Source of the DNA: Hyphomicrobiales bacterium
Lineage (GTDB): Bacteria; Pseudomonadota; Alphaproteobacteria; Rhizobiales; OSC116
DNA: 64,000 nt
Direction of reading: 5' to 3'
Assembly (NCBI GenBank): GCA_013214705.1
Contig: JABSRZ010000003.1
Location: forward strand, 1 to 64,000
In this document: positions 1 to 64,000 of the stretch, piece by piece
How positions within the stretch are numbered: the first letter of the stretch is position 1
Layout of the letters: each line of letters opens with the position of its first letter
Translations under genes and position numbers: made by a program
The notes under the pieces: generated by a model
Told to the model about the DNA's origin: nothing
The model's database searches: none
The model's input: the letters and a program-made list of their open reading frames with translations, nothing else

Positions 1-97
1 GATCTACACTGCATTTGTCGCAGAGCTTGAAAGAATGGGTGTTGAAAATGCTGCTGCCAAGGTTGTTGTATCGGATATTCCCCTTCGTTTGGATTGA
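1..97 (+). CDS. Partial unidentified CDS (C-terminal end only)
   Basis: An open frame enters from the left edge (codons begin at base 2) and stops with TGA at 95-97. About 31 residues are visible, starting IYTAFVAELERMG and ending SDIPLRLD. The composition looks like the end of a soluble enzyme or chaperone-like protein, but the fragment is too short to assign to a family. The direction matches the DoxX-like gene downstream, but more than 400 bases lie between them, so co-transcription is not suggested. No clear terminator hairpin was seen just after the stop. Confidence 0.6.
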   Translation, partial: IYTAFVAELERMGVENAAAKVVVSDIPLRLD

Positions 98-202
98 CTA
101 TAACAATCTCCCAGACGGGTCAACAAACAGCGCAACAACAGAGTAACATTTTAACCTACAAAACCTATAACTGATTGTTATTACTTACTATTAATATTGC
201 GT

Positions 203-223
203 GGAATCCCTCCCCATCCGCCA
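203..223 (+). other. tRNA-Ser-like 3' end fragment (candidate attachment-site remnant)
   Basis: The 20-base string GAATCCCTCCCCATCCGCCA (204-223) reads like the T-arm 3' half, acceptor strand, G discriminator and CCA of a serine tRNA. tmRNA ends look similar. No matching 5' acceptor strand or anticodon arm lies in the preceding 90 bases, so this is not a complete tRNA. Such 3' fragments are typical of the crossover left when an element integrates at a tRNA gene. The rest of 98-541 holds only AT-rich non-coding sequence and a doubtful 26-codon frame. Confidence 0.35.
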
Positions 224-541
224 TTTACCCAAAATTTCTTGTTTGAGTTTTAGAGATACCACGATGTGGCCCATCCACGCGGTGTAAACGTAGTGTGGCG
301 TTTTGAATGATCCCAAATATTGTTAGTTAGGCTTTGATTTTATATTTTTAATGCCTGCTAGAATGCTTTTTTAAGTCTGATGGTACGGATGGCTAGACAA
401 TTAGCTTTGATTTTTGTTAGATTGTTAGCGGCCTGCGACATTATGCTAAATTGCTGTTAATGGTGTAATTCATTATGTAATAGGAACATTATTAGCAGGT
501 TAGTCAGATATTTTGGCCGCACTTAATCAGGAGATATTGAA

Positions 542-1546
542 ATGAAACATTACAACATATCGCATTTGGGTTTAGTGCGTACTGCAGTTGCGTTTTTGGT
601 TTTTATATTGGTTTCAATGTCTGCCACCACCGGCTTTGCCCATGTAAGGTGGTTCGTTGATGCCGACAATGCAATTTTACCAAATTACCCAATATATGCG
701 CTTAACGATATTGAAATAATCATTTGGGTGGTAATTGGATTGGTTTTAATTGGCGCCTCTATTTTTCTGGATGGTAAGTTACCAAAAGTCCCTATCATAC
801 CAACCAAAATCCGCCACGATATACTAGAGAGCTTGCGTATTTTTGCCGGAATGTCTTTTTTACTAACCGCTTATAGTGGCGCGTTAATTGCGCCACATAT
901 GCAAGCCATAGGCGGATTAGGCACTACATTACTGTTTTTGCAAGCCTTAATTGGCATAATGTTGATTAGCAATAATTTTATCCATTATGCGGCGGGCATG
1001 TTGGTGGCATTATGGCTTGGGGTCATGGTTCAATTTGGGTTTTTATTCGCCCTTGAATATTCCAATGTCGTGGGCATTGCGTTGTTTTTTCTGTTTAACT
1101 ATATGCCTAATAAACAGCTGAGAGAGCGTTATAAACCGTATTCTGTTGATGTTTTGAGAATTTTTACCGGCATTGCCTTGGTAACGCTGGGTGTAACTGA
1201 AAAACTCTACGGGTCAGACCTTGGGCAGGCTTTCATTGCCAAATATCCGTGGAATTTTATGCAAATGTTGGGCGTCGAATCGTTTACGAATCAACTTTTT
1301 GTATTGTCAGCAGGTATGATGGAGGTCATTTTAGGCACTATACTCATTCTCGGCACAACAACCCGCTTAAACACATTGGTCATATCAATCTTTATGCTGC
1401 TCTCAAACACCGTGTTTCTTTTGGTAAACCAAAATGACAATGCTTTGTTGGAATTGGTGGGGCATATGCCAATTATAGCCACCGCGGTTATATTTTTATT
1501 CCTTGGCTATGGCCGAAGGTTAAAAATAACCAATTTGTTTAAATAA
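542..1546 (+). CDS. DoxX-like polytopic membrane protein
   Basis: This 334-residue protein has an N-terminal hydrophobic segment (about residues 13-33) followed by a short HVRWF-containing extracytoplasmic stretch. Some seven further hydrophobic helices follow. The C-terminal half (about residues 205-330) resembles the DoxX/SURF4-like four-helix domain, including LRIFTGIALVTLGVTEK and a second RLNTL...FLL helix pair. DoxX-like proteins are associated with redox or thiosulfate metabolism in some organisms, but no substrate can be inferred here. The start at 542 is preceded by CAGGAG at a suitable distance. The gene stands alone, with gaps of over 400 bases on both sides. Confidence 0.7.
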   Translation: MKHYNISHLGLVRTAVAFLVFILVSMSATTGFAHVRWFVDADNAILPNYPIYALNDIEIIIWVVIGLVLIGASIFLDGKLPKVPIIPTKIRHDILESLRIFAGMSFLLTAYSGALIAPHMQAIGGLGTTLLFLQALIGIMLISNNFIHYAAGMLVALWLGVMVQFGFLFALEYSNVVGIALFFLFNYMPNKQLRERYKPYSVDVLRIFTGIALVTLGVTEKLYGSDLGQAFIAKYPWNFMQMLGVESFTNQLFVLSAGMMEVILGTILILGTTTRLNTLVISIFMLLSNTVFLLVNQNDNALLELVGHMPIIATAVIFLFLGYGRRLKITNLFK

Positions 1547-1647
1547 CATTTTTAAATCATTACCTATATAAACCCGCAAATATTGACATTATTGGGTTTC
1601 GTGCCCACTTATCTTAAACATAAAATTAGTGACTAATTAGCAAAATT

Positions 1648-1835
1648 ATGAGTAAAAACAATTTAATTTTTCACCTATAATTTGCCCCGGTATTGGTTTG
1701 GTATTTGGCACAATTATTGGCATTGTTTTTGGCAATATGACACTAGGCCTAGTGCTTGGCTCTACTTTTGGGTTAGTTTTTGGAGCTGCGGCATATATGT
1801 GGTCAAAAAATAAAAACGGTGATGACGCGGGCTAA
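1648..1835 (+). pseudogene. Frame-disrupted small glycine-zipper membrane protein
   Basis: An ATG at 1648 opens MSKNNLIFHL and stops at 1678-1680. In the next frame a stretch without an ATG continues as GIGLVFGTIIGIVFG, then GLVLGSTFGLVFGAAAY, and ends with a charged tail before TAA at 1833-1835. Joined by one frameshift this would be a roughly 60-residue protein of a common layout: a short polar N-terminus, two glycine-zipper membrane helices and a charged C-terminus. A one-base indel is the simplest reading, either a real mutation or a sequencing error. The rest of 1547-2005 shows only AT-rich sequence and the IclR gene's upstream region. Confidence 0.4.
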
Positions 1836-2005
1836 TTTTTATTCATATTGACCTCATAAATTTGGCATTTTGTGCATATTTATATTAGCGCTATTCTATG
1901 CCAATCTGCCTAGGGTGCAAATTTTTATCATTTGCAAATCGTTTATGTGTGTATTATCTAAGGCCTACGAATTTTCAAAGAAATTAGATATGAGTTTAAT
2001 TTAAT

Positions 2006-2785
2006 ATGGCAAATAATCTCAATGTGGATGAAGATGATAAATACAAAGCGCCCGCTCTGGATAAGGGCTTAGACATATTAGAAACGCTAGCTGACGCCAA
2101 TTTGGGGTTGACCCAATCAGAACTAGCGCGCAAACTTAAACGCTCTGTTGGCGAAATTTTCAGAATGTTAATGGTGTTGCGCAAACGCAATCTCATAGAA
2201 TTAGATGAATTGAGCGACCGCTATTTCTTAACCACTAAACTTTTTGAACTGGCGCATAAAACCCCCATCATCAAGCGCTTGACCTCGGCGGCAACGCCCA
2301 TTATGCAACAGTTTTCCGTTAAATGTAATCAATCCATTCATCTGTCTGTTCAGTCAGATAAAAACATTCTGATTGTTGGGCAGGTTGATAATCCGGGCAA
2401 TAACGTGTTCAGCATCCGCATTGGCGCGCGGACAGATATTTGGAAAACATCTTCAGGCCGGCTGATGTTGGCATTTAAAAAAGATGATGAAATTGAAGCA
2501 TTTTTAAAAGAATCGCCCCACCCCGATGGGCAAAAATTCCAAGATTTGATAAAGCATATGCAGGAAATCAGGCAAAGCAATTGTGAAATTAGCCCCAGTT
2601 ATGTGGTAAAAGGCATCACCAATATCAGCGCGCCAGTTTTTGACCATGATGGCTATGCCATTGCCGCGCTAACCATACCCTATCTCGAACGGTTGACAGA
2701 GCAAGTGTCTATCCCACAATGCACAAAATTGCTAATCGAAGCCAGCCAAACATTGTCAAAACATATTGGTGGCAACGAGTTTTAG
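2006..2785 (+). CDS. IclR-family transcriptional regulator
   Basis: The protein has 259 residues. A winged helix-turn-helix occupies about residues 18-75 (ALDKGLDILETLADANLGLT, then SELARKLKRSVGEIFRML). The C-terminal IclR effector-binding domain spans about 90-250 and contains the usual SGRLMLAF and ITNISAPVFD segments. IclR regulators sense small carboxylates or aromatic acids and control nearby catabolic genes. It sits at the edge of the sugar-acid island and converges with the oxidoreductase gene at 2810. The likely targets are the divergent promoters between 4313 and 4435. The effector is not known; a 2-keto-3-deoxy acid or aldonate would fit the neighbours. Confidence 0.88.
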   Translation: MANNLNVDEDDKYKAPALDKGLDILETLADANLGLTQSELARKLKRSVGEIFRMLMVLRKRNLIELDELSDRYFLTTKLFELAHKTPIIKRLTSAATPIMQQFSVKCNQSIHLSVQSDKNILIVGQVDNPGNNVFSIRIGARTDIWKTSSGRLMLAFKKDDEIEAFLKESPHPDGQKFQDLIKHMQEIRQSNCEISPSYVVKGITNISAPVFDHDGYAIAALTIPYLERLTEQVSIPQCTKLLIEASQTLSKHIGGNEF

Positions 2786-2809
2786 CCCAATACTAGTCTA
2801 ATTTTAGGC

Positions 2810-3865
2810 CTATTTTGGTATTTGTGTGCCAGTTTGCCTATTGGCGATAAAACACGCCTCAACCAAGGCCATGGTTTTTATGGCGTCTTCCGTTGGCGAT
2901 ATTAGCGCAGCATCCTCACCACTCACCACGCGCTGCAAATTACTCATTGTGCCCACAAATGCGTCTGGAAACCACGCGCCATGCAACGAAATTTTCCGCC
3001 AGTCTGCGCCTTTGGTGGCCAACCAAAGCTCATCTGGTTCACCCACTGGGTAATTTAAGTTTATCCCAATTTGGGTCTGAACCGCGCCTTTGTCGCCTTC
3101 AATCCGAATGTTACATGCTTGAAATTTTTTGCCATAGCCATGGTTGTGGTTGATTGACATCAAACATCTTAAATCATCACCATAGTCCAAAATCGCGCTG
3201 GTTCTAGTTTGGGCGAGTTCCGGCACTCTTTTGTCACCCATGGTTTTAGCAAACACCGCGTTTGGCTCACCAATGAATGAGCGTATTAAATCCAAATAAT
3301 GTATGCTGTGGACGGCAATTTCCACCCGTTGCATTTTTTTCAGAAATGGAAATAACGTCCATGGTGTGTTTACGTTTAAATGCACCTCAACTTCTAATAT
3401 TTCACCCAATAAGCCTTGGTCAATAATGTCCTTCATCGCCAGCATTTGCGGGCTAAAGCGCAGTTGAAAATTAACCGCCGAAATTAGTTTTTTACGCTGG
3501 CACAAGTTTAATATTTGTTTGGCTTGAGCGAAATCTTCACCCATTGGTTTTTGAATCAACACCGCCGCGCCATCGGGTAATTGTTCCAAAACTTGGGTGA
3601 TGGCACTGGGTGGCAAGGCAAGGTCATAAATAACCTCATTGCCATGAGAGACTGCGTTTGCAATGCTGGTATAAGCGGATTGTATGTGCCACTCATTGGC
3701 CACGGCTGCGGCGCGTTTAAGGTCTAAATCATATATTCCCACAACTTCAAACCCAGCTTTTTTATAGGCTGGTAAATGGGCATCAGTCACAATGCCGCCT
3801 GTGCCGATAATGACAATCGGTTTGGTTTGCGTCGGCGCATCCCAACTCTGCTTAAATTGTGTCAT
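2810..3865 (-). CDS. Gfo/Idh/MocA-family NAD(P)-dependent oxidoreductase
   Basis: The protein is about 351 residues. An N-terminal Rossmann fold carries the [21 protein letters not shown] dinucleotide-binding region. The usual EKP motif appears as QKP (VLIQKPMGE), and the C-terminal domain has [16 protein letters not shown], which contains the usual active-site His/Asp region. The family oxidises or epimerises sugars. No other obvious L-fucose dehydrogenase is visible in the island, so this protein is a candidate for the first oxidation step; that is inference. The ATG at 3865 is chosen because GAGGGGG lies just upstream at good spacing. The gene overlaps the end of the MaoC gene by 14 bases and forms a two-gene minus-strand operon with it. 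Confidence 0.82.
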
Positions 3866-4313
3866 TATCATCCCCCTCAAATTCCACCAATAAGATATGT
3901 TCGCAATATAACACAACCTGTTTGTCTTGGTTGATCACGCGGCAAGCTTCGACAACAAACCCATAACCCGGTTTTTTTTCATGCACCCGCTTGCTGATAA
4001 TTTCCACCTCGGTGTGGATGGTATCACCAATAAATACCGGGCGTGGAAACCGCAATTTGTCGTAGCCATAGGTCATGGCAACTGGGTTTAATAATGTTGC
4101 GGTTAAGCCAATGCCAATAGAAAACGTCATTGTGCCATGGGCAATGCGTTTTTTAAAATCTTGCTGAGCGCAAAACACTGCATCCATATGATGGGGGAAA
4201 AAATCACCGGTGTGGCCAGCATGAAAAACAATATCTGCCTCGCTAATGGTTCTGCCATAAGTGGTTCGTAAATTGCCAATTTCATATTGTTCAAAATATA
4301 TTTTCTGTTCCAT
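3852..4313 (-). CDS. MaoC-family (hotdog fold) dehydratase/hydratase
   Basis: This single-hotdog protein has 153 residues. The hydratase-2-like active-site pattern Asp-x4-His is present in [11 protein letters not shown] (Asp37, His42), followed by the core helix region with HGTM and the [17 protein letters not shown] strand segment. MaoC proteins reversibly hydrate enoyl-CoA thioesters. The start is set at ATG 4313, with AGGGAG upstream; a GTG two codons earlier is possible. It is divergently transcribed from a second MaoC-like gene at 4435, and both probably share the 4314-4434 control region. Its closeness to a CaiB-type CoA transferase suggests work on a CoA-activated acid. Confidence 0.85.
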
Positions 4314-4381
4314 TTTCACTCCCTGTCAACGTTGAAATGATTATAACCTAGTTTGCTCTTATTTTAAATATAAAATATAAT

Positions 4382-4410
4382 TTGACATATGAAACTATAA
4401 ATTCTAGTCT
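4382..4410 (+). promoter_or_regulatory. Candidate sigma-70 promoter for the catabolic operon
   Basis: TTGACA (4382-4387) is followed after 17 bases by TAGTCT (4405-4410), about 25 bases before the ATG at 4435. The ribosome binding sequence GTGGGGA precedes that start. The surrounding 4320-4400 region is very AT-rich and lies between divergent genes, so an IclR operator is expected here, but no clear palindrome was recognised. Confidence 0.4.
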
Positions 4411-4434
4411 GACTTATCAAAAAGTGGGGACTTT

Positions 4435-4983
4435 ATGAATTTAAAAGATGGCGATAAAAATTCAGTGAAAGCTGATATGCCTGAATCCCACAGCGACATA
4501 CCGGTGTGGAACGCCGAAAACTGGTTTTATGAAGATTTCGAAATTGGCCATATAATCCGTACATTGCGGCGCACCATTTCAGAGGGCGAAGCCATGACAT
4601 TCAATACTTTGGTCGCCGATCTTCACCCCTACGTGGCCGATGAATATTTTGCAAAAAATCAAGGTATTTTCGGCCGCCGTCTGGTGGCAGGTGCTCAAGT
4701 TTTCTCCTATGGTTTGGGCCTTGCTGCTACCAATTGCGTCAATAGTTTCTCATATGGCTATGATAAATTGCGCTTCATTAAGCCGGTTTTTATTGGCGAC
4801 ACTATTTACACCATTAGAGAAAATCTTTCCAAAACCCCAAAATATGACGAAATGGGTTTGGTCAAAGTTAGTTATAAAGTGTTCAAACAAGAAGGCGAAT
4901 TGGCGCTGTATTGCGAACATTTGATGACCGTAAAATATATTCATCCCGAAAATTTTACCGCAGCAGGTGACCAAGATGATTGA
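4435..4983 (+). CDS. MaoC-like protein lacking the usual catalytic His
   Basis: The protein has 182 residues: a charged N-terminal extension (about 30 residues) and then a hotdog domain closely parallel to the divergent MaoC protein. The shared features include [32 protein letters not shown] and [11 protein letters not shown]. At the active-site position the sequence is ADLHPYVAD, so Val67 stands where the paralogue has the hydratase His (His42). The Asp (Asp62) is kept. It may be a subunit of a heteromeric hydratase, as seen in some MaoC pairs, or it may have another thioester role. It is the first gene of the long plus-strand run and overlaps the next gene by 8 bases. Confidence 0.75.
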
Positions 4984-6130
4984 ATTGGCCGAGCTTACCG
5001 GTATGACATGGGACCACACACGCGGTTACGACCCAATGGTGGTGACGGCGCAGATATTTTGCGAAAAGCACCCAAATACCGCCATTAACTGGCAAAAAAG
5101 ATCGCTTCAAGCGTTTGCTGACCGGCCGTTAGATGCCATGGCGCGCGAGTTTGATTTGATGGTCATTGACCACCCACATTTAGGTGAAGCCGCCAAGTCG
5201 GGCATGTTGGTGGCGTTTGACGATATATGCACCCCCGCGGAGCTAGATACGCTAGCGCAACAATCTGTTGGTGTGTCACATAAATCATACGAATTTGACA
5301 ACAAACAATGGGCATTGGCGATAGACGCGGCCACCCCCGTCGCGGCCTATCGGCCAGATCTGTTAGAAGATGTACCGCAAACCTGGCAGCAGGTCATTGC
5401 TTTGTCCAAACAAGGTAAAGTCCTGTGGCCGCTCATACCCATAAACGCCTTGATGAGCTTTTTTAATTTATTGGCAAATGTAAATTGCCCCTTTGGCGAA
5501 GGCTCAAATGGTGTCGAAGCTATTGGTGTTGAAACCGATATAGCGATCAACATATTAGAACAGATGAAATTGGTCAGTGATAACCTGCCACAACAATGTT
5601 TTAAAATGGACCCAATTGATGCCTATGAGTGGCTTTCAAGCCGGTCATCGCATAGTTATGTGCCGTTTTTATATGGCTATAGCAATTACTCCAGAAGCGG
5701 CTTTCGGCCACATTTGGTTAAAGTTGCCAACATCCCATGTCTCGGCGATGATGGCCCGATAGGCTCGCCCATTGGCGGCACCGGCATAGCCATTTCTAAA
5801 TATTGCAAAAATATCGAATTGGCCAAACAATATGCGTTGTGGATAGCTTCTGCCGACTGTCAAAAAGGTGTATTTTATCAAGCCGGCGGCCAGCCTGCCA
5901 ACTTAGTGGCGTGGCAAGATGATTATTGCAATCAACATAGCCATGGGTTTTTCGCGGATACGTTAGAGACGCTCGAAAAATCCTATCTACGCCCCCGGCA
6001 CAATGGCTATATGGCATTTCAAGACATTGCTGGCGATATAATTTTTGAGTTTTTAACCCAAAATATATCGGCAAAAACTACAGCCGAAAAAATAAACCAT
6101 GAATATCAGCGGAGTTTTGAGCATGAATAA
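4976..6130 (+). CDS. Solute-binding-protein-like protein without a signal peptide
   Basis: The 384-residue protein resembles family-1 extracellular solute-binding proteins (type 2 periplasmic-binding fold): [14 protein letters not shown] near the N-terminus, [17 protein letters not shown], and the late [26 protein letters not shown]. It begins [13 protein letters not shown] and has no hydrophobic signal segment, so it should be cytoplasmic. The ATG at 4976 has AGGTGA five bases upstream; a GTG at 4967 is less likely. It overlaps the MaoC gene before it and the CoA-transferase gene after it. The island has its own true secreted binding protein at 7351, so this one probably has another job, perhaps ligand sensing or an enzymatic role. 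That is inference. Confidence 0.65.
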
Positions 6131-7349
6131 AGTGGCTGATATGACAGAATTCGAACTGAAAAACCCAAAACTATTGGATCAAATCTTAGTGGTAGATTTC
6201 AGCCAATTTTTAGCCGGGCCGTTGGCCGGGTTAAAACTGGCCGATTTTGGCGCAAAAGTCATAAAAATTGAACGCCCAGAAGTTGGCGATCTGTGTCGCA
6301 ACTTATATCTGTCCGATGTCGATGTTAATGGCACAAACACTCTGTTTCACGCCATAAACCGTAACAAACAAAGCTATAGTGCCGATTTAAAAAACCCAGA
6401 TGATTTGGCCAAGGTAAAACAACTCATCAAACACGCCGATGTGGTCATTCAAAATTTCAGACCTAACGTAATCAAACGGTTAGGGCTAGATTACGATGCG
6501 GTTAAAAAACTAAATCCCAATATCATTTACGCTTCGGTTACCGGCTATGGCAACACCGGAGAATGGCATGAATTGCCCGGTCAAGATTTGCTGGCCCAAG
6601 CCAAATCGGGGCTTATGTGGTTAAGCGGAGATGCCGATCAACCACCAACGCCAATGGGTTTGGCCGTGGCCGATCAACTTGCCGGCAATATTCTGGTGCA
6701 AGGCATATTGGCCGCTTTGGTTAAACGCTCTCAAACCGGTCAAAGTTGCTTGGTCGAAACCAGTTTAATCGAAGTTTTGTTAGATTTTCAGTTCGAAGTT
6801 TTGACAACTTATATGAATGACGAGCAAAACCGCCTGCCGCAAAGAAGCAGCATTAACAATGCCCATGCCTATCTGTCTGCGCCCTATGGCGTTTACCAAA
6901 CTAAGGATGGCTTCATTGCCTTGGCCATGATGCCGGTCGATGGTTTGGCCAAAATCATCAATTGCGAGCAACTTAAAAACCATTCAGACCCAAAACAATG
7001 GTTCAGCAGCCGCGACGCCATTAAACAAATTCTTGTCGATCATTTTCAAACCCAGACCAGCCAATATTGGATGGAAATTTTTGTAAAAAATGACGTTTGG
7101 GCATCAGAAGTTTTAGATTGGAAATCACTATTTGAATCCGAAGGGTTTCAACAGTTGAATTACATTCAAGACCTCGTTCTCGGCAATGGCCAGACGATGA
7201 AAACAACACGCTCACCGCTGACTATTAATGGGCAAATATTATCCAGCACGGTGGCAGCGCCATCTATCGGCGAACATAATCAACAAATTGATGAAGAATA
7301 TGGTTTGACTCTGCATCATAAAATTCCACAAAACCAAAAGGGAGACTGA
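6123..7349 (+). CDS. CaiB/BaiF-family (class III) CoA transferase
   Basis: The protein has 408 residues. The class III N-terminal pattern is clear: VVDFSQFLAGPLAGLKLADFGAKVIKIERPEVGD, then AINRNKQSYSADLKN. The catalytic aspartate region is GQDLLAQAKSGLMWLSG. These enzymes move CoA between carboxylic acids in a ping-pong mechanism. ATG 6123 is chosen because GGAG lies eight bases upstream and the start overlaps the previous stop (ATGAATAA). The secreted binding protein follows after a single base. With the two MaoC proteins it forms a likely thioester module: activation of an acid followed by hydration or dehydration. The substrate is unknown. Confidence 0.85.
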   Translation: MNKVADMTEFELKNPKLLDQILVVDFSQFLAGPLAGLKLADFGAKVIKIERPEVGDLCRNLYLSDVDVNGTNTLFHAINRNKQSYSADLKNPDDLAKVKQLIKHADVVIQNFRPNVIKRLGLDYDAVKKLNPNIIYASVTGYGNTGEWHELPGQDLLAQAKSGLMWLSGDADQPPTPMGLAVADQLAGNILVQGILAALVKRSQTGQSCLVETSLIEVLLDFQFEVLTTYMNDEQNRLPQRSSINNAHAYLSAPYGVYQTKDGFIALAMMPVDGLAKIINCEQLKNHSDPKQWFSSRDAIKQILVDHFQTQTSQYWMEIFVKNDVWASEVLDWKSLFESEGFQQLNYIQDLVLGNGQTMKTTRSPLTINGQILSSTVAAPSIGEHNQQIDEEYGLTLHHKIPQNQKGD

Positions 7350-7350
7350 A

Positions 7351-8676
7351 ATGAATATTAAACAAAAATTAATGTGCACCATTGCTACCGGGTTAATCGC
7401 GACCCTGGGCATGAGCCAAATGACATTCGCTGCAGGCGAATTTGATGGGCAAACTCTGCGCGTCAAATTTATTGGTGGTGCACAATATGAACCGCTATAT
7501 GCTTTAATTCCAGCTTGGGAAGAAGCCACAGGCGCAAAAGTAGAAATCCTGTCTAGAAAAAATCACTTTGAGCTAGACCGTGAAATCAAACAAGACATTG
7601 CTAGTGGCTTGGTAGACTGGTGTGTGGGTTCAAACCATACAAGTTTTGCACCACAATATGGTGATTTGTATATCGATCTAAATGGACTGGTTTCAGAAGA
7701 CGTATTGGCAGATTTTGTGCCAAATGCCTTGGCCTCATCTACTGTTAATGGTCGTTTGGTGCAGTTGCCGCGCCATTCTGATGTATCTAACCTATATTAC
7801 ATCAAATCATTATTCGAAGACGATGATAACAAAAAAGACTTTAAAGCCGAATATGGCTATGATTTATTGCCACCTGAAACTTGGGTACAAGTTAAAGATC
7901 AAGCTATTTTCTTTGCCGATCCACCAAACTTCTATGGCACACAATTTGTGGGCAAAGATGAAGCCATCACTGGTCGTTTCTATGAAATGCTAAGAGCCGA
8001 AGGTGGTTCAATATTTGATGCCGAAGGTCGTCCGGTCTTCAACTCAGCCGCAGGTGTTCGTGCCCTTTCATGGTTTGTAGATTTGTACGAGTCTAAAGCG
8101 GTTCCAGCTGGTGTGCCAAATTATCTTTGGGATGACACCGGCCTCGGCTTTGCCTCTGGTACGGTTGCACTGAATTTGGATTGGGCTGGTTGGGCAAGTT
8201 TCTTCAACGACCCTGCAAACTCCAAAATTGCTGGTGATATTGGCATTATCCGGGCACCAAAAGGTAGTGCTGGTATACGCACCGGTTGGTCTGGATCGCA
8301 TACATTCTCAATCACCAAAACTTGTGAAACGCCAGAAGTTGCCGTTTCATTGATTGAGTTTTTAACCAATTATGACGCTCAAATGACTGAAGCCAGAACT
8401 GGCCTATTGCCCACACGTAGTGTTGTATGGGATGATGTAGTGACTGAATTTAAAGCTGCTGACAACGCATTTATGGTCGATATCTTCAAGACTTATAAAT
8501 TGTCAATGGCCGAAGATGCCTTCACTGTGCCGCTTATTCCAGAATGGATTGAAGTGTCAAACGCTTTATGGCCAAATCTGCAAGCCGCTATGATTGGTGA
8601 TAAAACGGTTCAAGAAGCTCTAGATGATGCCGCAGACCTTGCGACAGAAATTCTAGAAGACGCTGGTAAACTATAA
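7351..8676 (+). CDS. Sugar ABC transporter periplasmic binding protein (family 1)
   Basis: The protein has 441 residues with a typical Sec signal peptide (about residues 1-28, cleavage near MTFAAG). The body is a family-1 binding protein with FIGGAQYEPLYALIPAWEEATGA at the start of domain 1, LDWAGWASFFND in the middle and TGWSGSHTFSITKTCETPE late. It should capture a sugar or sugar acid in the periplasm and deliver it to the two permeases encoded next. The 66-base gap to the permease genes holds a strong hairpin. This would let the binding protein be made in excess over the membrane subunits, as is common for such importers. Confidence 0.9.
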   Translation: MNIKQKLMCTIATGLIATLGMSQMTFAAGEFDGQTLRVKFIGGAQYEPLYALIPAWEEATGAKVEILSRKNHFELDREIKQDIASGLVDWCVGSNHTSFAPQYGDLYIDLNGLVSEDVLADFVPNALASSTVNGRLVQLPRHSDVSNLYYIKSLFEDDDNKKDFKAEYGYDLLPPETWVQVKDQAIFFADPPNFYGTQFVGKDEAITGRFYEMLRAEGGSIFDAEGRPVFNSAAGVRALSWFVDLYESKAVPAGVPNYLWDDTGLGFASGTVALNLDWAGWASFFNDPANSKIAGDIGIIRAPKGSAGIRTGWSGSHTFSITKTCETPEVAVSLIEFLTNYDAQMTEARTGLLPTRSVVWDDVVTEFKAADNAFMVDIFKTYKLSMAEDAFTVPLIPEWIEVSNALWPNLQAAMIGDKTVQEALDDAADLATEILEDAGKL

Positions 8677-8692
8677 AAACCAGCCCCTCAAC

Positions 8693-8723
8693 GGTGGTCA
8701 ATTGTTCCCTACAATTGACCACC
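8693..8723 (+). other. Intercistronic stem-loop after the binding-protein gene
   Basis: GGTGGTCAATTGT (8693-8705) and ACAATTGACCACC (8711-8723) form a perfect 13-bp stem with a 5-base loop. Only a weak T-rich tail follows. It lies between the binding-protein gene and the first permease gene, so it probably acts as a partial terminator or as a 3' stabiliser for the upstream mRNA. Confidence 0.75.
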
Positions 8724-8742
8724 TCTATTTAAAGTGAGAAAT

Positions 8743-9669
8743 ATGACCACAATATCACTAAAATTTAGCTCTGCTATACAGTCTAAAAAAAGCATGCCTT
8801 ATCTGCTTATTTTACCGGCTATAATCGTTATATTAGGCGTCGTACTTGTGCCGCTGTTATTTTCGTTCTACACCAGTTTTACGCCGTTCAAACTAACCAA
8901 ACCCGATAGTTTATTTGTATTCATTGGCTTTAAAAATTACATTCGAATATTCTCGGATATGGCGTTTTGGGAGGCTTTTGGCCGCACAGTGTTATTTTTA
9001 GCCGTGGTCATAAATTTAGAATTTTTATTGGGTCTGGGTATCGCCCTGATGATCAATAAAATCACCCATGGCCAACGAGTTTTACGCACCATCATGATGT
9101 TCCCAATGATGTTTTCGCCTATTTTGGTGGGTTTTCAATTTAAGTTTATATTCAACGACAATATCGGCATATTAAATAACGCCCTGCAATCACTAGGCGT
9201 TACCGATCAAGCCATAGCTTGGCTGGTCGACAGATGGTTAGCCTTTGGCGCGATATCCTTTGCCGAAATTTGGATGAGCACCAGCATTTTTGCCATTTTA
9301 CTGCTGGCTGGGTTGTTTTCAATGCCACAAGAACCGCTTGAGGCCGCCCAAGTCGATGGCTGCAATTCTTGGCAAATTTTCAAACACATCACCCTGCCCT
9401 TCATCATGCCTTTCGCGTTTATCGCTATGACCATCAGGTCGTTAGATGTGGCCAGAGCTTATGACATTGTTGATGTGATGACCGGTGGTGGTCCTGCTGG
9501 ACGGACAGAATTATTATGGACAATGATTGCCCGGACAGGTTTTGACAATGCCAATATGGGGCGGGCAAATGCCATGGCTTATGTCTCTATTATATTGTCA
9601 ATTTTATTCACCTATTATTTCTTCAGAAAAATTATTGCAGCTCGCAAAGCTATGGGAGGTGACGCATAA
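8743..9669 (+). CDS. Sugar ABC transporter permease (MalF/UgpA type)
   Basis: The protein has 308 residues with about six transmembrane helices. The first is at about residues 20-45 (LLILPAIIVILGVVLVPLLF). The cytoplasmic EAA loop reads EAAQVDGCNSWQIFKHITLP, the contact point with the ATPase. ATG 8743 is preferred over a GTG nine bases upstream because GTGAG sits at a suitable distance. It overlaps the second permease by one base (TAATG), so the two are translationally coupled. The pair forms the membrane channel of the CUT1 importer. Confidence 0.9.
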   Translation: MTTISLKFSSAIQSKKSMPYLLILPAIIVILGVVLVPLLFSFYTSFTPFKLTKPDSLFVFIGFKNYIRIFSDMAFWEAFGRTVLFLAVVINLEFLLGLGIALMINKITHGQRVLRTIMMFPMMFSPILVGFQFKFIFNDNIGILNNALQSLGVTDQAIAWLVDRWLAFGAISFAEIWMSTSIFAILLLAGLFSMPQEPLEAAQVDGCNSWQIFKHITLPFIMPFAFIAMTIRSLDVARAYDIVDVMTGGGPAGRTELLWTMIARTGFDNANMGRANAMAYVSIILSILFTYYFFRKIIAARKAMGGDA

Positions 9670-10511
9670 TGAAAAAATTTAAAAAAATAGCCAATTGGTT
9701 AGCTACGTTTGCGGTGATGCTAATCATCTGCATCCCCGGTCTGTGGGTGGTATTATCCGCCTTTAGACCCAACCGCGAAATTTTGGCAAAACCGGCAGTT
9801 TGGATACCTGAATATTTATCATTCGATAATTTTTACGCCATTTTTGGTGGCGGCAAAGCGCTCATTGCCATCCCGGTACCGGCTTATTTTATCAACTCAA
9901 TCGTCATAGCCTCTACAAGCACTTTTGTGGCAATTGTAATTGGCATGTCAGGTGGTTACGCGTTTGCTAGGTTCAGGTTTAAGTTCAAAAACAGTATATT
10001 TTTGGGCCTTATGCTATCTCGCACCGTGCCGGGTATAGCCTTGAGCTTACCATTATTTATGATTTGGGGGCGGATTGGGCTGATTGATACAAAAATGGGT
10101 ATGATTATTGTTTATACCGCGCTTAATATTCCGTTCACCATCTGGCTAATTGATGGGTTTTTTAGACAAATCCCCAAGGAATTAAGTGAAGCTGGGCAAG
10201 TTGATGGCTGCACAAGATGGCAAGCTTTTTGGAAAATAGAATTTCCATTGGCCAAATCGGGCATTGCCTCGGCCGCTATATTCGCATTTTTAACCAGTTG
10301 GAATGAATATGCGTTGGCCAGTAATTTAACCCGTTCAACCGATAGTAAAACGCTACCTGTGGGGTTAATGGATTTCACCGCACAATTCACAATCGATTGG
10401 GCGGGTATGTCTGCCATGGCGGTTATCATTATTGTTCCCGCTTTAATTCTCACATTTATCGTGCAAAAGCACTTAATATCTGGCCTCACTTTTGGTGGTG
10501 TAAAAGGGTAA
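9669..10511 (+). CDS. Sugar ABC transporter permease (MalG/UgpE type)
   Basis: The protein has 280 residues with six predicted membrane helices and the EAA loop EAGQVDGCTRWQAFWKIEFP near residue 175. The C-terminus TFGGVKG is typical of MalG-type CUT1 permeases, including the frequent short ending after 'ISGLTFGGVKG'. It pairs with the upstream MalF-type subunit and is followed after only six bases by the ATPase gene. Confidence 0.9.
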   Translation: MKKFKKIANWLATFAVMLIICIPGLWVVLSAFRPNREILAKPAVWIPEYLSFDNFYAIFGGGKALIAIPVPAYFINSIVIASTSTFVAIVIGMSGGYAFARFRFKFKNSIFLGLMLSRTVPGIALSLPLFMIWGRIGLIDTKMGMIIVYTALNIPFTIWLIDGFFRQIPKELSEAGQVDGCTRWQAFWKIEFPLAKSGIASAAIFAFLTSWNEYALASNLTRSTDSKTLPVGLMDFTAQFTIDWAGMSAMAVIIIVPALILTFIVQKHLISGLTFGGVKG

Positions 10512-10517
10512 AAAACT

Positions 10518-11636
10518 ATGACAAAAGTTACGCTAAAAAATATCGTAAAAAAATATGGCAATTTAGAAGTTGTCCATAGCATCAATATAGACATCGCTCA
10601 TAACGAGTTTATTGTGCTGGTCGGGCCGTCTGGTTGCGGCAAATCAACAACCTTACGTATGGTTGCCGGGTTGGAAGATATCACATCTGGCGAAATAAAA
10701 ATTGGCGACAGAGTGGTCAATGATTTAGCCCCACGTGATCGAAATATTTCGATGATATTTCAAAATTATGCGTTATATCCGCATATGTCAGTGCGCGAGA
10801 ATTTGGGCTTTGGGCTTAAAATTGCCAAGCATACAGAAGCAGTTATCACCGAGCGAGTGGATGAAGCTGCCGAAATGCTGGGTCTTAACGAGCTGTTAGA
10901 AAGGCGGCCTGCCGAACTTTCTGGTGGCCAACGCCAACGGGTTGCCATGGGGCGAGCCATTGTGCGTAACCCAGATGTTTTCTTGTTTGATGAACCGCTG
11001 TCTAACCTCGATGCGAAGCTTCGGGTGCAAATGCGTACGGAGATTAAGAAATTACATAAACGGGTTAAAAACACCATTATTTATGTGACTCATGACCAAG
11101 TAGAAGCCATGACATTGGCCGACCGCATTGTGATTATGCGAGATGGCTTTATCGAACAAATTGGCACACCACTTGATGTATTTAACTTCCCAACCAATGT
11201 ATTTGTCGCGTCATTCATTGGCTCTCCACCGATGAATTTGATAGAAGCCACCGTGGATATTAAAGCCGGGCAGCGGGGCAATTTATTATTCCCCGAAGAT
11301 ATAGTCATACCTGTTCCGGAGCGGTTAAAAAATGCGGTCAAGCATGGCCAAAAAGTTGTGGTTGGCATAAGAGCAGATGATTTAACCCCTGTAAACCATG
11401 GTATAGATGATGCGTCCGAAAAAGCCGACTTAAATTTAACGGTGCATATATCCGAACCATTGGGCACAGAAACCATATTATTCTGCTCCATTGGCGAGCA
11501 GGAAATTCAGTGTAAAATGTTAAACCCCTACCCCGTAGCCGCTGACGAAAAGATGAAGTTTAAATTGGCAATCGATAAAATTCATCTGTTTGACCACGCT
11601 TCAGGCAACAATCTGTTAGGGTCTCTAAATGGCTAA
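10518..11636 (+). CDS. Sugar ABC transporter ATP-binding protein (UgpC/MsmK type)
   Basis: The protein has 372 residues. Walker A is GPSGCGKST (about 36-44), the signature is LSGGQRQRVAMGRA (about 134-147), Walker B is DVFLFDEPLSNLDAKLR, and the H-loop is YVTHDQVEAM. After the nucleotide-binding domain, an OB-type regulatory region (about 240-370) with VVGIRADDL is present, as in the MalK/UgpC group. It overlaps the following enolase-superfamily gene by 8 bases. This completes a full importer set embedded among catabolic genes. Confidence 0.92.
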   Translation: MTKVTLKNIVKKYGNLEVVHSINIDIAHNEFIVLVGPSGCGKSTTLRMVAGLEDITSGEIKIGDRVVNDLAPRDRNISMIFQNYALYPHMSVRENLGFGLKIAKHTEAVITERVDEAAEMLGLNELLERRPAELSGGQRQRVAMGRAIVRNPDVFLFDEPLSNLDAKLRVQMRTEIKKLHKRVKNTIIYVTHDQVEAMTLADRIVIMRDGFIEQIGTPLDVFNFPTNVFVASFIGSPPMNLIEATVDIKAGQRGNLLFPEDIVIPVPERLKNAVKHGQKVVVGIRADDLTPVNHGIDDASEKADLNLTVHISEPLGTETILFCSIGEQEIQCKMLNPYPVAADEKMKFKLAIDKIHLFDHASGNNLLGSLNG

Positions 11637-12747
11637 AATCGTCAACATAGAAGTGATGATGGTCGATTTAATGCCCAAAGTTAAACGCACCGACGCCATT
11701 CAATCATTTGTAAAGCAAGAAACGCCGATTGTGATAATCACCGATGCAGATGGTGTAAAAGGTTGTGGCTATAGTTACACCATCGGCACCGGTGGCAGCT
11801 CGGTCATTCATCTTATTGTCGACCATTTAGCGCCGTTACTGATTGGTAAAGATGCCCGATATATAGAAAAAATATGGCATGATATGCTGTTTCACACCCA
11901 CGCCACTGCGGTCGGCGCCATCACGTCTTTGGCCATGGCAGCCATCGACATTGCGCTGTGGGATTTGAAATCAATCAAGGCCAACAACCCGCTTTACATA
12001 GAGGCTGGTGGCGCAAAAGACGAAATACAACTTTATTCTACCGAAGGCGGCTGGTTGCATATAGAAACCGAGCAATTGGTCGATGACGCTCTAAATATGC
12101 AAGCCCAAGGCTTTAAAGGCGCTAAAATTAAAATCGGCAAACAATTTGTTGCCGATGACGAAAAAAGACTAAAAGCGGTGCGCGAAGCGGTGGGCGATCA
12201 TTTTAACATCATGGTCGATGCCAATCAATCTTTCAGCCTTTCCGAGGCCAAACGACGCGATAAAATGCTAACCGCATATGAGATTGGCTGGTTTGAAGAA
12301 CCACTTCCGGCCGATGATATTTTGGCGCATCAAAAGCTAACCGCCAGCTCCGGCGTGCCCATTGCGGTTGGCGAAAGCATTTATTCTTTAAGCCAATTTA
12401 AAGACTATTTGGCGCTAAATGCCTGCGATATTATTCAAGTGGATGTGGCTAGAATTGGTGGCATCACGCCATGGCTAAAAGTCGCTCATATGGCCGAAGC
12501 GTTTAATGTTAGCGTTTGCCCACATTTTCTAATGGAACTGCATGTTTCATTATGTTGCGCCATTAATAACGCCCCTTGGCTCGAATATATTCCGCAGTTA
12601 GATGCCATCACGCATAAGTCTATCGACATTCAAAATGGCATTGCCAGACCGTCTAAAAAACCCGGCTTGGGCATAGATTGGGATTTTGAAGCGATTGCAG
12701 AACTACGCATTGATGGCGCCTATTTCAACATTGGAAAACAATTATGA
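11629..12747 (+). CDS. Enolase-superfamily protein, mandelate racemase subgroup (acid-sugar dehydratase-like)
   Basis: The protein has 372 residues. The mandelate-racemase-subgroup pattern is complete: a KxK base motif (Lys166-Ile-Lys168), metal ligands Asp197 (VDANQ), Glu223 or 224 (WFEEPL) and Glu249 (GES), and the partner His299 (CPHF). Such enzymes abstract the proton alpha to a carboxylate. Members dehydrate acid sugars such as L-fuconate, galactarate or tartrate, or racemise hydroxy acids. In an L-fucose-type pathway this is a candidate L-fuconate dehydratase. The UxaA-like pair downstream is a competing candidate, so the exact substrate is open. It overlaps both neighbours. Confidence 0.82.
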   Translation: MAKIVNIEVMMVDLMPKVKRTDAIQSFVKQETPIVIITDADGVKGCGYSYTIGTGGSSVIHLIVDHLAPLLIGKDARYIEKIWHDMLFHTHATAVGAITSLAMAAIDIALWDLKSIKANNPLYIEAGGAKDEIQLYSTEGGWLHIETEQLVDDALNMQAQGFKGAKIKIGKQFVADDEKRLKAVREAVGDHFNIMVDANQSFSLSEAKRRDKMLTAYEIGWFEEPLPADDILAHQKLTASSGVPIAVGESIYSLSQFKDYLALNACDIIQVDVARIGGITPWLKVAHMAEAFNVSVCPHFLMELHVSLCCAINNAPWLEYIPQLDAITHKSIDIQNGIARPSKKPGLGIDWDFEAIAELRIDGAYFNIGKQL

Positions 12748-13073
12748 AAAAAATGGGGTTTATGATCGGTCTAAAACCAGATCAAATAACCGAATATAAG
12801 CGATTACATGCCGATGTTTGGCCTGAAATTTTACAAAGCTTAACCAATGCTAACATTAGTAATTACTCGATATTTCTGCGCGAACCCGAAAATCTATTAT
12901 TCAGTTATTGGGAATATGTCGGGCAGAATTTTGAAGCCGATATGCAAATTATGGCAAGCTTAGACATAACCAAAAAATGGTGGGAGCTGTGCATGCCCTG
13001 CCAGCAACAATTAGCAAGTTGCAAAAAAACAGAATGGTGGGCAGAAATGGAACAGGTTTTTTATCATGGATGA
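12744..13073 (+). CDS. L-fucose/L-rhamnose-type mutarotase (RhaM-like)
   Basis: The protein has 109 residues and is a compact dimeric alpha+beta barrel type. The family pattern is clear: EYKRLHADVWPEIL (His22 region), NYSIFLREPENLLFSYWEY, then WWELCMPCQQ and WWAEMEQVFYHG at the C-terminus. These enzymes interconvert the anomers of L-rhamnose or L-fucose so that the dehydrogenase and transporter see the right form. The start overlaps the upstream enolase stop (ATGA). It links the island to 6-deoxyhexose metabolism more directly than the enolase-fold genes do. Confidence 0.85.
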   Translation: MKKMGFMIGLKPDQITEYKRLHADVWPEILQSLTNANISNYSIFLREPENLLFSYWEYVGQNFEADMQIMASLDITKKWWELCMPCQQQLASCKKTEWWAEMEQVFYHG

Positions 13074-13719
13074 CCAAGACTATATCAAGCAATTGGAACA
13101 GTGTTATACTGGCGTGGTGCACGATGTGATGAGCGAAATGGGTTTGGAAAATTTCACCTTCCCACCTGAACTCAAACCGCTTTTACCCCAAAAAGTTATA
13201 TGTGGGCCGGTTTTCACCATTGAAGGTAAGCGCACAAACACCGCCTCTGGCCACGAAACTTTATTGGCGTGGACAGGTCTGTTGTCAAAAGCCAAATCCG
13301 GCCATATTTGGGTGTCCCAACCCCATGATTTGACCATCGCCCATATGGGGGAATTGTCAGCTGAAACCTTGCATAAAAAAGGTGTTTTGGGCTGTATTGT
13401 CGATGGCGGCATTAGAGATTCACATTTTATGGAAAAACTAGGCTTTCAGAACTGGCGGCGGTTTCATACCCCGCGCGATGTGGTGGGCACGTGGTTGCCG
13501 ACAGGTTTTGATGTCGACATTATAATAGGTGACGTGCTGATAAAACCCGGCGACATCATCCTAGCCGATTTAGATGGAATTGTGCGCATTCCAAAAGCCG
13601 ATCTGGCGGAAGTTACGCTTAAATCTCACGAAGCTATGCACAAAGAGAATAAAGTCCGCACAGCGATTATAAACGGAATGGATCCGCAGGATGCCTATCT
13701 CAAATACGGTAAATTTTAA
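13066..13719 (+). CDS. RraA-fold protein, 4-hydroxy-2-oxoacid aldolase-like
   Basis: The protein has 217 residues and the RraA/HMG-aldolase fold: GPVFTIEGKRTN, MGELSAETLHKKGVLGCIVDGG followed by IRDS, and GDIILADLDGIVRIP. Gly-Gly and the Arg-Asp of GGIRDS match the substrate and metal site of aldolases such as 4-hydroxy-4-methyl-2-oxoglutarate aldolase. Here it could cleave or decarboxylate a 2-keto acid from the sugar, an alternative to the FAH-type end of the route. It overlaps the mutarotase gene by 8 bases and the next enolase gene by one base. Confidence 0.82.
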   Translation: MDDQDYIKQLEQCYTGVVHDVMSEMGLENFTFPPELKPLLPQKVICGPVFTIEGKRTNTASGHETLLAWTGLLSKAKSGHIWVSQPHDLTIAHMGELSAETLHKKGVLGCIVDGGIRDSHFMEKLGFQNWRRFHTPRDVVGTWLPTGFDVDIIIGDVLIKPGDIILADLDGIVRIPKADLAEVTLKSHEAMHKENKVRTAIINGMDPQDAYLKYGKF

Positions 13720-14837
13720 TGATCATAACCGATTTCAAAATTAGATGTTGCAGTGTGCCGGGCAAAGGTTTTGTCCCACAAATGCTTAAGTCATCCGGCT
13801 CATCTGATGAAATTGAATTTTTGGTTTATACACTAACCACAGAATGCGGGTATTCCGCCTCTAGTTTTGGGTTTGCGGCAAAATCTGCACATGGGTCAGC
13901 TTTGTTGGCGATGAAATCTCTGCGGCCCTTATTCATCGGTCAAAACGCTCTAAACCGAGAGAAAATATGGCAAGATTTTCGCAAGGCAGATAGATGGTGG
14001 AGTCACCTGCCCATTTATAGCTATGGCCCAGCAGATATTTGCCTGTGGATATTGGGATCACTAAAAGCAAACCAGCCTTTATATCAATATATTGGCGGTT
14101 TTAAAAACCAAGTCCCCGTCTATTGCAGTTCGTTGGTTTTAGCAGATTCAGAGGCTTATGTTGCTGAAGCGTTGGCGGTAAAAGATGCTGGGTTCAAAGC
14201 CTATAAATTGCACCCGCCTAACCAAAATATAGAAGAAGATCTGGCCATACACCGCACCGTAAGAGACGCGGTCGGAAATGATTTCAACCTAATGTCAGAC
14301 CCAGTGGCGGCCTATTCATTAAATGAAATGGTTAGATTTGCCCAAGAACTAGAAAAACTAAACTATTTATGGCTAGAAGAACCGCTGCCGGATGAAGCCT
14401 TTTCAGCATTAAGAGAGTTGAAATCTAAAGTCAATATTCCAATTGTCGGCGCTGAAGTACTGGCCAAGCACCCCTATAGCGTGGCCGAGGTCATTGCCAC
14501 AAATGTGGTCGATAGCGTGCGTGCAGATGTATCTTGGTCTGGTGGCATTACCGGGGTTTTAAAAACCGCCAATTTGGCCGAAGCTTTTCACCGAAATTGC
14601 GAAATCCATACATCCATTTTTCACCCGCTCGAACTGGTTAATCTGCACATTTGCGCTTCGATATCCAACAATAGTTATTTGGAGCTTTTATGGCCAACTG
14701 ACATTTTCGATTTTGGTCTTAAGCAACCTATAGATATTAACAATGGCATAGCCACATTACCTCAGGCAGCCGGCCTTGGTATAGATTTTGATTGGGATTT
14801 TATCGACAATCATACATTTCAACTGATTGAGACCTAA
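13719..14837 (+). CDS. Second enolase-superfamily protein, divergent active site
   Basis: The protein has 372 residues with the capping and barrel domains of the mandelate racemase/muconate lactonising group. The first motif is Lys163-Leu-His165 (AYKLHPP) instead of KxK. The first metal ligand region is MSDPVAAYS (Asp194), followed by WLEEPL (Glu220 or 221) and GAEVL (Glu246). A His follows near residue 297 (EIHTS). The KxH variant suggests chemistry different from its paralogue at 11629. The two genes probably act on different acids or on different stereo-centres. Function cannot be named from sequence. Confidence 0.75.
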   Translation: MIITDFKIRCCSVPGKGFVPQMLKSSGSSDEIEFLVYTLTTECGYSASSFGFAAKSAHGSALLAMKSLRPLFIGQNALNREKIWQDFRKADRWWSHLPIYSYGPADICLWILGSLKANQPLYQYIGGFKNQVPVYCSSLVLADSEAYVAEALAVKDAGFKAYKLHPPNQNIEEDLAIHRTVRDAVGNDFNLMSDPVAAYSLNEMVRFAQELEKLNYLWLEEPLPDEAFSALRELKSKVNIPIVGAEVLAKHPYSVAEVIATNVVDSVRADVSWSGGITGVLKTANLAEAFHRNCEIHTSIFHPLELVNLHICASISNNSYLELLWPTDIFDFGLKQPIDINNGIATLPQAAGLGIDFDWDFIDNHTFQLIET

Positions 14838-14838
14838 T

Positions 14839-15162
14839 ATGCCAAATTTAACCGCCAGTAATACCGATAAGCGCCTGATGTTGTTAGATGATGATGACAA
14901 TATATTAATGGTGATTCAGCCACTTAAAAAAGACGAAGAGATTTGGCTCGGCCAAGTGAAAATAAAATTAGAACAAGATGTTAAAGTGGGGTTTAAACTG
15001 GCTCGGAAATCCATCGACAAAGGGGCAGAAATCCTAAAATATGGGTATGTAATTGGGGTGGCAGTAAACGCCATCAGGCAGGGTGAGATTATTCACTTTC
15101 ATAACATTGCCAGCACTTATATGCCTTCTGTTCTTAAAACCGAGCAATTGGAGGATAAGTGA
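14839..15162 (+). CDS. UxaA-family dehydratase, small N-terminal (SAF) subunit
   Basis: The protein has 107 residues. It matches the SAF-like N-terminal domain of altronate/galactarate dehydratases: AVNAIRQGEIIHFHNIAS near the C-terminus and a central DVKVGFKLARKSIDKGAEILKYG region. In UxaA and GarD this domain is fused to the catalytic part. Here it is a separate gene, as in SuyA of (R)-sulfolactate sulfo-lyase and several split dehydratases. ATG 14839 follows the previous stop by one base. The stop overlaps the start of the large subunit. Confidence 0.82.
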   Translation: MPNLTASNTDKRLMLLDDDDNILMVIQPLKKDEEIWLGQVKIKLEQDVKVGFKLARKSIDKGAEILKYGYVIGVAVNAIRQGEIIHFHNIASTYMPSVLKTEQLEDK

Positions 15163-16346
15163 TGATAAAAGCATATTTACGTAAAGATGGCCGCAAAGGC
15201 ATTCGAAACGTCACGGTCATTGTATATCTGGTGGAGTGCGCACATCATGTGGCGCAAAAAATTGCCGCAAAATTTGAGGATGATGAGGTGCAAGTCATTG
15301 GTTTTCCGGGTTGTTACCCAAATGGCTACGCCCAAAACATGCTGCAAACCCTCTGCACCCACCCAAATGTTGGCAGTGTTTTGCTAGTCTCGTTAGGTTG
15401 CGAGGGTATGAATAAACGCCAATTGCAAAATTTCGTTGCCGCCACTGACCGGCCGGTCAAAACCATCACCATTCAACAAGTTGGTGGCACTAGATCTGCT
15501 ATTGATGAAGGTGTGGCGTGGATTAAACAAGCCAAACAAGACATTAATCTCAAAATTGTCGATATGAAAGTTTCAGAACTCATCATTGGCACAATTTGTG
15601 GCGGCTCAGATGGCACGAGCGGCCTAACTGCCAACCCGGCCATCGGTAAAAGTTTCGATCGTTTGGTTGCCGAAGGAGCCATTTGTATATTTGAAGAAAC
15701 CGGCGAATTGATTGGCTGCGAAACTGACATTGCCAAACGCGCAAAAACCAAAGAATTGGGCGTGCTTTTGGCCGGCTCAATTGAAAAAGCCGCCAAATAT
15801 TACGAAACTTTGGGTTACCCAAGTTTTGCCCCGGGCAATGCAGATGGTGGCTTATCGACAATCGAAGAAAAATCGATGGGCGCTTATGCCAAAAGCGGTA
15901 AATCACAAATTAGCGGCCTTATTAAACCCGGCGATATACCGCAAAAAAGTGGTTTGTATTTGTTAGATGTTGTGCCAGATGGTGAGGTGCGGTATGGTTT
16001 TCCCAACATTGTGGACAATGCCGAAATTGTTGAACTCATCGCTTGCGGCTCGCATATCACATTATTTTCTACTGGTCGCGGCTCTGTCGTTGGCTCGGCA
16101 ATCTCGCCGGTGATAAAAATATGCGCCAACCCCGAAACTTATCACAATATGATGGATGATATGGACATTAATGCCGGCAAAATTCTCGATCTCACCCACA
16201 CATTAGATGAAGTTGGCGATGAGATATATGATCTGATTTTAGAAGTGGCGGCTGGTCAACAAACAAAATCAGAGCAATTAGGCCATGTTGAATTTATCCT
16301 GACCTATAAGAGTTTTGAACCTATTGGGCCTTCGTGCCAGCCCTGA
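15162..16346 (+). CDS. UxaA-family dehydratase, large catalytic subunit
   Basis: The protein has about 394 residues. UxaA C-terminal family features include GFPGCYPNGYAQ, LVSLGCEGMNKRQL, and IGTICGGSDGTSGLTANPAIG followed by IFEETGELIGCE. The Cys residues in these segments bind metal in family members. With the small subunit it should dehydrate an aldonate or a related hydroxy acid. Plausible substrates are L-fuconate, altronate, galactarate or sulfolactate; context favours an aldonate of a 6-deoxyhexose. GGAGG upstream supports the start at 15162. A 70-base gap separates it from the SDR gene. Confidence 0.82.
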   Translation: MIKAYLRKDGRKGIRNVTVIVYLVECAHHVAQKIAAKFEDDEVQVIGFPGCYPNGYAQNMLQTLCTHPNVGSVLLVSLGCEGMNKRQLQNFVAATDRPVKTITIQQVGGTRSAIDEGVAWIKQAKQDINLKIVDMKVSELIIGTICGGSDGTSGLTANPAIGKSFDRLVAEGAICIFEETGELIGCETDIAKRAKTKELGVLLAGSIEKAAKYYETLGYPSFAPGNADGGLSTIEEKSMGAYAKSGKSQISGLIKPGDIPQKSGLYLLDVVPDGEVRYGFPNIVDNAEIVELIACGSHITLFSTGRGSVVGSAISPVIKICANPETYHNMMDDMDINAGKILDLTHTLDEVGDEIYDLILEVAAGQQTKSEQLGHVEFILTYKSFEPIGPSCQP

Positions 16347-16416
16347 TGAATTTGATTAAAAAATTACCAAAAAACGGATTTTGGTTTAAAGTTACAACCA
16401 TAAAGGAAAAAAAATA

Positions 16417-17154
16417 ATGGGAGTTTTAGATGGCAAAACCTGCCTTTTAACCGCTGCGGGGCAAGGCATTGGCCGTGCCACGGCCGAAATGTTTTTGGCA
16501 GAAGGCGCAACCGTAATAGCCACCGACATAAACCTAGATTTATTACAGGGGCTGGCACAAAATACCCATTGCCAAATCGAGAAATTAGACGTAACTGACG
16601 CCCAGGCAGTGAGTGATTTGGCCAAAAAAATCGGCGCGGTGGATGTGATATTTAACTGTGCGGGATTTGTGCATAATGGCACAATTTTAGACTGCGATCA
16701 GGCGGCTTGGGACTTATCTTTTAACGTCAATGTCACCGGCGCCTACCAAATTATAAAATCATTTTTACCAGCAATGTTAAAAAATGGTGGCGGATCTATT
16801 GTAAACATGTCCTCTTTGGCCTCTAGCCTCAAAGGCGTGCCCAACCGGTTTGCCTATTGCGCCAGCAAAGCGGCGCTCATCGGCTTAACAAAATCCGTTG
16901 CTGCCGATTTTATCACTCAAGGCATAAGATGCAACGCCATCTGCCCGGGCACGGTTGAGTCTCCATCGCTAGATGAACGGCTTAAGGACACTGGCGATTA
17001 CGAAAAAGCTATGGCAGACTTTATCGCCCGTCAACCAATGGGTCGAATTGGCAAAGCCACAGAAATCGCTTCCTTAGTGCTTTATTTGGCGAGTGACTTA
17101 TCGGCATATACCAGCGGCCAAACTCACATTATTGATGGCGGTTGGTCAATTTAA
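16417..17154 (+). CDS. SDR, probable 2-keto-3-deoxy-L-fuconate dehydrogenase
   Basis: This classical short-chain dehydrogenase has 245 residues: cofactor motif TAAGQGIGRAT near residue 12, NCAG at about residue 80, and the catalytic Ser-Tyr-Lys with YCASKAA. The stretches FNCAGFVHNGTILDC, LASSLKGVPNRFAYC and GIRCNAICPGTVESPS are very like 2-keto-3-deoxy-L-fuconate 4-dehydrogenases. These produce 2,4-diketo-3-deoxy-L-fuconate with NAD. The FAH-family hydrolase directly downstream would use that product. GGAAAAAA before the ATG is a weak but acceptable ribosome site. Confidence 0.85.
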   Translation: MGVLDGKTCLLTAAGQGIGRATAEMFLAEGATVIATDINLDLLQGLAQNTHCQIEKLDVTDAQAVSDLAKKIGAVDVIFNCAGFVHNGTILDCDQAAWDLSFNVNVTGAYQIIKSFLPAMLKNGGGSIVNMSSLASSLKGVPNRFAYCASKAALIGLTKSVAADFITQGIRCNAICPGTVESPSLDERLKDTGDYEKAMADFIARQPMGRIGKATEIASLVLYLASDLSAYTSGQTHIIDGGWSI

Positions 17155-17177
17155 ATTATCAAAAATTAGGACATATT

Positions 17178-18023
17178 ATGAAACTATTACGTTACGGCCA
17201 ATTGGGTTTTGAAAAACCCGGTATTCTAGATGCCGATGGCAATATTCGCGACTTATCAAACATCATTGATGATGTTGCAGATGCCCAATTAGGCGATGAA
17301 GCACTCAACAAAATACGCCAACTCGACCTAAACAAATTGGACATTGTGACAGGCAACCCGCGCATTGGCGCTTGTGTTGGCAATGTTGGTAAATTCATTT
17401 GCATCGGTTTAAATTATGCCGATCATGCGGCAGAAGCGGGCATGCAATTGCCCGAAGAACCGATAATATTCAGCAAAGCCACATCGGCCATTTGTGGGCC
17501 TAATGATGATATTGAAATGCCGCGTAATTCAGTTAAAACCGACTGGGAAGTCGAATTAGGCGTGGTCATTGGCAAACATGCAAAATATGTAACCGAAGCC
17601 GATGCCGAACAATATATTGCCGGCTATTGTGTAATAAATGACCTGTCTGAGCGCGATTTTCAAATCGAACGATCTGGCCAATGGGTAAAAGGCAAATCAT
17701 GCGATACTTTTGGACCTATCGGGCCATATTTGGTCACCCGTGATGATATTGCCGACCCACAAAATTTAACCATGTATTTGGATGTGAACGGCCATCGTTA
17801 TCAAAACGGCTCTACCAAAACCATGCATTTTGGCGTCGCAACCATCATCGCTCATCTGTCACAATTTATGAGCTTGCAACCGGGCGACGTGATCTCAACA
17901 GGCACACCTCCAGGTGTTGGGTTGGGGCAAAAACCTCCAGTCTATCTACAAGTCGGTGATAAAATGGAACTCGGCATACAGGGTTTAGGGGTGCAAATCC
18001 AAACGGTCGTTAAGCCTATTTGA
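17178..18023 (+). CDS. FAH-family hydrolase, probable 2,4-diketo-3-deoxy-L-fuconate hydrolase
   Basis: The protein has 281 residues. The start MKLLRYGQLGFEKPGILD and the core FICIGLNYADHAAEAG, KTDWEVELGVVIGK and GKSCDTFGPIGPYLVT are characteristic of this FAH subgroup. The metal-binding Glu and Asp residues lie in the DWEVELGVVIG and NDLSERDFQ regions. The family hydrolyses the C-C bond of acylpyruvate-like diketo acids; here it would yield pyruvate and L-lactate. ATG 17178 is chosen over an upstream ATG at 17142, which overlaps the SDR, because TAGGAC lies before it and homologues begin with MKLLRYG. Confidence 0.87.
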   Translation: MKLLRYGQLGFEKPGILDADGNIRDLSNIIDDVADAQLGDEALNKIRQLDLNKLDIVTGNPRIGACVGNVGKFICIGLNYADHAAEAGMQLPEEPIIFSKATSAICGPNDDIEMPRNSVKTDWEVELGVVIGKHAKYVTEADAEQYIAGYCVINDLSERDFQIERSGQWVKGKSCDTFGPIGPYLVTRDDIADPQNLTMYLDVNGHRYQNGSTKTMHFGVATIIAHLSQFMSLQPGDVISTGTPPGVGLGQKPPVYLQVGDKMELGIQGLGVQIQTVVKPI

Positions 18024-18034
18024 AAGGCATAAAC

Positions 18035-18877
18035 ATGGAAATCATCGATACGCATATGCATTTGTTATATGGCCAAAATTTTGCTTATGACTGGTCGGCA
18101 GGCATTGACGTACTCAAAAGTCAAGATTTCAGCCTGCAACACTATAGTGAATTGGCAGCATTAGCCGGCGTCACCGTGGCAATATTTATGGAAACCGCGG
18201 TTAACGCCAAATTTTCACAGGCCGAGGCCATATTTGCTAAAACCAAAGTTGATGACAATGACACGATGGTTAAGGGCGTTATCGCCGGCTGTTTTCCAGA
18301 AAAAAAGGATGGTTTTGAGGCTTGGCTGGCTCAAACGGGCGATGCAGGTTATGTTGGTTATCGGCGTATCCTGCACACCGAGCCCGATGAATTATCACAA
18401 TCCAATATTTTTATCGACAACGTTAAAAAAATCGGTGCTCATCATAAATGTTTTGATATGTGTTTTGCGCAAAGGCAATTGCCGCTTGCCATAAAACTAG
18501 CAAAAAACTGCCCAAACACTCAATTTATATTGGATCATTGTGGCGTGCCTGACATTGCAGGTGGCGATTTTGGCCAATGGGCAACGGATATTTCAAATCT
18601 TGCCGAATTAGAAAATGTCAGCTGTAAAATTTCTGGCATTTTGGCCTATGTCCCCGGTTCAAAAAATGCTGCCCAAATAATAAAGCCTTATGTTGAACAT
18701 TGTATAGAAGCCTTTGGCTGGAACCGGGTGGTGTGGGGTGGCGACTGGCCTGTCGTCAACATGGCCTCATCCTTGGGTGAATGGGTTAAAATATCTAAGG
18801 CGCTGGTGAGCACAGAAAGCTTATCAAACCAAGAGAAGTTATTTTCTAAAAATACCATCAGAATCTATGGTTTGTAA
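18035..18877 (+). CDS. Amidohydrolase-2 family, probable L-fuconolactonase
   Basis: The protein has 280 residues. It has the metal-dependent TIM barrel with IDTHMHLL at the N-terminus, GYRRILHTEPDELS in the middle, ILDHCGVPDIAGG (about 170-182) and VVWGGDWPVVN near residue 235. These match L-fucono-1,5-lactone and L-rhamnono-lactone hydrolases of the COG3618 type. It would open the lactone made by the sugar dehydrogenase, so the last gene of the operon encodes the second step of the pathway. AAAGG precedes ATG 18035. A bidirectional-looking hairpin follows the stop. Confidence 0.85.
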   Translation: MEIIDTHMHLLYGQNFAYDWSAGIDVLKSQDFSLQHYSELAALAGVTVAIFMETAVNAKFSQAEAIFAKTKVDDNDTMVKGVIAGCFPEKKDGFEAWLAQTGDAGYVGYRRILHTEPDELSQSNIFIDNVKKIGAHHKCFDMCFAQRQLPLAIKLAKNCPNTQFILDHCGVPDIAGGDFGQWATDISNLAELENVSCKISGILAYVPGSKNAAQIIKPYVEHCIEAFGWNRVVWGGDWPVVNMASSLGEWVKISKALVSTESLSNQEKLFSKNTIRIYGL

Positions 18878-18901
18878 CTAAGTCAACTAGCTACGGCCAA
18901 A

Positions 18902-18931
18902 CTTATGGGGCGGCAGACACCTCCCCATAAG
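18902..18931. terminator. Hairpin terminator between converging operons
   Basis: CTTATGGGG (18902-18910) pairs with CCCCATAAG (18923-18931). A T-run lies just beyond on the plus strand (18943-18947). It sits between the stop of the fuconolactonase-like gene and the stop of isocitrate lyase on the other strand, so it can serve both. Confidence 0.7.
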
Positions 18932-18949
18932 CCAGAGAATATTTTTGAA

Positions 18950-20551
18950 CTAGGAAAACTGGTTCATCGTATTGTCATCCCCCGCAGCTTTTAACGCCGC
19001 CTCGCCCGAGAAATATTGCTTATGGTCATCACCCATGTCCGAGCCGGACATGTTCTGATGTTTCACGCACGCTATCTTTTGTCTAATTTCTTGTCGCTGC
19101 ACACCGGCTACATAGCCTAACATGGCTTGGTCACCAAAATATTCCTTGGCCAAATTATCGGTCGAAAGCGCCGCTGTATGATATGTTGGCAAGGTAATCA
19201 GATGATGAAATATACCGGCCTCACGGGCTGAATCAGCTTGGAATGTGCGTATTTTGTCATCCGCATCTATTGCCAATTGACTGTCATCATAGTTTATATC
19301 CATCAAGTCTTTGCGGATATAAGCCGACATATCCTCACCCGCCGTTTGCATTGCGTCAAAAACTTGCTGCCTAAAGTTCAGCGTCCAGTTAAAAGATGGG
19401 CTGTTATTGTAAACCAACTTAGCGTTCGGCACCACCTGCCTAACCGCCGATACCATGGCACCAATCTGCGCGATATGGGGTTTTTCAGTTTCTATCCAAA
19501 TTAAATCCGCCCCATTTTGCAACGAAGTTATGCAATCCAACACACAGCGCGCTTCACCCGAATTTGGTTTAAACTGAAATAGGTTGCTCGCCAAACGTTT
19601 GGGGCGTTTTAATTCACCATCTTGTTTCAGCAATATGTCGCCATTTTTTACGTCGGCCAAATCTATGGTTTCACAGTCGATAAACCCATTATATTGGTCA
19701 CCCAAATCACCGGCCTGTTCGGTCACGGCAATTTGTTTGGTCAGGCCTGCGCCCAGCGAGTCTGTCCGCGCAACAATTATGCCATTGTCTATACCCAATT
19801 CCAAAAATGCATATCTGATGGCGCGAATCTTGGCCAAAAAATCCTCATGTGGCACAGTAACTTTGCCATCTTGATGGCCGCATTGTTTTTCATCCGAAAC
19901 TTGGTTTTCTACCTGTATGCAACATGCGCCCGCCTCGATCATTTGCTTGGCCATTAAATATGTGGCTTCTGCATTGCCAAAACCAGCGTCTATATCGGCA
20001 ATTATTGGTACAATATGGGTGATATGGCCATCTATTTTGGCCTGAATCTCATCGGTTTCTTCTGCATTTCCGGCGGCGATTGCTGTGTCTAATTGCCTAA
20101 AATTACCACTCAGTTCACGGGCATCTGCTTGCCGCAGAAATGTATATAATTCAGCAATTAAAGCAGCTACACTAGTTTTTTCGTGCATCGATTGGTCGGG
20201 CAATGGGCCAAATTGCGAACGCATAGCCGCCACCATCCAACCAGATAAATATAAATACTTTCTATCGGTGTTATTTTCAAAATGTTTCTTAATTGAAATC
20301 ATTTTTTGTTGGCCGATAAACCCATGCCAACAGCCCAAAGATTGGGTATATAGGCTATTGTCAGCGTCATAATTGTCCATATCTTGGCGCATTATGTCGG
20401 CGGTATATTTGGCAATAGCCAAGCCATTGTTAAACCTATTTTGCACCCGCATGCGGGCGGCGGATTGCGCATTAATACCCTGCCAAGCGTGGCCATATTT
20501 GGTTTTTAGTTTTTCCAATAACTCGATATTTTGTTTATAGTCAGACATCAT
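18950..20551 (-). CDS. aceA: Isocitrate lyase (long form)
   Basis: The 533-residue protein cleaves isocitrate to glyoxylate and succinate, the entry to the glyoxylate bypass. The catalytic loop KQCGHQDGKVTVPHE (Lys222 to Glu236, catalytic Cys224) is intact. Other family regions are YLSGWMVAAM, PIIADIDAGFGNAEATY and LVYNNSPSFNWTL. Length and the KQCGH loop place it in the longer bacterial subfamily rather than the E. coli type. Two ATG codons are adjacent (20551 and 20548); the second has better spacing to GAGGTG. The first ATG follows directly on the stop of a small upstream gene, so the two are co-translated. No malate synthase is in the window. Confidence 0.95.
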   Translation of the reverse strand: MMSDYKQNIELLEKLKTKYGHAWQGINAQSAARMRVQNRFNNGLAIAKYTADIMRQDMDNYDADNSLYTQSLGCWHGFIGQQKMISIKKHFENNTDRKYLYLSGWMVAAMRSQFGPLPDQSMHEKTSVAALIAELYTFLRQADARELSGNFRQLDTAIAAGNAEETDEIQAKIDGHITHIVPIIADIDAGFGNAEATYLMAKQMIEAGACCIQVENQVSDEKQCGHQDGKVTVPHEDFLAKIRAIRYAFLELGIDNGIIVARTDSLGAGLTKQIAVTEQAGDLGDQYNGFIDCETIDLADVKNGDILLKQDGELKRPKRLASNLFQFKPNSGEARCVLDCITSLQNGADLIWIETEKPHIAQIGAMVSAVRQVVPNAKLVYNNSPSFNWTLNFRQQVFDAMQTAGEDMSAYIRKDLMDINYDDSQLAIDADDKIRTFQADSAREAGIFHHLITLPTYHTAALSTDNLAKEYFGDQAMLGYVAGVQRQEIRQKIACVKHQNMSGSDMGDDHKQYFSGEAALKAAGDDNTMNQFS

Positions 20552-20800
20552 TCACCTCTGCTCATTGGTTTTAATATATGTGGCCGCGTAATAGCTTTTT
20601 CCGTCTAATAATTTTGTTAGCACCGCGTCTTCATCGACCAATTCAAATCGGTGTTGCTGAATTTTCGACGCCAGCAAATAACCTTGCTTGGCCAAACGTT
20701 GGCGGTGGAATTCAAACAAAGTGGCATTTGCCAATGGCGATATAATTGTCAAACAATCCACAATTGGTTGAGCTCGCGTATTTTCCATATTATTTTTCAT
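20552..20800 (-). CDS. Small hypothetical protein upstream of aceA
   Basis: The protein has 82 residues with no signal peptide or membrane helix. It begins MKNNMENTRAQPIVD and contains a helical, basic stretch FEFHRQRLAKQGYLLASKI and an acidic middle (FELVDEDAVL). The stop TGA touches the aceA start codon, so translation is probably coupled. I do not recognise the family. The arrangement suggests a role tied to isocitrate lyase, such as an assembly or stability partner, but that is inference. Confidence 0.65.
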   Translation of the reverse strand: MKNNMENTRAQPIVDCLTIISPLANATLFEFHRQRLAKQGYLLASKIQQHRFELVDEDAVLTKLLDGKSYYAATYIKTNEQR

Positions 20801-20824
20801 CTATCATTTCCCTTATATTGGATG

Positions 20825-20839
20825 AGTAAATTATTGACA
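20825..20839. promoter_or_regulatory. Candidate operator, imperfect copy
   Basis: AGTAAATTATTGACA matches the perfect palindrome TGTAAATTATTTACA found 60 bases further right, with two differences. It lies within the divergent region between the aceA operon and its likely regulator gene. Confidence 0.5.
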
Positions 20840-20884
20840 ATATTGACTCAAAGTGCAATATATTCTGAGCAATCATTGAATTTA

Positions 20885-20899
20885 TGTAAATTATTTACA
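20885..20899. promoter_or_regulatory. Candidate operator palindrome TGTAAATTATTTACA
   Basis: This is a perfect 15-base palindrome (TGTAAAT, central T, ATTTACA). It lies between the divergent aceA operon and the RamB/ScfR-like gene, with a further half-site TGTAAAT at 20917-20923. The RamB/ScfR-like product of the neighbouring gene is the obvious candidate to bind it. Confidence 0.55.
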
Positions 20900-20941
20900 A
20901 AATATTTATTCATTTTTGTAAATTTTTAATGGGTGGTCAAA

Positions 20942-22309
20942 ATGGTACAAGAAGCGTTATTTATTGGCAGTAAATTAAAAAAGCTGCGCCGAGACAAAAA
21001 TATAAATCAAAAGAATTTGGCCTTGGAACTGGGCATTAGCCCAAGTTATTTAAACCTTATCGAACGCAACAGGCGTGGCCTAACGGCTAATTTATTGCTT
21101 AAACTAACTGATATTTTTGATATTGATGTCAAACAATTGACTCAAAATACCGACAAACAATTGGAAAACGACCTCACAGAAATATTGGCCACTGATATTT
21201 TCGCCGATTTCGCCATTACCAATCAAGATATTTCAGATTTAACCTTACAAAACCCCGAGATTGGCAAAGCCGTCATTAGATTGTTCGATAAATATAATTT
21301 GCGGCAAAAACAATATCAAAAACTAGTGAACCAATTTATTAGCGGCACAGATCAAGCTCAAACCATGCAACATGCAGATATCTCACCCGAATATATGACC
21401 GAGCTGGTTTCTGATTTTGTTCAAACTAACAAAAACCATTTTCCTACGCTCGAACAGGCGGCAGAACGGGTGCGGGTGGATTTGACCTTAATGGGCGAAG
21501 ACCTGTTTTACAGCTTAAAATCTTTTGCCACCAACAGCTTTGCATTGCGCACACAGGTGGCAGAATTTAACAATGATGAAAATTATCTATATGATGGCCA
21601 GCTGAACTTGCTCAGTATTTCCAAATTTTCTAGCCATCAGAGTCAGATTTTCTGCTTGGCAGAACATATCGGCCTGTTTGCGGCAAAAAATGAGATAGAT
21701 GACATTATTGAAGCTGCAGATTTTGAAGATGAGCGCGTGAACAATTATTTGGAGAAGATTTTAGCGCGCTATTTTGCGGCTTGCATCATGATGCCATATG
21801 ATAACTTTATCGCTAAGGCTAAAGCCACCAGATATGACATAGACCTGCTATGCCATTATTTTAATGTCAGTTTTGAACAAGCTTGCCACCGGCTCACTAG
21901 TTTGCAAAAACCCGGCAATAAAGCCATAGCCTTTCATTTTGTTCGCACTGACATTGCCGGGCATATTTCAAAGCGTTTTTCGCTTTCTGGCATCAAAATT
22001 CCGCGGTATGGCACAGCCTGCCCACGGTGGAATATTTTTGCGGCCTTTATGCAACCGGGGCGGATAAATGTGCAGATTTCTGAAACCCCAGACGGCAATA
22101 CTTATTTTTGCATCGCCCGGGCCATTTCTAAGGGTGTAGGTGGGTTTGGCAAGCCGTTGCGACATTTTTCTATCGGCCTTGGCTGCAAATTTATGCATGC
22201 CAAATCTATGATATATTCCGATAGTGTGAATTTAAAAGACACCAATCAAATCGTGCAAATTGGCGCCACCTGCCCGGTTTGCCAGCGTTATGCCTGCCAA
22301 GAACATTAG
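20942..22309 (+). CDS. XRE-family regulator of the RamB/ScfR/PrpR short-chain-fatty-acid type
   Basis: The protein has 455 residues. The N-terminal HTH (about residues 8-65) has KLKKLRRDKNINQKNLALEL and YLNLIERNRRGLT. A central domain with a degenerate IrrE-like metallopeptidase region (AEHIGLFAAKNEIDD, ARYFAACIMMPYDNF) follows. The C-terminal DUF2083-type domain ends with the cysteine-containing ATCPVCQRYACQ. Members sense acyl-CoA or related effectors and control glyoxylate-shunt and propionate genes, which fits the divergent aceA. ATG 20942 is chosen; a GTG three codons earlier is possible. Confidence 0.88.
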   Translation: MVQEALFIGSKLKKLRRDKNINQKNLALELGISPSYLNLIERNRRGLTANLLLKLTDIFDIDVKQLTQNTDKQLENDLTEILATDIFADFAITNQDISDLTLQNPEIGKAVIRLFDKYNLRQKQYQKLVNQFISGTDQAQTMQHADISPEYMTELVSDFVQTNKNHFPTLEQAAERVRVDLTLMGEDLFYSLKSFATNSFALRTQVAEFNNDENYLYDGQLNLLSISKFSSHQSQIFCLAEHIGLFAAKNEIDDIIEAADFEDERVNNYLEKILARYFAACIMMPYDNFIAKAKATRYDIDLLCHYFNVSFEQACHRLTSLQKPGNKAIAFHFVRTDIAGHISKRFSLSGIKIPRYGTACPRWNIFAAFMQPGRINVQISETPDGNTYFCIARAISKGVGGFGKPLRHFSIGLGCKFMHAKSMIYSDSVNLKDTNQIVQIGATCPVCQRYACQEH

Positions 22310-22382
22310 GCGGGCTGCGCCATTGGCAATTGGTCGATTTAATGTTAATAATTTGTAAATCAAATTGATTGACTGAGTGGAT

Positions 22383-22847
22383 ATGAACACAAAAAACATA
22401 GTTATTTTTATAGATGCCGACGCCTGCCCGGTTAAAGATGAAATATTGAAAGTGTCGTATCGACATAAATTAAAAGTCTATATGGTCAGCAACCAATGGC
22501 TGCGTATGGAAGTCGGCGCATTGGTCGAAAAAATTGTGGTGTCCGAAGGCGCAGATGAAGCCGATGATTGGATAGCCGAACATATTGATGAAACCGGGAT
22601 TTGCATCACCTCCGACATTCCGCTGGCCAAAAGATGTTTGGATGCTGGTGGCATCGCCCTTGGCCCAACTGGTAAAGTTTTTTCACGCGAAAATATTGGC
22701 ATGGCATTGGCAATGCGCGAGCTAAACCAACATTTGCGTGAAACCGGCGAGAGCAAAGGCCATAACCCCAGCTTCACCAAAGCCGACCGCTCGCAGTTTT
22801 TACAAGCGCTCGAAACCGCCATCCAAAATCTAATTCATAACCGTTAA
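22383..22847 (+). CDS. UPF0178 / DUF188 family protein (YaiI/YqxD-like)
   Basis: The protein has 154 residues. It has the conserved N-terminal FIDADACPVKDEI, the central GADEADDWIAE and ITSDIPLA, and the late RDERQ-like RSQFLQALE. The acidic residues resemble a PIN-like nuclease pocket, but no activity has been demonstrated that I can cite. ATG 22383 is used because homologues start close to the IDADACP motif; a GTG two codons earlier also fits. The stop lies only four bases from the merA stop on the other strand. Confidence 0.85.
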   Translation: MNTKNIVIFIDADACPVKDEILKVSYRHKLKVYMVSNQWLRMEVGALVEKIVVSEGADEADDWIAEHIDETGICITSDIPLAKRCLDAGGIALGPTGKVFSRENIGMALAMRELNQHLRETGESKGHNPSFTKADRSQFLQALETAIQNLIHNR

Positions 22848-22851
22848 GCGC

Positions 22852-24270
22852 TTAACCAGCACAGCATGATAGTTTTTTGACATCCATATCAAAAGTTTGG
22901 GCGGCCAATTTAAGGCCCTCCACATTGGTCAGATAGGGAAATATCATGCTGGCCAAATCGGTATAAGTCATGTTCATTTTAATAGCCATGGCCAAAGTTT
23001 GAATGCTGTCCCCGGCTTCTTCGGCCATAATTTGCCCGCCGATAAGCCGTTTGGTGTCGGCATCCGCAACCAGTTTTATCAGCCCGGTTACGTTTTGCGC
23101 CGCTAAGGCACGCGGCAAGTTATCTAGGGTAAGTATAGAAGTTTTAACGTTTAGCCCGCTCTCTTTTGCGGCTTTTTCAGTTAGGCCAACACTCGCCACT
23201 TGCGGGTCGGTAAATACCACAGCCGGCATCGCCTTATTGTCATAAATCATACCAACATCGTTTAAAGCCTCATCACTCATGGCGTTAGCGGTGGCTATTT
23301 TTGCCCCATATGCAGCCATATATACATAATTGTCGATATTGGTCACGTCACCAACTGCATAAATATTTTTGTTGCTGGTGCGCATATGTTGATCAACTTC
23401 AACCCCGCCATTTTGGTTCAACATTATACCAGCATTTTCCAAATTCAAATTCTCGACATTTGGCACACGGCCTGTGGCAATTAGCAATTTTTCAGCGGCA
23501 ATATTCTGCATTCCTGTGCCGCTGGCATAGGCCAATTTTATGCCCGCATTTTCATTGACCAAATCTACATATTCATCCGCCTTAATCAGCGTGAGGCCTG
23601 CTTGTTTAAAAGTTTCACTTAACGCCAAGCTAATTTCTGGTTCTGCATTGGGCAATAATCCACGCCGAGACATAATGGTAATCTTTACCCCAAAACGAGC
23701 AAACATTTGTGCCAATTCAACGCCAATATAACCGCCGCCAATTATCAACATAGATTTTGGCAATGTTTCTAACTCCAAAGCCGTTTGGCTGGTCAGATAA
23801 TCAATGTTTTCCATGCCTTTTATGCCGGGTATATGCTGGCGTGAGCCGGTGGCCACAATAATTTTTGCGGCATTAATGCTTTTACCACTCACTTCTAATT
23901 GCCCGGCTTGGTTAAATATCGCTTTGCCATCAACATAAGTGATGTTTTCTTGATCGGGCAATAGGTCTATATATTTTGCTTTTTGCAAATCATCTACAAG
24001 CTGCTGTTTTTGTGCTTGCACCCGTTGCCAACTGGCCAATGTCGAAGTTACTTCAACTCCATCAAATCTGCTGGCAACTTGCTGGCCATGCATTGCCTGC
24101 GCTGCGCGTATCAAGGTTTTGGACGGCACACAGCCAAAGTTTACACAAGTGCCACCAATGGTCCCGTAACCTATAAGCAGTGTTTTTTTACCCATATTGG
24201 CCGCGCCAATGGCGGCAGAAAAGCCGGCACTACCCGCGCCTATCACTGCCAAATCAAATTTTTCAGTCAC
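22852..24270 (-). CDS. merA: Mercuric reductase (without N-terminal MerP-like domain)
   Basis: The 472-residue FAD-dependent disulfide oxidoreductase reduces Hg(II) to Hg(0) with NADPH. The FAD motif is AVIGAGSAGFSAAIGAA and the redox-active pair is in GGTCVNFGCVPSK (Cys42 and Cys47). A second Rossmann motif is SMLIIGGGYIGVELAQMFAR. The C-terminus ends KLSCCAG, the vicinal Cys pair that delivers mercury, which separates it from lipoamide dehydrogenases. The NmerA metal-binding domain of many MerA proteins is missing. Start is GTG 24270 with GGAGTGA upstream. It is the last gene of the merTPA operon, 14 bases after merP. Confidence 0.93.
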   Translation of the reverse strand: MTEKFDLAVIGAGSAGFSAAIGAANMGKKTLLIGYGTIGGTCVNFGCVPSKTLIRAAQAMHGQQVASRFDGVEVTSTLASWQRVQAQKQQLVDDLQKAKYIDLLPDQENITYVDGKAIFNQAGQLEVSGKSINAAKIIVATGSRQHIPGIKGMENIDYLTSQTALELETLPKSMLIIGGGYIGVELAQMFARFGVKITIMSRRGLLPNAEPEISLALSETFKQAGLTLIKADEYVDLVNENAGIKLAYASGTGMQNIAAEKLLIATGRVPNVENLNLENAGIMLNQNGGVEVDQHMRTSNKNIYAVGDVTNIDNYVYMAAYGAKIATANAMSDEALNDVGMIYDNKAMPAVVFTDPQVASVGLTEKAAKESGLNVKTSILTLDNLPRALAAQNVTGLIKLVADADTKRLIGGQIMAEEAGDSIQTLAMAIKMNMTYTDLASMIFPYLTNVEGLKLAAQTFDMDVKKLSCCAG

Positions 24271-24284
24271 CCATTCACTCCGGA

Positions 24285-24572
24285 TTATAAATTGTCTATC
24301 ACGCTGGCTTCGTAGCCAACATTTGCTGTGGCTTCTAATAGAGCCGCCAAATTGGTAATTTCGTCATCATAAGTAATGATGGCCATACGCTCCGCTAAAC
24401 TAGTGACAACAGATATCACGCCTTCAACTTCAGATATAGCGCCTTTGACAATATACGGGCAACTGGCACAAAACATATCGGGCACGTGGAACATGGTTGT
24501 CACTTCGGCCGCTTGAGCTGTGCCAAAATTCATAGCCAATAACATAAATATTGCGGTTAGTATTTTTTTCAT
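24285..24572 (-). CDS. merP: Periplasmic mercury-binding protein
   Basis: The protein has 95 residues: a signal peptide (about 1-21, ending in GTAQA) and a ferredoxin-like metal-binding domain. The metal motif is MFCASCPYIVKGAI, matching the usual MTCxxC arrangement with two cysteines three apart. The C-terminal part (VTSLAERMAIITYDDEI) is the expected second strand-helix region. MerP passes Hg(II) to the membrane transporter MerT, encoded 8 bases upstream. Confidence 0.9.
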   Translation of the reverse strand: MKKILTAIFMLLAMNFGTAQAAEVTTMFHVPDMFCASCPYIVKGAISEVEGVISVVTSLAERMAIITYDDEITNLAALLEATANVGYEASVIDNL

Positions 24573-24580
24573 TTTCAGTC

Positions 24581-24973
24581 CTATTCAAATATAAAAGGCA
24601 CGATATACGGCCATGCCAGCGCAACTAATACCAATAAGCTAGATGCCCATAATGCGGTTTTAACCAAGCGGTTGGGCAATGGTTTGGCACAGGCTGCCCC
24701 GTCTTCACATTGAGCTTTTTCAGCTTTACGCACCATCCAATATCCATAACCAATGAAACCGAATGCAGCGGCGATGAAAATAGGTTGGTAGGGAGCTAAA
24801 GAGGTCAATTGCCCAAGCCAAGCGCCACTTAAGCCAGCACTGAATAACAATAAGGGCAAAATGCAACAAGTGGACGCTGCCAATGCCGCCAAAATAGAGC
24901 CTATGGCGGCATTTCTGGATTTTTTCGGCAGGCTGGCTGAGTTATCAGCCATATTCTCGGTTTTAAAATTCAT
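24581..24973 (-). CDS. merT: Mercuric ion transporter MerT
   Basis: The protein has 130 residues with three predicted membrane helices. The first helix carries the vicinal cysteines (ASTCCILPLLLF). A cytoplasmic loop has CEDGAACAKP, the second cysteine pair used to hand mercury to MerA. A polar N-terminal extension of about 20 residues precedes the first helix. It is the first gene of the operon, divergent from merR, and transcribed from the promoter at 25005-25035. Confidence 0.92.
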   Translation of the reverse strand: MNFKTENMADNSASLPKKSRNAAIGSILAALAASTCCILPLLLFSAGLSGAWLGQLTSLAPYQPIFIAAAFGFIGYGYWMVRKAEKAQCEDGAACAKPLPNRLVKTALWASSLLVLVALAWPYIVPFIFE

Positions 24974-25004
24974 TTTGACTCTCGCATAATTTCACTCTAG
25001 CTTC

Positions 25005-25035
25005 ATCATACAATCTGTAGTTACTTCAGATGCAA
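25005..25035 (-). promoter_or_regulatory. MerR-controlled promoter and mer operator
   Basis: On the minus strand TTGCAT (25035-25030) and TATGAT (25010-25005) are separated by 19 bases, the over-long spacer characteristic of MerR-activated promoters. The spacer is centred on ATCTGTAGTTACTTCAGAT (25013-25031), whose outer arms ATCTG and CAGAT and inner AGT/ACT repeats are symmetrical. This explains how MerR would repress without Hg(II) and activate with it. Confidence 0.85.
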
Positions 25036-25056
25036 GTAAAATAAAAGTGATCCCCA

Positions 25057-25458
25057 ATGATAAAATCAATATATATCGGCAAATTATCAAGCCGCACAAA
25101 TGTCAACATCGAAACCATCCGATATTATGAAAAAATTGGCATTTTGCCGCGCCCGATGCGCACCCAAGGCGGCAACCGGCAATATTCTGATGACGATGTA
25201 AAACGAGTGATTTTTATAAAGCGCTGCCGCAATTTAGATTATAGCATAGAAGAAATTCGGGCTTTGCTTAAGCTCGCTGATGATGACAATCTGTCGTGCA
25301 ATGAAATATATGATTTTACCATCGAACATTTAAAATCAATTGAGCTAAAAATTGCAACTCTTACAAAAATGCAGACGACGCTTAAATCTATGGCCAAGGA
25401 ATGTAGCCGTGGCGAAACGCCCAGTTGTGCCATTATCGACATGATGACCGATGGCTAG
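25057..25458 (+). CDS. merR: Mercury-responsive regulator MerR
   Basis: The protein has 133 residues. The MerR-type HTH is NVNIETIRYYEKIGILPRP with the wing GGNRQYSDDDV. Three cysteines lie at the positions expected for Hg(II) binding: Cys81 (LSCNEI), Cys116 (KECSRG) and Cys124 (PSCAII). The spacing between the last two is eight residues, one less than in the Tn501-type protein. It is divergent from merTPA and would bind the operator at 25013-25031. Confidence 0.9.
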   Translation: MIKSIYIGKLSSRTNVNIETIRYYEKIGILPRPMRTQGGNRQYSDDDVKRVIFIKRCRNLDYSIEEIRALLKLADDDNLSCNEIYDFTIEHLKSIELKIATLTKMQTTLKSMAKECSRGETPSCAIIDMMTDG

Positions 25459-25480
25459 GTATTGGGGCAAAAAAAAGTCC

Positions 25481-25499
25481 CGTTTGCTGGGAGCAAACG
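25481..25499. terminator. Hairpin after merR
   Basis: CGTTTGCT and AGCAAACG form an 8-bp stem with a GGG loop. An A-run just upstream (25470-25477) gives a T-run on the minus strand, so it could terminate the sugar-importer operon as well as end merR. Confidence 0.6.
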
Positions 25500-25512
25500 A
25501 AACTTTGAAGAT

Positions 25513-25546
25513 GGTATGAGAAGCGGTCGAGGAGACTTCTCACACC
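25513..25546. terminator. Second hairpin between merR and the sugar importer
   Basis: GGTATGAGAAG (25513-25523) pairs with CTTCTCACACC (25536-25546) except for one mismatch, with a 12-base loop. It lies 23 bases before the stop of the binding-protein gene on the minus strand. Confidence 0.5.
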
Positions 25547-25568
25547 ATAATTATGCTATTTCCAAATC

Positions 25569-26525
25569 CTAGAATGGTGAATCTGGGAAGTAGAATGATG
25601 CCGCATTTTCTTGGGTGATCAATGTCGCGCCCAAAATGTAACGACCCGCAACCGGACCATTAGATTTAAACGCAGCCACAGTCACATCCATTGCTGTTGC
25701 AATCATGGAAGGTGGATAAAGCACATCAATTGGCACCAAGGTGTTGCCATCAATAATACCTTTAATGGTTTCTTTCATGCCAGCGCCGCCAACAACAAAC
25801 ATACCATCGCCATCACGTCCAGCTTGTTTAAGAGCTGCAACAACACCAATAGCTATGTCATCATCTTGCGCCCAAACCGCATCGATATCTGGGAAGCGGC
25901 TCAAGAAATCTTGCATCACTTCAAAACCATCATCACGGTTCCAGTTGGCATGTTTTTGGTCAAGCACATTAATGCCAGAACCTTCAATTTCGGCCATAAA
26001 GGCGTCAAAGCGTTCGTTGTCAATGGTGGTTGGTATGCCACGTAGAATAACAATATTGTCGCCAGAGCTCAAACGAGACATCATATATTTAGCCGAAATA
26101 ATGCCCAATTCAGGGTTGTTACCAGCCACATAAATGTCTTCAATGCCAGTTCTGCTCAAACCACGGTCAACAACCGTAATCAACACACCAGATTTTTTAA
26201 CATTGGCAACCGGCTGAGTTAATGGCTCAGATTCGATAGGCAAAATAACCAAGGCATCAATTTTGTTAACCGATACAAGGTCTTCGATTGCACTGGCTTG
26301 ATCGCTTGGGTTTGATGAGTTTACCAAAATCAAGTCGATATCTGGGTATAGCGCTTCCAAACGTATTTCAGCTTGTTCTGCATGCCAGTTCATACCAGCA
26401 GCCCATGCATGGGTTGGGGTCGGGTAAGATACACCAATTTTGATTTTTTCTGCAGCCATAGCCGTTGACGGCAAGGCAATAGCGGTCCCTAATGCTAGAA
26501 CCGATAAAAGTTTCAACAGTTTCAT
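25569..26525 (-). CDS. Sugar ABC transporter periplasmic binding protein (RbsB-like)
   Basis: The protein has 318 residues: a signal peptide (about 1-24, cleavage after TAMA) and a type 1 periplasmic-binding domain similar to ribose/xylose/galactose binders. Typical parts are IKIGVSYPTPTHAWAAGMNW, ALVILPIESEPLTQPV and AVWAQDDDIAIGVVAALKQAG. ATG 26525 follows GGAGG. It is the last gene of a minus-strand operon, after the ATPase and permease genes. The sugar cannot be named from sequence. Confidence 0.9.
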   Translation of the reverse strand: MKLLKLLSVLALGTAIALPSTAMAAEKIKIGVSYPTPTHAWAAGMNWHAEQAEIRLEALYPDIDLILVNSSNPSDQASAIEDLVSVNKIDALVILPIESEPLTQPVANVKKSGVLITVVDRGLSRTGIEDIYVAGNNPELGIISAKYMMSRLSSGDNIVILRGIPTTIDNERFDAFMAEIEGSGINVLDQKHANWNRDDGFEVMQDFLSRFPDIDAVWAQDDDIAIGVVAALKQAGRDGDGMFVVGGAGMKETIKGIIDGNTLVPIDVLYPPSMIATAMDVTVAAFKSNGPVAGRYILGATLITQENAASFYFPDSPF

Positions 26526-26579
26526 ATATTCCTCCATATTTTGGTTTATGTCAGATCAGTTTAAAAAAGATCCATTTTA

Positions 26580-26608
26580 TACGTAAATATTGTCCTCCCA
26601 TTTACGTA
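26580..26608 (-). other. Intercistronic stem-loop before the binding-protein gene
   Basis: TACGTAAAT (26580-26588) and ATTTACGTA (26600-26608) form a perfect 9-bp stem. It sits directly after the permease stop and about 55 bases before the binding-protein start. It may cause the binding-protein mRNA to be processed and kept separately. Confidence 0.6.
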
Positions 26609-26619
26609 ATTTGTTATGC

Positions 26620-27645
26620 TCATTTATTTGAGCCTTTCTTCCAATCTGCACGTTGTAGCCATACAGCTACAATGATGATCAGCCCTTGCATGGTGCCGTT
26701 CAGATAGTTGGAAATTAAGTCGGTGAAATTTAAAATATTACCTATTGTGGTTAAAATTAGCGCGCCTAATATTGTGCCAACGATGCGGCCATACCCGCCC
26801 TTTAACACTGTGCCGCCAATAATCACCGCTGCAATGGCTTCAAGTTCCCATAAAACACCAGTCGATGCCGATGCCGAGCCAAGCCGTGGTACATAAATTA
26901 TGGTTGCCATTGCCACACATAGGCCTTGTATAATATAAGTATAGGTTTTGATGCGGTCGACATTGATGGCCGAATATTTGGCCACAGATTCATTAGAGCC
27001 AATGGCGGTGCAATAGCGGCCAAACAAGGTACGGTTTAACAATATCCAGCCCAAAATCGAAACCGCGATAAACACCCATACAGGTATCGGCAAGCCCAAA
27101 AAGCTACCATAATAAATAGGCCCGTAAGTGTCTCTTAGGTCAAAATCCAACGACAATGTACCGCCATCGGCAAAATATGTTACTAGCGAGCGGTAAATGC
27201 CCATTGTGCCTAAAGTCACAATAAATGCCTCGATTTTACCTTTTGTGGTCAAAAATCCGTTCACCCAACCAGCGCCGACACCCAGTATTATGCTACAACC
27301 ACAGCCAATTAACACCGTGGTTATGCCAGTGCCAAATGTCTCAAGGGCATTGTTCATAATCATAATCATCAAGCCCGATATCACCGCCGCCATAGAGCCA
27401 ACCGATAAATCGATGCCACCTGCGGTGATTACAAATGTCGCGCCCACAGCGATGATGCCAATAAAGGCCGAGCGAGTCAGCAGATTGGTGATGTTGCCAT
27501 CACTCAAAAACGCGGTGTTTAATGAATAACCAATTATGCATAAGATAATCAGCGCGATGGCCGGGCCCATGGTTTTCAAATCAAATTTGCGTAACCATTT
27601 ATGAACCGCGCGGCTTTCCGCCACATTTACATTGTCTTCAACCAT
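26620..27645 (-). CDS. Sugar ABC transporter permease (RbsC-like)
   Basis: The protein has 341 residues with about eight to ten hydrophobic helices. It has the permease family regions GGIDLSVGSMAAVISGLM and AAVIIGGTVLKGGYGRIVGTILG. This is the single-gene permease type (homodimer) of CUT2 importers. The start overlaps the ATPase stop by 8 bases, so the two are coupled. Confidence 0.92.
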   Translation of the reverse strand: MVEDNVNVAESRAVHKWLRKFDLKTMGPAIALIILCIIGYSLNTAFLSDGNITNLLTRSAFIGIIAVGATFVITAGGIDLSVGSMAAVISGLMIMIMNNALETFGTGITTVLIGCGCSIILGVGAGWVNGFLTTKGKIEAFIVTLGTMGIYRSLVTYFADGGTLSLDFDLRDTYGPIYYGSFLGLPIPVWVFIAVSILGWILLNRTLFGRYCTAIGSNESVAKYSAINVDRIKTYTYIIQGLCVAMATIIYVPRLGSASASTGVLWELEAIAAVIIGGTVLKGGYGRIVGTILGALILTTIGNILNFTDLISNYLNGTMQGLIIIVAVWLQRADWKKGSNK

Positions 27646-29164
27646 TTTGCTGTATCTCCCTTAAACCGGCCGCATAACGGACAATTTCGCTCTCATTAAT
27701 CTCTGTGCCATTTAAGACACCGGTAATTTTGCCGCGATACATAACCGCGACGCGGTGGCATATGCCAATTATTTCGGGCATTTCAGATGATATAACCACA
27801 ACTGACATGCCATCTGCCGCCAATGCGGCGATAAAATTATAAATTTGTTGTTTCGTGCCCACATCAATGCCACGTGTTGGCTCATCAATAATGACAATTT
27901 TGGGGTTGCTTTCCATTATTTTGGCCAGCAACAATTTTTGTTGGTTTCCACCCGACATATCGCCTACAATCACATTTGGGTCACGCGCTCTAATGTCAAA
28001 ACGCCTCACACCACGCGCCATAGCAATTTTTTCGGCGCGTTTATCAATGGTCATATTTTTTACAAATTTAGGCAAAGCCAGCAAAGTTAAATTTGGCTGC
28101 ATTTTTTGGGTTAACAACAACCCATTTTCTTTGCGGTCCTTAGTCAAATATACCAAGCCAGCATCTCGCGCCTGGGCGACAGAGGTAAACTGGCTAGGCT
28201 TGCCGTTTAAATAAACCTCGCCAGACTCAATTCTCAACAGCCCGCATATGGCTTCAAACACTGCAGTTCTGCCCGAGCCAACCAAGCCAGAAAAGCCCAA
28301 TATCTCGCCTTTTTTGAGCTTAAACGATATATTATCGATCGAATCCGCGTTTAAGTTTTTCACCTCAAGCACAATTTCAGCGTCAACATCAACTTCATTT
28401 TTTGGTGGGTATAATTTAGACAATTCGCGCCCAACCATAAGTTGTGCCATGGCATCCAGAGTCAAATCTTCGGTTTTCTTGGTGGCAATCCATTGCCCAT
28501 CACGCATAATCGTCACCCGGTCAGCAATTTTTTTCACTTCCGATAATTTATGTGATGAGAAAATAATAGCCACACCACTTTGTTTCAATCGTTCCACTTG
28601 CTTAAAAAATAATTCTGTTTCAGCTTCAGTTAATACAGCGGTGGGTTCATCCATTATCAACACCCGCGCATCGCGGCTCATGGCTTTTACAATTTCTACC
28701 ATTTGCTTTTGGGCTATGGATAAGTCACGTATTCTGTCATTTGGTGAAATATCCAGACCTAATATATCCAGATATTCTTGCACCTTTGCAATCATAGTTT
28801 TGCGGTTTAAAAAACCTTTACTGGTGTCTTCACGGCCTAAAAATATATTTTCTTCAACAGTCATTTGTTCGGCTAAATTCAACTCCTGATGAATCAAAAC
28901 AATGCCCAAACTTTCAGATTGCCCATAAGGCGGTAAGACAATTTCTTCACCGTCGAGTTTTATGGTGCCAGAAGTGGCTGTGTGCAAACCCGAAAGAATT
29001 TTCATCAAGGTCGATTTGCCAGCACCATTTTCGCCGATAAGTGCATGCACTTCGCCTTTGCGTAGTTCAAAACTGACGCTAAATAGCACAGCAACTTCAC
29101 CAAATGATTTACTCACCCGCTCGGCTGCTAAAATATAGGCATCGGTTTTTTCAGCCACTGACAT
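27638..29164 (-). CDS. Sugar ABC transporter ATPase (RbsA/MglA-like, two nucleotide-binding domains)
   Basis: The protein has 508 residues. The first domain has Walker A GENGAGKST, signature DLSIAQKQMVEIVKA and Walker B ARVLIMDEPT. The second has a relaxed Walker A (GLVGSGRTA), signature DMSGGNQQKLLLAK and Walker B KIVIIDEPTRGID. This is the normal tandem arrangement of CUT2 ATPases. It is the first gene of the minus-strand operon and faces the LacI-type regulator. GGAGG precedes the ATG at 29164. Confidence 0.93.
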   Translation of the reverse strand: MSVAEKTDAYILAAERVSKSFGEVAVLFSVSFELRKGEVHALIGENGAGKSTLMKILSGLHTATSGTIKLDGEEIVLPPYGQSESLGIVLIHQELNLAEQMTVEENIFLGREDTSKGFLNRKTMIAKVQEYLDILGLDISPNDRIRDLSIAQKQMVEIVKAMSRDARVLIMDEPTAVLTEAETELFFKQVERLKQSGVAIIFSSHKLSEVKKIADRVTIMRDGQWIATKKTEDLTLDAMAQLMVGRELSKLYPPKNEVDVDAEIVLEVKNLNADSIDNISFKLKKGEILGFSGLVGSGRTAVFEAICGLLRIESGEVYLNGKPSQFTSVAQARDAGLVYLTKDRKENGLLLTQKMQPNLTLLALPKFVKNMTIDKRAEKIAMARGVRRFDIRARDPNVIVGDMSGGNQQKLLLAKIMESNPKIVIIDEPTRGIDVGTKQQIYNFIAALAADGMSVVVISSEMPEIIGICHRVAVMYRGKITGVLNGTEINESEIVRYAAGLREIQQNG

Positions 29165-29236
29165 TCGATAATTCCTCCCAATATCGAGCGCTAATACGCT
29201 TTCGATGATGACACTAATAAATGAGTTTTATGCCGA

Positions 29237-29250
29237 TGTAAAGGTTTACA
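29237..29250. promoter_or_regulatory. Candidate LacI-family operator 1
   Basis: TGTAAAGGTTTACA is an inverted repeat (TGTAAA-GG-TTTACA), the usual shape of LacI/GalR-family operators. It lies in the divergent region between the importer operon and the regulator gene. A near-identical second copy starts 22 bases further right. Confidence 0.75.
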
Positions 29251-29258
29251 TTGCACAA

Positions 29259-29272
29259 TGTAAAGGTTTACT
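29259..29272. promoter_or_regulatory. Candidate LacI-family operator 2
   Basis: TGTAAAGGTTTACT differs from operator 1 only in its last base. The 22-base centre-to-centre distance is about two helical turns, so two dimers could sit on the same face of the DNA. Confidence 0.75.
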
Positions 29273-29373
29273 CTTCCAAATTTCAGCAAAATAAGCTATT
29301 AGATTATTAAATTTATTGAGTATTTTTTGTTATACAGTCGCTTGGTAATTTTTGTTAAACACTGCAACCATGA

Positions 29374-30447
29374 GTGATATTAGTGGACGAAATTCCTAAA
29401 AAACCAGCTACAATTGATGATGTTGCCAAACTGGCGGGCGTGTCAATTGCCACAGTCAGCCGGGCGATAAGCAAACCCAATAAAGTGGCCGATAGCACCC
29501 GCAAAAAAGTTATGGGCGCAGTCGCTCGTACTGGTTATATAGCCAATGCGATGGCGCAAAATTTGCGCAAACAACGCTCACAAATGGTGCTGGTTTTAAC
29601 CAATTCAATTGCCGACCCTAATTTTCCGGGGGTATTGATTGGGTTAGAAAAAGCCGCAAATGAACGTGGATACGGCGTTTTAATTGGCAATACAGAAGCC
29701 GATGTAGATTTAGAAAAAAAATATTTGCGCTTTCTTTCCACTGGCATTGCCGATGGCATGATATTGCTCACCGGGCATTTGCCGGTGGCCGGCTGGCCGC
29801 AAGGTGTGCCAAATTTACTGCCGCCAATGGTGGCCGCTATGCGCCCTATCGATCATTTGGATGTGGCTTATGTCGGGGTGAATGATACCAATAGCACCAA
29901 AATGGCCACCGAATATTTAATATCGCTGGGGCATGAAGACATTGCTTTTATTTCCGGCCCCCCGGGCGATGTGATTTCAGACCTTCGCTATCAGGGCTAT
30001 AACGCCGCTCTGGCCAATCGGTTTAAAAAAAATGTCGAATGGAGCGTACGCGGTGATGGCACTAGCGAAGGTGGCCGGGCTGCGGTTGAGCGTTTGTTCA
30101 TCCGCGATACCCTACCCACGGCTTTCGCATGCTATAATGATGACACCGCCATTGGCGTCATCAGTGCTTTGCAATCTCGCGGGTTTAATGTGCCGCGCGA
30201 TTTTTCGGTTATTGGCTTTGACGACATACCCTTTTCAAATCATTACACCCCTTCCATCACCACCATTCGGCAACCGCGCGCCATGATAGGCAAGTTGGCG
30301 ATGACACATCTACTTGATCTGATCGTCAAAAAATCGCCTTCTAGCAAAAATACCCTGTTGCATGGCGATTTAATAGTGCGCAGTTCTTGCTCCACACCGC
30401 GCCGTGCTGCGCTTATTTTTGGTGGCTCGCGGCATCGCACCCGGTAA
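29374..30447 (+). CDS. LacI-family transcriptional regulator
   Basis: The protein has 357 residues. The N-terminal HTH and hinge read ATIDDVAKLAGVSIATVSRAI and NKVADSTRKKVMGAVARTGY. The periplasmic-binding-like effector domain follows from about residue 68, with DPNFPGVLIGLEKAANERGY and VIGFDDIPFSNHYTPSITTI. It almost certainly regulates the divergent importer through the two palindromes at 29237-29272. The start is uncertain: GTG 29374 and GTG 29383 are both in frame, and a nearby ATG is out of frame. Confidence 0.9.
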   Translation: MILVDEIPKKPATIDDVAKLAGVSIATVSRAISKPNKVADSTRKKVMGAVARTGYIANAMAQNLRKQRSQMVLVLTNSIADPNFPGVLIGLEKAANERGYGVLIGNTEADVDLEKKYLRFLSTGIADGMILLTGHLPVAGWPQGVPNLLPPMVAAMRPIDHLDVAYVGVNDTNSTKMATEYLISLGHEDIAFISGPPGDVISDLRYQGYNAALANRFKKNVEWSVRGDGTSEGGRAAVERLFIRDTLPTAFACYNDDTAIGVISALQSRGFNVPRDFSVIGFDDIPFSNHYTPSITTIRQPRAMIGKLAMTHLLDLIVKKSPSSKNTLLHGDLIVRSSCSTPRRAALIFGGSRHRTR

Positions 30448-30541
30448 TATAGTTAACGATTATAATTAACCAAAAATAAACAATATTTTAAGCCTCTTGA
30501 TTTAGTTTAAGACTCATCACTATTCTCTAGGTCGAGGCAAA

Positions 30542-33340
30542 ATGTTTAAAAACAAAATAATAGCCGTAGCAATATTATGTTCGCTGACTATTTTTATAAA
30601 TTACACCTTCGACCTGCGGTTCATCAATCAATTTTTCATGCTCCAAAAATTCGAACAGGTTAAAAAATCGGCTTCACAAGAGTTGGCCATTATAGAAATA
30701 GATGATAAAAGCATTAAACATTTCGAGAGCTGGCCATGGCCGCGCAGTGCCTACGCGCAATTGATAAATAAGTTAAACGCCGCCAACCCCCAAATGTTAG
30801 GCTTTGATGTCGATTTCAGTTCAAAATCTATCGCCGAAAATGACATTCTATTCGCCAATGCCATCCAGAATGCAAATTTTCCCATTATCCTCTCAACGGT
30901 TATTATTGGCGCCGAAGAACTGGCAGATGGCGAAATTTATTTTAACGAAAACATCCCCATCGACTCTCTAGCTGAACACGCTTATTTGGCCAGTGCCAAT
31001 GCTTTACTCGATGAATATGGCCAAGTTTCTGAATATGCCAATTATGCTTATAATGGCCGCCCAACCATGGGCGCAACCCTTGCCAATAATCCCGAAATGC
31101 TGGATGAAGATATTGTTATCGATTATTCAATCGACCCTAAATCATTCCAAACCTTCTCGTTTAGTGACATCGTCGAAGGCAATTTTGATCCCAAAGATAT
31201 CGAAGGCAAAAAACTGCTCATCGGTTCGACGTCCATCGACTTAGGCGACATGTATACCTTACCCCTCTATGGACGTACACCGGGTGTTTTTGTCCATGCA
31301 TTGGGTTATGAAAGTTTAATTGCAGACCAGTATTTCACAAAAATAGATAAAAATTGGGTGCTGTTTGCCGCGCTACTTATATTGACATTGCTGACATTTA
31401 TCCATGTCGAGAAAAAATTAATGCGCGCCCTATTGGTCAATGTTTTCGTGTTGATTACACTTTATACCACCAGTATAATTCTGCACCATTTCTACAAAAT
31501 TATATTACCGGATGGGCTCATCTATATAGCAGTTCTATTAAATTCTGCTTGGCAGGTTTTTCAAAATATCAAGCAAAGAGCGATGATATTGTTTGATCAA
31601 CAAAATATCAATTCCTTCAACAAAGCCATTATAGATCAAATGATTAAAGATAATAGTAATGGAATTATTCTGGCCAATAATATGGGTCAAATATTGGTTT
31701 TCAACAAAAAGGCAGCTAGCATTTATGCCATTTCAGACCAAGCCGTCAGCCATAAAATGAATGTATTTAGTTTTATACCCGACAGCGAGGCTTTGCTGGC
31801 AAAAATAGATAATGTAAGTATGGATGGTGGTTACAATGTGAATTTTATAGAACAAAAAATCATCCAAGCCGATGGTCAGGAACTTACCTTAGAAATTATG
31901 CTCAATAAAACTAAATTTGTTCAATCGGTTGGGAGCAATAACGAAACCGTCAACCATATATTATATAACTTCATGATATTGGACATTACCGAAAAACTGA
32001 GCATTATTGCCGAAAATAAAAAATCACAACTGGCACTTATTGATCTCGAAAATAATGACCCGCTCACCAAAATGCCAAATCGTAAAAGTTTCAACCAAAT
32101 ACTGGCCGAAATTTGCACCGAGGATTTGGATGAGAATACCAGTTTAATGGCACTGGTTAATTTGGATTCTATAACTGAAATCACCGATATTTATGGCACC
32201 TATTTCGCCGACGAAACCATCCAGCTTATATCCCAAAAACTAAACTTGTTAGTTGGCAAAAATGCCACGCTTGCGCGGTTCTCCGATAATATATTTGGGG
32301 TTATTTATAAAGATTTGCCACCCGATGAACCAGCCCATTATGTCGAACTAATTCAACAAATATATCATCTTTTTTCTAAACCGTTGACGTTAAACGGCCA
32401 AGAGATATTAATGAAGGTTTCCATGGGTATAGTTTTAGCGCCCGAACATGGCAATACAGCCGACAAGCTGATTAGCAACGCCACCCAAGCACTCGAATAT
32501 GCCCGTGATTCAGGCACTTTGAACTGGTTTATATATCAAGAAGATATGGCAAAACAGATTCGCGCCAAACGCGACATAAGAACCGAATTGCAACGTGCCA
32601 TCGAAAATGAAGAATTTGTGCTTTATTACCAACCTCAGCACGATATATCGAACCGAAAATTAGTCGGCTTTGAAGCCCTCATCAGGTGGGAAGACCCTAT
32701 AAAAGGTTTGCGTTTTCCTGATGAATTCATCCCGATTGCCGAAGAGTTTGGCCTGATCACCGAAATTGGCGAGCTCGTGTTAAAAATGGGCTGTCATGAC
32801 GCGGCAAGCTGGCCGGACCATTTAACCGTGGCGCTCAATGTATCACCGGCACAATTCACCAATGCCGATATCGCTGCACTGAGCAAAAAATATCTCGATC
32901 TTTCTGGCCTGCCGGCTCATCGCCTAGAGTTGGAAGTCACCGAAAGCATTATGATGGATGACATTAGCTTGGTTGTAAATACCCTGAAAGACGTGCAAAA
33001 ACTTGGGGTAAAAATAGCCATGGACGATTTCGGAACTGGTTATTCTAGTTTGCAATATTTAACCGAATTGCCATTTGATAAAATCAAAATCGACCGAAGT
33101 TTTACCATGAATATTGGCAAATCAAAACAAGCTGATGCGCTTATTTCATCTATAGTCTCGTTGGGCCATTCGCTCGATAAAATTGTTTTGGCCGAGGGGG
33201 TCGAAACCGAAGACATGATTATTTTGCTAAAAGCGGCTGGTTGCCAAATTGGCCAAGGTTATTTATATTCTCGCCCCGTGCCGCTAGTCGAAGTGAATAA
33301 ATTAATAGGGCTTGAAATGGCTCACGCTGTATCAGCATGA
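30542..33340 (+). CDS. CHASE2-GGDEF-EAL membrane signalling protein, GGDEF degenerate
   Basis: The protein has 932 residues. An N-terminal membrane anchor precedes a large extracytoplasmic CHASE2 domain (about 40-275, with LAIIEIDDKSIKHFESWPWP and GVFVHALGYESLIADQYF). Three helices follow (about 275-345), then a PAS-like region (about 365-470), a GGDEF-like domain and an EAL domain. The GGDEF signature is replaced by SDNIF (ARFSDNIFGVIY), so cyclase activity is unlikely. The EAL domain keeps FEALIRW, NVSPAQF, EVTESIM, DDFGTGYSSL, KIDRSF and EGVETE, so it should be an active cyclic-di-GMP phosphodiesterase. It converges with a FecR-domain gene. Confidence 0.9.
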   Translation: MFKNKIIAVAILCSLTIFINYTFDLRFINQFFMLQKFEQVKKSASQELAIIEIDDKSIKHFESWPWPRSAYAQLINKLNAANPQMLGFDVDFSSKSIAENDILFANAIQNANFPIILSTVIIGAEELADGEIYFNENIPIDSLAEHAYLASANALLDEYGQVSEYANYAYNGRPTMGATLANNPEMLDEDIVIDYSIDPKSFQTFSFSDIVEGNFDPKDIEGKKLLIGSTSIDLGDMYTLPLYGRTPGVFVHALGYESLIADQYFTKIDKNWVLFAALLILTLLTFIHVEKKLMRALLVNVFVLITLYTTSIILHHFYKIILPDGLIYIAVLLNSAWQVFQNIKQRAMILFDQQNINSFNKAIIDQMIKDNSNGIILANNMGQILVFNKKAASIYAISDQAVSHKMNVFSFIPDSEALLAKIDNVSMDGGYNVNFIEQKIIQADGQELTLEIMLNKTKFVQSVGSNNETVNHILYNFMILDITEKLSIIAENKKSQLALIDLENNDPLTKMPNRKSFNQILAEICTEDLDENTSLMALVNLDSITEITDIYGTYFADETIQLISQKLNLLVGKNATLARFSDNIFGVIYKDLPPDEPAHYVELIQQIYHLFSKPLTLNGQEILMKVSMGIVLAPEHGNTADKLISNATQALEYARDSGTLNWFIYQEDMAKQIRAKRDIRTELQRAIENEEFVLYYQPQHDISNRKLVGFEALIRWEDPIKGLRFPDEFIPIAEEFGLITEIGELVLKMGCHDAASWPDHLTVALNVSPAQFTNADIAALSKKYLDLSGLPAHRLELEVTESIMMDDISLVVNTLKDVQKLGVKIAMDDFGTGYSSLQYLTELPFDKIKIDRSFTMNIGKSKQADALISSIVSLGHSLDKIVLAEGVETEDMIILLKAAGCQIGQGYLYSRPVPLVEVNKLIGLEMAHAVSA

Positions 33341-33378
33341 TATTTCAAACCCTACAAAATTTGGTTTAACGCTGCAAT

Positions 33379-34272
33379 CTACTTGTTTTTATTGCTTTTG
33401 CCATTGCTAGAGCTTTTGCTCGGGCTAGAGCTTTTGCTGCTATTGCTAGAGCTATTGCTGCTGGCGTTGCTAGAGCTGTTGCTGCTGGCGTTGCTGGAGC
33501 TATTGCTGTTGGCGTTGCTAGAGCTGTTGCTGTTACTACTAGAGTTGTTGCCATCTAGGAAATTCTCTGCAGTTATTTTGCCACTTTTACCAGGAGAAAC
33601 ACCAGATGTAAATTTGTTGGCTTTACCACCCTTGATTCGAATTCTTGATAAATACATGGCCGCTAGTTTTTGGATGTCACTGCCAAAATGTGGGTTGACT
33701 TTATCTGCACTGGCAACACGGTTCATTACAATTTTGCTATTCACATTGGCTGGCACCATATAATTAACGCCAGTGGTGACTAGGTGGGTTTCGGTGCGTC
33801 CTGCCCCGTTTAAAGCCACACTGCCTTCAAACACTTGCACTTGCATATTTTTGGCATTGGCATTAATCACAAAGGTTGTGCCTTTCACTATGGCCGCAGC
33901 AAATGGCGTTCTAATTTTAAATTGTCTGTTGGCCTGCTTTTTGGCCGAAAATAATATAGTGCCTTTTCTTTGCACTATGGTGGTATATTCGGCTGTATTG
34001 CCGCCTATAGGTATGTCCATTTGCGCGTCCGAAGAAATTATCATGGCTTCGGCATCGCGGGTTAGCGCCACGGTGCCATCTGATAATGTCTTAATTCTAT
34101 CGCCCGGGTAGACAAGTTCGCCTAATTTTACCCATTTACCAGGTTTGCCAGCCACACTTATAACCACTTTGCCGGATATTTTGCTCACAACCCAACCTTT
34201 GCTGGCAGCGTATGTAACGTTGGCCCCTAGGGTCAATGCCAAAACTAAAACCGATAATATTGCTTTAAACAT
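33379..34272 (-). CDS. Secreted FecR-domain protein with Ser/Asn-rich tail
   Basis: The protein has 297 residues: a signal peptide (about 1-23, ending VTYAAS) and a FecR-type beta domain (about 25-165). The FecR core has GKWVKLGELVYPGDRIKT, TRDAEAMIISSD and TPFAAAIVKGTTFVINA. The C-terminal 55 residues are almost only Ser, Asn and Ala with a basic end (KSSSNGKSNKNK). ATG 34272 follows GGAGG. FecR-domain secreted proteins without a sigma factor often occur beside CHASE2 proteins, as here, so the pair may form a sensing unit; that link is known by neighbourhood and not by mechanism. Confidence 0.85.
   Translation of the reverse strand: MFKAILSVLVLALTLGANVTYAASKGWVVSKISGKVVISVAGKPGKWVKLGELVYPGDRIKTLSDGTVALTRDAEAMIISSDAQMDIPIGGNTAEYTTIVQRKGTILFSAKKQANRQFKIRTPFAAAIVKGTTFVINANAKNMQVQVFEGSVALNGAGRTETHLVTTGVNYMVPANVNSKIVMNRVASADKVNPHFGSDIQKLAAMYLSRIRIKGGKANKFTSGVSPGKSGKITAENFLDGNNSSSNSNSSSNANSNSSSNASSNSSSNASSNSSSNSSKSSSPSKSSSNGKSNKNK
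33445..33540. repeat. Four tandem 24-bp units in the FecR gene
   Basis: Units start at 33445, 33469, 33493 and 33517 and share the pattern GCTRGAGCTRTTGCTGYT plus six bases. They encode an 8-residue Ser/Asn/Ala repeat on the minus strand. A partial unit lies just left at 33422-33444. Because the unit is 24 bases, copy-number changes would keep the frame. Confidence 0.8.
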
Positions 34273-34397
34273 AGTGTCCTCCACTGTTACTTAATTTAGG
34301 CTGTCAGGATAGGCGCTATCATTTAAATAGAAGTTTACAAAAATTTGTTTTAGCTTTGGTGGTTAAACCGTGGTTAAGCCATTCGCTCAAATTTGAT

Positions 34398-34426
34398 TAA
34401 AAAAAAAGAACTCCCATCGGAAGTCC
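34398..34426 (-). terminator. Rho-independent terminator after the Inh-like lipoprotein gene
   Basis: On the minus strand GGACTTCC and GGGAGTTC pair with G-U wobbles around a three-base loop and are followed by a run of T (A-run 34399-34407 on the plus strand). It lies 30 bases after the gene's stop. Confidence 0.65.
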
Positions 34427-34455
34427 TTAATTTCATTAGTAAATTTATTTTTGGT

Positions 34456-34983
34456 TTATTTGGTAAGTGTAACTACTGCGCCATTAATTATGGTAGTGCC
34501 ATCCCAGCGGTTGTTATTTACACGCTTAAGTCGCACAATAATTTTGCCAAATGCGTCAAATACCACCACGTCGTCTTTAACCAAATCCCACGCTTTGGTA
34601 TGAAAAACCGCCGTTCCGCAGCCAAAGCCAATTTTGGCTTTATAATGGCCAAATGAAGGTGTGTCGCTTAACTCTAGGTTGCAAGTTTGGTTTGAGGACA
34701 CTTGGTAAAAGCGCCAATTGCCAACAATGTCTTGGCGTTTTACTGGTTCAATGCCAAATAAAGCCCCAAATAAACCGCCCAAGGCATTTTCATCTACCGT
34801 TATGTTGGCACTAGATGATGTTGTGGTGGTGGTTTTGCCATTATTGGTATATTCAACTGTGGTGTTGGATTGGCCATTTTGCCAAACGGTTTTTTTACCG
34901 CTTCCACTGGTGTTCGTTGTTCCCGTAGTGTTACACGCGGCTAACAAACTAGCAATGGCAACAGATGCTATTAATTTATTCAT
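34456..34983 (-). CDS. Lipoprotein with AprI/Inh-like (Omp19-type) protease-inhibitor domain
   Basis: The protein has 175 residues. A lipoprotein signal (SLLAAC, Cys16) is followed by a Thr/Ser/Asn-rich linker. The C-terminal domain (about 85-175) has the layout of Inh/Omp19: GNWRFYQVSSNQTCNLELSD, then GCGTAVFHTKAWDLVKDDVV and VFDAFGKIIVRL. The two cysteines (TCNLEL, FGCGTA) sit where Inh proteins have a disulfide. Members block metalloproteases or shield the envelope. The assignment rests on pattern only and the similarity is moderate. Confidence 0.65.
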   Translation of the reverse strand: MNKLIASVAIASLLAACNTTGTTNTSGSGKKTVWQNGQSNTTVEYTNNGKTTTTTSSSANITVDENALGGLFGALFGIEPVKRQDIVGNWRFYQVSSNQTCNLELSDTPSFGHYKAKIGFGCGTAVFHTKAWDLVKDDVVVFDAFGKIIVRLKRVNNNRWDGTTIINGAVVTLTK

Positions 34984-35098
34984 TATATCCCCTCAAATAT
35001 ACTGTTTTTACACAAATTAGTGTATGGATATCTACCCAAGGGTCAATACAAAATATTCTATACCTTATGTTACTGCAACGAATGGTTGCAACTGGGTT

Positions 35099-35698
35099 TT
35101 ACTCGCCAAACGACTTAGAAAAGTCGGCGGCATATTGCCCCTGCACACCAAAATACATTGGCATATCTTCGGCGCAATTAAACAAGTCAATATCTCTATC
35201 TGCCAAATCTCGCGCCATCTGGTTGCCGTTGATATTGGCACGAGGGTCGACCATGCCAACGACACAGCTCGAATCATCGGCAAATTGCGCGACTTTATTC
35301 ACCACTAGCACCTGCCCGCGTGAGGCTTTGTCCAGCATTCCAGTATCTGGGTTGGGGTTATCAATGAAATATCTAATGATAGCTGCATATATCACGCCAT
35401 TGTCGTCAGCGCGCCACTCAACCACATTGTTTACACTATTCCACGCCGAAAATGTCTCAAACGGCTTGGCGGCACCAAACCCGAGGCTTTCACGCAAATC
35501 GCCACTTTCATAATATATAGTGGGTCGGTTGTCTATCTCACAAATTCCGGTCGCGCCCATTCCGGCCTCTTCTTCAGATTCAGGGACAGCAAAAACACAA
35601 TCGGTGCTAAAATTTAACTTTGTATAGCTACTTTGTGCGGCAAAAACTGGGCTAGACACAGCCAAGCAAAACGCGATGGTTAAACTCAATTTTTTCAT
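35099..35698 (-). CDS. Secreted protein of unknown function
   Basis: The protein has 199 residues with a signal peptide (about 1-20, ending VFA). The mature part has four cysteines (DCVFAV, GICEID, SSCVVG, FNCAED) that could form disulfides, and conserved-looking aromatic segments IYYESGDLRESLGFGA and GVIYAAIIRYFID. I do not recognise the family. ATG 35698 follows GGGGGC. It lies between the Inh-like lipoprotein gene and an MFS gene on the same strand, with gaps that suggest separate transcription. Confidence 0.7.
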   Translation of the reverse strand: MKKLSLTIAFCLAVSSPVFAAQSSYTKLNFSTDCVFAVPESEEEAGMGATGICEIDNRPTIYYESGDLRESLGFGAAKPFETFSAWNSVNNVVEWRADDNGVIYAAIIRYFIDNPNPDTGMLDKASRGQVLVVNKVAQFADDSSCVVGMVDPRANINGNQMARDLADRDIDLFNCAEDMPMYFGVQGQYAADFSKSFGE

Positions 35699-35720
35699 AA
35701 ATGCCCCCAAAAACTATAAC

Positions 35721-36860
35721 TTAATTTGGTTGTCTATTTAACAACTTTGTTGACATCAAGGATAGAAATAATAAAGGCAAAAATATGGCGAAGCTTATTC
35801 TTATGCCGTATTCCCCGGCTATCATGCCCATCATAGCAGGTGCGAACAACATAGCAAAACTGGTCACCATAGTTACCGATGTTACATTCTGCGATGATGG
35901 CCGGTCGCCAATCTGCGCCGCGGCGCTAATGGTTAGAGGGTAAATAACGCATATGCCAAGGCCCAAAACCCCAAAGCCAATCAAAGCGACCACTAAGTTT
36001 GGAGACCATATCACCATGCACAGGCCTGAAATGGCGGTTAATATGGTCACTACCGCTATTTTTTGTGGGCCGTATGCCTCAATCCATTTGTCACTAAATA
36101 TCCGCCCCATTGCCATGGTAAAAAAGAATGCCGGTAGGGTCAGAGTTTCTAACCATGGTACGGTATCAAAGCTGTCTCGCATAAATATTACTGACCAACT
36201 GCGTACACCACTTTCAAGCAATACGGCCGAAATACCAAAACCCACTAGCGCCATTGTGGTTATTGTCGGCACTGCCATCAACGGTTTCTTGAGGTTTTTG
36301 TTGCCATGTGCACGCTCCTTGGCAACTTGCATTGGCCAAACAACCATCCGCATGGCAAGCAATATAATTGGCACTGTAAGTAAAAAATGTACCCATACCG
36401 GTATGTCCAACCCACGAGCGACAACCCCACCTAAAGACGCCACTAAAAACCCCATGCTCCAAAGGCCGTGGCAAGTGTTCATCACCCGTTTGCCAGTTGT
36501 GGCTTCCACTCTGTCGGCCTCTACATTCATGGTAATATTTGTTAAAGCAAAGCTTGATCCAAATAAAAACAAACACAGGGTTGCAGACCAAATATTTGGG
36601 GCAATGGCCACCAGAATGGTGCTTATTACCAATGTTGGTTGGCCCCATAAGGTTATTGTCTTTGTGCCAAACCGTTCTACGATATAGCTCGAAACAAAAT
36701 ACATGCTCAATGCGCCTGCAGGTTGGCCCATTAAAGCCAATCCAAGCTCAGTTTCTTCTAGCCCCAGCGCCCTTTGTATGTCGGGTATACGGGTAAACAT
36801 TGCCGTGCTGGCAATGGCCTGAAAAAGGAAGATAAATTTAATGGTACTTATAGAATTCAC
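35721..36860 (-). CDS. MFS transporter
   Basis: The protein has 379 residues and 12 hydrophobic helices. The first cytoplasmic loop is close to the MFS consensus (GLALMGQPAGALSMYFVSSYIVERFGTKTI). The overall pattern is like the YbjJ/FucP-type branch, but the substrate is unknown. The start is GTG 36860, which overlaps the stop of the GGDEF-EAL gene (GTGA) with no good ribosome site, so translational coupling is likely. Confidence 0.85.
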   Translation of the reverse strand: MNSISTIKFIFLFQAIASTAMFTRIPDIQRALGLEETELGLALMGQPAGALSMYFVSSYIVERFGTKTITLWGQPTLVISTILVAIAPNIWSATLCLFLFGSSFALTNITMNVEADRVEATTGKRVMNTCHGLWSMGFLVASLGGVVARGLDIPVWVHFLLTVPIILLAMRMVVWPMQVAKERAHGNKNLKKPLMAVPTITTMALVGFGISAVLLESGVRSWSVIFMRDSFDTVPWLETLTLPAFFFTMAMGRIFSDKWIEAYGPQKIAVVTILTAISGLCMVIWSPNLVVALIGFGVLGLGICVIYPLTISAAAQIGDRPSSQNVTSVTMVTSFAMLFAPAMMGMIAGEYGIRISFAIFLPLLFLSLMSTKLLNRQPN

Positions 36861-38836
36861 GCGCGTAATTTTGCGTCTGGTTTTACAAATTCACGGGCGT
36901 CATCGGCCAATAAGGGGGGGCTAAAATAATAACCTTGAACATATCTGCAACCAAGTTCTTTGATCACATCTAGCTGCTCTTTGGTTTCCACACCTTCTAC
37001 AATGCAATATAGGTTTAAGTTATTGCACAGGTCAATAATGGTTTTTACGATGTTGCGGGCGTCCATATCTGTCGCAATTTCATTGATAAAGCTACGGTCA
37101 ATTTTAAGCCTATCAAGCGGCAAACGCTGCACATAGCTTAAAGACGAGTAACCGGTACCAAAGTCGTCAAGAGCTATTCTACAACCCATTAATTTTAACA
37201 GATTCAGCGATTCGTTGGCGCGTTTAAAATCGTGCATAATGGCTGTTTCAGTGACTTCAAATACGATGCGTCCGCTAGGAAAGTTCGATTTTTCGATGAT
37301 ATTAATCATGCTCAACACCGTCTCAGGAGATGACAGATCAAAAATAGATAAGTTAAAAGAAAGATATAATTCAGTCGGCCATTTGACAGCATCTTTTAAT
37401 GCTTTGTTCAGTAATATTGAGGTCAATTTGCCAATTATGCCCATTTGTTCTGCAGACCGAATAAATACATCTGGCCGTACGTTGCCAAGCGCCGGGTTAT
37501 TCCAGCGTGCTAAGGCTTCTAAGCCGACTGTTTTCTGGCTATGAATGTCGACAATAGGCTGAAACATAACTGATAATTCTTCAGTTAAATCTGCCTCGGC
37601 CAAATGATGTTCTATATTTGAAATGTCTCGAATTTGAGTTTCATGTTCACCTGAAAATATAACCGGTTCGCCTTTGCTATGCTGTTTTGAATAACATAAT
37701 GCATAGTCAGCGCGTTCAAATAACAGGCGGGCGCTGCTTGCCATTTTGGGGTATTCCACAAAACCAACCGTCGCGGCCACTTGCACATTGCCCTCGCGCA
37801 GATGAAACCCCACCCGCATAGCGTCGCAAATCCGTTGGCCAATGTCCCATATGTTTTTTAAATCATCTTCATTGGTAATAATCAATCCAAATTCGTCACC
37901 CCCAAGGCGCGACAACATAATATTTTCGCCCAAAACATCTTTTAATCGTTCGCTAGTTTTGATGAGCAAATCATCACCTGTTGGGTGGCCAAAAACATCA
38001 TTGATACGTTTAAAGCCATCCAAATCTAATAAACCGACCACCAATGTTTTGTCTTTTTGGTTTTCATATTGTTCAATCAGACCATCCAATTTGGCGAAAA
38101 AACTACGCCGGTTGGGCAGCGAGGTTAACATATCCACGTTTGCCAACACTTCGTTTCTGGCGTTCATTTGCTCTAGTTTTTGGGCTTGCTCTATCAAAGA
38201 GTTTTTCCGCTGGGTGAGGATCACTTTTTGCCGCACTAAATTTTTAAAATTCTCATATTGGCTGAATAGTAAAAACATTATGCCGCCTAAAACCAAAATG
38301 CTCTTTATGGTGAGCGCGGTAAAGGTTAAGTCACCTTGAACGACAGCATAAATAGCGATCGGCAGAATGATAATAAGCGTTAAAACCACAACACTTTGCA
38401 ATACATGCATTAAGAAAAAAGCACAGCAAATCAAAGAGATATACAGAAAAAATGCAATGTGAATTTTCATCACCGGTAGGTCATAACTAAATAACACAAA
38501 CGCCCATATAATAAAAATGCTGCCCAGCACTGCGCTGCGGCCAGTGGTTAAATTTAGGTCTCTTAAAACTTTTTCATCGCTCACACTTTGGCGATAATTG
38601 TGAAATTGTCGGTGTGAACAGAGTATAAACACCAAAAAGAACATCGAGGGCACACCCCACAAAACAACCACCGGCACTTGATCGCTATACGGAAACACCA
38701 ACGCCACCATGTTGACCACCAAAATACCAAACATAAGTGGCATTTGTCTGGTCATTGAATTGTGTCGCTCACGATTAATTTCAACTTGGCTTTCGCGAAT
38801 CTTTAAAAACAAAACGAGCTTTACAAAAAACGACAT
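36857..38836 (-). CDS. Membrane-bound GGDEF-EAL protein, both domains intact
   Basis: The protein has about 659 residues. Some six membrane helices (about 30-205) are followed by a short coiled-coil-like linker, a GGDEF domain (RLGGDEFGLI, with DLDGFKRINDVFGH before it) and an EAL domain. EAL residues are intact: LEALARW, FEVTETAIM, LDDFGTGYSSL, LKIDRSF, EGVETKEQ. It could make or break cyclic-di-GMP depending on input. ATG 38836 is used; a GTG nine bases upstream is also possible. It overlaps the MFS gene behind it. Confidence 0.9.
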   Translation of the reverse strand: MSFFVKLVLFLKIRESQVEINRERHNSMTRQMPLMFGILVVNMVALVFPYSDQVPVVVLWGVPSMFFLVFILCSHRQFHNYRQSVSDEKVLRDLNLTTGRSAVLGSIFIIWAFVLFSYDLPVMKIHIAFFLYISLICCAFFLMHVLQSVVVLTLIIILPIAIYAVVQGDLTFTALTIKSILVLGGIMFLLFSQYENFKNLVRQKVILTQRKNSLIEQAQKLEQMNARNEVLANVDMLTSLPNRRSFFAKLDGLIEQYENQKDKTLVVGLLDLDGFKRINDVFGHPTGDDLLIKTSERLKDVLGENIMLSRLGGDEFGLIITNEDDLKNIWDIGQRICDAMRVGFHLREGNVQVAATVGFVEYPKMASSARLLFERADYALCYSKQHSKGEPVIFSGEHETQIRDISNIEHHLAEADLTEELSVMFQPIVDIHSQKTVGLEALARWNNPALGNVRPDVFIRSAEQMGIIGKLTSILLNKALKDAVKWPTELYLSFNLSIFDLSSPETVLSMINIIEKSNFPSGRIVFEVTETAIMHDFKRANESLNLLKLMGCRIALDDFGTGYSSLSYVQRLPLDRLKIDRSFINEIATDMDARNIVKTIIDLCNNLNLYCIVEGVETKEQLDVIKELGCRYVQGYYFSPPLLADDAREFVKPDAKLRA

Positions 38837-38980
38837 ATGGCTCACTAACCTATAATCAAAATAAATCTAGTATAGAGTTTTAGGTTTAAAGATTAGTTAA
38901 ACAAATTTTGCTAACTAGGTTATCTAATATGTTGTAAAAGTTAATTTTTTTTGCCGCACCGTGCATCTATTTAGTTTTAT

Positions 38981-39583
38981 TTACGCGATCATAAACACAT
39001 CATATCTTGTCGATTTCCCGGGTATTTGGTGCGATGCGGCTCTTATATTCGGCATAGGGTCGGCTTTTTGTGGCCATTTCAACACCACCCGTTTGCTGGC
39101 ATATTTTAAGGCAATCTGCATCAATTCAACGCTGTCTGCATCTGTGCCAACAATATCGCGTATCAGGCGCATCTCCTTTTTGACCAAGGCTGAATTTTTA
39201 CGTGGTGGGTGCATCGGGTCTACCAAAATAATTTCGGGTGACAATGTGGGTATCAGGGCTTTTGCGTCGCCAAATAATAATTTCATCCGTGCCATTATGG
39301 CAGCAAATTGTTCATTTTCGGCAGCAGCTTTTTGCATCCCGAGTGATAAATATTCGTGCATTTGAGCTGAACGTTCGATCAAAGTTACATGGGCGCCTAG
39401 CGAGGCTAATAAAAAGGCATCCCGCCCCAGTCCGGCGGTTGCATCGACCACATTGGGCATAATGCCTTTTTTGAGGCCAATGGCTTTTGGCAAAGCCTGA
39501 CCGCGCCCGCCGCCATATTTCAACCTGTGGCCAACTGCACCACCGACAAAATCGACAATCAATTTATCATTTATTGTTTGCAT
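38981..39583 (-). CDS. rsmJ: 16S rRNA (guanine1516-N2)-methyltransferase RsmJ
   Basis: The protein has 200 residues. SAM-binding motif I is VDATAGLGRDAFLLASLGAH, the catalytic region is ILVDPMHPPRKNSALVKKEM, and the C-terminal strand is SKRVVLKWP. The DPM-H-P-RKKSALVKKEMR pattern is specific to RsmJ, which methylates G1516 of 16S rRNA. RsmJ is best known from gammaproteobacteria. The gene stands alone on the minus strand. Confidence 0.85.
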   Translation of the reverse strand: MQTINDKLIVDFVGGAVGHRLKYGGGRGQALPKAIGLKKGIMPNVVDATAGLGRDAFLLASLGAHVTLIERSAQMHEYLSLGMQKAAAENEQFAAIMARMKLLFGDAKALIPTLSPEIILVDPMHPPRKNSALVKKEMRLIRDIVGTDADSVELMQIALKYASKRVVLKWPQKADPMPNIRAASHQIPGKSTRYDVFMIA

Positions 39584-39673
39584 AATTTACCCAAAACATC
39601 GAATCCATATTTTATGTTTGCACTTTTCGAGCTAATATTGTCAAATCATTATATATAAAAAGGGAGATAGGCA

Positions 39674-40210
39674 ATGAAACTCATGCTAGTGGCAATTTCA
39701 ATGTTGTTAATGACGGTTAACACCGCGGCACATGATTTGGATAAAGATTATTTCTTGTTTGTGAAAGAGTTTTTGACCACCATCCAACAACGAACGTTTG
39801 ATAACAACCGCGAATATTGCGGCTATTTTGGCTATAATGCAAATGATGAACTTATCGCCACTAAACCCACAAAGGGTGAGGAGGATTCTTGTTATTCTGA
39901 AGACCCACCAATATCTTTGGACCTTGTGGCTTCCTACCATACACATGGTGCTTTTTCAGTCGATGCAGATAGCGAATTGCCATCATCTAACGACATGCAA
40001 GCTGACTTAGAAGAAGGCGTAGATGGCTTTATTGCCACGCCGGGTGGCCGCATTTGGTATATAGATAGCGAAGCTGGTGTCGCCACAATGGAATGTGGCC
40101 GCAATTGTATTTTGGCCGACCCTAGATTTAATGGCAGCCTACTAGATCCGGTTAAAAAATCTTACACCATCAAGACTTTACAACGCCGAGAAGATGGGTA
40201 TTTAGACTAA
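39674..40210 (+). CDS. Secreted DUF4329-family protein
   Basis: The protein has 178 residues with a signal peptide (about 1-19, ending NTAAHD). The core SYHTHGAF ... [20 protein letters not shown] and GRIWYID match DUF4329. The His-x-His followed by Ser-x2-Asp (HTH ... SSND) resembles the JAMM metal-site order with a longer gap, so a metal-dependent hydrolase is possible. Cysteines are present in pairs. GGGAGA precedes the ATG. It converges with comEC, and the stops overlap by four bases. Confidence 0.75.
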
Positions 40211-42381
40211 TATTGCGAAATATTTCTAACCATTTTCAAAGTTTCATCTTGTAAATAAAAAGCTATGTCGCCGTTTTTCAAATCATCTTTAGTGAGCTGC
40301 AGAGCGGCGCCACAAGGCGGAAAATTATAATATTTTGCGCTGATAATGATGGCCGAGTTTTCACATTCGGCCTCAAATGCTGACATATGAAATACCAATG
40401 TTAATTGGTTTTTAGCTGGCGGCAATCCAGCGATTTCTCCAATACAGGCCAACTTATCACAATTCATATATTGGGCATTGGGTTTAAAGTCAGCACGGGT
40501 TTTGTCATAGGGCTGGCCGACATGGTCCAACCAAATGCCACTGGCAAATTTACCGCGCGTACCCGTTAACAAATGATATTGATCGTCTGTGCCTTTGAGC
40601 ATTAAATTGCTTAATTTTCCATTTGCCACTTGGCCTAAATATAACTGTGGTAGCGGCGCATAAAGTGGCAGCAAAGGTATGATAAGGAATATGCCAAACG
40701 CCAAATATCGCCATTTATTTTGCCAAATAATCAACCACAAATAGCCGACCAACAACGCCAGCAATATATGCCAATTCAACTTGGCGATATGTTCATTCAA
40801 ATAGCTAAATTGTTCAACGTAATCTGCAAATTCATAAACATTAACAATTATATAGTCTAGTATTTTAAAGCTTTGAATCTGTAAGTCCAGGCTGACAAAT
40901 ATAACCGAAATAATCGCCAACGGCATTATCAATAAGCCAAATATCGGCACCACAATTAGGTTGGCAAAAAACCCACCAGTTTGTAAAGTCGAAAAATGAT
41001 AGATGGTCAATGGCATGGTCACCAAACCGGTCAAAATCGGTATCATCACCCAATCGCGCGCGGTGTATAAAATGCGGCCAAAAGCGTGTTGGCGGGTCAA
41101 AATATTATAGCGAAACTCATCTTTAATCGCGGCGTTCTTTTGCCATTCAAAATAGGCAATTATGGCAGCTGTGGCGGCAAACGACATTTGAAAACCAACA
41201 TTCATCAACGCGCTCGGTTTCAGCAATAACATCACCAGCAAGGCCAAAGCTAAATTTCGCATGGTCAACGCTTCTCTATCTATCAACACCGCTAACATGA
41301 TTAAGCTGGCCATGATAAACGCCCGTTCGGTGGCCAAACTACCACCAGTAAGCAGCAAATAAAATAGACCGGAAAAGATGGATATAAAAGCCGCAATTTT
41401 TTTAATTGAAAGCCTAAATGTACCAAATGGAAAAAATGCCAAAACCAACCTGATGATATAAAATATCATGCCCATGGCAAAACCCATATGTAGGCCAGAA
41501 ATGGCCAATAAATGCGCCAAACCGACGTTTTTAAGTGCCAAATAACTACGGCTCTCTCTATCCATCTTGATGCCTAATAATATCGCCAAAGTCATATCGC
41601 GGCTGACGCCATCTAGGTTGGCCGTAATATGTTGGGCTAAATATAAGCGTAAATTATGAAATTGGTTTTTAAGGTTCAAATAATAATTTGGCTCAACGGC
41701 CAAAATTTGTTGCATGGGTAAATATTTTTTAGCCACGCTGCCGACAGCGCCAATAGATTGATAATAAAGATTTTTACCGAAATCATAACCGCCAACGATT
41801 GCAGCTTTTGGTAGCGGAAACAATTGCGCCGTTGCCTTTATATAGCCGCCAATTTGCAAATTATTTTGGTGGTTTTTTAAATTCAAGCGGATATATTTAG
41901 GTAAATTTGGATTGTCGAGTTTTTCTATATAGTCTGGTTTTATTAAAATTCGTGAATTTTGTTGCGAATATAATTCGATGTCAACAATGGTTCCGCTTAT
42001 TTTTGTTTTGTAAAAAATTCGTTCAATTTTGACAGTTTGGACCTGCAAATATTCTAAATTGGCGGCAAAAAAACCTAAAAATCCGGCGAAAAATGGCAAA
42101 AAAACCGCAAAAATCAGCCGTTTTTGACGAAAAAACCACCAAAAAAGCGGTAAAATGAGTGTAATAAGTGCCAAAATTTGCCACATCACTTGCATATTTG
42201 TCAGCTGAAATATTACAATTCCACAGCCGAAAAAAACGATAAGCCAAATAAACCATCTTTGTTGTTCGCGTTCCACCTCGGCAATAAGCCAATCGATGCC
42301 AAACCAAATAAAGTCGGCAAATTTTGGCTTCAAATATGAATCTCGCCAAGCTTTTGCAGCTCTATTTGAAGTTTCCCGCAT
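40207..42381 (-). CDS. comEC: ComEC/Rec2-family competence membrane protein
   Basis: The protein has 724 residues. An N-terminal DUF4131 region has several membrane helices and an OB-like extracytoplasmic part (about 30-210). The competence domain follows (about 235-510, with [15 protein letters not shown] and [15 protein letters not shown]). The C-terminal 150 residues lack the HxHxDH motif of the metallo-beta-lactamase domain found in Bacillus ComEC. It should form the inner-membrane DNA channel for uptake. ATG 42381 follows AAGGA. In alphaproteobacteria it commonly lies next to gltX, as here. Confidence 0.9.
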
Positions 42382-42482
42382 ACACAATTCCTTCTGGCTT
42401 TAGTTTAGCATTTATTTATTAGCTGTAAATTCAAACATGTGTTAAATGAGTGGCATATATTTACAAGAATAATGGAAATAAA

Positions 42483-43886
42483 ATGAGCCACAATATTATC
42501 ACCCGTTTTGCGCCCTCACCCACCGGTTTTTTACACATTGGTGGCGCGCGTACCGCGCTGTTTAACTGGCTCTATGCCCGCGGACGCAACGGCAAAATGT
42601 TGTTGCGGATTGAAGATACTGACCTGAAACGAAATACGGCTGAAAATGTACAAGCTATATACGATGGCATGACTTGGCTGGGTCTAGAATGGGATGGCGA
42701 TGCCATTTCACAAAATGGCAATATAAAACGCCACCAACAAGTTGTGCAAACCATGTTAGACAATGGCACGGCCTATAAATGTTATGCCAGCAAGGACGAG
42801 TTAAGCGCGATGCGTAAGGCCGCAAAGGCCGCCGGAAAACCGATAAAATATGATGGCACATGGCGCGATAAAGACGCTAGTGAAGCGCCAACGGGCATTA
42901 AGCCGGTTATTCGGTTTAAAGCGCCGCAAGATGGCTTCACAATTATCAATGACACCGTGCAAGGCCGGATTAAAATTGCCAATGAGCAGTTGGATGACTT
43001 AATTATGCTGCGGAATGACGGCACACCAACCTATATGTTGTCGGTGGTGGTTGATGACCATGACATGGGCGTAACCCATATTATACGCGGCGATGACCAT
43101 TTAACCAATGCCACACGCCAAGTGATTATTTACAACGCTTTGGGCTGGGATGTGCCTAGTTTTACTCACGTGCCACTAATACACGGCCAAGATGGCGCAA
43201 AACTTTCGAAGCGCCACGGCGCGATGGGGGTAATGGCCTATCGGGATATGGGTTATTTGCCAGAAGCGATGCGCAATTATTTGTCGCGCTTGAGTTGGAG
43301 CCATGGGGATGATGAAATTATCTCGACTGCGGATTTGATTAACTGGTTCGACATTGATGACATTGGCAAATCGCCAGCAAAATTTGACTTTGTAAAGCTT
43401 GAAAACATCAACGCTCATTATATAAAAACTATGGATGATGAAGAGTTGGTTGATAGATTAGAGCGGTTTTTAACCGACACCAATAGCGGTAAAATTAGCC
43501 ACAAAGAACGTTTATTGTTGGCCATGCCGGTGATTAAAGAGCGGGCAAAAACGCTGGTTGAGCTAAATGATGCTGCGCAATTTATATTTGCCGATAGACC
43601 CCTGAAATTTGATGATAAAGCCAGCAAACAATTGACCGATGACAATTGCAAATTAATTGCAGGTTTGCTGATGCCATTTGCGGCAATAGATGAGTGGACA
43701 CGCGATAATGTGAGCCAAGCCATTAAACAATATGCTGAACAGGCTGGGCTTAAACTAGGCAAAATTGGCCAACCGTTGAGGGCTATATTGGCAGGCACAA
43801 CAAATGCGCCGGGTATTTTTGACATTGCCATTATTTTGGGCAAACAAGAAACCATGGCCCGCATTGCTGACATTAAACCCAGCTAA
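42483..43886 (+). CDS. gltX: Glutamyl-tRNA synthetase
   Basis: The protein has 467 residues. The class I HIGH motif is FAPSPTGFLHIGGARTALFN and the KMSKS loop is KLSKRHGAMG. The catalytic region EDTDLKRNT is intact and the length is normal for the bacterial enzyme. ATG 42483 is used because all homologues start near TRFAPSPTG; the longer frame upstream has no support. It is divergent from comEC and followed by gltA after 315 bases. Confidence 0.95.
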   Translation: MSHNIITRFAPSPTGFLHIGGARTALFNWLYARGRNGKMLLRIEDTDLKRNTAENVQAIYDGMTWLGLEWDGDAISQNGNIKRHQQVVQTMLDNGTAYKCYASKDELSAMRKAAKAAGKPIKYDGTWRDKDASEAPTGIKPVIRFKAPQDGFTIINDTVQGRIKIANEQLDDLIMLRNDGTPTYMLSVVVDDHDMGVTHIIRGDDHLTNATRQVIIYNALGWDVPSFTHVPLIHGQDGAKLSKRHGAMGVMAYRDMGYLPEAMRNYLSRLSWSHGDDEIISTADLINWFDIDDIGKSPAKFDFVKLENINAHYIKTMDDEELVDRLERFLTDTNSGKISHKERLLLAMPVIKERAKTLVELNDAAQFIFADRPLKFDDKASKQLTDDNCKLIAGLLMPFAAIDEWTRDNVSQAIKQYAEQAGLKLGKIGQPLRAILAGTTNAPGIFDIAIILGKQETMARIADIKPS

Positions 43887-44062
43887 ACCAAGCCATTCAC
43901 ATCTGCAGATCTGGTTACGGGATTGCTGTTTGATTTGCATCAAACTCAACGCTGTGTGGTTTTTTTTTGCCAAAAAGTGTGCCTAAACCTTGTGATTTTA
44001 ACCATAATCGGCTACAAGCTAGACAGAAGGTTTGAGAATCAGCAATAAAAACAAATGGCTCT

Positions 44063-44083
44063 TATAAATTACACTAATTTATA
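44063..44083. repeat. AT-rich palindrome upstream of gltA
   Basis: TATAAATTA and TAATTTATA flank CAC, making a perfect 9-bp inverted repeat about 120 bases before the gltA start. It could be an operator or promoter element. The rest of 43887-44201 is AT-rich with no gene seen. Confidence 0.45.
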
Positions 44084-44201
44084 ATTTGAACCACTTAGCC
44101 TTTGCCTGCGCCAAACGCGCAATATGACATCGAATTTAACCAAACTGCCCTTGTTAAGCATGTCCAAACCGAAAAAATAAAAACAATAGACAGGAAACTA
44201 T

Positions 44202-45497
44202 ATGACAGATAACAAAAATAAATCGGCCACATTATCTTTGGGTGGTAAAGATTATGACTTTCCTGTATATGAAGCGTCTGTTGGCCCAGATGTGATCGAC
44301 ATTAGTTCTTTATATGCCCAGACCAATAATTTTACTTATGATCCGGGTTTTACCTCTACCGCCTCTTGCGAAAGCAAAATTACCTATATTGATGGCGGCG
44401 AAGGCATTTTGCTTTATCGTGGCTACCCAATTGGTGAACTAGCTGATAATGCAAGCTTTTTGGAAGTTTGCTTTTTATTGTTAAATGGCGAATTGCCAAA
44501 TGAAGACCAAAAAGACAAATTTGAGCATAACATCACCTACCACACCATGTTGCACGATCAAATGGTGACCTTGTTTAAGGGCTTTCGCAGAGATGCCCAC
44601 CCGATGGCTATTATGGTTGGGGTTGTGGGTGCGTTATCGGCGTTTTATCACGATTCTACCGACGTGACTGACGCGCACCAAAGGCTGGTGGCTAGCCATC
44701 GGTTGATTGCCAAAATGCCAACCATTGCGGCCATGGCTTATAAATATTCGATCGGCCAACCATTTGTGCAGCCGCGCAATGATTTGGGTTATGCGTCTAA
44801 TTTTTTACATATGTGTTTCTCTGTACCTACAGAAGAATATATAGTGAACCCTGTGGCTGCCGAAGCCATGGACAAAATTTTCACCTTGCATGCCGATCAT
44901 GAACAAAATGCATCGACCTCGACTGTGCGTTTGGCCGGCTCGTCTGGTGCAAACCCGTTCGCTTGTATTGCGGCTGGTATCGCTTGTTTATGGGGCCCAG
45001 CACATGGTGGTGCTAACGAAGCTTGCCTAAAAATGCTAACTGAAATTGGCACTGTCGACAGAATTCCTGAATTTATTGCCCGGGCAAAAGACAAGGCTGA
45101 TCCGTTCCGTTTGATGGGCTTTGGCCACCGGGTTTATAAGAATTTTGACCCGCGCGCGACCATTATGCAAGCCACGACCCATGCCGTGTTGGATGACCTT
45201 AATATAGAAGACCCATTATTGGATGTGGCGATTGAGCTTGAACGCATTGCGCGTGAAGATGAATATTTTGTGTCTAAAAATCTATATCCAAATATCGATT
45301 TTTATTCTGGCATTACGCTACGTGCTCTTGGTTTCCCAACCAGCATGTTTACTGTATTATTTGCGCTGGCCCGTACAGTGGGTTGGATTGCCCAGTGGAA
45401 TGAAATGATTGAAGACCCAAAACAAAAAATTGGTCGCCCACGGCAAATTTATACCGGCGCTACGGAACGTCCATTTGTAAACATTAATGACCGTTAA
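44202..45497 (+). CDS. gltA: Citrate synthase
   Basis: The protein has 431 residues, the normal size of the hexameric bacterial type. Active-site regions are [30 protein letters not shown] and [15 protein letters not shown], with the catalytic His residues in the first two or three segments and an Asp later. It makes citrate from acetyl-CoA and oxaloacetate. ACAGGA precedes the ATG. A strong terminator follows at 45525-45551. Confidence 0.96.
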
Positions 45498-45524
45498 ACT
45501 GGTTGGACAAATTGTTAAAAAAAA

Positions 45525-45551
45525 GCCTGCAAATATTTTTGCAGGCTTTTT
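45525..45551. terminator. Bidirectional rho-independent terminator between gltA and fabZ
   Basis: GCCTGCAAA (45525-45533) and TTTGCAGGC (45538-45546) form a perfect stem with a 4-base loop followed by TTTTT. The A-run upstream gives a T-run on the other strand too, so it can end gltA and fabZ. Confidence 0.92.
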
Positions 45552-45601
45552 AAATTTGAGGCTTCTTTAATCTACAGGATTTTAAATGTGAGACATTTAG
45601 C

Positions 45602-46087
45602 TTAAACGTCTGGTGCCATCATCGCGCCGATCTCGGCTTGGCAAACCACAGCGCCGTCTACTTTGGCTTTGCATTCAAACTTCCAAATGTTGCCACGTTG
45701 CCTTGTTTGGGTGACATGAATGTGCAGCACGTCGCCCGGCCTAACCGGTTTGCGGAATTTACATTTGTCGATAGACATAAAATAGACCACATCTGGCGTG
45801 TCTTTGGTGCCACCATCTGCCACGCTTTGGGCATGGGCACATATAGCGCCTGAAACTTGGGCCATAGCCTCAACAATAAGCACACCGGGCATAACCGGAT
45901 GGTTGGGGAAATGACCTTGAAAAAAAGGTTCATTAATTGTGACATTTTTAATGCCAGTTGCAGATTTATCGCCATCTATATCTATAATTTTATCGACCAA
46001 TAAAAACGGATACCTATGTGGTAGCAGGCTCATAATTTGCATGATGTCGATGCTGTCTAGTGATTGGCTGTTATTGTCTTCGCTCAT
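45602..46087 (-). CDS. fabZ: 3-hydroxyacyl-ACP dehydratase FabZ
   Basis: The protein has 161 residues. The hotdog-fold motifs are [14 protein letters not shown] and [20 protein letters not shown] with catalytic His59 and Glu73. It dehydrates 3-hydroxyacyl-ACP in fatty acid synthesis. In most alphaproteobacteria it lies between lpxD and lpxA in the lipid A cluster; here those genes are absent on both sides. bamA upstream has its own terminator, and gltA converges downstream, so fabZ is probably transcribed alone. Confidence 0.95.
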
Positions 46088-46144
46088 GGTGCTTCCTATA
46101 TGGTTTGAAACTAAATGTTACAAAATTTATGGGAGATGCACAAT

Positions 46145-46170
46145 AAAAAAGGGCCAACAATGTTGGCCCT
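46145..46170 (-). terminator. Rho-independent terminator of bamA
   Basis: AGGGCCAAC and GTTGGCCCT (46150-46170) form a perfect 9-bp stem with a 3-base loop. On the minus strand it is followed by TTTTTT (46150-46145). It lies 29 bases after the bamA stop. Confidence 0.9.
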
Positions 46171-46198
46171 CGAATTTGATTTTTGAATTTGTTGCAGA

Positions 46199-48454
46199 TT
46201 AATATCTGAAATTTAGACCAAATTTAAATGGTTCTAACACATCAACACCATTGCTGTTCAGCACATAAGCATAATCGGCACGAAGTGGGCCAATTGGCGA
46301 ATCCCATATCATGCTTGCGCCGACAGAGCTTCTGATCTCGTTCACATCCGATAGGCTGCCGCCGACAGATGATTTGTATAATGTACCGGCATCGGCGAAT
46401 ACGCCAACATAAATACCCGCTTCTTTAGACAATGGGGTGGTTAGCTCTAATGTTGCGCCAGCAAATATTGTGCCGCCATTAGCGTCACCACCACCTGCGC
46501 GTGGGCCTAAGCCATCGGCTGCAAAGCCACGTACCAGATCGCCACCTTTAAAGAATGTATCTTGTTGGCGAAGCGTTGCGCCGCCCCAGCCATTGATAGC
46601 GCCAGCTGTAACATAGGCCGAAGCCACAAAATCTTTAACAATTTCGAAATGACCTTCGCTTGTGCCTACAGCTTTGATATATTTAACGTTGCCGCCAAGA
46701 CCAGCAAATTCAACATCCACTTCGGCCTTAAAGCCCTCGGTTGGCATGAAGTTTTTATTGCGCGTATCAAACACAGCTTTGACGCCAACAGCAGAGATAT
46801 AGTCAGTTGTGGCGTCTGTGCGATTATTGTCATAAGTGAAATTATAACGTGCGGCAACATTGATATTTTCATCTATCGGCAAGCCGACAACTAAGCCAAC
46901 GCCAGCTTTAAGATGGGTTTTTGTGTCTTTATCTACACCATGACTGCCGAATAAATTTGTTCCTACAGAATAATCGCCACCCATAAAGCGGGGTTCTGTG
47001 AAGCTAAAGCTTGCTGCTTTTTCGATGCCAGACCATTTTAGCGAGGCGCTAATTTGCTGGCCTGAGCCGAGCAGATTGGTTTCGGCATAAGTAAGCTCGC
47101 CAATGAGGCCAGCAAGGGTAGAATATGAAGCGGTTGCGCCAATGCTGCCGGTTGAATTTTCATTCACCTCGACAATTACGATGACTTTATCGTCTGCACT
47201 GCCGCGCTCGGTGATGATGTTAATGCCGGTAAAGTAACCGGTTTTAAACAACCGAGATTTGGCAGCATCTAACGATTCGGCGTTAAATACATCGCCTTCT
47301 GCAAGTTCAATTTCACGGCGGATAACTTGATCATGGGTGCGGGTATTGCCGACAATTTGAATGCGGTCAATATAAACCCGTTGGCCATCTTCGATCGCGT
47401 AAACCACATCTATTGTTTTGTCATATGGATTGCGAGAAATAATCGGGGTTACTTTTGCAAAGCTGAAGCCTTTGCGGGCAGCTTGCTTGCGCAGCGCAAT
47501 AAGGGTGTCGTTTAGTTGAACGGCATTATAAGTGTCGCCGGTGCGGCCTTTAACTAGTGATAATAATTCATCTGGCAGTAGGTTGGAGAAAGATGAATCG
47601 ACATCCACTTCGCCAAATTTATATTGTTCGCCTTCATCTAATGTGAAGGTGATGAAATATTTATTGCTGTCTTCATCATAATCGGCAACGGCGGAAATGA
47701 CGCTAAAATCGGCATAACCATTTTCTAAATAATGCCGGCGAAGTAATTCGCGGTCAAAATTAACTTTATCGGTGCTGTAGGTGTCGGCACCAGAGAACAT
47801 ATGCCAAATGGCGGCCTCTTTAGACGAAACCACACCTCTTAGCTCGCCATCTGAAAATACGCTATTGCCAACAAAGCTGACTTTTTGAACGATGGTTTCA
47901 GCGCCCTCAGTGATGCTAAAGATAAGGTCGGCTTTATGATCGCCAGTTTCGACAATTTTATAGCTAACTTCTACGTTAGAAAACCGCGAGCCGGTATATT
48001 TTTTCTTGATCTCTTTAACCGCGGCTTGCACTTGGCCTTTGGTGAAATAATCACCCGTACGCAGCTCATGAGACGAATTTAGCAGGCCAGAATCTAAACT
48101 TTGGTTGCCGATATATCTAACCGCAGTGATGGTCGGGTTTTCCTCGACGGTGATATAAACATTGCTGCCTTTATAGGTGATCGTAATGTCTTTAAACAGG
48201 CCAGTGGAATGAAGCGATGCGATGGATGCATTGATATTTTGTTGATTAATTTCTTGGCCGATTTTAAGATCTAGATTTTGAAAAACCGTTTCGGAGGAAA
48301 CGCTAATATTGCCGGATAAAATGAGGTTTTGCACATTGGCGGCAAAAGCGACTTGATGCAGTAATAAGGTGCCAAATGCCAAAGAAGTGGTTGCCAAAAT
48401 TGCCTTGCGCAAAGTTTTATGACTTTTTTTACTGATACTATTATTATTCATCAT
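46199..48454 (-). CDS. bamA: Outer membrane protein assembly factor BamA
   Basis: The protein has about 751 residues. A signal peptide (ending near VAFAAN) is followed by five POTRA domains (about 40-370) and a C-terminal beta-barrel ending in FGLNFRY with a terminal aromatic residue. The loop motif VRGF (GGDLVRGFAADGLGPR) of the Omp85 family is present. BamA inserts barrel proteins into the outer membrane. Start ATG 48454 is used, with GGGTGA upstream; ATG 48451 and GTG 48460 are alternatives. Its presence with BamE (60261) shows that an outer membrane is maintained. Confidence 0.95.
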   Translation of the reverse strand: MMNNNSISKKSHKTLRKAILATTSLAFGTLLLHQVAFAANVQNLILSGNISVSSETVFQNLDLKIGQEINQQNINASIASLHSTGLFKDITITYKGSNVYITVEENPTITAVRYIGNQSLDSGLLNSSHELRTGDYFTKGQVQAAVKEIKKKYTGSRFSNVEVSYKIVETGDHKADLIFSITEGAETIVQKVSFVGNSVFSDGELRGVVSSKEAAIWHMFSGADTYSTDKVNFDRELLRRHYLENGYADFSVISAVADYDEDSNKYFITFTLDEGEQYKFGEVDVDSSFSNLLPDELLSLVKGRTGDTYNAVQLNDTLIALRKQAARKGFSFAKVTPIISRNPYDKTIDVVYAIEDGQRVYIDRIQIVGNTRTHDQVIRREIELAEGDVFNAESLDAAKSRLFKTGYFTGINIITERGSADDKVIVIVEVNENSTGSIGATASYSTLAGLIGELTYAETNLLGSGQQISASLKWSGIEKAASFSFTEPRFMGGDYSVGTNLFGSHGVDKDTKTHLKAGVGLVVGLPIDENINVAARYNFTYDNNRTDATTDYISAVGVKAVFDTRNKNFMPTEGFKAEVDVEFAGLGGNVKYIKAVGTSEGHFEIVKDFVASAYVTAGAINGWGGATLRQQDTFFKGGDLVRGFAADGLGPRAGGGDANGGTIFAGATLELTTPLSKEAGIYVGVFADAGTLYKSSVGGSLSDVNEIRSSVGASMIWDSPIGPLRADYAYVLNSNGVDVLEPFKFGLNFRY

Positions 48455-48638
48455 TTTCACCCATCTGGATCGATTCTTAAACCCATTACTCTTAACACCT
48501 AGTTTTACTTGATTTTATAAAAAAAGGAAAGGTTTGAATTCTAACTGGGAGTATTTTCCCCAAAATGACTTAATAATTAACGAATTAGGGTTAATTTCGT
48601 TCAATTTTTAGCTAATTATGGTTAATTATTGGTTTCTT

Positions 48639-49775
48639 TTACAGAATCGATAAAATATCGTTGACAGTTACAAAAATGAAAAAACCAAGCAATAAAGTGA
48701 TGCCTGCGCGCATTGCATATTCCATATATATGGTGGGCAGCGGCCGGCGGATGATGGCTTCTATCAGGTAAAAAGTCAGGTGGCCACCATCTAACATCGG
48801 GATTGGAAACAAGTTAAACAGCCCAATGCCGACACTAAGCAATGCCGCCAGACGCACTAGCGGCAGCAGCCCTTCGGATGCCAATTGGCCAGACGCTTGG
48901 GCGATTTTAACCGGCCCGCCAAGCTGCTTAATGTCGCCTTGGCCAATGAATAAATCTTTAATGGTTACCAAAGTTTGGGTGATGATAAACCACACTTCGC
49001 CGCTGGCAGAGACCACGGCATTGGGCAATGAGAGTTGTTTAAATTCTAGCTCAGCTTGCGAACTATTGTGAATGATGCCAATGCGGCCGATGGTTTGCTC
49101 ATTACCGAATTTGTCTATAAAAACAAAAGGCTTGGGTGTAATAGATAAGTTGACAATCTGGTTGTCTCTGAGCACATCTATGCTCATTGTTTTGCCGGGG
49201 CTGAACATGATGTATTTTTGTAAATCGGTAAAAGTCTCGATGTTGTTGCCGTTAATTTGGGCAATGATGTCGCCGGTTTCTATGCCCGCAATTTGAGCGG
49301 CGCCACCATCTGTAATGTCATCCACCCTAGGGCTGATAATGGGTTGGCCAATGGCCATCATAAACACGGTGAAAATGCCGATGGCGAAGATAAAATTGGC
49401 CACTGGGCCAGCCACCACAATGGCGGCTTTTTGCCATAGGGGTTTGGTGTGAAAGCATAGTTTTTTTTCGGCATCCGTGAGGTTGTTTACCGAGGCATCG
49501 GCAAAGCTGGACTCGTTGGCATCGCCCCAGAATTTAACATATCCGCCAAGCGGGATGAGGCTTAGCTTCCACCTGGTTTGTTTTTTGTCGGTAAAGCCCC
49601 AAATTTCTTTGCCAAAGCCGATGGAGAATACATCCACCCGCACATTACACCACCTTGCGACCAAAAAGTGACCCATTTCGTGGACAAAAACAATGGCCAT
49701 AAGCACCGAAATAAAGCCAAATGCATAGTGAAAAATGCTGGTGCCAAAGCCTGTTAGAATGTTCATTATTTCCAT
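48639..49775 (-). CDS. rseP: Site-2 protease RseP
   Basis: The 378-residue membrane zinc protease has the HEMGH active site near residue 28 (VFVHEMGHFLVARW). A PDZ domain follows (about 125-215) and the third catalytic region NLFPIPMLDGGHLTFY lies near residue 320. It cleaves transmembrane segments such as anti-sigma factors in the envelope stress response. The place between dxr and bamA is conserved. Confidence 0.94.
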   Translation of the reverse strand: MEIMNILTGFGTSIFHYAFGFISVLMAIVFVHEMGHFLVARWCNVRVDVFSIGFGKEIWGFTDKKQTRWKLSLIPLGGYVKFWGDANESSFADASVNNLTDAEKKLCFHTKPLWQKAAIVVAGPVANFIFAIGIFTVFMMAIGQPIISPRVDDITDGGAAQIAGIETGDIIAQINGNNIETFTDLQKYIMFSPGKTMSIDVLRDNQIVNLSITPKPFVFIDKFGNEQTIGRIGIIHNSSQAELEFKQLSLPNAVVSASGEVWFIITQTLVTIKDLFIGQGDIKQLGGPVKIAQASGQLASEGLLPLVRLAALLSVGIGLFNLFPIPMLDGGHLTFYLIEAIIRRPLPTIYMEYAMRAGITLLLGFFIFVTVNDILSIL

Positions 49776-49809
49776 TATGTTGCCTTAAAATTTCGCTCTA
49801 ATATAAAGT

Positions 49810-50964
49810 CTAAATCAGTGAGTTCGCGATCTGCCGCGCTTGATGGTCGGTTGCGCAAATGTCATCCAAACTAGTCGCATTGCCGATTATATTTTTAGAT
49901 TGCGCTATATTTATGGTTTGCTCGCAAATATCGGCAATGGCCAGAAATGATATTTTTTCGGCCAGAAAAGCCGCCACGGCTAACTCATTGGCGGCATTAA
50001 GCACCGCACCGCACATGCCGCCCATTTGCACCGATTGTTTAGCCAAATACAGGCATTTAAACCGCTTTTCATCGGCTTTTTCGAAATCTAAACGGGCAAT
50101 TTTAAACAGGTCAAGCCGTTCGAAATCTAGGGTTAATCTATCTGGATAGCCCAATGCATAGGAAATTGCTGTGCCCATTTCATGGGTGCCGAGTTGCGCC
50201 AATATCGAGCCATCATGATATTGAACCATGGAATGAATGATGGATTGTTTATGCACCACGACTTGGATTTGGTCAGCGGTGACTGGGAATAAATGAAAAG
50301 CTTCGATAAATTCGTTGCCCTTATTCATTAAAGTGGCGCTGTCGATGGTGATTTTTGCGCCCATATCCCAATTGGGGTGATTTAACGCCTGAGCCGGAGT
50401 TATATGTTGCATTTCACCCATGCTATGGGTGCGAAATGGCCCGCCCGACGCGGTTAGGAGGATTTTTTCCAGCTGCGACTTATTGTTGCCTTCAAGACAT
50501 TGGAACATGGCGCTATGTTCGCTATCTACCGGCAAAATTTGGCAATTGTATTTTTTGGCTTCGGCCATAAATAGCGCGCCCGCTGCCACCAAACATTCTT
50601 TATTGGCCAGCGCAATGCGTTTGGCATATTTCAGCGATGTGAGTGCAGCTTTTAAGCCGGCATAACCAACAATGGCTGCCATGCTGATATCAACTTTGCG
50701 CGTCGCTGCGCGTATAAGCCCGTCTTCGCCGCAATCTAGCTCTATATTATGTCCGGCAAGTAAGGATTTTAAGGTTTCAAACTTGCTGGCATCGGCAATG
50801 ACTGCATATTTGGCATTTAATTGAATGGCCAATTTCGCTAATGATTCGACATTGGCACCGGCGGTGATGGCATCGACTGCGAACAGGTTTTTATGTTGAT
50901 TTAAAACTTTAACGGTGGATTGGCCAATAGAGCCGGTAACCCCAAAAATACTAACTGTTTTCAT
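49810..50964 (-). CDS. dxr: 1-deoxy-D-xylulose-5-phosphate reductoisomerase
   Basis: The protein has 384 residues. The NADPH site is SIFGVTGSIGQSTVKVL and the substrate and metal region is LPVDSEHSAMFQCLEG. The later segment NKGNEFIEAFHLF is typical. It performs the committed step of the MEP isoprenoid route. It is in an operon order with cdsA upstream and rseP downstream. Confidence 0.95.
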   Translation of the reverse strand: MKTVSIFGVTGSIGQSTVKVLNQHKNLFAVDAITAGANVESLAKLAIQLNAKYAVIADASKFETLKSLLAGHNIELDCGEDGLIRAATRKVDISMAAIVGYAGLKAALTSLKYAKRIALANKECLVAAGALFMAEAKKYNCQILPVDSEHSAMFQCLEGNNKSQLEKILLTASGGPFRTHSMGEMQHITPAQALNHPNWDMGAKITIDSATLMNKGNEFIEAFHLFPVTADQIQVVVHKQSIIHSMVQYHDGSILAQLGTHEMGTAISYALGYPDRLTLDFERLDLFKIARLDFEKADEKRFKCLYLAKQSVQMGGMCGAVLNAANELAVAAFLAEKISFLAIADICEQTINIAQSKNIIGNATSLDDICATDHQARQIANSLI

Positions 50965-50992
50965 TTGAAATTACACCCAAACTTGAGGTTAT

Positions 50993-51724
50993 TTACCACA
51001 CCAATAGGCTCACTGCCATTTGATCCATCGGGCCGGCGAAAAAGGCAAATACACCGGCGGCAATCATAATGAAAATTTGGCCATCCATCCGGTCGAGGAG
51101 ACCACCATGGCCGGGCAGAAATGAGCCGGTGTCTTTAACTTTAAACCGGCGTTTGACATAGCTTTCGAAAAAATCGCCAACTTGGCCGATGAGAGAAAAC
51201 ACGATGACTAGTTTAATAATCGATGAGTTGACCGGAAAATCTAGTAAAAACAACACAATGCTGGTGAACAGAATGGAAACTACCACCCCACCAACCACGC
51301 CTGCCCAGGTTTTATTTGGGCTGATGGCCGGCGCAACTTTTGGTCCACCGACAAAACGACCAGCAAAATAGGCCCCCACATCGGAAGCCATGGCAATGGA
51401 TATAATCCAGCAAGAAGCCACAAAACCCAAATCAATATCTGGATAGGCTGAAGAGTTTTCGGAATAGCGAATTAGCAGAATAGACACACACGCCCAGCCG
51501 ACATATAACAAGCCAAAACCGAACCATTTGCGTTTGGTAGAATCGGAATAATTACGCGACTTTGGTAAATCCATCCATTCCTTGAGGCCAATATAAGCAA
51601 ATGCAGACATCATTAACAACATGAAGAATGAGCCATACCAAACGCAGAAAAATGCCACCAGCACGAGTATAACGGCGGATATGAAGCGGGTTTTTAAATC
51701 AGTGAACTGATCGGCTGTTGACAT
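50993..51724 (-). CDS. cdsA: Phosphatidate cytidylyltransferase
   Basis: The protein has 243 residues with six to seven membrane helices. The C-terminal signature SYVKRRFKVKDTGSFLPGHG followed by GLLDRMDG is intact. It makes CDP-diacylglycerol for phospholipid synthesis. uppS, normally just upstream in this order, is absent; only 39 bases separate it from frr. Confidence 0.93.
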   Translation of the reverse strand: MSTADQFTDLKTRFISAVILVLVAFFCVWYGSFFMLLMMSAFAYIGLKEWMDLPKSRNYSDSTKRKWFGFGLLYVGWACVSILLIRYSENSSAYPDIDLGFVASCWIISIAMASDVGAYFAGRFVGGPKVAPAISPNKTWAGVVGGVVVSILFTSIVLFLLDFPVNSSIIKLVIVFSLIGQVGDFFESYVKRRFKVKDTGSFLPGHGGLLDRMDGQIFIMIAAGVFAFFAGPMDQMAVSLLVW

Positions 51725-51763
51725 GTAACGTCCTTGTTATGGAGTTAAACTGGGTTTATAGAG

Positions 51764-52321
51764 TTAAACTTGCATAATTTCTGCATCTTTGGTTTTAAGC
51801 GCATCATCAACTTGGGTGATATATTTATCAGTTAACTCCTGAACTTGCTCGCCTTCATCATGTTGCTGATCTTGCGAAATATCGCCGTCTTTTTCGGCCT
51901 TTTTAAGCAATTCCATACCATCGCGGCGCACATTGCGAATAGATATGCGGCATGATTCGGTATATTTGGCGGCGATTTTGGTCATATCGCGGCGGCGTTC
52001 TTCATTTAATTCTGGCACGGGTATGCGCAAATTTTGGCCATCAACTATGGGGTTTAGCCCTAGGCCAGCATCGCGAATGGCTTTGTCGGTGGCGGCAACT
52101 AGGCCAGCATCCCAAACTGAAACCGAAAGCATACGAGGCTCTGGCACGCTGACATTGGCCACTTGAGATATCGGCATTTTAGAGCCGTAGGCAGACACCA
52201 TGACTGGGTCTAGCATGTTAACTGATGCACGACCGGTGCGCAGCCCTGAGAATTCTGTTTTTAGGTTGCTAAATGCGCCCGACATGCGCCGTTCAATATC
52301 TTTAAGGTTTACCGCTGACAT
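51764..52321 (-). CDS. frr: Ribosome recycling factor
   Basis: The protein has 185 residues, the usual size, with the three-helix domain and EFSGLRTGRAS near residue 25. The C-terminal KKAEKDGDISQDQQHDEGEQ region is characteristic. It splits post-termination ribosomes with EF-G. It lies between pyrH and cdsA with short gaps. Confidence 0.95.
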   Translation of the reverse strand: MSAVNLKDIERRMSGAFSNLKTEFSGLRTGRASVNMLDPVMVSAYGSKMPISQVANVSVPEPRMLSVSVWDAGLVAATDKAIRDAGLGLNPIVDGQNLRIPVPELNEERRRDMTKIAAKYTESCRISIRNVRRDGMELLKKAEKDGDISQDQQHDEGEQVQELTDKYITQVDDALKTKDAEIMQV

Positions 52322-52360
52322 AATTTTCTCTTTAAGTTATAAAAGCTTGATGATTAATTA

Positions 52361-53125
52361 TTAAGCCATGTCGCCACTGTTGACAATGGTAAAACTACCC
52401 TCGCCTTTCAATATACCCATCAATCCTTGATCGTCAGATAGTGAATAGACGATGATCGGAATGTCATTATCGCGCGCCAGCGCAATGGCGGCGGCATCCA
52501 TAACCTTCAAATCTTTGGCCAGCACTTCGGTAAAGCTGACTTGGTCATATTTTACCGCATCGGGGTTTTTATTGGGGTCGCTGTCATAAATGCCATCGAC
52601 CTGTGTGGCTTTTAGCAAGGCTTCACAGCCCATTTCGGCAGCGCGCAATGCAGCGCCGGTATCGGTGGTGAAAAACGGGTTGCCAGTGCCGGCAGCAAAT
52701 ATCACCACCCGGCCTTTGTTAAGATGCGCCCGCGCGCGTGGCCCGACAAATGGTTCGCAAACTGTGGGCATGGGAATGGCCGACAAAACCCTCGTTGGTA
52801 CGGCCAGCTCTTCGAGTGCATTGGCCATGGCAAGGGCATTCATAACCGTGGCCAGCATGCCCATATAATCGGCACTAGAGCGGTTCATACCTTGGGCAGC
52901 GCCCGCAACGCCGCGGAAGATATTACCGCCACCAATGACCAAGCAAATTTCGGCGCCTTGGCTCCACGCATATTTAATTTCATTGGCGATTTTGTCAACA
53001 AATGCCATATCGATGCCAAATTCTTGATCGCCCATAAGGGCTTCGCCGGATAATTTTAGCAATACCCGCTTATATTTTAGATCGGGGTTTACAGTGCGGC
53101 GTTTGATGATTTCTGGTTCTGACAT
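52361..53125 (-). CDS. pyrH: Uridylate kinase (UMP kinase)
   Basis: The protein has 254 residues. The amino acid kinase fold is shown by [31 protein letters not shown] and the later [13 protein letters not shown] and [11 protein letters not shown]. It phosphorylates UMP to UDP. A 10-residue N-terminal tail ([10 protein letters not shown]) precedes the core. It follows tsf with a terminator in the gap, and precedes frr. Confidence 0.95.
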
Positions 53126-53253
53126 ATGCGACCTATTATGTGACGATTGGGCGGGCGACTCACGTCGGCTTATTATATATCTATAAATAAAACATTCGAA
53201 TTAAATTAGCTATTACTCTTTTGACTCTGCGCTTAAAAATTATGTGCAAGCCG

Positions 53254-53286
53254 CAAAAAAACCGACACCAATATTTGATGTCGGTT
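53254..53286 (-). terminator. Rho-independent terminator after tsf
   Basis: AACCGACA (53260-53267) and TGTCGGTT (53279-53286) pair; on the minus strand the stem is followed by TTTTTTT. It lies 24 bases after the tsf stop and would reduce read-through to pyrH. Confidence 0.85.
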
Positions 53287-53309
53287 GATTTTACATATCT
53301 GAAACAGTG

Positions 53310-54239
53310 TTAAGCTTGGCCGGTGGCGGCAGCCACTTCGGCAGCAAAATCTTCTTCTTTTTTCTCGATGCCTGCGCCTAATTCCATACGCACAAAACCA
53401 GTTAGTTTCACATCTGCACCAATGTCTTTGGCAGCAATTTGAATGGCTTTTTCGACCGTATTTTCGCCATCAATAACAAAAGTTTGTTGAAGTAGAACAA
53501 CCTCTTGATAATATTTGCGCATACGACCTTCGATCATTTTTTCGATGATATTATCTGGTTTGCCAGAAGCCCGAGCGGTTTCAACAAGTATATTTTTTTC
53601 GCGTTCAACAACCGCAGCATCCAGATCTGAAACGTCTAAAGACGCTGGGTTAGTGGCGGCAATATGCATGGCAATCTGTTTGCCCAAGGCATCTAATTTT
53701 GCTGCATCGCCAGTTGATTCTAAGGCCACAAGCACGCCTAATTTGCCAGACACGCCAGCGACAACGCTGTTATGCACATATGTAGCAACAACGCCCTTAT
53801 CGACACTGAGGGCAGTGGCACGGCGGAACGACAGGTTTTCGCCAATTGAGGCCACTAATTCGGTGATGAATTCTTGAGTTGATTTACCAGAATCCATATA
53901 AGCCGCGGCTTTAATGGCATCATCATTGGCATTATTTGCCAGTGCGATGTCAGCAACGTTGGATACCATGGTTTGGAAATCGGGGTTTAGCGCCACAAAA
54001 TCAGTTTCTGAGTTAACTTCTACCACCACAGCAGTTGTGCCTGAAGCTTTAACCGCAACTAGACCTTCGGCAGCAATGCGACCAGATTTTTTAGCCGCTT
54101 TGGCCAAACCTTTTTTGCGCAACCAATCAACCGCGGCTTCCATATCGCCATCAGTTTCTTTAAGCGCTGTTTTGCAGTCCATCATACCGACGCCGGTAGA
54201 TGTGCGTAATTCTTTTACCATACTTGCTGTAATAGCCAT
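53310..54239 (-). CDS. tsf: Elongation factor Ts
   Basis: The protein has 309 residues. The start [20 protein letters not shown] is the conserved beginning; an ATG-less upstream extension in frame is non-coding. The core regions [24 protein letters not shown] and [12 protein letters not shown] are intact. It recycles EF-Tu by nucleotide exchange. It follows rpsB by 123 bases that include a hairpin. Confidence 0.95.
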
Positions 54240-54262
54240 TTGTTTAAGCCTATTGTTAGAAT

Positions 54263-54290
54263 AGCAACCACCCAAATTTGAGTGGTTGCT
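54263..54290 (-). other. Stem-loop between rpsB and tsf
   Basis: AGCAACCAC (54263-54271) and GTGGTTGCT (54282-54290) form a 9-bp stem with a 10-base loop and no T-run. It may be an attenuator or an RNase processing site that sets the rpsB to tsf ratio. A short direct repeat CCACGCGCCAA occurs just to the right (54337-54357). Confidence 0.55.
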
Positions 54291-54362
54291 AGAATGAGAA
54301 TAAATATGTCTGAAATAATTGGCGCGAACATTAACCACGCGCCAACCACGCGCCAAATAATA

Positions 54363-55424
54363 TTATTTAGCTAGCTCTTTAGCTTGCTCTACCCAGCCAT
54401 CACGCTCAACACGACCTTTTAAAGATAATTTTTCGCTGAAATCTGCGATTTCGGCATCACCCCATGCAGCGATTTGAGCAAAACTAGTGACGCCAGCGGC
54501 GATTAGTTTTTTCTCTAGCGCTGGGCCAAGGCCAGTCAATTTTTTAAGATCATCATCTGTAGCCGGGGCTTCAGTAGCGGCAGGTGCTTCTACAGCAGCA
54601 GGAGCTTCAACGGCGGCAGGAGCTTCAACAGCAACTATAACAGTTTCTACTTCTTCATCTGTAGCGGCTTCAACTTCGGCCACAACATCTTCTGGTAGGT
54701 CAGCAGATTCGCCAAGGTCAAAACCAGCATCGCCATGAGCTTGTGAAATGCCATCCAGTGCGGCACGAGCGATAAGATCGCAATATAACTCAATAGCGCG
54801 AGACGCATCATCATTGCCGGGAATTGGGAAATCGATGTCATCTGGATTTGAATTGGAATCTAAAACCGCAACCACTGGGATGCCCAATTTTCTGGCTTCG
54901 GCAACTGCCAAAGATTCTTTGTTTGTATCGATGATGAAGATAAGGTTCGGAATGCCGCCCATATCTTTAATGCCACCAATAGCAAGTTCTAGCTTATTTT
55001 GCTCGCGAGTCATTTTAAGCAGTTCTTTTTTAGTAAGGCCGTGTGCCTCACCTTCGAACAATTTATTAAGCTCGTTTAGGCGTTTGATTGAATTTGAAAC
55101 TGTGTTCCAGTTTGTAAGTGCGCCACCCAACCAGCGATGGTTGATGTAATATTGAGCGCAACTTTGAGCCGCAGCTTTAATAGGGTCTGATGCTTGGCGT
55201 TTTGTGCCAACAAAAAGAACCCGGCCACCGCCAGCAACTACATCACGTACAGCTACCAAAGCTTGATGCAGCAAAGGAACTGTTTTGGAAAGATCCATAA
55301 TGTGGATTTTGTTGCGTGTGCCAAAAATATACTGGGCCATTTTTGGATTCCAGCGGGATTTTTGATGACCAAAGTGAATGCCAGCCTCTAATAGCTGGCG
55401 CATTGTGAAATCTGGTAACGCCAT
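54363..55424 (-). CDS. rpsB: Ribosomal protein S2 with C-terminal helix-hairpin-helix-like extension
   Basis: The protein has 353 residues, about 100 more than usual. The S2 core starts [20 protein letters not shown] and includes [14 protein letters not shown] and [11 protein letters not shown]. The core is followed by an acidic stretch, an Ala/Pro/Glu repeat (EAPAAV three times) and a final domain (about 290-353) with [20 protein letters not shown]. This last part looks like the helix-hairpin-helix domain found as an extension of several alphaproteobacterial proteins. ATG 55424 follows CAGGAG. The 18 extra residues upstream in frame are leader sequence. Confidence 0.93.
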
Positions 55425-55440
55425 GCGTTTACTCCTGTTT

Positions 55441-55512
55441 TTCCGGTTTAACCTCCGCAGATTGTGAACTAATGTCACCGGAAGGGTCGCTTGTACCCTT
55501 TTGATATCTGCG
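55441..55512 (-). promoter_or_regulatory. Structured rpsB leader, candidate S2 autoregulatory element
   Basis: In the 5' leader, 55506-55512 (ATCTGCG) pairs with 55456-55462 (CGCAGAT), and 55477-55483 (ACCGGAA) pairs with 55441-55447 (TTCCGGT). The pairs interleave, so they make a pseudoknot or two exclusive folds. A hairpin AAGGGT/ACCCTT (55482-55500) lies inside. Ribosomal protein S2 is known to regulate its own leader in other bacteria, so the same role is likely here. Confidence 0.6.
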
Positions 55513-55522
55513 TGTGTGATGA

Positions 55523-55552
55523 GCGCTTTATAACAGCCTAGTTACAAAGCGC
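55523..55552 (-). promoter_or_regulatory. Candidate rpsB promoter overlapping an inverted repeat
   Basis: On the minus strand TTGCGC (about 55554-55549) and TATAAA (about 55532-55527) are 16 bases apart. GCGCTTT (55523-55529) and AAAGCGC (55546-55552), plus inner TAAC/GTTA, form an inverted repeat over the same bases. It could be promoter, operator or end of the preceding MerR-like gene; promoter is preferred because no T-run follows. Confidence 0.45.
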
Positions 55553-55604
55553 AAGTTAATAGTGGATTTATTCAGGATTTTAAGGTTGCCGATATAGTGC
55601 CAGA

Positions 55605-56135
55605 TTATTCGGCTGTCTTAATCATTTGTTTCAGCTCTGAAAGTTCGGCCAATATAGTTTTGATTTTGGTATTTTTTTCTAATACTGACCGCTCTTGCAA
55701 GTTGGAATTTTCATCCGTCGAGGAAGATACATAACTGATCGGATTGGCAGCATTTACAAAATCTGAAGGTGATGGATTGGTTGGCTTAATGTCAACATCC
55801 GCGCCTGCAAGATCAATGCCCATCAGCGCTGCCGATGAAGAGACCGTGACCGGTTCTACTGTTAGCTCGCGCCAAACATTGGCAGTGTATACCACGCCTT
55901 TTTTGGATAATATTTTTTGCACGCCTTTGATGGTATAACCTTGGCCATAAAGGAAATATTTTATGCCTTTAATAAGGTTAATGTCCTGTGGTCGATAAAA
56001 ACGCCGCCCGCCACCACGTTTAAGTGGCTTAATTTGTTTAAATTTTGTTTCCCAAAACCGCAAAACATGTTGCGGAACATCTAACTCGACAGCGGCCTCA
56101 CTGATCGTGCGAAAGGCATTTACAGATTTTTCCAT
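55605..56135 (-). CDS. MerR-family regulator next to ihfA
   Basis: The protein has 176 residues. The MerR-type HTH is [20 protein letters not shown] followed by [20 protein letters not shown] and [22 protein letters not shown]. The rest is low complexity and acidic, with no metal-binding cysteines. This gene is regularly placed after ihfA in alphaproteobacteria, though its target is not clear. It is unrelated to mercury response. Confidence 0.88.
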
Positions 56136-56251
56136 TACAATTTGACTTTACAATTAAATCTAAACTTAGAAATACAGAACCTATTAGACATAAGTATATG
56201 ATCGAAGAATAACCTAAGGGTTAATGATCGGGCTAAATGTATAAAAAAATA

Positions 56252-56551
56252 CTATTTATGAGCCAAGTCTACTTTATCTTTTAAGACATGACTAGCATGG
56301 AACACAACAACTTGACGTGCCGTAATTGGCACCTCTACACCCGTTTTGGGGTTGCGACCAATGCGCTCTTTCTTTTGGCGCACTAAAAAATTACCAAAAG
56401 ATGAGATCTTAACAGATTCACCACTCGATAATGTTGTGCAAACTTCATCGATAACGGTTTCAACCAATTGTGATGATTCGCTTCTTGAGAGGCCAATTTC
56501 TTGATATATGGCTTCGCTCAAATCAGCTCTGGTTAATGTTTTATCCGGCAT
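56252..56551 (-). CDS. ihfA: Integration host factor subunit alpha
   Basis: The protein has 99 residues. The HU/IHF fold is clear: [40 protein letters not shown] and [19 protein letters not shown]. The Pro of the DNA-intercalating arm (RNPKTG) is present. It bends DNA with the beta subunit. It stands in the order plsX-fabH-ihfA. Confidence 0.92.
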
Positions 56552-56671
56552 ATTCCCTCCAATTACCTTTAAAAATCAATAGGACACATAATATAAATAG
56601 TCAATATTGGTTGTCCATTAACTACGATTTAATATTATGCCAAATATTAAATATTACAAACTAAAAATGAA

Positions 56672-57661
56672 TTACCAGCGAAATAACATTGAACCCCAGG
56701 TGAAACCACCGCCTAGCGCCTCAATTAATATTAAATCGCCTTTTTTAATGCGGCCATCCATCACCGCCTCGTGCAGCGCCAAAGGTATGGATGCTGCGGA
56801 GGTATTGGCATGTTTATGGACGGTTATAACCACTTTGCTTTCATCTAACTTAATTCGTTTTGCGACCGCGTCTAATATTCTTTTATTGGCTTGGTGAGGT
56901 ACAAACCAGTCAATGTCATCGGCAGTTAAGTTATTGTCTTTTAAAGCTTGTTCTATAGACGAGCCGATTTTTTTAACCGCGTGTTTAAACACATCATTGC
57001 CGGCCATTTTAACAAAGCCTTGATCGCCTTTGCGGGGGTAACCCATACTTGGCCCGCCATCGACATATAGCATATCTTCATAGCGGCCGTCCGAGCGCAG
57101 GTGAGAATATAGAATGCCTCTATCGGCCAATGTGCCGGTGGCTTGCTCTGATTCTAAAATAACCGCGCCGGCCCCATCGGCAAACAACACGCAAGTTGTG
57201 CGGTCTTGCCAATCTATGATTCTGGAAAAAGTCTCGGCACCAATGACGATGGCTTTGTGAAAATTGCCTGCACGTAGCATATTATCGGCCACGGTTAGAG
57301 CGTATAAAAAACCAGAACACACGGCTTGCACATCAAACGCGCACCCTTGGGTGATGCCCAAATTGGCCTGTACAGTGATGGCGGTAGAGGGGAATACCCG
57401 GTTGGGTGTGGCGGTGGCCAACACAATAAGGTCTATCTCGCTGGCATCAATGCCGGCATTTTCAAGCGCTTGTTGGGCGGCTTTGGTGGCAAGGTCGGAG
57501 GTTAGAGTGCCTTTATCGGCAATGCGTCTCTCTTTTATGCCGGTGCGGGCGGTAATCCACTCGTCGGAAGTGTCTATGGTTTTGGCCAAATCGGCATTTG
57601 TCACTATATTTGGTGGCAAATAACTACCCGACCCTGTGATTACCGAACGCAACATGCTCAT
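56672..57661 (-). CDS. fabH: 3-oxoacyl-ACP synthase III
   Basis: The protein has 329 residues. The catalytic triad is present: Cys115 ([10 protein letters not shown]), His in FVPHQAN and Asn in HANTSAAS. The start [18 protein letters not shown] is typical. It starts fatty acid chains from acetyl-CoA and malonyl-ACP. The ATG overlaps the plsX stop (ATGA), with GAGG upstream, so the two are coupled. Confidence 0.95.
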
Positions 57662-58731
57662 TTACCAACCTCACTAGATATGGACGTAGCTTTAATTTCT
57701 TCTGACATCGGGTCTTTATAAAAAATATCCAAATCCTTGCGGATTTCATTCACCAGATCATTTTTTATCATTCTCGCGGTTAAGTCAATCGCGTGGGCGA
57801 AACCCAAGGCATTAGACGAACCATGACATTTTACCACAATTCCACGCAAACCCAAAAATACCCCACCATTTGAATTGTTAGGGTCCATTTTTTGGCGCAT
57901 TATTTTAAGCGAAGGGGCCAATAATAAATAAGCCAATTTAGAGCGCCAGTTGCTGTTAAAGGCATCTTTTAACAATTGGCTAATTTGCCGGGCAGTACCC
58001 TCGGCAGTTTTAAGCGCTATATTGCCTGCAAAACCTTCGGTAACCACAACATCGGCAAGGCCTTTGGAAATGCCATCGCCTTCGACAAAGCCAATATATT
58101 CGAGTGGCATTTTAGCCTCGCGAAAAATTGTAGCGGCGGTTTTTAAATCTTCATTGCCTTTAATTTCTTCTTCGCCAATGTTTAGAATGCCAACCTTTGG
58201 GGTTTTGATGCCAAAGATAACCCGAGACATTGCCGCGCCCATAAACCCGAAATCGATTAAGTTTTCGGCAGATACATGTAGGTTTGCGCCCATATCTAAA
58301 ACAATGGTTTCGCCAATTCTGGTGGGCCAAATGGCGGCTATGGCCGTGCGGTCTATGCGCCGCAATGTGCGCAAACAAATGGTTGCCATGGCCATTAGAG
58401 CGCCAGTATTGCCAGCAGAAACAGCGCCACCAGCATGGTTTTCTTGTACGCTGTTGATGGCTTGCCACATGGAGCTGACCTTGCGACCTTTGCGCAACGC
58501 CTGCCTTGGCTTCATATCCATTGGCACCACAAAATCGGAATGTTGTATTTGGCTATTGGCGCTAAGTTTGGGCAGTTTGGTTAAATGCTGCTCGATGGTG
58601 GCTTGATCGCCAAACAGGTGAAAATATAAATTGCCATTGCGTTCGAGTGATATATTTGCGCCGCTCAGAGATGCCTCAGCGCCACTTTCGCCGCTCATCA
58701 CATCTAATGCTATCACTATTTTTTCTGTCAT
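57658..58731 (-). CDS. plsX: Phosphate acyltransferase PlsX
   Basis: The protein has 357 residues. The family regions are [34 protein letters not shown] and [20 protein letters not shown]. It converts acyl-ACP to acyl-phosphate for glycerophospholipid synthesis. It is directly upstream of fabH, as in many bacteria. Confidence 0.94.
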
Positions 58732-58840
58732 TTAGGTATTTCTAATTTAATGTCTGAGTGTTGACGATATATTCTTTAGCGGCATTTGCAACATATTTAC
58801 ACACATATGCACTTTATGTTTATTGCTGCAAACGTCTAGT

Positions 58841-59485
58841 TTATTTGTCCTTTAACAATTTGGCTAGATCTGCAAATGGTTTATGGCTCGCTACTTTTTT
58901 GGGTTTAACCGCCGCATCACCGGCTGAATTTTCTGCTCCAGTAGAAGCTAACGAGGCCGCATCATCTGCGGTTTCGACGGTAGGTTGGTTAATTTCAAAC
59001 TTATCGCCCATCGCCAAACTCTCTAAACGACTATCGGGTTTTTTTGGATATGGGTCTAACTGCAACAACAATGTTTCTGACAAATAATCGAAAATATTTA
59101 ACTGGCCGTCGACCAACGCATCTGGCGGGTCAAGATCGTTATCCAGCATTTCTCCTTCTTTTTTATCATTTAACTCAGGAATTTTGGTGCTGCCAAAAAA
59201 CTTCTGCTCTATTTTCTCTTGTAGCTCGGTTACAAATGGCTCCAGCGAAATAACGCAAATTTGGGTGAGCTTGGTTCGGAAAGTTCCGACAATTTCCACC
59301 CCACCACGACGCCATTGTTTAATGGTTATATTGGCCGAAAAGCTAGCCACTGCGCTGACATTTAACTGCGTGGCCAATTGTTCGCGCTCATCTGGGGTGG
59401 CTTCTAAATTTAACTGAAAGCCAGCTCTTGGTAGTTTTTCGACAGTGAATATCTGCCGCATATTTTTTACATCATATTGATTCAT
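58841..59485 (-). CDS. DUF177 (YceD-like) protein
   Basis: The protein has 214 residues. The core has ISLEPFVTELQEKIEQKFFG and DPPDALVDGQLNIFDYLSETLLL followed by DPYPKKP. The family is linked to 23S rRNA or L32-related ribosome assembly. rpmF, a common neighbour, is not here. An Asp/Ala-rich C-terminal part ends KPFADLAKLLKDK. ATG 59485 is used; TTG 59497 is also in frame. It is one gene after the CBP3-type chaperone, with a 19-base gap. Confidence 0.85.
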   Translation of the reverse strand: MNQYDVKNMRQIFTVEKLPRAGFQLNLEATPDEREQLATQLNVSAVASFSANITIKQWRRGGVEIVGTFRTKLTQICVISLEPFVTELQEKIEQKFFGSTKIPELNDKKEGEMLDNDLDPPDALVDGQLNIFDYLSETLLLQLDPYPKKPDSRLESLAMGDKFEINQPTVETADDAASLASTGAENSAGDAAVKPKKVASHKPFADLAKLLKDK

Positions 59486-59504
59486 GAATTTTACCAACTT
59501 GGTG

Positions 59505-60047
59505 TTATTTAGGTAGGAATGAAAAATTTGAGTGTATCAAATCATCCAATTTCACTTGTTGCAAATTTTCAACAACTTCGACCATATATTGTGCCAATAT
59601 TTCTGCAGCAGCCAAATTTGGCTTTTCATCGGCGAATAAGTTGCGGGCGATGGAGTCGATTATCTGGCTATGATCGGCTGATTCTAAAGCTGTCTGATAA
59701 GCCTCAGCACGGCCATAGAAATTTTCTAACATTTTTTGAATGCGTTTGGGCACGCCATCTGGCCCGACACCAATTTCACGCAAATTCATATCCATATCTT
59801 CCAAGAACCGATCGAAGGTTTTTTGTTTTACACTTTGGCTAAACTTATCTTGGCCTTGCAAGTGGCTAAACAATAAAAATATGTGTAATATGATGAGTTC
59901 AAACCGGCCATTTGCTGTGTCTGGTGCACCATTAGCGCCATACAGGCTAGGGCTGCGTGCCGCCTTTATAGTGTGGTTATATAATGTGTCGGCTAGTTTT
60001 TTTTCTTGCCGCTCTTTGCCCAAATATATGCCTAATATTTTTGCCAT
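59505..60047 (-). CDS. Ubiquinol-cytochrome c chaperone family (CBP3-like) protein
   Basis: The protein has 180 residues. The CBP3/UQCC-type helical domain has NGRFELIILHIFLLFSHL, FDRFLEDMDMNLREIGVGP and DGVPKRIQKMLENFYGRAEAY. In mitochondria this family helps assemble the cytochrome bc1 complex. The alphaproteobacterial form is usually next to DUF177 and bamE, as here. bamE is divergent, so the 213-base gap probably holds promoters for both. Confidence 0.88.
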   Translation of the reverse strand: MAKILGIYLGKERQEKKLADTLYNHTIKAARSPSLYGANGAPDTANGRFELIILHIFLLFSHLQGQDKFSQSVKQKTFDRFLEDMDMNLREIGVGPDGVPKRIQKMLENFYGRAEAYQTALESADHSQIIDSIARNLFADEKPNLAAAEILAQYMVEVVENLQQVKLDDLIHSNFSFLPK

Positions 60048-60260
60048 CGATTTGTCTCTACATCTGTAATATTTTGTTAGTGAATGAATGCCTTTTCATA
60101 TTGCATTTAACAAATTTGTCGAAATAATGCGACTAAATTCTGGAATATAATTGTTTATCGTTGATTTTCTATAAAATATACAGCATTTTATGCTAAATTG
60201 GCCCGCCGCAATTGCGACAAATTTTTAATTTACTTTTTGGGCATTAAATTAGGTGAATGA

Positions 60261-60764
60261 ATGAATATGATAAATGTACAAAAAACCAAAATATCCAAAT
60301 TGTTTGCCATCGCGTTGCTCGGCTCTAGCTTCATGCTTACATCTTGCGGCGGCTCTATAGACCAGCACGGCTATGTCGCCCAAATCGGCGCGATTGAAGA
60401 TATTATTGTTGGCATGCCGATTGGTGAAGTTAACTCTATTTTGGGCAGCCCATCGGTGGTTACAACCGCCAACGGGCTTTCGCACTATTATATCAGCTCT
60501 AAAAAAGATCGCTATAATTTATTAGGCCCCAAAGAAAAAGAACGCCAAGTTTTGGCGGTGCATTTTGGCAGCAATAAACGGGTCAAAAAAATAGCCAATT
60601 ATGGCCTAAAAGATGGGGTGGTATTTGATTTTGTGTCGCAAACTACACCAACCTTCAAAAAAGATTTGAACCTTCTGCAAGAATTATTTGGTGGCGTTGG
60701 GGCTGGCGGCGCTGGCGACGCGGCAAATACTTTATTTTCATCTGGTGGTTTTAGCGATAATTAG
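60261..60764 (+). CDS. bamE: Outer membrane assembly lipoprotein BamE (SmpA/OmlA)
   Basis: The protein has 167 residues. A lipoprotein signal with FMLTSCGG places the acylated Cys at about residue 29. The SmpA/OmlA fold follows: VGMPIGEVNSILGSPSVVT, SHYYISSKKDRY and VLAVHFGSNKRVKKIANYGL. The C-terminus is Gly/Ala rich. It supports BamA in barrel insertion. It is divergent from the CBP3-like gene, a standard alphaproteobacterial arrangement. Confidence 0.9.
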   Translation: MNMINVQKTKISKLFAIALLGSSFMLTSCGGSIDQHGYVAQIGAIEDIIVGMPIGEVNSILGSPSVVTTANGLSHYYISSKKDRYNLLGPKEKERQVLAVHFGSNKRVKKIANYGLKDGVVFDFVSQTTPTFKKDLNLLQELFGGVGAGGAGDAANTLFSSGGFSDN

Positions 60765-60796
60765 GCTGCCGATACAAGTTCTCAATATGGCAAAGT

Positions 60797-60976
60797 TTAA
60801 TGTGCCATATTTTGCGGCAAGCTATGCGCTAAACCTTCTAAAATAACTGTATATGTCGGTGACAACGCGGTTGCGGCGCTGACTAGTTTATCGATATTTT
60901 GGTCGAATTGGGCTTTGAAAATATTGATCTGGACATTAGGTTTGCGCGTCTGGTCGGGAATATTGGCGCAAATTAA
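60797..60976 (-). pseudogene. Open frame continuing in phase after the MFS stop
   Basis: Directly after the MFS stop TAA, the same frame runs open for 59 codons to a TAA at 60797-60799, reading for example PNVQINIFKAQFDQNIDKLV and LSPTYTVILEGLAHSLPQ. There is no ATG, GTG or TTG near its start. The composition looks like protein. It may be the end of a decayed gene, an extension lost by a stop mutation, or chance. I do not recognise it. Confidence 0.3.
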
Positions 60977-62191
60977 TTAAGCTTCTTTGGATTTGAAATA
61001 TAATGACGCGACAATGAGCAACATTGCAAAGGCCACGACTGGGTAGACTATCCAGGTGACGCCGTTCCAGCCATATGCGTTATATATTTTGCCGGATGCA
61101 AATGAGCCAACGGCCAATGTACCAAACACCATAAAATCGTTAAACGCTTGGGCTTTATATTTTTCTTCTGATCTGTAATGTCTGGTAATCATAGCTGTTG
61201 CGCCGACAAACCCAAAGTTCCAACCTAAGCCTAGCAGCACTAAGGCCACCCAGAAATGGGTTATCTCAACCCCCATCGCGGCCACTAGGGCACAGCCGGC
61301 CAACATGGCTAAACCCAAAATTATAACGGTTTGCGCGCCAATGCGTTGAATGATTTTACCAGTGAAAAATGCCGGCCCATACATGGCAATGGCGTGCCAT
61401 TGAATGACAAAGGTAACATCATCTATTTCATAACCTTGGCCACAACCTAGGATGGCCAGCGGAGTGGCGGTCATCACAAACGTCATAAGCCCATAGCTGG
61501 CCATTGCCGCACCAACCGATATGGCAAATAAAGGTTGTTTAATGATTTGAATTAACGGCCGGCCGGTGTTTTTAGAGGCGGTAATTTTCTCGTTGGGGAT
61601 GTTAATGTAAGAGATGACAATTAACGACACCAATGTGATGGCGGCGGCGGCCACAAATGTGCCAGCTATAAAATAGGGGTCTAACAGGTTTTTGCTATAG
61701 CTGATGATGGTGGGGGCAAAAATTGGTGCCAATACACCGCCAAACATCACCCATGACACAGCCACACTTTTAAATTTATCGGACGCTGTATCGGCCGCGG
61801 CAAACCGATAAAAAGCCTGAAATGATGCCATAATACCGATCAAGAATGTCGAGGCAACCAGCACCCAAAAACTACTGAGATAAATGGCAAATGCGGCCAA
61901 TAAACAGCCCAATGTACCGATTATTATGCCAATTCTGAACCCAGATTTGCGGCCAATTTTTTGCATCAACATCGAGGCTGGAACCGAGGTTAGCATAGAC
62001 GCCACCAAAAATGAGGTGATGGGCAGAGTGGCAAGGCTTTTATCGGTCGCGATGCTGAAAGCGACATTAGCGGCTAAACTCATAACCGAAAAAGTGGTGA
62101 CACCGCCAAGCGCAAAACACAGGCCAAGAAGTATTGCATTTTTGCGAGCTAAGCTATCATTTATTGTGGTGTCACGGGTAGAATCAGTCAC
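60977..62191 (-). CDS. MFS transporter
   Basis: The protein has 404 residues with 12 hydrophobic helices and the loop MLMQKIGRKSGFRIGIIIGT after helix 2. A second charged loop (MITRHYRSEEKYKAQAFNDF) divides the halves. No substrate can be named. The start is GTG 62191; an ATG is not available nearby. It is placed between bamE and thiL, a spot that holds various genes in related bacteria. Confidence 0.85.
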   Translation of the reverse strand: MTDSTRDTTINDSLARKNAILLGLCFALGGVTTFSVMSLAANVAFSIATDKSLATLPITSFLVASMLTSVPASMLMQKIGRKSGFRIGIIIGTLGCLLAAFAIYLSSFWVLVASTFLIGIMASFQAFYRFAAADTASDKFKSVAVSWVMFGGVLAPIFAPTIISYSKNLLDPYFIAGTFVAAAAITLVSLIVISYINIPNEKITASKNTGRPLIQIIKQPLFAISVGAAMASYGLMTFVMTATPLAILGCGQGYEIDDVTFVIQWHAIAMYGPAFFTGKIIQRIGAQTVIILGLAMLAGCALVAAMGVEITHFWVALVLLGLGWNFGFVGATAMITRHYRSEEKYKAQAFNDFMVFGTLAVGSFASGKIYNAYGWNGVTWIVYPVVAFAMLLIVASLYFKSKEA

Positions 62192-62331
62192 AAATCACCA
62201 TATAATTATGTAAAATATACTAGTGATATAACCTAAAAATATTTGCAACACCATTCAATTGTATTGATCTATTCAACAAATCGTGATTATGGCCGCATGG
62301 GCGCCGCCACTTGCCACTGCCATGGTGCATT

Positions 62332-63357
62332 TCACCAACTATGGGAATGACTTAAGTTAAACTGCTCGATGTTTAGATTGGTATGTTCATCGATTATTTC
62401 TAGGCTGCGGCCGTCGGTTATTGTGCCAATTTTTGTGAGGCAAAACGGCAGATTTTGTGATAATTTCTCGATCGACAACGAATGCTCGGGTTTGGCAGTG
62501 AACAGCACTTCATAATCGTCACCGCCGTTCAGAATTTGTGGCAAAATATTCTTCTCATTGGCCAATATATACTGGGTTTCCTGACTATAGGGTATGCGAT
62601 TTATGTCTAACTTCGCGCCCATTTCAGAGCGTTTTAAAATTTCGGTTAGGTCGCCCAATAATCCATCTGATATATCCATGGTTGCATTGGCATATCGCGA
62701 AATAATTGGCTGTAATTCTACCCGCGGTTCGGGGCACAGATAATGGCTTAAATGGCGGCTATATTTAGCGGATATGCCATTGTTACCGCGATATTCTGGG
62801 TGTGAAAGCAAGCCCAAAGCGCCATCGCCAATTGTGCCCGAAACATAAATATCATCGCCTAGCTTTGCATCGCCACGGCGCGGCACTCGGCTGTCTTGCA
62901 GCAGGCCTAAAATGGTAATTGTGACGGTAAATGGCCCGGCTGTTTTGACGGTATCACCGCCCAAAAGTGAGATGTTAAAATTGCGTTGATCTATGGCCAA
63001 GCCTTGAGCAAAACTTTCGATGAATGATTCGGTGGTTTTGCGCGGTAGTGCCACAGACAAAAAATAGCCAAACGGCACGGCGCCTTTAGCCGCCAAATCA
63101 GATATATTCACCCTTAGGCATTTTTGGGCCAATATTGTGGGGTCATCGTTAGCAAAAAAATGAGTGCCTGCCACCAATGTATCCATATTTATTGCCAATA
63201 ACCCATTGCCAATGTTACCCAAAACAGCAACATCATCATTTAGATTATCTGCGCCAAATGCATTGGCAGACAATGGTGAAAAATATTTTGCAATGATGTC
63301 CTTTTCAAGCACTTTACCCACGCCTCTTATTAATGGTCGTATATTAATAGCTCTCAT
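62332..63357 (-). CDS. thiL: Thiamine-monophosphate kinase
   Basis: The protein has about 341 residues. The ATP-binding and metal regions are NDDVAVLGN, MDTLVAGTHFF and ISDLAAKGAVPFGYFLSVAL; later come VSGTIGDGALGLL and MDISDGLLGDLTEI. It phosphorylates thiamine monophosphate to the active diphosphate. The start is uncertain: ATG 63357 is used, but TTG 63372 and an internal GTG with AGAGG upstream are possible. nusB ends close by on the same strand, as in most alphaproteobacteria. Confidence 0.92.
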   Translation of the reverse strand: MRAINIRPLIRGVGKVLEKDIIAKYFSPLSANAFGADNLNDDVAVLGNIGNGLLAINMDTLVAGTHFFANDDPTILAQKCLRVNISDLAAKGAVPFGYFLSVALPRKTTESFIESFAQGLAIDQRNFNISLLGGDTVKTAGPFTVTITILGLLQDSRVPRRGDAKLGDDIYVSGTIGDGALGLLSHPEYRGNNGISAKYSRHLSHYLCPEPRVELQPIISRYANATMDISDGLLGDLTEILKRSEMGAKLDINRIPYSQETQYILANEKNILPQILNGGDDYEVLFTAKPEHSLSIEKLSQNLPFCLTKIGTITDGRSLEIIDEHTNLNIEQFNLSHSHSW

Positions 63358-63380
63358 AGGTTGTAAATGCAACTCAATAT

Positions 63381-63878
63381 TTACATTGCGCGAATATCTT
63401 TTGCTATAGCGTCCAGAACGCCATTTATCATGTTGGTTTCGCGGCCATCAAAAAAGGCTGTAGATAGCTCAACATACTCATTTATAATGACTTTTGGCGG
63501 TATATCTGCACGTTTAAGCATTTCGTAACCCGCAGCTCTGAAAATAGCGCGTAAGGTGGTGTCAACCCGAGCCATCGGCCAATCTTTGGTAAGTTTAGCA
63601 TGAATGGCATTGTCAACCTCTGATTGGTTTGCAACTATACCGTGTAGTATATCTTTAAACAAAACCTTATCCATTGTCGATAAATCGATTTGCATAGCGT
63701 CTTGATTGTCTAAATCTACCGCCGAGGGGCCGCGTGAATTAACAAATTCATCGATGATAATGTTGAGATCTGTGCCAGCTATGTCCATCTGGTACAATGC
63801 CAATACAGCACCTAAACGCGCGAGTGAGCGGGCGGATACGGTTTTTTGTTTTTTTGTGTTATCGGTTTTTTCTGTCAT
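63381..63878 (-). CDS. nusB: Transcription antitermination factor NusB
   Basis: The protein has 165 residues. The helical NusB domain has ARLGAVLALYQMDIAGTDLN, DWPMARVDTTLRAIFRAAGY and PPKVIINEYVELSTAFFDGR. An extended polar N-terminus (about 15 residues) is usual in alphaproteobacteria. It binds boxA RNA and S10 in rRNA antitermination. It lies between ribH and thiL. Confidence 0.94.
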   Translation of the reverse strand: MTEKTDNTKKQKTVSARSLARLGAVLALYQMDIAGTDLNIIIDEFVNSRGPSAVDLDNQDAMQIDLSTMDKVLFKDILHGIVANQSEVDNAIHAKLTKDWPMARVDTTLRAIFRAAGYEMLKRADIPPKVIINEYVELSTAFFDGRETNMINGVLDAIAKDIRAM

Positions 63879-63893
63879 TATTTTTAACCTTTA

Positions 63894-63957
63894 TTTATAC
63901 GGCTTACGACGCAATTTATATGGCTTGCGGTTCAGTTTTATTTGGCTTTTGGCGCAT
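63894..63957. repeat. Three imperfect 21-22 bp tandem units between nusB and ribH
   Basis: Units begin at 63894, 63915 and 63936 and share the pattern TTTATAYGGCTTRCG. The third is the least similar and contains the ribH stop codon. On the minus strand, in a frame different from ribH, they encode a basic seven-residue repeat (RKPYKLR, RKPYK). Confidence 0.6.
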
Positions 63958-64000
63958 CAAAATACTTTTTTAACTTAACCATTTGAAGGCAAGCATTGGC
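63938..64000 (-). CDS. ribH: Probable C-terminal end of 6,7-dimethyl-8-ribityllumazine synthase (partial)
   Basis: A frame enters from the right edge and ends with TAA at 63938-63940. The visible end ANACLQMVKLKKYFDAPKAK has the amphipathic Ala-Leu-Met-Leu pattern of the last helix of lumazine synthase. The position just upstream of nusB is the standard place for ribH in alphaproteobacteria. Only 20 residues are seen, so the call rests mainly on gene order. Confidence 0.55.
   Translation of the reverse strand, partial: ANACLQMVKLKKYFDAPKAK

Follow-up and report, generated by a model that had tools for sequence, protein, structure and literature searches.

Two types of envelope are familiar in the Alphaproteobacteria, one with lipopolysaccharide (LPS) and one with sphingolipid, and both have the Lpt transport system. 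Where other alphaproteobacteria have given up LPS, serine palmitoyltransferase (SPT) is the entry enzyme for the sphingolipids that replace it. Gram-negative bacteria without LPS are known, and the accessible parts of three papers name sphingomonads, Sorangium, Borrelia, Wolbachia and, by gene content, Nitrosomonas europaea (PMC11324152, PMC3087551, PMC13317210). The published exceptions that we met are mostly sphingolipid replacers, host-bound cells or mutants. In the open-licence literature, judged mostly by titles, no free-living alphaproteobacterium that is without LPS, SPT and Lpt at once came to our attention. Here we analyse a stretch of 64,000 nucleotides, called the window throughout, in which bamA, fabZ and gltA lie side by side without the lipid A (lpx) genes. 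We consider it likely that the free-living alphaproteobacteria of an entire genus carry an outer membrane that has neither LPS nor sphingolipid and no Lpt, which would add a third type of envelope to the two familiar ones.

The window belongs to a genome of 3.516 Mb that is 98.87% complete, and its family is represented by six genomes of a single genus, the window's own included. Four of them are at least 91% complete and the other two 71 and 75%; NORP83, a MAG that is the closest named relative and evidently our genome G003, is among these two. The NORP83 assembly stems from fluids below the seafloor at North Pond, in a study of population genetics there, and the words "lipopolysaccharide" and "outer membrane" have no occurrences in the accessible main text of that paper (PMC9426424). 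The strongly reduced genome that marks LPS loss in hosts is not seen at 3.516 Mb. Additionally, the window carries a catabolic cluster of the sugar-acid type (4435-18877) that encodes an ABC sugar transporter, two enolase-superfamily enzymes, an altronate/galactarate dehydratase-like protein, an RraA-like aldolase, a CoA-transferase and MaoC. Its genome size and catabolic genes, together with the origin of NORP83 at North Pond, make it probable that the organism is free-living.

Gene order around fabZ

Within the window, fabZ ends a series of genes in the order pyrH-frr-cdsA-dxr-rseP-bamA-fabZ (Table 1), in which pyrH and frr were assigned visually and through their counterparts in L043, a MAG locus discussed below. 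The usual order places the lpx genes around fabZ, as the preliminary description had it, and indeed an lpxA match is present at 68 of the 80 fabZ loci from named genomes. Here bamA, fabZ and gltA are neighbors, and the claim that no lpx remnants lie between them held up: tblastn searches of the two gaps with four lpx proteins gave a lowest E value of 0.18, which is chance level. An Rfam scan of the window returned nothing at the gathering threshold. The clean terminators that had been proposed between the neighbors were also recovered, one as a stem-loop beyond gltA and the other as the bamA terminator. The stem-loop, which is absent from the output of our pattern scan for terminators, is likely a bidirectional terminator between the convergent gltA and fabZ genes. 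We attribute the retention of fabZ to the fact that fatty acid synthesis requires it.

Table 1. Features of the window at and near the lpx-less junction
Feature	Coordinates	Strand	Evidence
gltA, citrate synthase, flank of the lpx junction	44202-45497	+	Pfam
gltA/fabZ junction, normal place of lpxA-lpxI-lpxB	45498-45601	.	104 bp, one stem-loop
stem-loop, 14-bp, flanking A/T runs	45520-45551	.	-20.0 kcal/mol, z -5.1
fabZ, 3-hydroxyacyl-ACP dehydratase, kept	45602-46087	-	PF07977
fabZ/bamA junction, normal place of lpxD	46088-46198	.	111 bp
bamA terminator	46149-46171	-	scan and stem-loop analysis
bamA, 753 aa, intact, Omp85 barrel and POTRA repeats	46199-48460	-	Pfam
rseP, M50 site-2 protease, in conserved frr-cdsA-dxr-rseP-bamA order	48639-49775	-	Pfam
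bamE, outer membrane assembly lipoprotein	60261-60764	+	PF04355, 41.6 bits

The identical arrangement is found in NORP83 (locus L001), with gaps of 81 bp between gltA and fabZ and 96 bp between fabZ and bamA. The fabZ genes of the window and NORP83 are 88-90% identical, the value of 90% being that for amino acids over 155 aligned codons. The depositor's label OCS116 on NORP83 is doubtful and may be wrong, because L043, a MAG with the same label, has the full bamA-lpxD-fabZ-lpxA-lpxI-lpxB-gltA order and a fabZ that is only 48% identical. Among the 80 loci, eight labelled as alphaproteobacterial have bamA and fabZ without a match to lpxD, lpxA, lpxI or lpxB, and gltA is also present in four of these (L001, L013, L037 and L048). 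A gltA tree of 26 rows, five of them lpx-less, prefers three changes at fabZ and is still compatible with a single one.

A further gene is missing nearby. The normal place of uppS is between frr and cdsA, and the window has only a 39-bp gap there (51725-51763), as NORP83 has one of 30 bp. Among 16 selected sequences, 13 had a cdsA match, and 11 of these 13 also had a uppS match at the locus, the window and NORP83 being the two that did not. A search of the contig that carries the window, C23, gave no uppS match.

Lipid A, Lpt and sphingolipid genes in the family and its order

Genome-wide searches for LpxC, the LpxA C-terminal domain, LpxB and the Kdo transferase WaaA each gave no match in all six members of the family. 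As controls we used eight genomes of the order that have LpxC, and in these LpxB was found in 8/8 and WaaA in 7/8. The possibility raised in the preliminary description, that the cell may lack lipid A and LPS, is thus supported, whereas its alternative, that the genes had moved as a block, is rejected by the same searches. They also exclude a complete lipid A set elsewhere in the genome, which had been named as the finding that would speak against LPS loss. We conclude from gene content that the lineage probably lacks LPS. The one control without WaaA, G010 (family f6), has LpxC, LpxB and LptD, so WaaA is not a strictly universal marker; this genome may perhaps encode a Kdo-free LPS.

The loss extends to genes of LPS transport. 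A search for lptD had been proposed beforehand, without the loss of Lpt itself being foreseen, and both LptD and LptF/G proved to be missing from all six family genomes, each being present in 8/8 LpxC-positive controls. In an LPS-positive relative (G045), pepA, two LptF/G genes, lptD, surA, pdxA and ksgA follow one another in that order. On C23, pepA (254518, + strand) stands 182 bp from surA (254335-253364, - strand), followed by pdxA and ksgA; Pfam supports PepA, SurA, PdxA and KsgA here and LptD and SurA in G045. In the window's own genome, the one in which the pepA-surA junction was examined, the lptF-lptG-lptD block has thus been removed as cleanly as lpxD and lpxA-lpxI-lpxB. Both the lpx and the lpt junctions lie inside C23, a single contig of 954 kb. 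A regular-expression search of this contig for rpoN, as a guide to the lptB neighborhood, gave no match. Taken together, the lpx-less bamA-fabZ-gltA arrangement probably marks one of the places, at least two in number, where genes were cleanly deleted in an alphaproteobacterial lineage that has abandoned LPS and is left without sphingolipid or Lpt.

We then placed these losses within the order, where 123 of 150 genomes gave an LpxC match; because the other 27 lack it, loss of LPS alone is not rare. Families f1, f5, f15, f23, f37, f38, f39 and f48 have no LpxC-positive sampled member (f38 and f48 each rest on one listed genome), which suggests that LPS may be absent in at least eight families of one alphaproteobacterial order. 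LptD is far more constant, being detected in 388 of 397 genomes that are at least 90% complete, 387 of them above the cut-off. The nine misses are four genomes of the window's family plus G029, G070, G135, G220 and G385. G029 is the sole member of its family among the 397, and the families of the other four include LptD-bearing members. Among families sampled by at least two genomes, only the window's family is without LptD throughout.

These surveys bear on whether the genes are present after all, having moved, diverged too far or fallen into assembly gaps. As drafts in 45 to 750 contigs, the family genomes leave some room for such an explanation, but we give it next to no weight. Six gene families from what are normally at least four places are missing together in six genomes; the fabZ junction is alike in NORP83; both junctions of the window's genome are internal to one contig; and LptD is detected almost throughout the order.

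Another explanation is a swap of LPS for glycosphingolipids, as in Sphingomonas, and sphingolipid synthesis had indeed been suggested for this organism. Twenty of the 27 genomes without LpxC were listed, and the 16 of these outside the family were examined further, the other seven being left out. A gene scoring at least 398 bits against our SPT profile is present in 14 of the 16, G092 among them, so the swap would have ample precedent in the order. SPT was not found in any of the six family genomes, however. SPT genes score 398 to 790 bits against the profile, which was built from sequences of three of the SPT-scoring genomes, and the best scores are 246 bits in the family and 233 in the window's genome. 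The nearest enzymes in this genome, three members of the AONS family, go by other names: a glycine C-acetyltransferase (KBL, 629 bits), a 5-aminolevulinate synthase (ALAS, 633 bits) and a BioF-like protein (335.6 bits, under the 426-bit cut-off, from a partial translation). Moreover, the family has lost LptD and LptF/G, which are kept in nearly all sphingolipid genomes examined; among the 16, LptD is present in 15 and LptF/G in 14. We reject sphingolipid replacement of LPS, which we regard as very improbable.

Several individual genomes depart from the general pattern, and among the 16 these are G070, G066 and G092. G070 (family f21, 1.4 Mb, 99% complete) is without LpxC, WaaA, LpxB, LptD, LptF/G and SPT, and is apparently a second, independent case, in a small genome. 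G066 (86% complete) keeps LptD and LptF/G in the absence of LpxC, LpxB, WaaA and SPT, and G155 has SPT and LptF/G and lacks LptD. G092 (84% complete), in which the lack of LpxC probably reflects an assembly gap, has LpxB and WaaA and is without LptF/G. Additionally, G156, a Defluviicoccus MAG and the genome of locus L025, has LptD, LptF/G and MlaA; judging by the absence of LpxB, WaaA and SPT, it would have an Lpt system without known cargo.

In the 22 SPT-scoring genomes, SPT and LptF/G genes are often close together: an LptF/G gene lies 30 to 4,662 bp from SPT in 18 of them, G039, G059, G072, G153, G155, G157, G158 and G159 included. Of the remaining four, three have the LptF/G gene on a different contig and G092 gave no LptF/G match; with scores of just 398 to 415 bits, the SPT of G092 and that of G024 may not be genuine. 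G039 has genes for both lipids and two LptF/G pairs, one beside LptD and the other beside SPT. This suggests that an Lpt inner-membrane pair dedicated to sphingolipid may extend well beyond Caulobacter. The link itself is already known, matching the LptF2/LptG2 genes beside the Caulobacter sphingolipid genes in the part of that report accessible to us (PMC11324152).

Evidence for a remaining outer membrane

The preliminary description took the retention of bamA and bamE as a sign that the outer membrane is kept, and the evidence agrees. Between the window and NORP83, bamA shows a dN of 0.21 and a dS of 1.33, giving a dN/dS of about 0.16 that indicates purifying selection; the ratio is rough because this dS is near saturation. 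C23 also encodes two autotransporter beta-domain proteins (863 and 867 aa), a protein that combines transglycosylase and transpeptidase domains, and a cell wall amidase. It could be argued that the outer membrane is itself being lost and that BamA is a leftover, since the LPS and Lpt genes are gone and a crude filter found barrel-type C-termini in only 10 of 855 ORFs on C23, two of them confirmed as barrels. Such a course is highly unlikely, given a full-length BamA under purifying selection and intact BamE, SurA and two autotransporters. The kept BAM and SurA genes, the purifying selection on BamA and the presence of autotransporter barrel genes together make it almost certain that the cell still has an outer membrane.

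MlaA keeps LPS asymmetry and would be expected to go if the outer leaflet were phospholipid. It was found in none of the six family genomes, but it is also missing from all eight LPS-positive controls of the order, so its absence is not informative about a phospholipid outer leaflet. Of the 40 genomes examined for it, MlaA is present in 14, all of them without LpxB and WaaA; set against its absence from the LPS-positive controls, this is the reverse of what its role in LPS asymmetry would lead one to expect.

We propose that, once the cell made neither LPS nor sphingolipid, the Lpt bridge was left without cargo and was lost. Lack of cargo does not lead to Lpt loss as a strict rule, G156, G066 and G155 being exceptions. 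The simplest reading of the gene content is that the outer leaflet would consist of glycerophospholipids or other small lipids that arrive without Lpt, and the barrier may be formed by proteins and surface polysaccharide. The main rival to this reading is a glycolipid of a new type, neither lipid A nor an SPT-made sphingolipid, with an exporter of its own in place of Lpt. In its favor, the known routes that we tested are all gone, yet the genes for a barrel-bearing outer membrane stay. A bacterial sugar transferase (PF02397), from a class of enzymes that prime surface polysaccharides, is also encoded on the same contig. Among the synthesis and export systems that we named and searched for, however, none emerged as a candidate, and we consider a new glycolipid possible but rather unlikely.

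Comparison with known systems

If the genus does lack LPS, sphingolipid and Lpt, then an outer membrane with barrel proteins can do without both LPS and its transport machine, and the genus would lend itself to a search for other ways in which lipids reach the outer leaflet. The sphingomonad type is alike in having no lpx genes at fabZ and in keeping BamA, and Sphingopyxis G159 (locus L064) also lacks LpxB and WaaA. G159 has SPT, LptD and LptF/G, however, whereas the genus described here has none of these (its SPT scores 783 bits and is one of the three in the profile). Caulobacter crescentus makes both LPS and sphingolipid and has a second pair, LptF2/LptG2, according to the accessible part of one report (PMC11324152); by known genes, the present genus makes neither lipid. 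In one laboratory strain of C. crescentus lipid A can be dispensed with (Zik et al. 2022, as described in PMC10964400). The SPT-LptF/G link of Caulobacter does recur in the order surveyed here.

Wolbachia and its relatives, Borrelia and Nitrosomonas europaea are of the Gram-negative type and lack all or most lipid A genes, and in the parts of the two papers available to us Nitrosomonas is free-living, whereas Wolbachia and Borrelia, unlike this genus, are host-bound (PMC3087551, PMC13317210). The same sources describe in Borrelia an LptD homologue that exports lipoproteins (PMC3087551, PMC13317210), and the genus here has no LptD. In Nitrosomonas eutropha the sphingolipid cluster of Caulobacter has orthologues (PMC11324152), whereas SPT is missing here. 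Compared with those cases, the present one combines a 3.5 Mb genome and a sugar-acid catabolism cluster with the loss of both LptD and SPT. Finally, lipid A-deficient Acinetobacter similarly indicates that cells can grow with an outer membrane that contains no lipid A (PMC10964400). Those strains are mutants of a species that makes lipid A (PMC10964400), whereas the loss described here is fixed across the six sampled genomes of a genus.
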